A stretch of DNA of 34,795 nt from an uncultured Oscillospiraceae bacterium (GTDB lineage Bacteria; Bacillota; Clostridia; Oscillospirales; Oscillospiraceae). The notes beneath the pieces were generated by a model. That model did no database searches. It was given only the letters and a program-made list of their open reading frames with translations, and was not told the origin of the DNA. The stretch lies in the NCBI GenBank assembly GCA_947587485.1, contig CANPXZ010000006.1, positions 1-34,795 on the forward strand, given 5' to 3'. Below, in pieces: positions 1-34,795 of this stretch (positions are counted from its first letter, which is position 1; each line of letters opens with the position of its first letter). Position numbers and translations under genes: made by a program.

Positions 1-561
1 CGCGCAGCATCGCCTCGCCCGCGAAGCGGATGCTCTCGTCGGCCACCCGCAGCGGGGACACACCGCCGCCGGCTTATCCAGGCTCGTCATACAGCCCGGA
101 CACAGCTTGTTCAGGTCCACAGGCTTTCCCGGCTTAGGCTGGACCGCAGGCGGCTGAGGCACGTTCACCGGCTGTTTTTGCTCATTCACCGGCGTCTTTT
201 GCCCCATCGCGCTGCCTCGCAAGTCCACCACCTGCTGTTTATGCTCCTCCGGCTTCACGGGCTCCTCGACGGCGCTGTCTTTTCCCTTCATCCATGGCTT
301 GATAGGGTTCAGCGTGCGGAAGATCACCACGTAGGCCACATAGAAGACAGCGCCGGCCAATATGCCCAGCACATCCTGCGCGACGAGCCCATATATGGCA
401 ACAGCCAGACCAAGAAGCCCCGCCCATGTCAATTTGAAAATAAACATATCTTTTCTCCTGCCAGACCTACTTGTCCATACGAGGCTTAGAACTATCAGCA
501 AGTCGCCAACGAAGAACATGGCGCCTTCTGCCACGACCAGCCAATCATTTGACACTCTCAC
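1..561 (-). CDS. Membrane protein with C-terminal zinc ribbon (partial, runs off left edge)
   Basis: Seen: an open minus-strand frame with three predicted membrane segments (around DWLVVAEGAMFFVGDLLIVL, then TWAGLLGLAVAIYG, then GILAGAVFYVAYVVIF), a Pro/Lys-rich linker, and a zinc-ribbon-like CPGCM...CPRCG motif near position 60-90. The GTG at 561 has a GGAG element about 10 bases upstream; a GTG at 555 and an ATG at 447 are alternatives. The C-terminus is missing. Beyond the ribbon (below about position 55) the frame turns Arg/Ala-rich, while another frame reads VADESIRFAGEAMLR, which looks more protein-like, so a frameshift near the edge is possible. The gene follows the zinc-ribbon gene and the kinase gene on the same strand, which suggests a shared signalling or envelope role. 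Function is unknown. Confidence 0.55.
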   Translation of the reverse strand, partial: MRVSNDWLVVAEGAMFFVGDLLIVLSLVWTSRSGRRKDMFIFKLTWAGLLGLAVAIYGLVAQDVLGILAGAVFYVAYVVIFRTLNPIKPWMKGKDSAVEEPVKPEEHKQQVVDLRGSAMGQKTPVNEQKQPVNVPQPPAVQPKPGKPVDLNKLCPGCMTSLDKPAAVCPRCGWPTRASASRARRCCA

Positions 562-617
562 ACCGCTTTCTCTCCTCTGTCACGCCTCGCCTTTTTGTCT
601 CCACCTGGAAAGCATCC

Positions 618-1364
618 TCACTTCATGCAGAAATCGTCCCGATGCAAGGGGACGAGCCGGTCCTCCAGCACCTCTCCCAGCGTACACCAAAACTCCCCGG
701 CCCCCGGCCAGGTGAACACATAGTCCGGCTGATCCTTTTCCCCCGAGCCGCCGTAGAGGATATCTAGCTTTTTGATCTTCGCCGCGTCCAGCCGGAACAG
801 GATCACCCGTCCCCGCAAGCCCTCCACACGGATGCCGCTGGAATAGCCATCGATGGTCTTCCACACCTCGCCGGCCCAGCCGGCGGGCCAAGTATCCGCC
901 TCGGCCAGTGTCTCCCCGCCCTCGATCCGTGATTCCACATAGAACAGCAGCGGCTCCCGCCCGGCAAAACAGGCCCGGTCGATGGCAAAGCTCACGCCGC
1001 CCACCGGCTTGGTCCTGGCCCAGGAACAAGACCAGAAGACCCCGCCGGATGCCATCATATGAAAACCGCTCGTGCCCTGGGGCGTCTCCTGCCGGGCAAG
1101 CTCATATGTCACGTAGGCTCGCACCTGCGGCCGCAAGTGCTGGAAGCGCTCCCTATATTTCTCCGCCTCTTTCCCGCCGTGGTCCAGCGCCTCCCGCAGC
1201 CGGGGCAGCTCCTTCATCGCGTCCTGCCATTCCGGCAGCACGTTTTTCGGCTCCGGAATATATCTCTCCTGCTCCTTCTTCCGCTTCTTCGCGGCGCAAT
1301 AAGGGCAGTCGGCGGAGCGGTCGCCGTCGTAAAAATGCCCGTTGGAGCATATTTTCAGCTTCAA
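618..1364 (-). CDS. Zinc-ribbon (CxNGHFYDG...CPYC) protein, kinase-linked
   Basis: About 248 residues. The N-terminus KICSNGHFYDGDRSADCPYC is a zinc-ribbon pattern common at the start of signalling-associated proteins of gut Clostridia, often beside Ser/Thr kinases or FHA proteins. It is followed by a charged, probably helical stretch and a C-terminal domain rich in Trp and Gly that I do not recognise. The start is taken as TTG at 1364, which sits 7 bases after an AGGTGA ribosome binding site; an ATG at 1394 gives ten more residues but no better site. It lies just downstream of the kinase, separated by a hairpin terminator, so it may be expressed at a lower level or from its own promoter. A kinase substrate or partner role is inference from position. 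Confidence 0.7.
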   Translation of the reverse strand: MKLKICSNGHFYDGDRSADCPYCAAKKRKKEQERYIPEPKNVLPEWQDAMKELPRLREALDHGGKEAEKYRERFQHLRPQVRAYVTYELARQETPQGTSGFHMMASGGVFWSCSWARTKPVGGVSFAIDRACFAGREPLLFYVESRIEGGETLAEADTWPAGWAGEVWKTIDGYSSGIRVEGLRGRVILFRLDAAKIKKLDILYGGSGEKDQPDYVFTWPGAGEFWCTLGEVLEDRLVPLHRDDFCMK

Positions 1365-1403
1365 AATCCCGTCACCTTTTCTCTGTTTTCTCACACATTG
1401 TGC

Positions 1404-1444
1404 AAAAAATACACCCTGAAGCCATTATAGATGACTTCAGGGTG
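1404..1444 (-). terminator. Intrinsic terminator after the kinase gene
   Basis: A perfect 10-bp inverted repeat, CACCCTGAAG (1412-1421) and CTTCAGGGTG (1435-1444), encloses a 13-base loop. In the minus direction it is followed by a T-rich run (A-run at 1404-1409 on the plus strand). It lies 35 bases after the kinase stop codon and before the zinc-ribbon gene. Confidence 0.8.
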
Positions 1445-1478
1445 ATTTTGGTACGCAGGTTGCAGACATTTTTAATTG

Positions 1479-3335
1479 TCAGTAGGAGGTGATCTCCACC
1501 TCCGGCCGGTCCGCCAAAAGCCGGCTCAGCGCGGTACTCTGATTGGCATAGCAGCTGATATGGCGCAGCGCCGGCAGTGAGGCCAGGATGTCCCCCAGCT
1601 CGTCCGTTTCCAGGAAGCAGCCATTCAGCTCTTCCAGGGCCGTCAGGCCTCGCAAAGGCTCCGGGTCCAGCGCCGCGTCGGGCCTGGCGCTGCAGCGCAC
1701 GTCCAGGTATCGCAGGTCCGTCAGGCTCTGCACGCCCTCCAGAGACTGGATGTTCCGAATATCCGCAAACAGCCGCGTAAGGTCCGTCAACCCTGACAGA
1801 AGCCGCAGGTCCGTGATATCGCTTTCGTCTATCCAGATGTACAGATGCTGCAGCTGCTTCATGCCGCAGATGAGCGACAGGGTGTCGTCATCGACCGGGC
1901 GAATGGACAGATACTTCAGCGCCGCGATGGCGGAGAGCGCGGAGGTGTCCTTCAGATACCGGCAGTCATGAACTCCCAGGTATTCCAGTCCCGGGATGGC
2001 CGCGGCGCCGCTCAGGTCCGCTATATCGGTGCCGCCCGCGTTCAGATTCCGCAAGGAAGTACACGGCGCCAGTACGGACAGATCGGACACTGGGTTATTG
2101 CTTATGACGAGTTCCGTAAGGTTCGGGCACTGGGCCAGAGGCGTGAGGTCGTTGATATCATTTCCATGCAGCGACAGCCGCCATAGATCGCATCCCTCCA
2201 ACGGGGTCAGATCCGTGATATGTTGGTTGCAGAGGGCCAGCTCCACCAGATTCGGGAATGCACGCAGGTCCTCCAGCGTGTCCAAGGTGCCTTTTGCAGT
2301 GTGAGAAACACCGCCGATCGTTATCTCCGCGCCGTGGACGTCCATCTGCGTCCAGCTCTCAAAGGGCTCGTCCCCGCACAGCAGCAGCGACCCGATACGC
2401 GTCAGGTCCCCGTAGGTGACCGTGCCCGGTTCCTTGTCCAGCTGCCGGCACACCTCCGCTTCGATGACGGGGCTTTGGAAAGTGTAGACCATCCTCGACT
2501 GGGGCTGCCGCCCCATCAGTGCCGCCGCCGTCATGGAACCCAGTGCCAGCACCATACCCACGACGACCGCCACCCGGCGCAGCCGGGCCCGGGGGCCTGC
2601 CGCTATGGGATGCAAAGCACGTTCCACTTCCGCCACGCTCCCGTACCGGTCCGCCGGGTCGAAACGGGTGCATCGCTTCACTACCGTCCGCAGAGGCCTC
2701 GGCGTCTCCCCTTGCTCCAGGTGACACTCGCCGGTGCTCAACTCGTGCAGCAGTACGCCCAGCGCGTATATATCGGCCCGCGGGTCCGTCTGGCGGTAGC
2801 CAAACTGTTCCGGCGGCGCGGAAAAGGCCGTGCCTTTCAGCTGGGTGTCCCGGCTCTCCTGCTCGTCATAAAACCGGGCGATGCCGAAGTCGATGATCGC
2901 ATATTGACCCTCCGGGGTGCGGATGATGTTCTCCGCCTTGATATCCCGGTGGATGATAGGCGGCTGGCAGCCGTGGAGCTTTTTCAGCATCCGGCAGATC
3001 GCCAGGCCGATGCCGGCCGTCTCCTCCGCAGAGAGGGCTCCTCGCTTCTGCACCCAGTCAAGAAGTGTCTGTCCGGGCACATACTCTCGCAGCATATATA
3101 CGGCCCCGTTGCTGCGGAAAAGCTGATACATCTGGGGGATACCGTCGCCCGCCATGTTCGCCAGAGCGCGGTATTTTCTCACTACCTCCTCCGGCGCTTC
3201 CGACACGCGCTTGAGGATGAACCTGCCGCCGCCATTCTTTTCCCTCACCAGCAGCGTCTGTCGGTCAGGATTGCATTTTAGGACAGCCAGCGGCTCAAAT
3301 CCTTCCGACAGTTCCGGCGGCATATACCGCTCCAT
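1479..3335 (-). CDS. Membrane Ser/Thr protein kinase with extracytoplasmic LRR domain
   Basis: The N-terminal half is a Hanks-type kinase: candidate ATP-binding Lys in FILKRV, catalytic loop HRDIKAEN, DFG, and APPEQFG in the activation segment, all within about residues 40-185. The Gly-rich loop is not canonical. One membrane helix follows the kinase (AVVVGMVLALGSMTAAALMG). The C-terminal 300 residues carry leucine-rich repeats of the internalin style (ITDLTPL, INDLTPL, VSDLSVL spaced about 22 residues), which would lie outside the cell. So this is a receptor kinase with an LRR sensor in place of PASTA domains. The ATG at 3335 is preferred because GGAG lies 9 bases upstream; ATG 3350 has none at useful spacing. 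The gene starts a few bases after the XRE regulator gene. The ligand is unknown. Confidence 0.9.
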   Translation of the reverse strand: MERYMPPELSEGFEPLAVLKCNPDRQTLLVREKNGGGRFILKRVSEAPEEVVRKYRALANMAGDGIPQMYQLFRSNGAVYMLREYVPGQTLLDWVQKRGALSAEETAGIGLAICRMLKKLHGCQPPIIHRDIKAENIIRTPEGQYAIIDFGIARFYDEQESRDTQLKGTAFSAPPEQFGYRQTDPRADIYALGVLLHELSTGECHLEQGETPRPLRTVVKRCTRFDPADRYGSVAEVERALHPIAAGPRARLRRVAVVVGMVLALGSMTAAALMGRQPQSRMVYTFQSPVIEAEVCRQLDKEPGTVTYGDLTRIGSLLLCGDEPFESWTQMDVHGAEITIGGVSHTAKGTLDTLEDLRAFPNLVELALCNQHITDLTPLEGCDLWRLSLHGNDINDLTPLAQCPNLTELVISNNPVSDLSVLAPCTSLRNLNAGGTDIADLSGAAAIPGLEYLGVHDCRYLKDTSALSAIAALKYLSIRPVDDDTLSLICGMKQLQHLYIWIDESDITDLRLLSGLTDLTRLFADIRNIQSLEGVQSLTDLRYLDVRCSARPDAALDPEPLRGLTALEELNGCFLETDELGDILASLPALRHISCYANQSTALSRLLADRPEVEITSY

Positions 3336-3353
3336 ATCGTTATTCTCCATTCC

Positions 3354-3809
3354 TCAGAGCAGTGTCTCCTCTCCCCGCATGAGCAGCTGTTCGTCGGCCG
3401 CCAGAACGCCCATTCGCTCTTTCAGCGCAAAGATGATGACCGCGTCGCGCTCCACCCGCGGATAGAGCTCTCCCCGCTGAGCCGAACGCAGAAGGTCCTG
3501 CGTCTCGTCCACGGACAGCTCCAGCACCAGCGCCAGGCGGAGGATCATATCCCGGCTGGGTGCACGCTCACCGCTGCACAGTTGATAGGTGAACGACCGG
3601 CTCAGAAGAGCCGCCTCGCTCAGCTGCCCCACGCTCAGCCCCCGTTTCGCCATATATCCCGACAGGCGCTCTGGAAAGCCTTGCGCATCCATGTCCCCTT
3701 CCATGGTCTCCAGGGCCGTCGTCAGCCGCCTGGAGTTCTTCAATATGCGCATGAGCTCGCCTGTATCCCGCAGGCGGGCTTTCTCTCCTGTCCCATGACG
3801 TGATGCCAT
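3354..3809 (-). CDS. XRE-family helix-turn-helix regulator
   Basis: A protein of 151 residues with a helix-turn-helix around residues 45-105 (GYMAKRGLSVGQLSEAALLS then SFTYQLCSGERAPSRDMILR), typical of Cro/XRE DNA-binding domains. The first 40 residues are basic and Arg-rich; the C-terminal 40 residues resemble a small regulatory tail. The ATG at 3809 is preceded by GGGAGGAG. The stop codon lies 3 bases before the first possible start of the kinase gene, so the two are surely co-transcribed, and the kinase could act on this regulator or its pathway (inference). A promoter and a direct repeat just upstream suggest autoregulation. Confidence 0.85.
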   Translation of the reverse strand: MASRHGTGEKARLRDTGELMRILKNSRRLTTALETMEGDMDAQGFPERLSGYMAKRGLSVGQLSEAALLSRSFTYQLCSGERAPSRDMILRLALVLELSVDETQDLLRSAQRGELYPRVERDAVIIFALKERMGVLAADEQLLMRGEETLL

Positions 3810-3839
3810 GCGATCTCCTCCCGAATGACCTCGTTGTTT

Positions 3840-3856
3840 ACAAGTTGAAACAAGTT
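3840..3856 (-). promoter_or_regulatory. Candidate operator: direct repeat ACAAGTT with 10-bp period
   Basis: Two copies of ACAAGTT (3840-3846 and 3850-3856) lie one helical turn apart, over the expected transcription start of the XRE gene. The position fits an autoregulatory binding site for the XRE protein. There is no direct evidence of binding. Confidence 0.4.
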
Positions 3857-3859
3857 TAA

Positions 3860-3887
3860 ATTATAATGCTCGATACAAAAAAGTCAA
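3860..3887 (-). promoter_or_regulatory. Sigma-70-type promoter for the XRE-kinase operon
   Basis: On the minus strand, TTGACT (3882-3887) and a perfect TATAAT (3860-3865) are separated by 16 bases. They lie about 50 bases upstream of the XRE start codon in an AT-rich stretch with no genes. Confidence 0.8.
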
Positions 3888-3913
3888 GGAATCAATTATC
3901 CCCTGGCTTCCAA

Positions 3914-3954
3914 ACAAAACGCCCCGGCCGCGGCTCAACTCGCCGCGGCCGGGG
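3914..3954 (-). terminator. Strong GC-rich terminator hairpin
   Basis: A 13-bp perfect stem, CCCCGGCCGCGGC (3922-3934) and its complement (3942-3954), with a 7-base loop. In the minus direction it is followed by CGTTTTGTTTGG. It lies 12 bases after the deacetylase remnant and separates the glycan locus from the kinase operon. Confidence 0.85.
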
Positions 3955-3965
3955 GACATTATGAT

Positions 3966-4226
3966 TCACGCTTTGGGCGTCATGCGCCCGGTGTTGTCGA
4001 TGTCGTATTCCCCTGTCAGCAGAAGCTCCGATACAGGCACGATCTCATAGCCCTCTTTCAGCAGGTACTCGATGATGCCCGCCAGCGTTTCCGGAGTATG
4101 CTTGGCAGCGTTGTGGAACAGGATTATGCTTCCGGGCATGACCTTAGATGTGACTCGCTTATAGATGTCGCCCGCGCTCAGGTCCTTCCAGTCCAGGCAT
4201 TGGCCGCAACGGTCGCAGTACGCCAT
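3966..4226 (-). pseudogene. Polysaccharide deacetylase, C-terminal remnant
   Basis: The reading frame of 86 codons matches only the last third of a PdaA/PgdA/PdaB-type polysaccharide (peptidoglycan) deacetylase: DWKDLSAGDIYKRV, GSIILFHNAAKHTPE, and EGYEIVPVSELL with a tail containing DIDNTGRM. The NodB-domain core, with the catalytic Asp and the metal-binding His pair nearer the N-terminus, is absent. Residues before the DWKDL motif (AYCDRCGQC) do not fit the family. Upstream the sequence passes directly into a different broken gene, an XRE regulator. I read this as the product of a deletion or insertion that removed the N-terminal two thirds. Its product should be inactive. Confidence 0.75.
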
Positions 4227-4255
4227 GAACTCCCGCCCCGGCGTCTCATGGCAGA

Positions 4256-4436
4256 TACATCCAGACAGTAGTAGAGCAAGTAAAGCACAAGCGTAAGAGC
4301 GCTGTAACAGGACGCACCGCTTTCCAGATGTGAATAGGGCCTGACACTCATATGGAGTTTAGCGGCCATCTGTTCCTGGCTGATCCGTAGTACGGTAGTT
4401 CTGGACTTTGAGCAGTCTTTTCACGTGATGTTTCAT
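4256..4436 (-). pseudogene. XRE-type regulator, frameshifted and truncated
   Basis: From the ATG at 4436 one frame reads MKHHVKRLLKVQNYRTT. Around 4383-4385 the likeness moves to another frame, continuing ISQEQMAAKLHMSVRPYSHL and then ESGASCYSALTLVLYLLYYC. Together these match the short XRE regulators of Clostridia that begin with a VQNYR motif and contain a SALT-LYLLYYC helix. The gene has thus lost its frame and also its last part, since it fuses to a deacetylase remnant near 4250. No ribosome binding site precedes the ATG at normal distance. The region 4437-4523 upstream of it holds nothing I can identify. Confidence 0.65.
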
Positions 4437-4523
4437 TCTTGCAACGCCAAAGTCACTCCTATGCTGCCATCCAGACACGCTCGCGGCGGACAGCGGAAGC
4501 CACATGGCCTGCTCATAAACCGG

Positions 4524-5810
4524 CTATCTGAATATATTGACAGGATTCAATGCTCGCAGCTGCCACATAAAGACCTCCCTACCATCCGGTCCGACAAAAA
4601 GGTTGGAAAAGAACAGCGAGACCCCCTGGGTGAACACCGTTGCAGCAGCCGCCCCATACATACCCCAGGCTTTGATCCCAAACCAGTTAAGAATGACATT
4701 GAGCACCACGCAAGGCAGCTGAACGCGCAGCAGGATATCTCCACGGCCGCTCAGTGCATAATGTCCGGCCCGGAGCGTAGCATTATACATAAATAACGTC
4801 TCGATCACGAGTATCTTATAGACGGGAAACGCATCCATGTAATCTTTGCTCAAGAATCGGAAGATATAGGGCAGGATCAAAAAGGAAGCGGAGACGCCAA
4901 CGATGCAGAGCCAGGTCATGCAGCTGGTGATGCGCACATACTGCCGTGCATATTTCTCTTTGTCGGTGGCATACAGAGAGATCAAGTTGGGATAGACAGA
5001 TTCCCGTATGGCCACGATAGCGATCTGGACCACCGCTATAAGCTTCAGGGAAATAGCGTATATGCCGACCTCCGCATCCGTCAGCATATTTCCCAGCATG
5101 ATCGAGTCGCATCTTGAATAGATCGTAGCGCATGACGCCGCCAAAGCGAGCGGGAGGCTCTCTTTTATCATATCCGTCACAAGCGCTTTATCCAGTTTTC
5201 CTTTTCGCACTCTGCCAAATTCAACACGGTATTGAATAAAGACGATGAGCAGATTCAGAGTTGATGTGATGGACGCAATGACTGCGATAGCGATGATGGG
5301 TCTATCCATCGCAACTGCCGCCAACTGCAGCAAACCGCCGAGAAAAGCGGAGATATCCGCCGCGAGCACGATTTTCTTGGCCTTCAGCTGGTACTCAAAC
5401 CTGTTTGCCATGCCAAACCGCAAGTTGGTAAGGATAGAATTCACCAACAGTATGGAGAACATGAGCGAGAAGTCGCTTCCTCTCCCCGCCGCGAGAACAT
5501 AGATGACGCCGATCACTGCCGAGACCGTGGAAAAAATCACTCGGCACACGGTGGCGTTATATACCAGCGTACTCGCGTCATATTTCAGATAGCGCTTTTT
5601 TACGACGCGGCCATCCACGAATGTGACAAGCAGCTCCAGGATCGCAACGATGCTTACCGCGTACTCATAGCTGCCGTATCCCGCCGCGCCGAAATGATTT
5701 GCAACGCGAACCGTGACGACCAGATTGAGCACAAGCAGAAATACTCTGTCAAAGAGCATCCAAAAGGTGTTGGCCAGAATTCTTTTCACGTCTCGGGCGT
5801 TATTGGTCAA
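4524..5810 (-). CDS. wzx: Polysaccharide flippase (Wzx/MATE-like)
   Basis: This 428-residue, highly hydrophobic protein has about 12 membrane helices. The start (RILANTFWMLFDRVFLLVLN) and the early FGAAGYGSYEYAVSI motif are typical of Wzx/RfbX oligosaccharide flippases of the MOP superfamily, which move undecaprenyl-diphosphate-linked repeat units across the cytoplasmic membrane. It overlaps the CBS-cupin gene by 4 bases and is the last intact gene of the glycan operon. With the Wzy-type polymerase at 13068-14483 it indicates a Wzx/Wzy-dependent export route. The substrate is probably the nonulosonic-acid-containing repeat unit (inference from context). Confidence 0.92.
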   Translation of the reverse strand: MTNNARDVKRILANTFWMLFDRVFLLVLNLVVTVRVANHFGAAGYGSYEYAVSIVAILELLVTFVDGRVVKKRYLKYDASTLVYNATVCRVIFSTVSAVIGVIYVLAAGRGSDFSLMFSILLVNSILTNLRFGMANRFEYQLKAKKIVLAADISAFLGGLLQLAAVAMDRPIIAIAVIASITSTLNLLIVFIQYRVEFGRVRKGKLDKALVTDMIKESLPLALAASCATIYSRCDSIMLGNMLTDAEVGIYAISLKLIAVVQIAIVAIRESVYPNLISLYATDKEKYARQYVRITSCMTWLCIVGVSASFLILPYIFRFLSKDYMDAFPVYKILVIETLFMYNATLRAGHYALSGRGDILLRVQLPCVVLNVILNWFGIKAWGMYGAAAATVFTQGVSLFFSNLFVGPDGREVFMWQLRALNPVNIFR

Positions 5811-6583
5811 TCAAGTCCCTTCTCTCGTTCAGCATTGCACGGGCGCCCATACCGATCATCATACCGCTGTATATCATCCTCCCCGAAATAATCGCCCAGC
5901 TGCACCTCGTTCAGGATCAAGATCTCCGTCTCAGAAGTATTGCTCATCCTGTGCTTGCAGCCTTTGGGGATAAAGAAACTCTGCCCCGGTGTGACGCCAT
6001 GGATGGATCCGTCCAGCTGGATATCGCCTGATCCATGGATGACGATCCAATACTCCTCCCTATGTCTGTGGCTTTGGAGGCTGAGCGCCTGCCCGGGCAT
6101 GATGTATATGACCTTCGCCTGGAACATATCGTTCAAGACAGTGGTCTTATAGATGCCCCAGGGGCGGGCAAATATCTCGCCTTCCAGACGATCCTCATCG
6201 ATGGAGTCAAAATCGAAATCGATCTGAAACCTCTGATTTTGAAGCAGGAGCACATTCAGCGCCCTGCGCGTGACTAAGTTGCACAGCTTCCCGTCCTCAT
6301 CCAGCACGGGCAAAAACTCGATACGGGGATCACGAAATGCATCCAGCACCTGCTTCAAATCGGCCTGATGCCCAACAGATGTGAAATCCTTATGAATGGC
6401 CGCATCAATACTGGTGCTCAACCCGGCGCCGCGCAGCACGGCCCGGCGTATATCGCCATCCGTGAGCGTGCCGGTCAACCGCTCTTCCGCGTCTACCGCC
6501 AGCAGGAATTTGACTTTATTTCGATTCATGTGGTCCAGGGCCTCATATAGCGTAGCCGCTGCACCGATCATATACTTTGTCAT
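5807..6583 (-). CDS. CBS-domain pair fused to mannose-6-P-isomerase-type cupin
   Basis: 258 residues. The N-terminal 115 residues form two CBS motifs (KFLLAVDAEERLTGTLTDGDIRR and IEFLPVLDEDGKLCNLVTRRAL, cut here by family boundaries). The C-terminus is a cupin like the type II mannose-6-phosphate isomerase domain of GDP-mannose synthesising enzymes (RPWGIYKT, metal-site SHRHREEYWIV, GEDDI near the end). In known proteins both modules usually flank or follow a sugar-1-phosphate nucleotidyltransferase domain, for example CBS plus transferase in Campylobacter PtmE and transferase plus cupin in AlgA/ManC. Here the transferase itself is missing. The gene lies between the flippase and the sialidase. 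A role in nucleotide-sugar (possibly GDP-linked) precursor supply is inference. Confidence 0.8.
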   Translation of the reverse strand: MTKYMIGAAATLYEALDHMNRNKVKFLLAVDAEERLTGTLTDGDIRRAVLRGAGLSTSIDAAIHKDFTSVGHQADLKQVLDAFRDPRIEFLPVLDEDGKLCNLVTRRALNVLLLQNQRFQIDFDFDSIDEDRLEGEIFARPWGIYKTTVLNDMFQAKVIYIMPGQALSLQSHRHREEYWIVIHGSGDIQLDGSIHGVTPGQSFFIPKGCKHRMSNTSETEILILNEVQLGDYFGEDDIQRYDDRYGRPCNAEREKGLD

Positions 6584-6663
6584 ACCTTATCGTCCCTATC
6601 GTTTACCGGTCCGGTCTTGTCCGCGCGGCGCCGGCGCCGCCGCTGTCTGACGCCGTTGTTTTG

Positions 6664-7797
6664 CTACAGCCAATTCTTCGTAAAAGAGTACAGCACCAAC
6701 ATAAACTTTCCGTTTGCGTCATGTTCTTCGGCTAAAACATATATCATTTTTCTTGGAAACTTATTCCCGACATTGATGTCTGCATACCCGCCGTCAGAAG
6801 AAATAAGAACTTTACCTGTGTTCCACGAGGCTCCGTCATCGCGGCTCATACGAACCGTCATATCGTTCCGGGCGCTCTGGTTCGCCGCATTTACAAACAG
6901 GATCGTTGAATCATCATACCGCGCCATACCCGCCATACAGGTAGGGTCCGGCAGATCTTCATCCAGGGCCAATCTGCTCCAACCGGATATGCCATCCGGG
7001 CTGACCGCCACAGCACGATACTTCTCTTCCCCTACGTTCCTCACATTCAGCAGGACCTTTCCGTCCGCCAGCTGCACGAGCGCGGCCTCACTGGGACTTT
7101 TTATGGCCTCGGTCCCTTCCAGGATCTCGCCTAGCTCCCAGTTTTCCCCGCCGTCTTTGCTGTATAGGGTCGAAATGACCGAAGGAGCATGGGATTCAAG
7201 CTCCGCGCCATATTCCTTCGGGACCATCCAAACACCGACGAGCAGGGTCCCGTCATCCAAGCATATGCCGTGTCCGGGTCCCAGCGCAAACGCATTTCTA
7301 TACGACGGCAGCGTACATTCCGATATGTTCTCGGGGGCGCTCCAAGTAAGCCCGCCGTCACTGCTCATGATGTGGTATACACCGCCGTCTTTTTCTTCCA
7401 GGCCGTATTCCTTGCAGTAGAGGCAATGCAGTGTTCCCTGCTGGTCTGCGATCATGATGGGATTGTTGTAGGTCCCGGTATCGGAGTCTCCCGCAAGGAT
7501 CATTTCCCTACTCCATGACGCTCCCCTATCCTTGCTGACCCTGCAGGCAATGCAGATATCTGCCCAGTCGCTTGCCCCCTGCCGCTTCTCACAATAGGCA
7601 ACAACTGTGCCGTCATCAAGGGCGACTATGCCGGGGATCCTGTAATTCGTATCGTCCTGGCTGTCATAGACATAGAAAAGCGTCTGGCGGGAATACTTGG
7701 GGATATTCCATAGAAACAGGGCCCCAACTATAACGATCGCAACGATCAATATGTCCAATAGCCAGTTCATCCGCTTATCGACAGATCTCCCATGCAT
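6664..7797 (-). CDS. Membrane-anchored sialidase (GH33-type, Asp-box repeats)
   Basis: 377 residues with an N-terminal signal-anchor helix (residues about 12-30) and a six-bladed sialidase fold. Visible family features: YRIP (Arg53 of the arginine triad), EKR and ADI (Asp80, probable acid/base), SEAALVQL (Glu237), NVRN (Arg253), a further Arg near 293, and GGYADI (Tyr338, probable nucleophile partner of the Glu). Four Asp boxes are present: SKDRGASW, SSDGGLTW, SKDGGENW and SRDDGASW. GH33 enzymes cleave terminal sialic acids. The protein would face the outside of the cell. The ATG at 7797 is preceded by TAGGAG. Its position in a nonulosonic acid synthesis operon is unusual: it may trim or transfer the cell's own sugar. 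Confidence 0.88.
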   Translation of the reverse strand: MHGRSVDKRMNWLLDILIVAIVIVGALFLWNIPKYSRQTLFYVYDSQDDTNYRIPGIVALDDGTVVAYCEKRQGASDWADICIACRVSKDRGASWSREMILAGDSDTGTYNNPIMIADQQGTLHCLYCKEYGLEEKDGGVYHIMSSDGGLTWSAPENISECTLPSYRNAFALGPGHGICLDDGTLLVGVWMVPKEYGAELESHAPSVISTLYSKDGGENWELGEILEGTEAIKSPSEAALVQLADGKVLLNVRNVGEEKYRAVAVSPDGISGWSRLALDEDLPDPTCMAGMARYDDSTILFVNAANQSARNDMTVRMSRDDGASWNTGKVLISSDGGYADINVGNKFPRKMIYVLAEEHDANGKFMLVLYSFTKNWL

Positions 7798-7816
7798 AGA
7801 AGTATTCTCCTATCGT

Positions 7817-8650
7817 TTACCAAATCGTCCTTCCGCCGTCCAGCACCACGGTCGCGCCTGTCATATAGGAGCTGGCATCAGAGAGCATATAGAGCACCGT
7901 GCCCACATACTCGTCCGGCCTGGACATCCTTCCCAGGGGGATCAGTTCAGAGATCTTTTGGATAAAGGCCGGGTCCTGCCCATTCTCGAGGCTGGCCGGA
8001 CAGAGGGTATTGACCCGTACGCCCTGCTTTGCCCAGTAGACAGCAAGGTACTTTGTGAGCCCCATGATCCCGTGCTTTACCACGGAGTAGGAAACCGGCT
8101 TGACGATCTGCTGCTCCTCCGGGATCCCCTCCTTGCGGTAGATGCTCTGGTTGGGCGCGATGATGCCGTAGTCAGAGGAGATGTTGATGATGACGCCTTT
8201 CCCTTGCTCGACCATTTGCTGGCCAAATACCTGCGCACACAACAGCGAGCCGGTAAGGCCGACGGCTATGTCGTCATTCCACATATCCACAGGAAAGTTG
8301 TGAAACTGTAACCCCCCCCCGAGGTTCTTTGAGCCTCCCTCCACTTTTGGATTGTTGGCGGCGTTGTTGATAAGTCCGTCTATGTGCCCGTATTTTTCAA
8401 GCAGTGCATCCCGGACCTGGCAAAGGGCATCCTTGCTTGTGATATCCGTGACAAATGTCTCGATCCGAGCGCTGGGATACGCCTTTTCCAGGTCCGCCTT
8501 GGTCCGCTCCATGCCGTCGGGGAATATATCGAGCAATACCGCCACGCCGTCGCCGGAAAGGATGGCCTCAGCGTGCTTCTTCCCCAGCAGCCCTCCGCCG
8601 CCGGTAACGACGCATACATTGTCCTGAATGGAAAAAAGTTCGTTATTCAT
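7817..8650 (-). CDS. SDR oxidoreductase, PtmA-like
   Basis: Classical short-chain dehydrogenase: cofactor loop TGGGGLLG at residues about 14-21, NNAA motif, and catalytic Ser...YSVVKHG with Tyr and Lys in place. The C-terminus SSYMTGATVVLDGG is typical. The overall pattern (GLLG loop, KHGIMGLTKYLAVYWA) resembles PtmA-type SDRs of legionaminic-acid/flagellin modification loci, whose exact reaction I cannot fix from sequence. The ATG at 8650 is chosen because GGAGGTG lies just upstream. The gene contains a G9 tract (8312-8320) coding Gly-Gly-Gly in the current, full-length frame; loss or gain of one G would truncate the protein soon after, so it may be phase-variable. It sits between the sialidase and a radical SAM gene. 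Confidence 0.88.
   Translation of the reverse strand: MNNELFSIQDNVCVVTGGGGLLGKKHAEAILSGDGVAVLLDIFPDGMERTKADLEKAYPSARIETFVTDITSKDALCQVRDALLEKYGHIDGLINNAANNPKVEGGSKNLGGGLQFHNFPVDMWNDDIAVGLTGSLLCAQVFGQQMVEQGKGVIINISSDYGIIAPNQSIYRKEGIPEEQQIVKPVSYSVVKHGIMGLTKYLAVYWAKQGVRVNTLCPASLENGQDPAFIQKISELIPLGRMSRPDEYVGTVLYMLSDASSYMTGATVVLDGGRTIW
8312..8320 (-). repeat. G9 homopolymer tract inside the SDR gene
   Basis: Nine C on the plus strand (nine G in the gene) read as GGG GGG GGG, giving Asn-Leu-Gly-Gly-Gly-Leu. With eight G the frame stops about 17 codons later, before the catalytic Tyr. This is a candidate on/off contingency site, currently in frame. Confidence 0.8.
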
Positions 8651-8742
8651 TTCTGCACCTCCGATGTATTTTGACCGTCGTATCAGCAAGCCGACCGGCA
8701 GTTCATCATATCTTTTACGAGGTGCAGAAAACAGTTCAACGG

Positions 8743-9723
8743 TCAGAAGGCTTTATAACAGTCTCCCATCAGCTTCATATCGCACTGATCTACGCACTTG
8801 ATCCTGTCCTTTGCGAACAGATGCTGATAGCGGAACGTCCGGTATGTATCTCCATTCCATATGTCCCGCAGCGACTGTTTTGTCGTGTCTCCTAAGACGA
8901 TCTCGTTATTGAAGTCCTCCATGCACATAGTGGCTTCACCATTGGATTTGACCGTCATAGTCATCCACGGATGCTTGCATATCTCAGACCAGTGTATGGA
9001 CTTGGTCCCGTGAAAGTCCTTTCTGTACCACTGGCAATCCTCACTCTTAAGGTAAATGTAAACATCCAGGTCCTTAAAGGCGTCCAGAAGCTTATCGAAG
9101 TCCTCTTTCTGGTGCGTACGGTTCAAGTCGAGCATCGTGATAACAATCGTCGTGGACAAACCGTACTTCTTTTTATGTTCGAGGACAGCCATGATCTTTT
9201 CATAACTCTGGCTGAAATTGGACGCCTGACCGCGGATCCTTTTGTGCTCCTCGTCATCAACGCTCTCAATCGAGTATTTGATATAATCCAAACCGTTGTC
9301 CAGCATCTCATACGTCCTGTTCAGATCGATGTTTGCCGGATTACAGCTGAAATAGGAATAAAACCCCCTGTCGTGCAGGATCTTTACGTATTCCCCCATA
9401 TGAACGTCCAGCAATGGGTCTCCATAGCCATGGAGCTGGATGACCTTTGGGATGACGTAGAGGAAAAAGTGATTCTCACTCATCTCATCCTCATAAATAC
9501 CATACGTTTCCTCACAGAACGTCTTCCAGCGCTCCCATTCTTCCGCCGTGTGCGGACGGATCTGATCGACAACATTCAAAAACGTCTCGCGGCTGATGTC
9601 CTCGTTTTTTCGGGTCATCATGGTTGTCCGGGGGCACATTTTGCACCGCATATTACAGCGATTTGTTGTTTCGATGTTATAAATGACCGGGTCCTTACTG
9701 CGTATAGACTCCAGCCGCTCCAT
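8743..9723 (-). CDS. Radical SAM/SPASM enzyme, start governed by (GA)14 repeat
   Basis: 326 residues from ATG 9723. The radical SAM cluster motif CNMRCKMC is at residues 23-30, and a Cys-rich SPASM-like C-terminus (EICKHPW, MCMED, CVDQCDMKLMGDC) can hold auxiliary FeS clusters. Such enzymes modify peptides, sugars or cofactors by radical chemistry; the substrate here is unknown. ATG 9723 has no convincing ribosome binding site. A better start is ATG 9821, behind AAAGGAG, which reads 17 residues into the (GA) repeat; with 14 repeats that frame ends at TGA 9725-9723, overlapping ATG 9723 as TGATG. With 13 or 16 repeats the leader fuses in frame to give an extended protein. So the current state is either off or dependent on reinitiation. 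It is downstream of the Gfo/Idh gene. Confidence 0.88.
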   Translation of the reverse strand: MERLESIRSKDPVIYNIETTNRCNMRCKMCPRTTMMTRKNEDISRETFLNVVDQIRPHTAEEWERWKTFCEETYGIYEDEMSENHFFLYVIPKVIQLHGYGDPLLDVHMGEYVKILHDRGFYSYFSCNPANIDLNRTYEMLDNGLDYIKYSIESVDDEEHKRIRGQASNFSQSYEKIMAVLEHKKKYGLSTTIVITMLDLNRTHQKEDFDKLLDAFKDLDVYIYLKSEDCQWYRKDFHGTKSIHWSEICKHPWMTMTVKSNGEATMCMEDFNNEIVLGDTTKQSLRDIWNGDTYRTFRYQHLFAKDRIKCVDQCDMKLMGDCYKAF

Positions 9724-9739
9724 CAGCTCATCGGCCGGC

Positions 9740-9770
<31 letters not shown>

Positions 9771-9820
9771 CAATTCCTGTATCAGCCCATGGAAAGCAAT
9801 ATAAAAGTTGATGTCTAACA

Positions 9821-9837
9821 TGGTGTTTCTCTCCTTT
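9821..9837 (-). promoter_or_regulatory. Ribosome binding site and leader ATG for the repeat-controlled gene
   Basis: AAAGGAG (plus-strand 9831-9837) lies 9 bases before ATG 9821-9819. It is the only strong initiation site near the radical SAM gene and decides that the (GA) repeat is translated. Confidence 0.75.
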
Positions 9838-9841
9838 AAAC

Positions 9842-9862
9842 TTAATATAGTTAATATAGTTA
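9842..9862 (-). repeat. Tandem 9-mer TTAATATAG, 2.3 copies
   Basis: TTAATATAG at 9842-9850 and again at 9851-9859, followed by TTA, which is the stop codon of the upstream Gfo/Idh gene. On the minus strand it gives two TATATT elements that could act as -10 boxes just before the ribosome binding site of the repeat-controlled gene. A weak TTTACA lies upstream at non-ideal spacing. Confidence 0.5.
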
Positions 9863-10909
9863 TCTTCTGGATAAAAATGTAAAGTCTACCAGCCGCTGCT
9901 CTTGTGCCGCTCTCTTGGCCGCGCAGGCCATGCGCAGGCTCACAGCGCCATCTTCCAGCGTCAGCATCTCCTGGCGCCGGCTCTGGACGCAGGTCAGAAA
10001 TGCTTTCATTTCGTCTACGAACATCTGGTTGCGCTCAAAGCCGGGGAACTCTTCCCGCTCCACCTTATCTCCCCGCGCCACGGTCACGGTCGCCGCCAGC
10101 AGGTCGGCCTCCACCCAGCCGTTCTCAAAGACTACGCGGCAAAACCGGCGCGGTGGGTATTGGAAGAAATCGGCGTGCGCGCTGACAGGAAACGCGCCAA
10201 GCGGCCCATTCATCCAATAGACTGCCTCGCAGTAGTCCTCCACGCTGATGTCAAGACCGCTGTTCTTACCGCAAAACGCCGTGACCGCCTTCGGCTCCCC
10301 GAATATCCACTGCAGGTAATCCAGCTCATGGATCTGCTGGTTCATGATCACGCCGCCGCCCTGGTCCTTTCTGGCCATGTATGTGTCGGCATAATTCTCA
10401 TAGCTGTGCATCGTGGTCAGCCGCTCACCTATCTCCGAACGCGCAGATATGATAGGGCCCATCATCTGGGACTGTACAAGCTCCTTCATTCTCCGCAGGC
10501 ATGGATGAAACCTGTTCTGAAACCCGACGAATACGATGCGTTCGCTGTCCTTCGCCGCCTGCATCAGCTCATCCACACCCGACAGGTCATAGGATATTGG
10601 CTTTTCAAGAAACACGTCGCATCCGGCCCGAACAGCCTTCAGCGCACAGGGAATATGCTGGCTCGTGATATTCGTCACATAGGCGATGTCCGGCTTCTGG
10701 GCCAATGCCTCATCCAGATCCGAAAAACTGCGGATGGAGAACTCTTCCTCCAGACAGACGCCCTCCCGGATCCGCATCGTATCGGAAAACGTGCGCTGCA
10801 GGCCCCGGACGCGGTACGCCAGAAATTCCGCTTCGTCGCCCAGGTACGCGCTCAGATTGCGCAGATGGCGCTGGCCTATGCTTCCCAGGCCGATCATCAG
10901 TATCTTCAC
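9860..10909 (-). CDS. Gfo/Idh/MocA-family oxidoreductase
   Basis: 349 residues. The N-terminal Rossmann motif GLGSIGQRHLRNL, the mid-domain EKPIS motif (the conserved Lys of the family) and the C-terminal sheet domain are intact. Enzymes of this family oxidise or reduce sugar hydroxyls with NAD(P). It overlaps neuA by 4 bases (ATGA), so it belongs to the neuB-phosphatase-neuA block. Homologous oxidoreductases often sit beside neuA/ptmB-type genes in nonulosonic acid loci, where their reaction is poorly known. I infer a tailoring step on the sugar or its precursor. Confidence 0.88.
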   Translation of the reverse strand: MKILMIGLGSIGQRHLRNLSAYLGDEAEFLAYRVRGLQRTFSDTMRIREGVCLEEEFSIRSFSDLDEALAQKPDIAYVTNITSQHIPCALKAVRAGCDVFLEKPISYDLSGVDELMQAAKDSERIVFVGFQNRFHPCLRRMKELVQSQMMGPIISARSEIGERLTTMHSYENYADTYMARKDQGGGVIMNQQIHELDYLQWIFGEPKAVTAFCGKNSGLDISVEDYCEAVYWMNGPLGAFPVSAHADFFQYPPRRFCRVVFENGWVEADLLAATVTVARGDKVEREEFPGFERNQMFVDEMKAFLTCVQSRRQEMLTLEDGAVSLRMACAAKRAAQEQRLVDFTFLSRR

Positions 10910-11670
10910 ATCGATCCCCCTGTGTTCTCACACTGCTCCAGGTACCGCATGATCCTGTTGTCCGATCCACCGATCACACCCGCAGCCTCTTCGAACTCCC
11001 GCTGGGTATCGATATCGACTGTATCCGGCACCTCAAACCCGATCATGCGTTCACCATGCAGAAGCTGATGCTCAACGATATATTTGGTCTTCAGCACATC
11101 GACATAACCGTCCGGGATATACATGGCCGGGAAGCCCTGGCGCGGCCCGTTTGCCTCATCCAATGTGATGCCATTAAAGGTCTGGTAGTACCCATCCTCT
11201 GACCTCCAAAACCATTTGAATGGGCATACATCTGTCTTATGGGCAGAGCGCAGCGAGTCCGCAGTCGGGTCCGCCGTCATCTGTTCTATGGCGTTTTGGA
11301 TCACCTTTATATCCCTCAGTGGGGCTGTAGGACGCAGATGCACCCAGAATTCCGGCAGCTTGTCCTCGTGTTCATCCAGCCATGATATAGCGTGAAGCAT
11401 GAACTCAAGATCCGTTGCCATATTTCCGGACAGTTCCGCAGGGCGCAGAAAAGGTACATCCGCTCCATATCGCCGCGCGATCTGCGCGTACTGCTCCGAG
11501 TCGGTGGAAAGGATGACCCGCTGTATGCCCGGCGTCAGCTTCCCGGCCGCGATGCTGTACGCCATGAGCGGGTGCCCCGCCAAAGGTTTTATGTTCTTAT
11601 TCTTCACACCTGTGGACCCGGACCGAGCCGGCACGATAGCGTAGACCAGACCTTTTTGGATCGGTTTCAT
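10906..11670 (-). CDS. neuA: CMP-nonulosonate cytidylyltransferase (NeuA/PtmB type)
   Basis: 254 residues, cytidylyltransferase fold. The N-terminal signature AIVPARSGSTGVKNKNIKPL contains the nucleotide-binding loop and the KN(I) motif typical of CMP-sialate, CMP-legionaminate and CMP-pseudaminate synthetases. HLRPTAPLRD and the late FEVPDTVDIDT motif also match. The enzyme activates a nine-carbon 2-keto sugar with CTP for use by sialyltransferase-type enzymes. The ATG at 11670 is chosen because it overlaps the stop of the phosphatase gene as ATGA and has GGGAG upstream. Which sugar it activates (sialic, KDN or legionaminic) cannot be decided here. Confidence 0.9.
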   Translation of the reverse strand: MKPIQKGLVYAIVPARSGSTGVKNKNIKPLAGHPLMAYSIAAGKLTPGIQRVILSTDSEQYAQIARRYGADVPFLRPAELSGNMATDLEFMLHAISWLDEHEDKLPEFWVHLRPTAPLRDIKVIQNAIEQMTADPTADSLRSAHKTDVCPFKWFWRSEDGYYQTFNGITLDEANGPRQGFPAMYIPDGYVDVLKTKYIVEHQLLHGERMIGFEVPDTVDIDTQREFEEAAGVIGGSDNRIMRYLEQCENTGGSM

Positions 11671-12152
11671 TTCCCAGCGCTCCCTCGTCCGTTCAAAATC
11701 TCCCGGCAAAGCTCCCGGATCACGCCGGCTCCGCCGTTTTTCTCAGAGATCCAGCCGCTTACCGCCAGTACCTCCGGTTCCGCATCCTTTGGACAGCCGC
11801 AAGCGCCCACGGCCTTCATGGCCTCCAGATCGTTGACGTCATTGCCGATGAACATCGTCTCCTGCAATGAAATGCCATTTTGCCCGCAATATTCCTGCAC
11901 CGCCTGCCGCTTATCCTTCACCGTGTGAAGTACATCGATATTCAGCTTTCGCGCCCGGTGCTCAACAATGGGATTGACTTCTGTGGAAATGATCACCTGT
12001 CGGATCCCGGCTTCTCTGAGCAGCCGTATGCCCGTGCCGTCGCCCCGGTTGAAAACCGCTGATTCTTCCCCCGTTTCGGACACGATGACCCGGTTATCCG
12101 TCAGTACCCCATCACAGTCATATATGAGCAGATCAATATGTGAAAAGTCCAT
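11667..12152 (-). CDS. KdsC-type HAD phosphatase (nonulosonate-9-phosphate phosphatase candidate)
   Basis: About 162 residues, a HAD phosphatase without a cap domain, as in KdsC. Motif I is YDCDGVLTD; motif III/IV is GNDVNDLEAM. In Bacteroides and in animals, sialic acid or KDN made as the 9-phosphate is freed by a phosphatase of this kind, encoded between the synthase and the cytidylyltransferase. The same order is seen here: neuB, this gene, neuA. This suggests the 9-phosphate route (inference). The ATG at 12152 is used; a TTG at 12161 overlaps the neuB stop and is an alternative. Confidence 0.85.
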   Translation of the reverse strand: MDFSHIDLLIYDCDGVLTDNRVIVSETGEESAVFNRGDGTGIRLLREAGIRQVIISTEVNPIVEHRARKLNIDVLHTVKDKRQAVQEYCGQNGISLQETMFIGNDVNDLEAMKAVGACGCPKDAEPEVLAVSGWISEKNGGAGVIRELCREILNGRGSAGK

Positions 12153-12157
12153 ATATC

Positions 12158-13027
12158 TCAATGCTTGCGATATTTCAGCTTGTCCCTCTGCACCTGTTCG
12201 ATGGGAAGGATCTCAGAGGATTTGTATGTAAGTGAATCATGGACGGCGTTCAGATCCCGCACGAGCTGCCGGATACCATCCGGCTCCAGGGACGCCGCGT
12301 GGTCTGTCCCCTTCCAGGTGCGGTCAAGGGTATAATGCCGCTCAATAACACTGGCACCCAGGGTATACGCCGCGACATCCACCGCGATCCCCAGATGGTG
12401 GCCCGAAAAGCCGATCGCCTTTACCCGGTCCTCATACATCTCCCGCATGCGGTTTATCTCCAGAAGGCATATGTCCTCATAGGGCACCGGATACCCGGAG
12501 GTACAGTTGAACAGTACCAGGTCTTTCTCGCGCCCATTCCGCTCAAACAGCTGTACGATCTGCTCCTCCTCCTTGTGGCTCGTCATGCCAAAAGAGAGCT
12601 GGATCTCGCCCTCATAGTTGTCGCAGAGCCATTGCAGCATCTCGAAATGCGTGTTGCAGGCTGATGGGATCTTGATATATTGGGGTTTAAGAGACGCGAT
12701 CTCCTTTGCGCTCGTCATGTCCCAGACGGACGTTGCATAGGTGATGCCCGCCTCCTCGCACCACGCTTTGAGCTGTGCGTGCTGCTCAACAGTGAACTCC
12801 AGAAACTCGCGGTGTTCCCCATATGTCTTTCCATAGGAATTGACGGGATTCGGATGCGGCGCGTTGTACTGCTCCGGCGTCAAGAGCTCTTTGGGGCAGC
12901 GCTTCTGGAACTTGATCGCATCTGCTTTGCAGTAACATGCGGCAACGTAAATGAGTTCTTTCGCGATCTCCATGCTGCCCATGTGGTTGCAGCCCGCTTC
13001 CGCGATGATATAAGGCTTTCTGTACAT
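12158..13027 (-). CDS. neuB: Nonulosonate (sialic acid-type) synthase NeuB
   Basis: 289 residues from the ATG at 13027, which is preceded by a perfect AGAGGAGG. The start YIIAEAGCNHMGSMEIAKEL and IKFQKR motifs are those of the NeuB barrel, which condenses PEP with a six-carbon amino sugar. GFSGHHLGIAVDVAAYTLGA and the ERHYTLDR motif with GTDHAASLEP are also present. The family's usual C-terminal SAF (antifreeze-like) domain of about 60 residues is missing; the protein ends near YKSSEILPIEQ. Some NeuB relatives that use phosphorylated substrates lack it. With the adjoining phosphatase this supports a 9-phosphate product. Confidence 0.92.
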   Translation of the reverse strand: MYRKPYIIAEAGCNHMGSMEIAKELIYVAACYCKADAIKFQKRCPKELLTPEQYNAPHPNPVNSYGKTYGEHREFLEFTVEQHAQLKAWCEEAGITYATSVWDMTSAKEIASLKPQYIKIPSACNTHFEMLQWLCDNYEGEIQLSFGMTSHKEEEQIVQLFERNGREKDLVLFNCTSGYPVPYEDICLLEINRMREMYEDRVKAIGFSGHHLGIAVDVAAYTLGASVIERHYTLDRTWKGTDHAASLEPDGIRQLVRDLNAVHDSLTYKSSEILPIEQVQRDKLKYRKH

Positions 13028-13067
13028 AAAATTCCTCCTCTGTACGATCTCAAACGTATTCATTCAG

Positions 13068-14483
13068 TTAAACATCGTCACTCGGCTGGATCATCTCTTT
13101 GCGTCGCTTTCTTTTGGCGACAGTACTTTCAAGTGCAACAACACAGAAGCACATGAAAAGTTCAGGTATGATCATATTCAACCCTTTAAATACAGAATCT
13201 CGAGGCGAGAAAATGAATTGTCGAAGCATCGTAAATGATATAACATATGAAAACAAACTCTTGTATGCAATCTTTTCAACATAGAAGACAAGCAGTGTTA
13301 TGAGAATGGCAGCTATTAAGACAAAAAGTAAATTACCACCGAACGAATCATAGACTTCAGCTACGATAGAGGAGCCGATGCCGCCGCCGTTTAAAAAACT
13401 ATTTCGATTCAAAAGATATGACAAATGATGCCCAAGATAATTTCCTTGTGTAATATCTTCTATCGTCTGTCCAGGGGGGAGCTTCAAAAAGATGTCAGTG
13501 AAATAACCAAATAAAAATGGAATCCTATTTGTAAATTTCTTGCCTAATCGGATGGTATTCGACACGACCGAAATAGAAACACCTTGTCTTTGTAATAATT
13601 CAAGATAAATATTATCTTCATACAGAGCCTTCAACCCGTTACCACTTCTGAAACTACCGATAATAGTTATAACAAATGGTATCAACAAAACCAGCAATAC
13701 TATTTTCCAGTTAGTAAACTTGATCTCAGAATAATAATGTGACCAAAAATAAATGGTATATAATATCAATACAAGTGCAAACGCACGCGGTCCCTCAAAC
13801 ATTCTGACTATAGCAGAAAGTATATATAACGAGAAATAGAATTTGATGGATTTTACATCTCTATGATAATATGTCATCAGAAGGAAAAAACCTTCAAACA
13901 ATGTTGTCGCGCCAGTCAAAATCACAGGAAAATTTAAATTGGCGCCGTTAAACATGGATAGATACCCGTGTGACTGTACATACCGAATTATATAAATGTA
14001 TTTGATTAGGCACATAAAGAAGAAAATATAGAACGCCATATTATATGCATGATCAAAATATGGAGTTATAACTTTTCGCTTGAAATATCTCTCCTCACAT
14101 CTTTTGTCGCCACAATAAAATAGCCATGCATAAGATGTTCCAATCAGAAATACCGTTAAAACATTCAGAGTACGAAGCGCTAACTCAGGACTCATGTAGT
14201 TGACCTGCATATACTCACAGAGACGAAAATCGGAATAACCAAAGATAGTCAAAAAAACTCTTGATAAGAGAAAGAAAAAATATGTAAACAGGAACAACTG
14301 ATACAGCGATAAATTCCTATGCTTCAGCGTAAGAATCACGATCCATATGAAAGTGATCGCAAGCAAATACATGCTGACCCTGTAATCACTGATCGCGTTC
14401 AGCAGCATCAATGAAGATACAAGAACTGCATATATCAGATAGAGCATTTCTGAAATTCTAAGTCTGGTTTTGAACTGCAACAT
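13068..14483 (-). CDS. wzy: Oligosaccharide repeat-unit polymerase (Wzy)
   Basis: 471 residues with about 11-12 membrane helices and a long loop containing FRSGNGLKALYEDN and the motif ITQGNYLGHHLSYLLN in the C-terminal half. It resembles O-antigen polysaccharide polymerases of the Wzy type that join repeat units at the outer face of the membrane. It is clearly more AT-rich than neuB and the LuxC block, which suggests a separate origin. It lies 12 bases after the transferase gene and 40 bases before neuB. Together with the Wzx flippase it defines the export route. Confidence 0.85.
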   Translation of the reverse strand: MLQFKTRLRISEMLYLIYAVLVSSLMLLNAISDYRVSMYLLAITFIWIVILTLKHRNLSLYQLFLFTYFFFLLSRVFLTIFGYSDFRLCEYMQVNYMSPELALRTLNVLTVFLIGTSYAWLFYCGDKRCEERYFKRKVITPYFDHAYNMAFYIFFFMCLIKYIYIIRYVQSHGYLSMFNGANLNFPVILTGATTLFEGFFLLMTYYHRDVKSIKFYFSLYILSAIVRMFEGPRAFALVLILYTIYFWSHYYSEIKFTNWKIVLLVLLIPFVITIIGSFRSGNGLKALYEDNIYLELLQRQGVSISVVSNTIRLGKKFTNRIPFLFGYFTDIFLKLPPGQTIEDITQGNYLGHHLSYLLNRNSFLNGGGIGSSIVAEVYDSFGGNLLFVLIAAILITLLVFYVEKIAYKSLFSYVISFTMLRQFIFSPRDSVFKGLNMIIPELFMCFCVVALESTVAKRKRRKEMIQPSDDV

Positions 14484-14494
14484 ATACTTAATCC

Positions 14495-15748
14495 TTAAAA
14501 TATATAATTAAAAATGCAAGTTAAAGCCTCTTTATACTCCCCCATCGTCTGAGGAATAAAGACTCTTTCAGGATCACGGTACAGCCGTTTGATCTTTTCT
14601 GCGGCATTCCGCATCGACGTATAATCGGTTGCTTTTTCCTTATCCAGCAAAAGTTCATACAAAAAGATGAGACTGGGCTCCTTGTCGAACAACAGCTTGG
14701 GAAACACCTGTGCTGTCGAGCCGGCAGAGATAAGTATATTCTCGTCAGTGATCTGCTCCGCGCATTCCAGCTCCCACATATTGTTGACCGTGTCGATGCT
14801 GCAGCCTGAATAATTCTCCGCGCTGTGCCTCGGATGTATGCGCACGAGCAGGTCTTTATCCGCCTCTTGGAGCAGGCGCAGCACTTCCTGCTCCCTGTCA
14901 AACAAATGCCTCTCTTGCAGATTCAGTGGCTGCGACAAATACACCGTCCTGTGCGTCCGATACAACTCATTATCCTGATACTGGAACACATACTTCAGGG
15001 CCTCTCTCACCAAACCGGAAATCTTAGGCAAGCTGCAGATCTGATAATTCACGTTCCCCTCATAAAAGTCCGGTCGGTTCAAATAAAGTCTTTCCGGTGA
15101 TTGCAGCAGTTTCCCGTGAAATAAGATCGCATCAACAGCTCTTATGCGAGGTGTCATATGGTCAAGAAACATATTTCCGGTATAGCTCCCGAGGCCGTCA
15201 TCGAACCCAATGAACTTATCATAGCTGAAAGCGCGCTTTATACATAAAAAAGTAAGTGTCAAATACGATGCACAAATGCAACTGTATGGCCTATCAAAAG
15301 AAATCGTAGGAAAAGAATGTCGTTTCAGCGCAAATCGTGGGAAACGAAAGTCCATTACACTACATAATTTGCCAGGCAGAGAAGACTTGACAGATTTTTG
15401 TGTTTCCGGTATAAGCGCTGTTATATAAATATTCCGGAAAATTTTAAGATCTTGCAATTTTTCCGCCGCGCTGCATGCATTTTGAAGTTGTGCTGTAAGA
15501 TAAATATCTGAAGTATCCTTACTGCCCATTACATCGTTCATTACAAAATTAACGACATTGAAAACTTGCAGCGGCGAAGCACACACAAAAGCAAAGGTCT
15601 GTTCGCTCTGTAGATCATCCGGTTTTTTTGTCTGCTTACTCGATTCGTTACCGGAACTAAACCAGTGTTTTGCTTCGCGCCTGTTCTTGGCGTCACTGAG
15701 CGGCATGAGTATCGCCCGTATCAGCGGAATATCTCTCAGCCGCTTCAT
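14495..15748 (-). CDS. Sialyltransferase-like glycosyltransferase (GT52-like), copy 2
   Basis: 417 residues. After an N-terminal extension of 50 residues the domain begins FAFVCASPLQVFNVVNFVMN. It has the pair of motifs seen in bacterial sialyltransferases of families GT52 and the polysialyltransferases: D/E-D-G (FDDGLGSY, residues 183-185) and HP (RIHPRHS, about 305-306), plus the ISAGSTAQ serine motif. These bind CMP-sialate. It is the paralogue of the gene just upstream (15805-16947): a 341-bp stretch is almost identical while the 5' half differs, so acceptor use may differ. The ATG at 15748 directly follows a TGA that the upstream gene would use if its G tract gained one base. Confidence 0.8.
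   Translation of the reverse strand: MKRLRDIPLIRAILMPLSDAKNRREAKHWFSSGNESSKQTKKPDDLQSEQTFAFVCASPLQVFNVVNFVMNDVMGSKDTSDIYLTAQLQNACSAAEKLQDLKIFRNIYITALIPETQKSVKSSLPGKLCSVMDFRFPRFALKRHSFPTISFDRPYSCICASYLTLTFLCIKRAFSYDKFIGFDDGLGSYTGNMFLDHMTPRIRAVDAILFHGKLLQSPERLYLNRPDFYEGNVNYQICSLPKISGLVREALKYVFQYQDNELYRTHRTVYLSQPLNLQERHLFDREQEVLRLLQEADKDLLVRIHPRHSAENYSGCSIDTVNNMWELECAEQITDENILISAGSTAQVFPKLLFDKEPSLIFLYELLLDKEKATDYTSMRNAAEKIKRLYRDPERVFIPQTMGEYKEALTCIFNYIF
14655..14995 (-). repeat. 341-bp near-identical duplication, copy A
   Basis: Compared by eye with 16013-16353, this stretch shows 7 mismatches in 341 positions and no gaps. It codes for the HP-motif half of the transferase. A second short identity of 59 bp (15518-15576 against 16858-16916, 2 mismatches) codes for the PLQVFNVV start. 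The intervening sequence is clearly diverged. Confidence 0.9.
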
Positions 15749-15804
15749 TCACGCCACCCCCCTAAGCGCAGGCAGCGTGCAGGAGGCAATGGCGCGAACC
15801 GCTA

Positions 15805-16947
15805 TCAGCTCATAAATGTACCCCCCCCCGTGGTTTCAGGACGCTTGCATATTTCTTCCTCGCCGAGGAAATCGTTGCGAATAATCACTTTAAACTCCTC
15901 CATCGTTCGAGGAACAAAGACTCTCTCAGGATCACGATACAGCCGTTTGACCATTTCGGCTGCGTTCCGCATCGGCACATAGTTGGAGTCTTTATCCTCA
16001 TCCACCAACAGCTCATACAAAAAGATGAGCCTGGGCTCCTTATCGAACAACAGCTTGGGAAACACCTGTGCTGTCGAGCCGGCAGAGATAAGTATATTCT
16101 CGTCAGTGATCTGCTCCACGCATTCCAGCTCCCACATATTGTTGACCGTGTCGATGCTGCAGCCTGAATAATTCTCCGCGCTGTGCCTCGGATGTATGCG
16201 CACGAGCAGGTCTTTATCCGCCTCTTGGAGCAGGCGCAGCACTTCCTGCTCCCTGTCAAACAAACGCCTCTCTTGCAGATTCAGCGGCTGCGACAAATAC
16301 ACCGTTCTGTGCGTCCGATACAACTCATTATCCTGATACTGAAACACATACTTTAATGCCTTTTGTACGTCGACAGATATTTTAGGCAAAAGCTCTATTT
16401 CACAATTTACGGTCCCGTTATACAGGTCTGGACGATATAAGTACAGCTTTTCCGGTGACTGCTGCAGCTTCCCCCCAAAAAACAATACATCAACAACTCT
16501 CACCCGCGGGGATTCATGATCAAGAAAAACATTCTCGCTATAGCTTCCGAGCCCATCATCGAACCCCAAAAACCTTTCCGCCCTGAAAGCACGCTTAATG
16601 CAGAGAAGATCTATCGTCGTACTGGAAGCAAAGACATAACTGTATTGCCTATCCAGGGAAGGCGCCGGAACGACACATCGCTTCATCGTAGATCTCGGGA
16701 AAAATAGATATGAGGCTGCATATAATCTATACAGTCTGTGTTTGACGGACGCCAGTTCCAACAGGTAAACAGTTCGAAAAGCCTTTAGCTCACTGACTCT
16801 TTTCGCGATCTCCCGACTGTTTCGGATATTCACGTTGATATATATATCTGACCTGTCCTTACTGCCCATTACATCGTTCATCACAAAATCAACGACATTG
16901 AAAACTTGCAGCGGCGTAGTACAAATAAAAGCAAAAGAAGGTCCCAT
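15805..16947 (-). CDS. Sialyltransferase-like glycosyltransferase (GT52-like), copy 1, with 3' G9 tract
   Basis: 380 residues from ATG 16947, six bases after AAGGAG. Domain order is as in the paralogue: TTPLQVFNVV start, FDDGLGSY at about residue 130, RIHPRHS, and ISAGSTAQ. It lacks the 50-residue N-terminal extension of copy 2. The gene ends with a G9 tract (15821-15829) followed by TFMS and a stop. One more G would add 23 residues, rich in Ala, Leu and Ile, and place the stop codon immediately before the ATG of copy 2; one fewer G would stop at once. So the tract may tune the tail and coupling to copy 2. A CMP-nonulosonate donor is inferred from neuA in the same operon. Confidence 0.8.
   Translation of the reverse strand: MGPSFAFICTTPLQVFNVVDFVMNDVMGSKDRSDIYINVNIRNSREIAKRVSELKAFRTVYLLELASVKHRLYRLYAASYLFFPRSTMKRCVVPAPSLDRQYSYVFASSTTIDLLCIKRAFRAERFLGFDDGLGSYSENVFLDHESPRVRVVDVLFFGGKLQQSPEKLYLYRPDLYNGTVNCEIELLPKISVDVQKALKYVFQYQDNELYRTHRTVYLSQPLNLQERRLFDREQEVLRLLQEADKDLLVRIHPRHSAENYSGCSIDTVNNMWELECVEQITDENILISAGSTAQVFPKLLFDKEPRLIFLYELLVDEDKDSNYVPMRNAAEMVKRLYRDPERVFVPRTMEEFKVIIRNDFLGEEEICKRPETTGGGTFMS
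15821..15829 (-). repeat. G9 tract at the 3' end of transferase copy 1
   Basis: Nine C on the plus strand. In the gene it is read AC-G GGG GGG GG-T. The three frames give tails of different length: short with G9, shorter with G8, and 23 residues longer with G10, ending at the next start codon. Confidence 0.8.
16013..16353 (-). repeat. 341-bp near-identical duplication, copy B
   Basis: Partner of 14655-14995 (offset 1358 bases), with 7 mismatches seen by eye. Such uneven identity, high in one block and low on both sides, points to gene conversion between the tandem transferase genes and not to a simple recent duplication. Confidence 0.9.
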
Positions 16948-16986
16948 CAACTTCTCCTTATTCTGAGCGTCACATACTCGCTCTTC

Positions 16987-17376
16987 TTATTTAGAAATAA
17001 CTTCGTGAACCTCAATGCCACACCATTGGTCGCGTTTCCCGCAAATCGCCACGCTCGTCTTAAGTCCGCCGGGTTTATCATCATTGATCAGTATTCGTTC
17101 TCCGTATGGTGCCTCAAAGATAATATGGTCATATCGAATACTGTTTTCCTGCAAGAATCTCTCCGTGACATCCCGGAATTCCTCTTTCCGTGACGTGATA
17201 AACAAAATCATGTCCTTCTGCGGTATACCATCTAAAAATGTCTTAGCTCCATCAAGTAACGTATCCTCACCGTCTATCAGATACCCATTGTGTTTGACGA
17301 CCGTTCCATCCAGGTCTAATATCCATGTGTGCCCAAGATCGGATAACCCGAGTATTTTCACAGTTTTATCGTTCAT
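16987..17376 (-). CDS. Small HAD-superfamily phosphatase
   Basis: 129 residues. Motif I is WILDLDGTVV (nucleophile Asp and DxDGT), motif II is ITSRKE (Thr/Ser), and motif IV is LINDDKP. The length is short, as in cap-less HADs found in glycan loci. It overlaps the SIS isomerase gene by 11 bases and follows the nucleotidyltransferase-kinase fusion, so the three probably act in one sugar-phosphate pathway. The order isomerase, phosphatase, kinase/nucleotidyltransferase recalls heptose-type activation pathways, though the families are not the usual ones. The exact substrate is unknown. Confidence 0.8.
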   Translation of the reverse strand: MNDKTVKILGLSDLGHTWILDLDGTVVKHNGYLIDGEDTLLDGAKTFLDGIPQKDMILFITSRKEEFRDVTERFLQENSIRYDHIIFEAPYGERILINDDKPGGLKTSVAICGKRDQWCGIEVHEVISK

Positions 17377-17968
17377 GGCTCAAATAACGCCCAATTGCCC
17401 CACCGGGATGATTGGGTTTAAAATCTTTTTCAAGCGACAGGTCCAGCCTTTTTGCTAATTCCATGACCATCTTCTGTAAAACGATCAGATTCAGAACAGC
17501 CGAATTATTGGGCACTACGTTCCATTGGTCTCCTTCATGCTCCATGTGTATAATCAGCTTCTTTTCCATTCGGTCAGCCAAAATACTATTATCATAGAAA
17601 CTCAGCAGCCACATATTGACTTGCTTGTATTTCTCCAACTGGTCAACCAGATAAATCGACTCAGCTGTCGATCCGCTCTTAGTTAAGATAATAACCATAT
17701 CTCCGGGATGGATCATCCCCATATCTCCGTGAACTGCGGAATTCGTATGCAGGAAGCATGCGTTTAGACCGAGCGATAACATCGTTCCTACAACTTTATC
17801 ACAGATCGACACATTTTTTCCTAAGCCAGATATGATGATTTTTTGACCGGCACGGATCGTCTTCTCGCTCTCTTCAATCAACTGATCCATCTGGGCCTTG
17901 TCAATTGTCTTTAGAGCGTGCATGATGATCTCAATGTCGTCAGAGAAATACGAATAGGCACTTTCCAT
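17366..17968 (-). CDS. SIS-domain sugar-phosphate isomerase (KpsF/GutQ-like)
   Basis: 200 residues. The SIS fold motifs are GLGKNVSI, HGDMGMI, TKSGSTAE, and the C-terminal HPGGAIGRYL, as in arabinose-5-phosphate isomerases (KdsD/KpsF/GutQ). The CBS pair that most of those enzymes carry is absent. The ATG at 17968 overlaps the stop of the upstream gene as TGATG, so translation is coupled. In the known pathway KpsF feeds KDO synthesis, but no KdsA is visible; a related aldose/ketose phosphate for the neighbouring nucleotidyltransferase is an alternative (inference). Confidence 0.85.
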   Translation of the reverse strand: MESAYSYFSDDIEIIMHALKTIDKAQMDQLIEESEKTIRAGQKIIISGLGKNVSICDKVVGTMLSLGLNACFLHTNSAVHGDMGMIHPGDMVIILTKSGSTAESIYLVDQLEKYKQVNMWLLSFYDNSILADRMEKKLIIHMEHEGDQWNVVPNNSAVLNLIVLQKMVMELAKRLDLSLEKDFKPNHPGGAIGRYLSHER

Positions 17969-19470
17969 CAAAGTACCTCCTCTAAGTAATACAGGCCATT
18001 ATAGAATGCACCGCATATCGAGTCATAGTCTTCCCATGCGTATGTCGTCAAGCTGAGCCAGATGATCCCTAACAGGGTTTTCATCTGCTCCTTTGTCACT
18101 TCCCCGTCCAATTGCTCGAAAAAGTACCCCTCCAGGCCCTCCCATTTATTTGAGGCAATCTTGAGTTCTACTTCTTCCTGTTTGATATGCAGCCGGAAAT
18201 TCTTTAAGTTAAATTGGTCATAGTTGCTAAACAGCGAATAATACAGCTTTGCCCAATCATAGGCCACATCACCATATAGAGCAGTCGTTCCAAAATACCC
18301 CCGTGGATCAATAAGCATGGGTATACTATCGTACTGCAAAAGAATATTACTGAACGTACAGTCTCCATGGATCAAATGAAACTCTGCCGGAAAATACTTC
18401 ATTACTAATTCTTCCAGCCGCTTCCGATGTAAAAAGACATTCCGGCATCTGCGCCCATTCACGACCACGATTGGATCGTTAGCAAAGGGAACCAGATCAC
18501 GAACTTTCTGTAGACGATCATAAGTTTTTGCAATATATGCCTCATAATAACTATTTCTGTCTGCCGGGGCACACTTGAGGTTATGGAGGCTTCGCAAGCA
18601 GCCAATCAACTTGCATATAATATCTCTCTTTTCTACTTCCGAAAAGTCAGCATATTCATATATGTTCCTCCCCTCGATCTTCTCCATACAGAGCGGCTCA
18701 TAAGAATATATTTTAGGAGTATTTCTGAAAGTTGAACCCTCCAGAACTTTATACCATGAAACCTCCTTTTTTGCTAACTCCCTACCCTGCTCATCCACAG
18801 CAAGTTTTACTATTCTTCCGTCATGTTCTTCAACACGATTGAACGGTCTGCAACGTCGCCTAGGTAGTTTTTCCCACTCTTGGTATACCCCATATTCACG
18901 GGTGCAATTAAGGTCTTGCTCATCAAAAACATAACCCTTGCTTTGGAGCCATTTCACAAATTCTCCGGAGCCCGGCACATCTGCAAGCAAGGTCTTGTCA
19001 TGAAATATAAATAAACCTGCTACCCCGCGATCTGAGCTCCGTTCTTCTTTAAATCTTCCATTTTCATATTTCCAGCGGCAGGGAAATCCTTTTGAAATAC
19101 CTACAACGTTATTTTTACAATTCGGAAATTCATACTCTTCTGGTAATATCAGGTCGGACCAAATCAACATAAACGATTCTCCGTCCGGCACATACATTAG
19201 CGCTTCCTTCAGTCCTGCACATGTCCCCTTACCGTTTGAAGCATTGACAAGGAAATAATCTACTTCGGCAAATGCATGCAGGTATTTCTCCAGTACGTCA
19301 AACTTGTAATCCCCAACTACAACAAATTTCTTATCTGGGTATTTCCGGAACAAATGAAATATCATCGGTAGGTTATCAATTGGAATCAGCGCTTTCGGCT
19401 TGTTATCTGTGAGCGATTCCATTCTGGTACCTCGCCCGCCGGCTTGGACGATGATGTAGTCAAATTTCAT
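17968..19470 (-). CDS. Sugar nucleotidyltransferase fused to APH/choline-kinase-type kinase
   Basis: 500 residues in two domains. Residues 1-230 are a nucleotidyltransferase: AGGRGTRMESLTDNKPKALI is the activation loop, and IWSDL provides the metal Asp. Residues about 235-500 are an aminoglycoside/choline-kinase fold: IHGDCTFSNIL is the catalytic loop with Asp and Asn, and LIDPRGYFG is the metal-binding segment. So one polypeptide could phosphorylate a small substrate and transfer a nucleotide to a phosphate, as separate LicA and LicC do for choline. It overlaps the next upstream gene by 4 bases and the SIS gene by 1. AT-rich relative to flanking genes. The substrate is unknown. Confidence 0.85.
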   Translation of the reverse strand: MKFDYIIVQAGGRGTRMESLTDNKPKALIPIDNLPMIFHLFRKYPDKKFVVVGDYKFDVLEKYLHAFAEVDYFLVNASNGKGTCAGLKEALMYVPDGESFMLIWSDLILPEEYEFPNCKNNVVGISKGFPCRWKYENGRFKEERSSDRGVAGLFIFHDKTLLADVPGSGEFVKWLQSKGYVFDEQDLNCTREYGVYQEWEKLPRRRCRPFNRVEEHDGRIVKLAVDEQGRELAKKEVSWYKVLEGSTFRNTPKIYSYEPLCMEKIEGRNIYEYADFSEVEKRDIICKLIGCLRSLHNLKCAPADRNSYYEAYIAKTYDRLQKVRDLVPFANDPIVVVNGRRCRNVFLHRKRLEELVMKYFPAEFHLIHGDCTFSNILLQYDSIPMLIDPRGYFGTTALYGDVAYDWAKLYYSLFSNYDQFNLKNFRLHIKQEEVELKIASNKWEGLEGYFFEQLDGEVTKEQMKTLLGIIWLSLTTYAWEDYDSICGAFYNGLYYLEEVL

Positions 19471-20363
19471 GATTTATGTATCTCCGTACTTTTTTTCACC
19501 AATTCCAAACATGTCTGTATCAAAGACGACTCGCTATCCGGACTGTACAGCAAATTGGTCACCGTCTTGAATCCATACAAATCAGATATGTCATTCGAAA
19601 AACGGCCGCTCTCCGCGTCAACATAGTGTTTCTGATGTATGACCGCCAGATCACATTTGCACAGGGCCAGAGCATCGCAGAGCCCGCTTCTGCTGCTGAT
19701 GATCAGGCGAAAATTGGGCGCTGATCTCATCAATTCTGACAACGTCAAATATAACGGCGTCGTGCGATCCAGAGGCTTCTCGGCCCGGTGGACATTGGTG
19801 TATACCGTATAACCCCTGTCTGCGAGTTCATGCGCCAGCTTCTGATAAAACGAAAGGGGGACGTCTTTCATCGAATATGAATACGGCGCCAATAAAACTG
19901 TATCCATATATTCTTTACATTCTACAAACGGTATCTCAGGCACAACTGCTTTTTCTTCGGGCACATACATGACAGAGTTGGAATACGTTTCCGATAAATT
20001 CCCTCCTCTAATGGCTCTCCCCAGCCTATCCCGCCTATGATAAGCATAATAAATTTGATCTTGGTCAAACTTATGAGATATCAATATATACAGAGACAAC
20101 CCTCTCATATCCGCCGCAGATAAAACGATCTTCTCCGCTTTGAGGCTGTACCAGTCCGGTATATCCTGCTGTGCTTCCTTAACAATAACAATGACCTTTT
20201 TGACTTGATTGATCCTTAAAAACTCTTCTGTCAGTCTCATAGCTTGGATCGTGTCTCCTATCCCCCCTGGGTATACGATCTTCAAAGCGTCCTTGTCCGT
20301 ATTTTTCAAGCGATTATAAACATATAATCCCTTTGGAATATATTGTAGCCCAGTAAGTTTCAT
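19467..20363 (-). CDS. Glycosyltransferase-like protein (GT9-like fold, tentative)
   Basis: 298 residues, soluble. The start region IVYPGGIGDTIQAMRLTEEF has the GD loop seen in heptosyltransferase-type (GT9/GT-B) proteins, and the late segment LIISSRSGLCDALALCKCDL resembles the nucleotide-binding segment with a Ser-Gly-Leu motif. The middle is not recognisable to me. It is the first gene of a four-gene AT-rich block with the nucleotidyltransferase-kinase fusion, the SIS isomerase and the HAD protein, so it may transfer the sugar these make. Similar small proteins of unknown function also occur in capsule loci, so the call is tentative. Confidence 0.5.
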   Translation of the reverse strand: MKLTGLQYIPKGLYVYNRLKNTDKDALKIVYPGGIGDTIQAMRLTEEFLRINQVKKVIVIVKEAQQDIPDWYSLKAEKIVLSAADMRGLSLYILISHKFDQDQIYYAYHRRDRLGRAIRGGNLSETYSNSVMYVPEEKAVVPEIPFVECKEYMDTVLLAPYSYSMKDVPLSFYQKLAHELADRGYTVYTNVHRAEKPLDRTTPLYLTLSELMRSAPNFRLIISSRSGLCDALALCKCDLAVIHQKHYVDAESGRFSNDISDLYGFKTVTNLLYSPDSESSLIQTCLELVKKSTEIHKS

Positions 20364-20402
20364 ACGGCAGCATCCTTTAAAATCGTGTTGATCGTTTGCG
20401 CG

Positions 20403-21614
20403 TTATTCCAAAACCACTGTCCGTGTCAGACGGCTGACAAGCTCGTACCCATCCCAAATAAGGTCAAAGTCCATGGTGCTCCCAACGGGCACGATGCGGT
20501 CGATGCCCCGGACGCCGGCCTCCAGCAGCGGGCGGAATATCTCCTTGTCCCCCAGATAGGAAATGGTCTGGCAGCGGTCATCATTGCACAGAGGCGCCAG
20601 CTCTAAGATGTCGTCACAGTCATACTCAAAAAAGTATCCGGAATTGTCCTTCAGGTCCATGATCTCATCGGTAAGCGCCGGCACATGGACCCGCACCAGC
20701 AGGTTATCCCTGTGGGGCTCCACCCGGACACCCTCCTGGCTCACCGCGGCAAGATAGGCGCTGGTCAGTTTATTGACGCCCTGGATGGGCTGAAAGGTAT
20801 ACTTTTCCTGTACCAGGTCCGACAGTTCTCCCCAGAAGGCGGCCTTGGCCTCCTCCTTGCGGCGGCCTGTCCAGATGACCATACGGGGGCTGGTGCAGGC
20901 GTTCTGGTCGGTGAGATAGGTATCGTTATAAAACTGCTCCGCGATGCGGTCCCTGTCCTCCCGGGCAAGATAGCTGTCGGCGTCGATCACCGCCAGAGAA
21001 AACCTGTCCGCGAAAGCCACCTCAGCGCCTCTGGGCGGCAGCGGGGACTTTCGCACCTCTGCAATGGTGGCGTCGCCGCCCCATATGATGCGGGTGTCGG
21101 CCATGGCGGACAGCGCATCGTTGACGGCCCTGTCCCGGCCATACCGTACAAGACAGACGCGTTTTCTCATCTCTCCATGATCCGGCATGGCCAGCACGCC
21201 GGACAGGGCCCGGTCGATAATGGTGACTTGGGGGAAGTCCTTGCTGGGCACCCTCACGATATTGGCGTTGCCGGTGAGCAGCCCCGCCGTCAGAGAATAA
21301 GCGTAGTTCACCGGCACGTTGGACGGAGCGATGTGGAACGCCACGCCCCGGCCAAGCCGGAACGGGCCGCCCTCCCCACAGAACCTCTCCTTCAGCTTTT
21401 TCGTGGAGGCGCTCCGTATCCAAAAGGCATAGGTGACCACATCGGGATAGGCCTTTGCCTCCCGGTCTGCCAAAAGCGCCTTTGCCACGGCGTTCAGAAA
21501 CTCAAGCACACGCCGGTCAAAGGGCGGCAGCGCCGGCACACATGGCATGGCGGCGATATCCGCACTCCCCACCAGATATGTGATGCCGCTCAGATCACGC
21601 AAACTTTGCCGCAT
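20403..21614 (-). CDS. luxC: LuxC-type acyl-CoA/acyl-protein reductase
   Basis: 403 residues. The motif HIAPSNVPVNYAYSLTAGLL followed by GNANIVRVPSKD and the catalytic Cys240 in DQNACTSPR are those of LuxC, which reduces a thioester-bound acyl group to an aldehyde with NADPH. It overlaps the LuxE-like gene by 20 bases (a TTG at 21602 is a lesser alternative start), so the two are made together, as in lux operons. Here there is no luciferase. Two linked lux-type genes with an ACP and a thioesterase indicate reduction of a specific acyl chain to an aldehyde (inference). Confidence 0.9.
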   Translation of the reverse strand: MRQSLRDLSGITYLVGSADIAAMPCVPALPPFDRRVLEFLNAVAKALLADREAKAYPDVVTYAFWIRSASTKKLKERFCGEGGPFRLGRGVAFHIAPSNVPVNYAYSLTAGLLTGNANIVRVPSKDFPQVTIIDRALSGVLAMPDHGEMRKRVCLVRYGRDRAVNDALSAMADTRIIWGGDATIAEVRKSPLPPRGAEVAFADRFSLAVIDADSYLAREDRDRIAEQFYNDTYLTDQNACTSPRMVIWTGRRKEEAKAAFWGELSDLVQEKYTFQPIQGVNKLTSAYLAAVSQEGVRVEPHRDNLLVRVHVPALTDEIMDLKDNSGYFFEYDCDDILELAPLCNDDRCQTISYLGDKEIFRPLLEAGVRGIDRIVPVGSTMDFDLIWDGYELVSRLTRTVVLE

Positions 21615-22686
21615 AGGTATCGCTGCACCCCCGTATCTCCGCGTTTTTCAGCCGTCCGTCGATCTTGAAATACTTTCCCTTCCGGCCACAGGGGCAATCA
21701 TCCTCTCCCAGCAGCACGCCCTCGTCCTCCGTCAGCAGAGAGTGCCCCGGATAGGACTCCGGGATGGTGGACAGCACTTGGATGATGCCCTGCTCCCCAA
21801 CTGCGCATATGCCGAAGTCCCGCGGCCGGCGCATGATCACATCGGAGAATACGCTGGCGTGGAGATGGCCGCACTCGCACTGCATATAGATGCACCCTGT
21901 CTGCTCCACCATGCCGTAATAATCGTGCACCCGGTCGATGCCGCACACCGACTGGAGCCTGTCATGGAATTCCTGGGGGCTCACAGCTTCACTGGCCAGC
22001 TTCTTCCACCCGCCGCCGTGGATGAGGATGCCCCGGGAAAGGTCAAAAGTAACGCCCTGCTCCTTCAGGCGCGCCAACTCTTTATAGAAGTGCTGCCAGA
22101 CCATGAAGGTAAACCCGAACAGGAGGATATCCTGTCCCTGGAACCTTTCCAGAAACTCTCTCAGCCCATCCACATCCAGGCACATATCGTCATTCAACGC
22201 ATATATCTTTTTTGCCCCGAAGATGGAAAAGCCCAGAATGCCGGCGCCCCGGGCGGAGAACATATTTCTATCCTTCACCACCGAGGGACAGTCCAAAATG
22301 ATCATAGGCAGCCGGGAGGCGCCCAAAAAGTCCGAGACGATCTTCACCATGGTCCTCTGCTGGTTGGCGGAGGTGGTCCTGTCCAGGTATATCCGGGACA
22401 CTGCCTGCCCCGTCGTGCCGGAAGAGGTCATAGTCTTTACCACGTCCTCCTGGGGCACGCTTTTGAGGGTGAGCTCCTTGAAAAGCCGCACCGGCAGGAA
22501 CGGAAGGTCCTCATAGCCAGATACTTCCTTGCTGTCATAGCCGACGCTTTCCAGCATACGGCGGTACTCCGGGCAGCAGGCCCGATGGTGCTCCGTCAGC
22601 TCTGTCAACCGCTCGGTCAAAATGGCGTGCTTTTCCTCCCGCGCCAGCGAATAGGGCGGTATTTGCAAAAGCTCCTCAAATGTCAT
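21595..22686 (-). CDS. luxE: LuxE-type acyl-protein synthetase
   Basis: 363 residues. AMP-forming ligase fold with TSSGTTGQAVS as the phosphate loop, the FGFTFMVWQHF segment, HGGGWKKL and HDYYGMVEQTG, all characteristic of the LuxE family. A C-terminal CECGH...CPCGRKGKYFKI segment with several Cys may bind zinc. LuxE activates a fatty acid as acyl-AMP, carries it on a Cys and passes it to LuxC. It overlaps the thioesterase gene by 11 bases, which parallels luxD-luxE-luxC order of function: a thioesterase frees the acid, LuxE activates it and LuxC reduces it. Confidence 0.9.
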   Translation of the reverse strand: MTFEELLQIPPYSLAREEKHAILTERLTELTEHHRACCPEYRRMLESVGYDSKEVSGYEDLPFLPVRLFKELTLKSVPQEDVVKTMTSSGTTGQAVSRIYLDRTTSANQQRTMVKIVSDFLGASRLPMIILDCPSVVKDRNMFSARGAGILGFSIFGAKKIYALNDDMCLDVDGLREFLERFQGQDILLFGFTFMVWQHFYKELARLKEQGVTFDLSRGILIHGGGWKKLASEAVSPQEFHDRLQSVCGIDRVHDYYGMVEQTGCIYMQCECGHLHASVFSDVIMRRPRDFGICAVGEQGIIQVLSTIPESYPGHSLLTEDEGVLLGEDDCPCGRKGKYFKIDGRLKNAEIRGCSDTYAAKFA

Positions 22687-23377
22687 GCTCTGTCAGCCTC
22701 TCCTTGATCGTGTCCGCCGCTTCCCGCTCATGCTCCCGCAGGAAGAAATGGCCTCCCTCAAATTCCAGGATGTCGCATCCGCCAACAAATACCCTTCGCC
22801 ATTTTTCCACGTTCTTACGGGGTATGTCCGCCGGCGAGAAGAGTACAGTGGCCGGGATGCGCGTCTCATATTCCAGCCGCCCGAAGTCATAGCCCATCAT
22901 CAGTTCATAGTCAGCCCGGTAGATGGGCAGATAGACGCGCCAAAAAGCGGCGCTGTTGACAAGCTTTTCCGGCAGGCCTCCAAAACGGACGGTCCAGCGT
23001 TTGACCGCCTCGTCGGTGTCTGCGTCATGCTCCTGCACGACCAGGATGGGGCAAGGCCCATGGGACGCCAGAAACACATGGGCAGGCAGCGTAACTTCTT
23101 TCCTTGCAAGGATGAGCTTTGTCACCTCGGCAGCCGCTATGGCCCCCATGCTGTAGCCCAACAGCGCATAGGGCTCTTCCTGACCGGCCCCGGCCTTCAT
23201 CTGGTCATACATATCAAAGACCAGCTCGTCAAAATTCCTGTAAAACGCTTCATGCCGCCGCGCCATATGCCCGGCGTATTCCAGCTTCACCAGCTCGATG
23301 TCCGGCCAAAGATAAGGCTCGAGCCCGCTGAAAAAAGACCCGCTCCCGCCGATAAAAGGAAAGCAGAAAAGCCGCAT
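22676..23377 (-). CDS. Type II thioesterase (GrsT-like)
   Basis: 233 residues, alpha/beta-hydrolase. The N-terminus LFCFPFIGGSGSFF is the oxyanion-hole segment, GYSMG gives Ser76 as nucleophile, and the late GGHFF supplies the catalytic His; the order is that of thioesterases working with carrier-protein systems. GGGAGGGG precedes ATG 23377. In the lux system LuxD frees the fatty acid; this protein could do that from the operon's ACP or could correct mis-loaded carriers. Confidence 0.88.
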   Translation of the reverse strand: MRLFCFPFIGGSGSFFSGLEPYLWPDIELVKLEYAGHMARRHEAFYRNFDELVFDMYDQMKAGAGQEEPYALLGYSMGAIAAAEVTKLILARKEVTLPAHVFLASHGPCPILVVQEHDADTDEAVKRWTVRFGGLPEKLVNSAAFWRVYLPIYRADYELMMGYDFGRLEYETRIPATVLFSPADIPRKNVEKWRRVFVGGCDILEFEGGHFFLREHEREAADTIKERLTEHDI

Positions 23378-23390
23378 GGCCCCCTCCCGC

Positions 23391-24803
23391 TCACTCGTAA
23401 TACTTTGCCAGCTCCTTATAGAGCGTTTTTCCCGCGTCGTTTTTAGGTATCTCCTCGATGACGATCACCTGGAACGCCGCGTGGTTGAGTCCCGTCTTGC
23501 CCACGATAAAGTCCTTCACCTCGTCCGCAAGAGCCCCGTTCGTCACAAACAGGTACATGTGGTCGTCCACGCCGGCGCTGGCACAGTCCAGCCCTTCGAA
23601 CCGGCCCTTGATGAGCCTGTCCACCTCGTCCAGATTGACCCGGTTGCCGTAGATCTTCAAAAACCGCTTTTTCCGGCCCACGATGTAGTAATACCCGTCC
23701 TCGTCGAACTGGGCCATATCCCCTGTCTCCAGCACACCGTGGTGCTCGTCGCCTTTGGAAAGGTCCTCGCCCCGCTCCGCGTAGCCCAGGGTCACGTTGG
23801 GCCCTTCATAGACCAGCTCTCCAGTCACATGGGGCTCCGTGACCGTCCCGCCGCTGGCGTCCACCAGACGGAACTTGCCGCCAGGGATCGCGATGCCCAT
23901 GGAGCCGCAGCGCTCCACCGCCTTGTCCGCCGGCAGATAGCCCATGCGGGCGGTGGCTTCGCACTGGCCGTACATGACCACGAACTTTTTGCCTTTCTCC
24001 GCGGCGTACTCGGCGAATCTCTTATGCAGCTCCGGCGTCAGCTTGCCCCCTGCCTGGGTCATGGTCCGCAGGCTGGGCAGGTCCATGCGGAAAAAGCGAA
24101 GCCTCTCCAGCATCTCGTAGGTATAGGGCACACCGCCGAAGGAAGTGGCCTTCTGCTCCCTGAAAAACTGCCAGAACTCCCGCTGCATCACGCCCTTTTC
24201 CGTGATCAGCAGCGTCGCCCCCACTAACAGATGGCTGTTGATGATGGACAGGCCGTAGGTATAGTTCATCGGTAGGGTGGTGATGGGCCTTTCCGTCTCG
24301 TCCAGCTCCAGATACTCCACGATGGACCGGGCGTTGGCCAGGATGTTGGCATAGCTCTGACGGACGAATTTGGGGCTGCCCGTGGAGCCGGAAGTGGTCA
24401 GCAGAAGGCCCAGCTCCGGGAACAGAGGGTATTCCCTGGGATACCCCGTCCGTAGCAGTCGATAGCCATAGGAGCTGTATACGCTCTGCATGCCGTCAAA
24501 GCTCTCCGCCTGTTCCTCCGGGATCCATAAGTACTTGGGCCCATAGGCCAACAGCAGACCGTCCAGCAGCGGCCGCTCCAGATGGGCGTTCAGCAGCACT
24601 GGCACGATACCTGCATTCAGGAATGACACATATCCCACCACAGAGCCAATGGTGTTCGTGCAAAGGCAAAACACCAGGCACCGGCCGCCTGCCGCGGCGG
24701 CGACGCGCTCCCCTTCCGCGGCAAGTTCTATATAGGTGACCGCGTTGCCGTACTCATCCCTCACGGCAGTGTGGTCATGGAATTTTTCCAGGTCCCAGAC
24801 CAT
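23391..24803 (-). CDS. AMP-forming acyl ligase (ANL superfamily)
   Basis: About 470 residues. A3 loop TTSGSTGSPKFVRQS, A5-like MYGQCEATARMGYL, the ETGDMAQFDEDGYYYIVGRKK hinge region and the C-terminal Lys in PKNDAGKTLYKEL are all present, so the enzyme should be active. Such ligases load an acid on CoA or on an ACP. The ATG at 24803 is chosen for the GGGGAAGG just upstream; an ATG at 24836 has no site. It stands next to the thioesterase and the two-domain dehydratase. An ACP (30027-30263) in the same operon is the likely acceptor (inference). Confidence 0.88.
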   Translation of the reverse strand: MVWDLEKFHDHTAVRDEYGNAVTYIELAAEGERVAAAAGGRCLVFCLCTNTIGSVVGYVSFLNAGIVPVLLNAHLERPLLDGLLLAYGPKYLWIPEEQAESFDGMQSVYSSYGYRLLRTGYPREYPLFPELGLLLTTSGSTGSPKFVRQSYANILANARSIVEYLELDETERPITTLPMNYTYGLSIINSHLLVGATLLITEKGVMQREFWQFFREQKATSFGGVPYTYEMLERLRFFRMDLPSLRTMTQAGGKLTPELHKRFAEYAAEKGKKFVVMYGQCEATARMGYLPADKAVERCGSMGIAIPGGKFRLVDASGGTVTEPHVTGELVYEGPNVTLGYAERGEDLSKGDEHHGVLETGDMAQFDEDGYYYIVGRKKRFLKIYGNRVNLDEVDRLIKGRFEGLDCASAGVDDHMYLFVTNGALADEVKDFIVGKTGLNHAAFQVIVIEEIPKNDAGKTLYKELAKYYE

Positions 24804-24852
24804 GTTACCTTCCCCTTTCCCGTAGTGTTCATCCAATTGAGCTCTGAAAACC

Positions 24853-25815
24853 CTATCGGCCCATCCGGGGCAGCGGCACAGAATTCCGGAGCACCAAAGT
24901 GAATGCCGCTCTACAGATCAGCATTCCATCCGCAGAGCAAATCATGCCTCCGTATTTGGCTATCCCGCGCCTGTAGGACCTCAGCTCAGCCAGCGTCATG
25001 ATCGTATCTCCTGGCCTTACAGCGCCAAATACCTCGCATGAATCACAACTTTGGAAGATCATTTTCTTTTCAGTTATTTCCGGCATTGTGGTGACCGCAA
25101 AGACGCCGGTCTGCATCAGCGCTTCCAGCAGTATGCACTCCGGCATACTGGGGTCGCCCGGATAATGCATCTTAAAGAACCAGTCCAGAGTGGATGCTGT
25201 CTTTATTCCCCGCACACGTCTATCGCCGCCGACCGAAACACGATCAATAAACCTGTACTCCATGGGATCGGCCAGAAAATCATCCATATCCTTATAACCG
25301 ATCGAGACCTCAGGCGCCACCTCTCCCCAATCGATCTTTTCGCGTACTTTTACGGCCTTCTCCGGCAGCGCGAGCGTAAAATCCATAGAGCAGATCAATT
25401 CTCCAGGCTCACCATCGTCCCGCCTCACCTCTCCGCGAAAAGAAGCGATCCCCTCACTGAATGACCGGAGAGATACATAGGTACGGAATGTGTCCCCGGG
25501 ACGCACAGGCTTATAGATGTGCATGGACCTGCATCCCTGAAACATCATGATCTTATCTTGGATCTCCGGCATGGTCGTGACCACCAGCGTCCCAGTCTGC
25601 TGCAGCGCCTCCATCAGAAAGACGCCTGGCATGACCGGATCTCCCGGAAAATGTATTTTGAAATACCAGTCCTGTGATGAAGCGGCCTTGGTCCCGCTGG
25701 CCTTCTTCCCCGGAATGACCTCACACTTATCGATAAAACTGTACTCAAGCGGAATGGCTGAATACCTGGACATATTTCTCCAATCGACTATGATCGGCCC
25801 ATTCTCTTCGCCCAT
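24853..25815 (-). CDS. Two-domain FabZ/hotdog dehydratase
   Basis: 320 residues from the ATG at 25815 (GGAGG upstream). Two FabZ-like hotdog domains in tandem: domain 1 has HFPGDPVMPGVFLMEALQQTG (cut: catalytic His55 and Glu69); domain 2 has HYPGDPSMPECILLEALMQTG (His217 and Glu231). Both keep the His and the Glu of FabZ-type 3-hydroxyacyl-ACP dehydratases. FabZ is normally one domain that dimerises; fused pairs occur in polyunsaturated fatty acid and polyketide systems. A separate single FabZ is encoded at 29557-30030, so the operon has three hotdog domains. The fusion could act on a different chain length or on a different position. Confidence 0.88.
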   Translation of the reverse strand: MGEENGPIIVDWRNMSRYSAIPLEYSFIDKCEVIPGKKASGTKAASSQDWYFKIHFPGDPVMPGVFLMEALQQTGTLVVTTMPEIQDKIMMFQGCRSMHIYKPVRPGDTFRTYVSLRSFSEGIASFRGEVRRDDGEPGELICSMDFTLALPEKAVKVREKIDWGEVAPEVSIGYKDMDDFLADPMEYRFIDRVSVGGDRRVRGIKTASTLDWFFKMHYPGDPSMPECILLEALMQTGVFAVTTMPEITEKKMIFQSCDSCEVFGAVRPGDTIMTLAELRSYRRGIAKYGGMICSADGMLICRAAFTLVLRNSVPLPRMGR

Positions 25816-25893
25816 TGTCAGTTTCCTCCAGATCTCATACATGTCAAACTGGACGTAAACATGACAAGGGGCAAATGCTCACTCAGTCATCGT

Positions 25894-26988
25894 CTACGTC
25901 TGTATTTTCCTGGCGCCCTCAGGCTGCCCGCTCAGGCCGGCATCCTCCTGCCCGGAAACGATATAATCCTCTTTTTGAAATAACCCCCCCCCGCTGACTA
26001 AATCGAACATGGAGGCGCTGCGGCCCAGATACTTCTCCCGGAACTTCCGGTTCTGCGCCGCCAGACAGACGGGGGACGTCTCCCCAAAGTATTTGATGCT
26101 GAATCCGTAATCGACGATCTCCTTCAGGGACTGTTTCTTCACGTTCCCGATGCTGATATCGATGAACGGACATGGCTGAACGTCGCCAAGCGGGGTGACG
26201 AACAGCCTGTTGACGGACCAGCACCCGGAAAGGCGTTCCCTGTTCGGATCATAAAAGTCCCACGTATCAAAGGTCGTATTTTTATATTTTTTCCGCAGCT
26301 CGCTGAATATCCTCATGTCCTCCGCATCCATATAATTATCCTTCCATACGCCATAGGGCATCGCCAGGATAAAGTAGACGCCGTAATCGTTCTCCTGCAG
26401 ATAATCCAAAAACTCGTACAGCTCGGGAGAATGGGAATTGTGGTGCCCGAAAATAGGCTGCGCCCAGGAGTCCATCCCGGCAGCCTTTACGTTTTTCAGC
26501 GCCTCCAGCGCCTTTTTGTGCGATCCCTTCACATGGCGGGACTGATCGTGCTCGGCCTCGTTGAGGCTGGAGATACTCACGCCCACGCTGTCCAGACCCG
26601 CCGCGGCCAGGCGCTCCGCCACCTCCGGCGTCATGAACCAACCGTTGGTGATCAGCACCATATGGAACCGCTCCGGCCCGAAGGTGTTGATGACCTCGAT
26701 GAACGAGTCCACATTGACGAGAAGCTCACCGCCCTGGAACACGATCTCCCAGATGCCGAGTTCATCTGCCTCATCCGCCAGTTTTTTGATCTCCTCAGTG
26801 GAAAGATGCTCCTTGTTGTATTTGACCTCGTTCTGCTCATAGCAGAAATCGCATCTGAAGTTGCAGATGTTATGATGGACAAAGGTCAGGCTTCTTGGAA
26901 TGTTTCCGATCTGATACCCGTTTTTCCGCAGCTTGCGATAAAAGCTGTTCACCTTTCCAACGACGATCGGTTTATTCATCACGCCCAT
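25894..26988 (-). CDS. Radical SAM/SPASM enzyme with variable C-terminal tail
   Basis: 364 residues. CNFRCDFC at about 42-49 holds the 4Fe-4S cluster; the motif HHNICNFRCDFCYEQ, then FQGGELL, GVSISSLNEAEHD and the late CWSVNRLF and PCPFIDI Cys pair indicate a SPASM-type enzyme, as used for peptide, cofactor or aminosugar modification. The gene ends with a G9 tract (25984-25992) coding VSGGGLF. Only the last 25 residues lie beyond it; losing or gaining one G replaces that tail with another of 16-24 residues and leaves the catalytic part intact. AGGAGAG precedes the ATG. It follows the split transketolase genes. The substrate is unknown. Confidence 0.88.
   Translation of the reverse strand: MGVMNKPIVVGKVNSFYRKLRKNGYQIGNIPRSLTFVHHNICNFRCDFCYEQNEVKYNKEHLSTEEIKKLADEADELGIWEIVFQGGELLVNVDSFIEVINTFGPERFHMVLITNGWFMTPEVAERLAAAGLDSVGVSISSLNEAEHDQSRHVKGSHKKALEALKNVKAAGMDSWAQPIFGHHNSHSPELYEFLDYLQENDYGVYFILAMPYGVWKDNYMDAEDMRIFSELRKKYKNTTFDTWDFYDPNRERLSGCWSVNRLFVTPLGDVQPCPFIDISIGNVKKQSLKEIVDYGFSIKYFGETSPVCLAAQNRKFREKYLGRSASMFDLVSGGGLFQKEDYIVSGQEDAGLSGQPEGARKIQT
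25984..25992 (-). repeat. G9 tract near the 3' end of the radical SAM gene
   Basis: Nine C on the plus strand, read as GGG GGG GGG in the present frame. All three frames stay open for a further 17 to 26 codons, so slippage would exchange tails and not abolish the enzyme. Confidence 0.8.
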
Positions 26989-27003
26989 ATATCTGTCTCT
27001 CCT

Positions 27004-27975
27004 TCATTCTTGTAAAGCATCCCATATCCGCTCTGTCACAGCGTCCGCCGTCAGGCCGCACTGCTCCAGAAGGTATGGGTAACTTCCGTTTTTCAAATAG
27101 CCGTCCGGCGTTCCAAGAGTCATCACCCTCGGACGGACGTCTCCTCCGGCGACGGTTTGAGCCACGGCCGTGCCAAGACCGCCGATCACGCTGTGCTCTT
27201 CCAGCGTCACGATCAGCCGCGATCGCTCCACGGCCCGGCGCACCGCCTCAACGTCCAACGGCTTGATCGTATGCATATCCAGCACCGCGCATCCAATGCC
27301 GCGATCGCTCAGACGGCCGCTTACCTCCACAGCCACGCGCACCATGCTCCCTGCTGCGATAACGGTCACGTCCTCCCCCGTGCAGAGGGAGATGGCCTTT
27401 CCGATCTCAAAATCGATGTCGTCGGTGTGCACGCCGGAGGTCCCGGCCTCGCCGGTGAGACGGATATAGACCGGCCCCTCATAGGCCGCCGCGGCCTCTA
27501 CGGATTTTACGACCTCCACGCAGTCGGCCGGCGACAGGATCACCACCCCCGGCACCGTCCGCATGAGGGCCACATCGTCCACCCCAAAATGGGAATTGCC
27601 CAGGCCGCCTACGGACACACCGCTGCTCAGGCCCACCGTCTTGATGTTCAGGTGCATATAGCCCATGTTCATGCGGACTTGGTCCGCGCAGCGCATCGTG
27701 ATGAACGGCGCGAAGGACGACGCAAAGGGGACGAGCCCTTCCTTGGCCAGCCCCGCGGAGACGCCGATCAGGTCCTGCTCCGCGATGCCCACATTCAGAT
27801 ACCGCTCCGGGGCCTCGGCCATCAGCCGTCCCAGCCCGGACGAGACGCCAAGGTCGGCGGACAGGGCGTATACCCTCTCATCCCGTCCGATAAGCTCCGC
27901 CAGGGCCAGGCCATAGACCGCCCTCGGGCCCAGGCGGCTCCACTGGCGGATGTTTCTCGCTGTGATCTCCATCAT
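27004..27975 (-). CDS. Transketolase-like, C-terminal subunit
   Basis: About 323 residues. Contains the pyrimidine-binding and C-terminal transketolase domains: the segment RAVYGLALAELIGRDERVYA with GIAEQDL (the conserved Glu that activates thiamine diphosphate), FITMRCADQVRMN and the SPADCVEV linker. The start ATG 27975 overlaps the stop of the N-terminal subunit gene (ATGATGG) with GGAGG upstream. Transketolase halves encoded separately are known in several glycan and secondary-metabolite loci and join to one active enzyme that moves a two-carbon ketol unit. A branched-chain sugar or an acyloin on the acyl aldehyde are possible products (inference). Confidence 0.9.
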   Translation of the reverse strand: MMEITARNIRQWSRLGPRAVYGLALAELIGRDERVYALSADLGVSSGLGRLMAEAPERYLNVGIAEQDLIGVSAGLAKEGLVPFASSFAPFITMRCADQVRMNMGYMHLNIKTVGLSSGVSVGGLGNSHFGVDDVALMRTVPGVVILSPADCVEVVKSVEAAAAYEGPVYIRLTGEAGTSGVHTDDIDFEIGKAISLCTGEDVTVIAAGSMVRVAVEVSGRLSDRGIGCAVLDMHTIKPLDVEAVRRAVERSRLIVTLEEHSVIGGLGTAVAQTVAGGDVRPRVMTLGTPDGYLKNGSYPYLLEQCGLTADAVTERIWDALQE

Positions 27976-28817
27976 GCTTCCGCCTCCAACTCCTGACACG
28001 CCTGTTCATAGAGCTTGTCCGTCAGGCGGTTATGATGCCACTCCCCGTTGTTCTCCATAAAGGATATGCCATGGCCCTTGACCGTGCGGCCAATGATCAC
28101 CCGGGGCCGGTCGATCCGCGGCGCCGTATAGGCTTCCAGTGCCGCCATCACGTCATGCCCGTCGATCTCCCGCACTTCCCATCCAAAGCTCTCCCATATT
28201 TTCTTCAAGTCCATATGGACGATCTGGGCGCTGCTGCCGTCGCTCTGCATATCGTTGTCATCGATGATCGCCGTCAGGTTGTCCAGCTTCCACTGAGCAG
28301 CCAGCATGGCCGCCTCCCAAACGGCGCCCTCGTTGCACTCGCCATTTCCTATGAGTACATACACGTCGTGCTTCTGCCCTTTGAGCTTGGCGGCTTTCGC
28401 CAGGCCGACGGCCATGCCGATGCCCTGCCCAAGAGAACCGTTGGAGCTCTCGATGCCCAGCTCTGGCGCCATAGTCGGATGGGCTCCCAAAGCCGTTCCA
28501 TCCCTTTGGAAGGTATCCAGGAGCTGCCCGGAGATATAGCCGCACTCCGCCAGCACCGCATAAAAGGCCAGCACGCAGTGTCCTTTGCTCAGGATGAACC
28601 GGTCCCTGTCCGGCCAAAGCGGATCGGACGGGTCGTGATCCATTACAGCCATGTACAGCACGGTCAGCAGTTCCGCCATGGAAAGCGAACCACCCAGGTG
28701 GGTCCGCTGACCACAGGAATTGGCCATGGAGAGCATACGCTTTTTCACGCTCAGCGCGGCGCTCCGGAGCTCCGCCTCCCGGATGTATCCGTCCTCTGCC
28801 CCTGCATTTTGTCTCAT
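27972..28817 (-). CDS. Transketolase-like, N-terminal subunit (thiamine diphosphate binding)
   Basis: 281 residues. SKGHCVLAFYAVLAECG provides the substrate-binding His, and IGNGECNEGAVWEAAMLAA with the later Asn in DDND is the GDG-N thiamine-diphosphate motif of the family, with Asn in place of the middle Asp in GDG. HGHD...IIGRTVKGHGISFME completes the usual set. It overlaps the FabG gene by 4 bases (ATGA) and the C-subunit gene by 4 bases, so all are coupled. Confidence 0.9.
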   Translation of the reverse strand: MRQNAGAEDGYIREAELRSAALSVKKRMLSMANSCGQRTHLGGSLSMAELLTVLYMAVMDHDPSDPLWPDRDRFILSKGHCVLAFYAVLAECGYISGQLLDTFQRDGTALGAHPTMAPELGIESSNGSLGQGIGMAVGLAKAAKLKGQKHDVYVLIGNGECNEGAVWEAAMLAAQWKLDNLTAIIDDNDMQSDGSSAQIVHMDLKKIWESFGWEVREIDGHDVMAALEAYTAPRIDRPRVIIGRTVKGHGISFMENNGEWHHNRLTDKLYEQACQELEAEA

Positions 28818-29560
28818 CGCATACCTCCATCTACCCGCAGGACCTGACCGGTCACATAAGAGGAACGATCGGACAGAAGGTACACGACCGCATCCGCCAC
28901 TTCCGCCACCGTTCCCATCCGCTTGAGCGCAGTCACCGCCAAAACCTGTTCCGCCGTCTCCGAGGCGATCTGCCGGCCCATATCGGTATCGATGATCCCG
29001 GGAGCCACAGCGTTGACACGGATGCCAAAGGGCGACAGCTCGCTGGCAAGCTTTTTTGTGGCGCCGATCACCGCCGCCTTGCTGGACACATAGCCCAGCG
29101 GCGCCGGCTCGCCCTCCAGGGCCGCGATCGAGGCGATATTGACGATACTGCCCGCCTTGTTCCGCATGAGGTTTTTCAAAAGCCTCTGGGTGAAAAAGAG
29201 GGGCCCGAAAAGGTTGACCTCAAACGTCTCCCTGAGCTGCTGGATATCGGTCATGGAAAGGGCATACAGGGGTCCCACGACGCCCGCGTTGTTGACGATA
29301 CCGCTGACAGGCAGCTTATCTGCCAGGATCAGCGAAGCGGCAGCTTTGATGCTCTCTTCTTCCGAGACGTCCAGTTCCACGGCCCTCGCCGGGAGACCTG
29401 TCTCCTCCTCCAGTGATCTCAGCCACGCATGCGCCGCGCTGTCCACTGTGCGCATACACGCCCAAACGCCGGCACCGCCGCGGACACAGGCCTCCGTGAT
29501 GGCTTTGCCTATACCGCGGTTGGCGCCTGTTATAACGACATTCTTTCCTGCGAGCATCAT
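28814..29560 (-). CDS. FabG-like 3-oxoacyl-ACP reductase (SDR)
   Basis: 248 residues. Classical SDR: TGANRGIGKA cofactor loop near the N-terminus, NNAG, active-site Ser in NIASIAALEG, Tyr-Lys in GYVSSKAAV, and the end SSYVTGQVLRVDGGMR. The length and the PG motif after NAVAPGIIDTDM match FabG. It would reduce a 3-oxoacyl-ACP to the 3-hydroxyacyl form. It overlaps the FabZ gene and the transketolase N gene. Substrate specificity cannot be read from sequence. Confidence 0.88.
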   Translation of the reverse strand: MMLAGKNVVITGANRGIGKAITEACVRGGAGVWACMRTVDSAAHAWLRSLEEETGLPARAVELDVSEEESIKAAASLILADKLPVSGIVNNAGVVGPLYALSMTDIQQLRETFEVNLFGPLFFTQRLLKNLMRNKAGSIVNIASIAALEGEPAPLGYVSSKAAVIGATKKLASELSPFGIRVNAVAPGIIDTDMGRQIASETAEQVLAVTALKRMGTVAEVADAVVYLLSDRSSYVTGQVLRVDGGMR

Positions 29561-30030
29561 TCCATTCCTCTCTTCATACCCGGCATATCATCCAGGACAG
29601 CCAAGACAAAATCCGCCGCGCAGCAAAGCGTCTCGCCAACGTGTATCTCTCCGCTGATAGCGGCGACGCCGTGTCTGAATCTGTGTATCTGCGTGCTCAC
29701 GCTGATGGTGTCCCCCGGTCGGATATGTCCGGAGAACCTGGCGCCCGTGATCTGCGCGATATTGGTCGTTTTATCCTTGTAGCCATCCAGCAGCTTGATG
29801 GCCAGAGCGCTCGTCTGGAACAGTGTCTCCAGCTGCAAAACGCCTGGCATCATTGGGTCGCCGGGGAAATGGCACGCAAAGAACCACGCGTCTGCCGGGA
29901 TCGTCCTCTCCATCCAACTGCCTTTTCCCGGCTCTACCAGGACGTCATCGACAAATAAGAGGGGATCCCGATTTTTCAGGACCTGATAGATGCCCTCCCG
30001 GTCCAGTCTGATCGGTGCGTTGTCCGTCAT
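29557..30030 (-). CDS. FabZ-type 3-hydroxyacyl-ACP dehydratase
   Basis: 157 residues, one hotdog domain. HFPGDPMMPGVLQLETLFQT carries the catalytic His54 and Glu68. PLLFVDDVLVEPG near the start is the usual FabZ N-terminal pattern. It overlaps the ACP gene by 4 bases (ATGA). Its three neighbours (ACP, FabG, FabZ) give a reduction-dehydration set; no ketosynthase or enoyl reductase is present in the window. Confidence 0.9.
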   Translation of the reverse strand: MTDNAPIRLDREGIYQVLKNRDPLLFVDDVLVEPGKGSWMERTIPADAWFFACHFPGDPMMPGVLQLETLFQTSALAIKLLDGYKDKTTNIAQITGARFSGHIRPGDTISVSTQIHRFRHGVAAISGEIHVGETLCCAADFVLAVLDDMPGMKRGME

Positions 30031-30263
30031 ATCTCAACGTGATATTTCTTCAGTATCTCGATCCCTTTCTGATAACTGGAGAAGTCGATGATGTCATCGG
30101 TCTCCATCTCGATGTCGAACGCATCCTCCAACTCAGCGACAAGGCTCATATGCCCAACGCTGTCCCACTCAGGGATGTCCTGATACTTCAAGTCATCCAG
30201 CTTCTGCTCGTCTGCGTTGAGCGCAGTCACGAAGGCCTGCCTGTACTTTTCAAGATTTGTCAT
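30027..30263 (-). CDS. Acyl carrier protein
   Basis: 78 residues, acidic, with the phosphopantetheine site DSVGHM (Ser35; the common form is DSL). AAGGAG precedes the ATG. It is a dedicated carrier for the acyl module and probably needs a host phosphopantetheinyl transferase, which is not in the window. It heads the subset ACP-FabZ-FabG-transketolase. Confidence 0.9.
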   Translation of the reverse strand: MTNLEKYRQAFVTALNADEQKLDDLKYQDIPEWDSVGHMSLVAELEDAFDIEMETDDIIDFSSYQKGIEILKKYHVEI

Positions 30264-30461
30264 AGTCGATTTCTCCTTAAAGAATGATGATATTGATTAT
30301 GAGGCGGCCAAAATGACAGCCGTTTTTTCCACGGCGCCTCAGGCAGAAACGGCCACCTATGCACAAAGATAGGCAAGCGTGTTGTGCATCCGTCCACACC
30401 GGCATACCACGGCCTTCATCGCCACGGTGTCATCCTTTGCCAGTACCGCGGCCGCCCACTA
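30264..30461. other. Intergenic, nothing firm
   Basis: About 200 bases between the acetyltransferase and ACP genes. On the minus strand there is a weak inverted repeat (GCCGTTT with AAACGGC) without a good T-run, and a short open stretch ending MHNTLAYLCA with no start that I can support. No clear promoter was found, though this is the longest gap within the operon and an internal promoter could lie here. Confidence 0.4.
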
Positions 30462-31124
30462 TTAAAATACCTTGGAACCGTCTTTATTCTTCATGGGTCT
30501 GGCAGGATCTCCCATCGCGATGACGTTGTCCGGAATGTCCCGCTGTACCATTGAGCCCATTCCGATGATCGTATCGCTGCCGATCTTTTTCCCCTCACGT
30601 ACGGCCACATGCACAGCAATATATGTCCTGTCCCCGATCACGACGTTGCCGGCAAGGCATGAAAATGCTGCAAGCACGGTATTATTGCCGATCACGGTAT
30701 CATGTCCAACGGACACATATGGGTGGAACCAAGTATTCGCTCCGACCGTTACGTCCGGATCGAAATATACCCCATGCTGGACAGTCACGCCCTCAGATAA
30801 CACAGTGCTGTCCGGAACATATACAGATGGATGCACGATCGTTGCCAGAGAATACCCCTTTCCCTTGACTTTGTTGAACAGTTTTTCTCTGATGGCGGGT
30901 TCGCCAACAGAGATGGTAAACTGACACTCCTCCGGCGAATACCTGGCCATAACGTCCTCAGCAGCCAGGACAGGTACTCCATGGATCTGCCGATCCTCTC
31001 CGTGTCGTTCAGCGTCCTCCACGAAATATATACTCTCCCAGCAGGGGTCGGCCGCCTGGATCTGCCGGATCGTTTCCAAGATCGCTCTGCCCGCACCACC
31101 AGCGCCGTAAATCGCAAGTACCAT
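30462..31124 (-). CDS. NeuD/PglD-like sugar O/N-acyltransferase
   Basis: 220 residues. The N-terminal half is a small Rossmann-like domain (IYGAGGAGRAILETI) and the C-terminal half a left-handed beta helix (hexapeptide repeats such as VTVGANTWFHPYVSVGHDTV and IGNNTVLAAF), as in NeuD and PglD, which acetylate sialic acid or UDP-bacillosamine. His residues in HPYVSVGHD suit the catalytic base. The ATG at 31124 has GGGGGT upstream. It would acetylate or acylate an amino sugar in this pathway; an acyl-ACP donor from the neighbouring module is possible. Confidence 0.88.
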   Translation of the reverse strand: MVLAIYGAGGAGRAILETIRQIQAADPCWESIYFVEDAERHGEDRQIHGVPVLAAEDVMARYSPEECQFTISVGEPAIREKLFNKVKGKGYSLATIVHPSVYVPDSTVLSEGVTVQHGVYFDPDVTVGANTWFHPYVSVGHDTVIGNNTVLAAFSCLAGNVVIGDRTYIAVHVAVREGKKIGSDTIIGMGSMVQRDIPDNVIAMGDPARPMKNKDGSKVF

Positions 31125-31161
31125 GATTACCCCCAATTAAAACAGAAGTCTCATCCTCTCA

Positions 31162-32499
31162 CTATATCTCCGACACCACAAATCTCAGTTTTCCGGACTT
31201 TGTCCTCGGAATAGCGTCTACATATACGATGTCTATCCCAATGCCGGTCAATCTAAGCGCCATCTCCTTCTTAAGGCGTTCTTCCGCGTCCTTATCATAG
31301 CTGGCGCCTTTGACTACCAGCACCTGGAGTCTATCTCTGCTCTTCTGCACGATCTGCGCTTCACGGATGCTGACAAGATCCTTAAAAATATGATCGAGCC
31401 TTCCGATCTTCGTTCCGTTTGGCAGCACCACATAGTCCTCCAGCCGGCCATCCAGGGACGTGATGATCCTGCCGTCCGCTGTTTCAGTCACGCTGCATAT
31501 ATCATTCGTTCTATACCGAAGCAGAGGCATCGCATAGTTTATCAGGTTTGTCCCGATGACCTCGCACTGCCCATCATCCCCCATCGGCAGAAACTCCGCC
31601 GCCGCGAGATCCTCATCCACATACATGACGTGGTCCGGGCCCTCGGAAAAGTTCGCCACGGCCTCGCTCAGGCCGTAGTGCTGGTATGCCTGTACGTGAA
31701 ATGCCGCCGAGATGTGCTCCTTCTGCGAGGGGAGGAGATTCTCCGCTCCTGTAGTAACATATTCCATCGGCAGCTCGACGCCGTGCGAGTACATATACTC
31801 TGCCAATACATTGATCGCGGAAGGGTATCCATGTATCCAGCGGACATTATATTTGCGCAGCGACGCAATGTACTCGGGCAGCGTCTCTTCGTTCATGTGA
31901 TAGGTGCTGAAATACATCTGCCGGTTCGGCTTATTCCAACGGAAGTACGGCGGTTTGCCCGCCGTTACCGGCACGACGCTCCTTCCTCCAAGCAATCCGC
32001 AGAAGGTGTCAAACTCTATCCCCAATCTTCTGCGATAACGCCACCAGACCGCCCACTGTTCGCAGACCGCCTGTTGGGTCGTCTTGAAAACGAACCCCCC
32101 CCCGGTGGTTCCGGAGGTGTGTCCAGTGATCATCTTTTCCTTGGGGACCGCGGTAGAGATAAAGTCTTCCGGATGGCTGTTGATCTCCGCTTTTGTGAGG
32201 ATCGGCAGCACTTTCAGATCGTCCAGGGTCCGTATGCTGTCCGGGTCGATGCCGCCGTCCCTGAACAGCTTTGTATAATACGGCACTGTGTCATAACAGT
32301 GGCGGATCATTTTACGGAGCCGTTCATCCCGATACTCGCACAGCCGCTCGTAACTCCACTTGTCATGAGACTCGTATTCATTCAGCGCCTGCCAGAAGTC
32401 CTTGCCATATCTGGTCCTTCTGATCCGCATCCCTTCCGCAAAGCAGGCCATATTCTGCCCCCAAACAGGGAGCCTGTTATAGACCTTCATCACGTCCAT
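31162..32499 (-). CDS. PaaK/CapK-type adenylate-forming ligase
   Basis: 445 residues. The phosphate loop is HTSGTTGGG, and the YGLSEAVANFSEGPD, YRTNDICSV and RTKSGKLRFVV motifs are those of the phenylacetate-CoA ligase (PaaK/CapK) family common in capsule loci. The G-rich loop is encoded by a G9 tract (32095-32103), now in frame; one base lost would stop the protein about 35 codons later. GGAGG precedes ATG 32499. The family activates small acids; in capsule loci the substrate is usually unknown. Confidence 0.88.
   Translation of the reverse strand: MDVMKVYNRLPVWGQNMACFAEGMRIRRTRYGKDFWQALNEYESHDKWSYERLCEYRDERLRKMIRHCYDTVPYYTKLFRDGGIDPDSIRTLDDLKVLPILTKAEINSHPEDFISTAVPKEKMITGHTSGTTGGGFVFKTTQQAVCEQWAVWWRYRRRLGIEFDTFCGLLGGRSVVPVTAGKPPYFRWNKPNRQMYFSTYHMNEETLPEYIASLRKYNVRWIHGYPSAINVLAEYMYSHGVELPMEYVTTGAENLLPSQKEHISAAFHVQAYQHYGLSEAVANFSEGPDHVMYVDEDLAAAEFLPMGDDGQCEVIGTNLINYAMPLLRYRTNDICSVTETADGRIITSLDGRLEDYVVLPNGTKIGRLDHIFKDLVSIREAQIVQKSRDRLQVLVVKGASYDKDAEERLKKEMALRLTGIGIDIVYVDAIPRTKSGKLRFVVSEI
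32095..32103 (-). repeat. G9 tract in the ligase phosphate loop
   Basis: Nine C on the plus strand, read GGG GGG GGG in the current frame to give Thr-Thr-Gly-Gly-Gly-Phe within the A3 loop. It would be an on/off switch at the catalytic loop itself. Confidence 0.8.
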
Positions 32500-32532
32500 C
32501 GAATATATACCTCCATCAGCTGTATGCGAGAT

Positions 32533-34659
32533 TCATGCTTTCTGTTTTTCGTTCCCTATCGCCCGCAGCAGCAGCCTATGGCTCACGAACGCATCCTCGA
32601 TGGCGTCGTTCTTCTGCTTCCCCTGGATAACGGCGGCGATGTACTTGTATTCGTCCGGGACGCCCTTATCCTGCCGGAGCTTGATCTTTCCGGTCTTTAC
32701 GGCGTCATATTTTGCGACGCCCACATAGTTGTTGAGCTCACGGACCGCACCGTTGGAAAACACCCGAAGCTGCTCTTTGGGGTACTTTTTGCTGCCCATG
32801 GACGTATACAGGATGCTCCCGATCGCCCCGGAGGAGAAAGAAAGCGTGATCAGCGCGTTGTCCTTGCAAGGATACGCGCTGTTATCCGCATAGGTCAGGT
32901 GCAGGTCAGTAAGCTGGCTCCCGTCAAGATACTGGATAGTATCGATAAAATGGCATGCCTCTCCGATGAGCCGCCCGCCGCCCACCTTCTCGTCCTGCGT
33001 CCAATGGGTCTCGGGTATCTGGCCCGCGTTGGCGATGTAGTCATATACCGCAGGCGATTTATCGGTGGACAACTCTTTCCTTATCTGTTTGATCAGCGGC
33101 GCATGACGGCGGTTCATGCCGCAAAACAGCTGGCATCCGGACTTCCGGTAGGCCGCTTCGATCCGGTCCAGTTCCTCCATCGTAAGGCACAGGGGTTTTT
33201 CGCAATATACGTGCTTTCCCGCCTCCAGCGCCTCCACGATGAACTTCGCGTGAGAATTGTGGTTCGTGGAAATGGCGACCAGATCGACATCAGGGTCGGA
33301 AAGGAGCGTCTTATAGTCGTTTGTGATTACCTCAAACCCCGCATCGTCGCCCACCTGACCAGCGCCGACGCCTCCGGTCGTCGCAAGTGTTTTCAGACGG
33401 TACAGGCCGGCAGCTTTCATATTGGGGATCATGGTATTTCTGGCGAAGTTCCCGGCCCCGATGATACCGACGGTGATCTGGCCGCTTTGGGTCTTCTTCC
33501 CTGGACGGGCGATATGTATGGTGTTGTCCCATTTTCCATCCCGGTCCGGGTATTCCAGCAGGATGGCGATATACCGCTCGTGAGCCTTGTTCGTGGTGAT
33601 CATCTCATAGGCTCTGTCCGCCTGCTCGAGCGGGATCGTATGGGTGATCAGGTCGGTGAAATCAGCCCGGCCGGAGCTCACCAGGCGAACGAACTCCTCT
33701 ATGTTCCGGCCCTCTGTAAAGCGAACGTGACCTATGGGATAATCCACAGACTTCTCTTCATAATTGGGATCATACCGGCCAGGTCCATAAGAACGCGCGA
33801 TCGTAAAGGTGAGCTCTTTCTGGTAGTAGGGACGGCGGTCCAGGTTCATCTGGGTCACGCCAATCATGCATATGATCCCCCGGTCGCGTACGATCGCCGA
33901 TGCCAGGTCCATCGGCCCATTGCTGTTCGCCGCCGCCGTAACGATGACCTTGTCGACGCCCCGCCCATGGGTGAGCGAATTCGTGGCGGCAGCCGCGTTC
34001 TCGTCATCCGAACGAATAAACGCCTTCAGGCGCGTTCCCGGCATCGACTTATCGGCAATGTCATAACCGATAACGTCGCAGCCATAGGCGTCGAGTATAC
34101 GCGCCACCACGTGACCGACCAGCCCAAGGCCGATCACCGCCACCGTCTCACCGGAAACGACCTGCGCCTGATGGATGCCCTCCAGCGCGATCCCGCCCAA
34201 GGCACAAAGTGCATACTGCCGGAAATCCTGTACGCCCTCTGGTATTTTCACCGCCAGGTTCTTGCTGACGCGGTTGACCTCCGCATGGTAGGCCTGGCCC
34301 ACCATCGCCACCATGTCCCCCGGGGAAAACTCGGTCACGCCCCGGCCGCAGGAGATGACTTTCCCCACAGCGGAATAGCCGATGGGCATGGGCTCGTTCA
34401 GCCGGTGAAAAGCGCTGTCCAGCGTGGACAACACACCGTCCACGGCCATCTTGTCCAGCACCTGCTTTGCCTGATCAGGGCGCTCCTTGACCTTTTGGAG
34501 CAGATTCTTCCCGCCAAAGGACGCCAGCGTCCGCTCCGTACCTGCGCTCACGACGGAATATTTCGTCTCTACGATCAGGCAGCCGTCTTTATCTGTCGGC
34601 GCAGGCGTTTCGATGGTCTCCACGCTTCCGTCATTTACTTTCAAAAAAAGCTGCTTCAT
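32533..34659 (-). CDS. Bi-domain oxidoreductase: MDR dehydrogenase fused to Gfo/Idh/MocA
   Basis: 708 residues. Residues about 1-370 are a medium-chain dehydrogenase with IGYSAVGKVIS, a cofactor loop GLGLVGHVVARIL, and a late RDRGIICMIGVT segment; the zinc-binding pattern is not clear. Residues about 380-708 form a Gfo/Idh/MocA domain: VGIIGAGNFARNTMI cofactor loop and HVYCEKPLC with the family's conserved Lys. This fusion occurs repeatedly in capsule and glycosaminoglycan-type loci. The ATG at 34659 is used because AAAGGAA lies upstream; ATG 34704 overlaps the previous stop. The reaction may be a two-step oxidation and reduction of a nucleotide sugar (inference). Confidence 0.9.
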   Translation of the reverse strand: MKQLFLKVNDGSVETIETPAPTDKDGCLIVETKYSVVSAGTERTLASFGGKNLLQKVKERPDQAKQVLDKMAVDGVLSTLDSAFHRLNEPMPIGYSAVGKVISCGRGVTEFSPGDMVAMVGQAYHAEVNRVSKNLAVKIPEGVQDFRQYALCALGGIALEGIHQAQVVSGETVAVIGLGLVGHVVARILDAYGCDVIGYDIADKSMPGTRLKAFIRSDDENAAAATNSLTHGRGVDKVIVTAAANSNGPMDLASAIVRDRGIICMIGVTQMNLDRRPYYQKELTFTIARSYGPGRYDPNYEEKSVDYPIGHVRFTEGRNIEEFVRLVSSGRADFTDLITHTIPLEQADRAYEMITTNKAHERYIAILLEYPDRDGKWDNTIHIARPGKKTQSGQITVGIIGAGNFARNTMIPNMKAAGLYRLKTLATTGGVGAGQVGDDAGFEVITNDYKTLLSDPDVDLVAISTNHNSHAKFIVEALEAGKHVYCEKPLCLTMEELDRIEAAYRKSGCQLFCGMNRRHAPLIKQIRKELSTDKSPAVYDYIANAGQIPETHWTQDEKVGGGRLIGEACHFIDTIQYLDGSQLTDLHLTYADNSAYPCKDNALITLSFSSGAIGSILYTSMGSKKYPKEQLRVFSNGAVRELNNYVGVAKYDAVKTGKIKLRQDKGVPDEYKYIAAVIQGKQKNDAIEDAFVSHRLLLRAIGNEKQKA

Positions 34660-34700
34660 CTTTTGTGATTCCTTTCTATACGAAGCCTGCCGGACCTGAT

Positions 34701-34795
34701 TCATATCTTACATATCGTATCCGCGATGCGCTCGCAGGCGTGGCCGTCGCCATAGGGATTCGCTGCGTGAGCCATGGCATCGTATGCGGCCTTAT
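34701..34795 (-). CDS. wecB: UDP-GlcNAc 2-epimerase, C-terminal end (partial)
   Basis: Only the last 30 residues are in the window. NPYGDGHACERIADTI is the C-terminal signature of the non-hydrolysing and hydrolysing UDP-N-acetylglucosamine 2-epimerases (WecB/NeuC), which supply ManNAc or UDP-ManNAc. The stop codon overlaps a possible start of the bi-domain oxidoreductase (ATGA). As ManNAc is the six-carbon precursor of sialic acid, the gene fits the neuB pathway, though WecB and NeuC forms cannot be told apart from this end. Confidence 0.8.
   Translation of the reverse strand, partial: KAAYDAMAHAANPYGDGHACERIADTICKI

Follow-up and report, generated by a model that had tools for sequence, protein, structure and literature searches.

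A conserved Lux-type, probably acid-reducing cassette with an acceptor-altered split transketolase in a surface-glycan gene cluster of a gut member of the Clostridia

The ACP, FabG, AMP-ligase, LuxE and LuxC genes described in the flagellin glycosylation islands of the Enterobacteriaceae (PMC4875605) and Aeromonas (PMC7874193) lie together within a glycan locus and are the same five gene types as are found in the locus analyzed here, so that the connection to flagellin islands drawn in an initial annotation of this DNA is a real one; the islands differ from our locus in that no transketolase (TK) has been reported for them and FabZ occurs in one strain only (PMC4875605, PMC7874193). They are also linked to flagellin, whereas the present locus is not: of those window genes that were scanned, none codes for flagellin or Maf. 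A likeness by description is offered by the RfbKLMNO proteins of Vibrio cholerae O1, for which the published accounts, as far as they bear on the O-antigen cluster, mention a carrier protein, an acid ligase and a LuxE-domain protein, the ligase being described as loading activated 2,4-dihydroxybutanoic acid on either CoA or RfbK, the carrier (PMC4772473, PMC12208996). Our locus holds a carrier protein, an acid ligase and LuxE/LuxC-type proteins within a surface-glycan cluster, and the pathway that we propose below may, by analogy, be viewed as an extension of the V. cholerae proposal, whose core would thus have precedent. To our knowledge, genes for a transketolase, a radical SAM enzyme or hotdog proteins are not part of RfbKLMNO. 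The statement in the initial annotation that no described pathway has this gene set therefore stands for the full set, but not for the ACP/ligase/LuxE-LuxC core, which matches the proposed V. cholerae route. In Shewanella oneidensis, NeuB-like, ThDP-enzyme and FabG-like genes share the operon sfmABCDE, which is required for a flagellin modification that has a nitrogen-free C9H16O7 unit; the ThDP enzyme is of the ALS type rather than a transketolase, and the five-gene operon as described is without LuxC, LuxE and ACP (PMC3765264). The closest solved relatives of our transketolase are the two chains of the split enzyme of Carboxydothermus hydrogenoformans (6yak, 6yaj), which share its two-chain fold and its catalytic and donor residues but keep TktA-type acceptor residues and are not described within a Lux-type cassette (PMC7661550). 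Our literature search found no paper that connects LuxE with a transketolase at a polysaccharide locus.

The window, i.e., the whole stretch of 34,795 nucleotides that was analyzed, is an entire contig of a metagenome-assembled Clostridia genome that is 74% complete. It carries at 20403-30263, on the minus strand, a run of eleven genes (ACP through LuxC in Table 1), and Pfam and NCBIfam matches confirmed the gene list initially assigned to this place. Neighboring genes overlap or are separated by 13-51 bp, which makes a single operon likely; a promoter/terminator scan returned fewer sites than were found in shuffles. The arrangement is not due to chance, since its ACP-ligase-LuxE-LuxC core recurs in about 60 other loci, mostly in Clostridia. 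The search for the gene set in other genomes that had been suggested for this locus thus recovered the core widely and the full cassette in L004, the nearest relative. Genes resembling those for Wzx, Wzy and polysialyltransferases are also among the window genes, and the label "sialic-type" that was first given to the locus is fair but loose, in that its NeuB-, KdsC- and PseF-like genes score under the curated equivalog cut-offs. For the gene at 19467-20363, a PDB sequence search gave nothing credible and structure prediction reached a mean pLDDT of 49, and the model was disregarded.

Table 1. Features of the cassette and its flanks (window coordinates)
Feature	Position	Strand	Evidence
NeuD/PglD-like acyltransferase, candidate for joining product to sugar	30462..31136	-	TIGR03570 172.7 bits vs cut-off 160.8
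Acyl carrier protein (ACP)	30027..30263	-	weak NCBIfam ACP matches; attachment serine 56/56
Single-domain FabZ-like dehydratase	29557..30030	-	PF07977 3e-18
FabG-like SDR, proposed ketol reductase	28814..29560	-	PF13561 2e-57; under FabG equivalog cut-offs
Split transketolase N-terminal subunit (TK-N)	27972..28817	-	PF00456 1e-44; nearest PDB 6yak 2e-64
Split transketolase C-terminal subunit (TK-C), altered acceptor site	27004..27999	-	PF02779/PF02780 5e-33; nearest PDB 6yaj 1e-61
Radical SAM/SPASM enzyme	25894..26988	-	PF04055 1e-25, SPASM 7e-7; nearest PDB BlsE, weak, 1.6e-10
Double-hotdog FabA/FabZ-like dehydratase	24853..25842	-	PF07977 in two stretches 1.5e-29; NF000582 133.6 bits vs cut-off 113
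AMP-forming acid ligase, proposed ACP loader	23391..24836	-	PF00501 6e-43; A10 Lys 60/60
Type II thioesterase-like protein (TE)	22676..23377	-	PF00975 1e-29; Ser + His 29/29
LuxE-like acyl-protein synthetase	21595..22686	-	PF04443 1e-54; acylated Cys 69/69
LuxC-like acyl reductase, predicted aldehyde maker	20403..21614	-	PF05893 3e-26; Cys 64/64
Nucleotidyltransferase-APH kinase fusion, possible product activator; context, not core	17968..19470	-	NTP_transf_3 + APH domains

Residues expected at the active sites of the cassette proteins are intact. The ACP is without a Pfam match and its NCBIfam matches are weak, yet its serine is kept in every homologue compared; LuxC Cys240, LuxE Cys354, the thioesterase Ser/His, the ligase A10 Lys and the FabG Ser/Tyr/Lys are likewise invariant among the homologues compared, and three FabZ-type His...Glu pairs could be read straight from the sequence. 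The Lux-type pair, whose two proteins are fused in five loci, supports, at the level of sequence, the original suggestion that an acyl aldehyde is made here. The combination extends beyond the Clostridia to Rhizobium, in which TK, ACP, ligase, LuxE and LuxC occur together, the TK residues are as in the cassette enzymes and the ACP is closely preceded, on its 5' side, by a NeuD-like gene broken into two parts. Cultured carriers include Rhizobium beringeri and Butyrivibrio proteoclasticus P6B7 (L025).

The cassette transketolases differ from E. coli TktA at the acceptor site. In E. coli numbering, the window TK-C carries H461S, D469L and R520G, and the TktA residues H461, D469 and R520, which serve phosphorylated hydroxyaldehyde acceptors, are absent from all 30 cassette TK-C proteins, among which E411 is found in 30/30 and H473 in 29/30; housekeeping TK relatives keep the three residues in 12/22, 14/22 and 19/22 cases, respectively (Fisher, 3e-6, 2e-7 and 2e-11). 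The two chains of the window enzyme have the catalytic Glu and the donor-site His residues, TK-N retaining H26, H66 and H100. In TktA, H461 has been linked with the binding of phosphate, the substitutions H461S, D469T/A/S, R520V and D469T/R520Q raise activity with propionaldehyde, and similar changes obtained through directed evolution let the enzyme accept unphosphorylated aliphatic aldehydes (PMC3657141). Most of the cassette TKs fall within one clade, so the loss of these residues may have been a single event; two altered-acceptor TKs were found outside LuxC loci. The altered site and an adjoining ketoreductase or isomerase-like gene lend support to the initial annotation's idea that the transketolase uses the aldehyde, as far as sequence comparison can indicate. 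The product is better named a 1,3-dihydroxy-2-ketone than an "acyloin-type unit", because the donor-site residue H100 marks the enzyme as transketolase-like rather than as a pyruvate user of the DXS kind (PMC7661550); its retention in the window TK disfavors a DXS-like pyruvate donor.

It appears that this conserved cassette, set within the surface-sugar cluster of a gut bacterium, probably converts an acid to an aldehyde that is then lengthened by a transketolase with a naturally changed acceptor pocket. The fuller pathway, to which we assign about even chances, is one of aldehyde formation and carboligation, and no fatty-acid pathway, that makes an unusual hydroxylated unit for the surface glycan. 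LuxE would adenylate a small carboxylic acid, which may be a dicarboxylic acid activated at a single end, and keep it as a thioester, and LuxC would reduce the LuxE-bound acyl group to the aldehyde. The split transketolase would transfer to this unphosphorylated aldehyde a two-carbon ketol from hydroxypyruvate or a ketose phosphate, yielding R-CHOH-CO-CH2OH, the ketone of which would be reduced by the FabG-like SDR. A carboxyl group of this unit would be activated by the AMP ligase and ACP, and the unit would be modified by the radical SAM enzyme and the hotdog dehydratases; the thioesterase would remove wrong loads, and a transferase, e.g., the adjoining NeuD-like protein, would join it to a sugar. 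Underlying this pathway are the observed gene set and its conservation, the intact active sites, the loss of TK acceptor residues, the exclusion between carboligases described below, and the reductase- or isomerase-like neighbor of the TK. We infer from these the identity of the substrate, the order of the steps, the roles of the hotdog and radical SAM proteins and the final attachment. A point against the pathway is that the TK product would carry a carboxyl only if the starting acid had two. Naphthyridinomycin/quinocarcin-type clusters use ketol transfer to a carrier protein, a role that is less likely here because the cassette includes an aldehyde source. If the proposal is true, nature has switched a transketolase to unphosphorylated aldehydes by the same kind of change as was reached through directed evolution, and the switch sits in a modular pathway that diversifies the surface glycans of gut Clostridia and Rhizobium; the ACP/LuxE/LuxC genes of flagellin islands would acquire a chemical meaning, and the cassettes would be a source of natural carboligases for biocatalysis.

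Split TK genes occur in about half of the core loci, and a NeuB-like or YerE-like carbon-joining enzyme occurs in most of the others. TK was never found with a NeuB/ALS-type enzyme, against 7.8 co-occurrences expected by a statistic that ignores relatedness, in 46 loci that exclude L063, where TK and NeuB occur together. Among solved structures, JanthE (8rph), a YerE-like ThDP enzyme, is nearest to the ALS-like enzyme found in the TK slot elsewhere, and YerE-like enzymes add two-carbon units to ketones (PMC12188165); the window differs in carrying a transketolase in that slot. FabG adjoins TK-N in 24 of 29 TK loci and a fucose-isomerase-C protein does so in four, never both; a PDB sequence search gave no match for the latter, so its role is a provisional assignment from its Pfam C-terminal domain. 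Cassettes of Deinococcus, Ponticoccus and some Clostridia have FabG and no carboligase, which weakens the idea of a FabG dedicated to the carboligase only; FabG may have another substrate. More tentatively than for the pathway itself, we suggest a general, unrecognized route to surface-glycan units, in which the aldehyde always comes from the same Lux-type acid-reducing core and is extended by one of several interchangeable modules (naturally acceptor-switched transketolase, NeuB-like PEP synthase or YerE-like ThDP enzyme), so that new hydroxyacyl or sugar-like units could be assembled with no need of a ketosynthase.

The TK might instead stand off the main line and supply a separate ketose or sugar precursor. 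The ligase, ACP, FabG and FabZ would then edit one acid, LuxE/LuxC and a reductase would form, as in the V. cholerae O1 proposal, a short hydroxyacid, and a NeuD/GNAT/MBOAT transferase would attach it to the glycan. This reading is unlikely on balance but has appreciable weight: the ACP gene has a NeuD-like gene as its direct 5' neighbor, NeuD- or GNAT-type genes are present at 36 of the 61 core loci (together with a DegT aminotransferase at 21 of the 36), an MBOAT gene lies upstream of the KASIII gene in L004, minimal cassettes without TK exist, and RfbL/RfbK, as far as the account describes them, offer a precedent (PMC12208996). It leaves unexplained the loss of acceptor residues in cassette TKs, the position of TK inside the operon with FabG or an isomerase-like gene as neighbor, and the substitution of other carboligases for TK. 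Considerably less probable is the addition of the ketol to the keto group of a nucleotide sugar, giving a branched sugar, while the Lux-type core supplies the same glycan with an acyl group unrelated to that sugar. A second TK of the window genome, which has a similar acceptor signature, lies between UDP-sugar dehydrogenase and epimerase genes without LuxC, and the ketone-using YerE-like enzymes in the TK slot would fit such chemistry (PMC12188165); against it, cassette TKs are linked with LuxC, LuxE and ACP in two phyla, and the scanned window genes include no 4,6-dehydratase.

We consider it very improbable that the run duplicates fatty-acid synthesis locally or makes a long-chain aldehyde in the manner of luminescence systems, even though ACP, FabG and FabZ are all there. 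No ketosynthase was found in the window or its 74%-complete genome, and among 13 genus members a true KS (E below 1e-50) was found in two and KASIII above cut-off in none; with condensing enzymes absent from this genome and few in the genus, a local FAS II copy was rejected. LuxC (44.6 vs 750 bits) and LuxE (64.8 vs 550 bits) score far under the luminescence equivalog cut-offs, too low for a luminescence aldehyde system, and none of the scanned window genes encodes a luciferase. The lack of a ketosynthase that was originally emphasized holds for the window and this genome, but it does not define the cassette, because directly upstream of its cassette L004 carries KASIII and a second ACP gene. 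KASIII also adjoins the cassette in a few other loci, and its presence beside the closest relative's cassette suggests ACP-based condensation there, a point against the pathway proposed above. For the radical SAM enzyme, L004 and L034 were the only loci with close homologues.

The Lux-type cassette is real and well conserved. A LuxC search of genome contigs found 66 loci, almost all with a Clostridia label. ACP, AMP ligase, LuxE and LuxC make up the constant core, with a thioesterase added in about half of the loci and LuxE fused to LuxC in five; the acylated Cys of LuxE and the nucleophilic Cys of LuxC are invariant. The initial annotation had proposed recurrence of the gene set in other genomes as a check, and the core was indeed found in dozens of loci; the gene list and coordinates of that annotation are also right (see table). 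Cassette-type LuxC occurs in 9 of 391 class-level genomes (E below 1e-50) and cassette-type LuxE in 2 of 25 genus members, a rarity that marks an accessory locus. The window, one entire contig of 34,795 bases, belongs to a MAG of 2.54 Mb that is 74% complete, and the closest relatives of its LuxC (82-84% identity) are in MAGs labelled Oscillospiraceae or Acetatifactor. A lactate/malate-dehydrogenase family gene lies directly 3' of LuxC in about 20 loci (L008, L010, L025, L036 and others) and is not present in the window.

Genes and segments of interest in the window, in reading order
Segment	Genes	Position	Strand
5' of cassette	bi-domain dehydrogenase, PaaK-like ligase, NeuD-like transferase		minus
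Cassette, first half	ACP, FabZ-like, FabG-like, TK-N (27972-28817), TK-C, radical SAM/SPASM	cassette 20403-30263	minus
Cassette, second half	double hotdog, AMP ligase, thioesterase, LuxE, LuxC		minus
Directly after LuxC	unknown gene, nucleotidyltransferase-APH kinase fusion, KdsD-like SIS isomerase		minus
Next	two polysialyltransferase-related genes, then Wzy	pair 14495-15748, 15805-16950	minus
Last	NeuB-, KdsC-, NeuA/PseF-like genes, more sugar genes, Wzx-like flippase		minus
Low-G+C block	Wzy, polysialyltransferase-like genes, kinase fusion	about 12000-20400	
Short ORF		3966-4226	

What varies between loci is the enzyme that joins carbon to carbon. Among 46 loci with sufficient upstream DNA, split transketolase is found in 19 and a NeuB-like and/or ALS/YerE-like ThDP enzyme in 19, and none has both, where 7.8 would be expected by chance (hypergeometric 5e-7, relatedness of loci ignored); of the eight that lack both kinds, one has a KASIII. 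Locus L063, excluded for its short upstream DNA, carries both types of module. In a genome of the same genus as the window, G003, the module is of the YerE-like/NeuB kind and is accompanied by three FabZ genes. FabG adjoins the N-terminal transketolase subunit (TK-N) in 24 loci and an L-fucose isomerase C-terminal domain protein does so in 4, never both, and in one further locus TK-N begins at the edge of the available DNA; either protein could act on a transketolase-type ketol.

When 30 cassette C-terminal subunits (TK-C) were aligned to E. coli TktA, H461 (replaced by S/T/G/A), D469 (mostly L) and R520 (G, once E) were absent from all 30, and most read R-L-T-G as against R-F-G-R or similar in housekeeping split enzymes, while E411 (30/30) and H473 (29/30) are kept. 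Among 22 transketolase-family proteins from relatives, one of them DXS-like and two of them altered enzymes encoded outside LuxC loci, H461 is retained in 12, D469 in 14 and R520 in 19. H461 of TktA has been linked to phosphate binding, and the enzyme's activity on propionaldehyde improves with H461S, R520V, D469T/A/S and D469T/R520Q (PMC3657141); D469T makes the surface more hydrophobic (PMC10787763). H100, for which pyruvate-using DXS has Phe (PMC7661550), is retained in the window enzyme and nearly all cassette enzymes. These changed acceptor residues, together with the retained H100 and the TktA mutants, lead us to infer that the donor is a C2 ketol and that the acceptor aldehyde is unphosphorylated and probably lacks a 2-hydroxyl. 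The cassette transketolases mostly form one clade, so loss of the acceptor residues was possibly a single ancient event; the replacements vary, with no reversion in this sample. In a subgroup of the cassette TK-N proteins, comprising that of the window and roughly a dozen more, the metal-binding motif is GNG instead of GDG. The window's MAG also has a second split transketolase (C27; L100: 12222-14002), with a similar altered signature (G/L/H/G) and no LuxC; it is flanked by genes for a UDP-sugar dehydrogenase and for an epimerase and may make a branched sugar.

In the scheme we favour, LuxE and LuxC would convert an acid to an aldehyde, transketolase would extend it by two carbons, FabG would reduce the product, the ligase and ACP would activate a carboxyl, and a NeuD, GNAT or MBOAT enzyme would transfer the unit onto a glycan. 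A dicarboxylic starting acid would remove one difficulty of this scheme, namely that transketolase by itself leaves no carboxyl on its product; the ligase shows a compatible though weak resemblance to AmcH, a 2-oxoglutaryl-ACP ligase, as well as to oxalate- and malonyl-CoA ligases. Everything downstream of the ketol is putative, as are the functions assigned to the hotdogs and to the radical SAM enzyme, the last having close homologues in two other cassettes only. The nearest precedent is V. cholerae RfbL/RfbK/RfbN (PMC12208996, PMC4772473). The Shewanella sfm operon (NeuB, ThDP-enzyme and FabG-like genes) is required for a flagellin modification carrying a nitrogen-free C9H16O7 unit (PMC3765264).

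The initial interpretation, an acyl module without ketosynthase within a sialic-type glycan locus, is partly supported and has been sharpened. Lack of a ketosynthase holds for the window copy and its genome, in which none was found at 74% completeness. Across 13 genomes of the genus, a true FabF-type match occurs in 2 and KASIII above cut-off in none; most genomes of the genus (G001-G012) yielded no FabF-/FabH-type condensing enzyme, those more than 90% complete included, so that the lineage for the most part lacks FAS II condensing enzymes, which suggests dependence on outside fatty acids. For the family the claim fails: directly upstream of the closest full cassette (L004; TK-C 85% identical to that of the window) lie an MBOAT, a KASIII and a second ACP, making the ketosynthase-free state a trait of the window copy. 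In locus L034 two FabZ genes flank one for a PF03060 protein, a family to which FabK enoyl reductases belong.

Beyond Clostridia, in a different phylum, Rhizobium plasmids bring together split transketolase, NeuD in two pieces, ACP, ligase, LuxE, LuxC, FabZ and SDR, with G/L/H/G at positions 461/469/473/520, as in the clostridial pattern of change. In Deinococcus and Ponticoccus ACP-FabG-ligase-LuxE-LuxC is the sole set seen, and the aldehyde core is therefore more widespread than its coupling to transketolase. This is the gene set of flagellin islands (PMC4875605, PMC7874193), which bears out the suggestion that related acyl gene groups occur near flagellin glycan loci.

Within the window, G+C is 0.39-0.48 in the low-G+C block as against 0.55-0.62 in the cassette, and because of this difference the two were probably acquired separately. 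One of the two polysialyltransferase-related genes has a Pfam match, scoring just under its cut-off. These tandem paralogues differ in their N-terminal halves and are nearly identical in their C-terminal halves, which indicates recent duplication or gene conversion. The short ORF, judged by eye, resembles a polysaccharide deacetylase C-terminal remnant.
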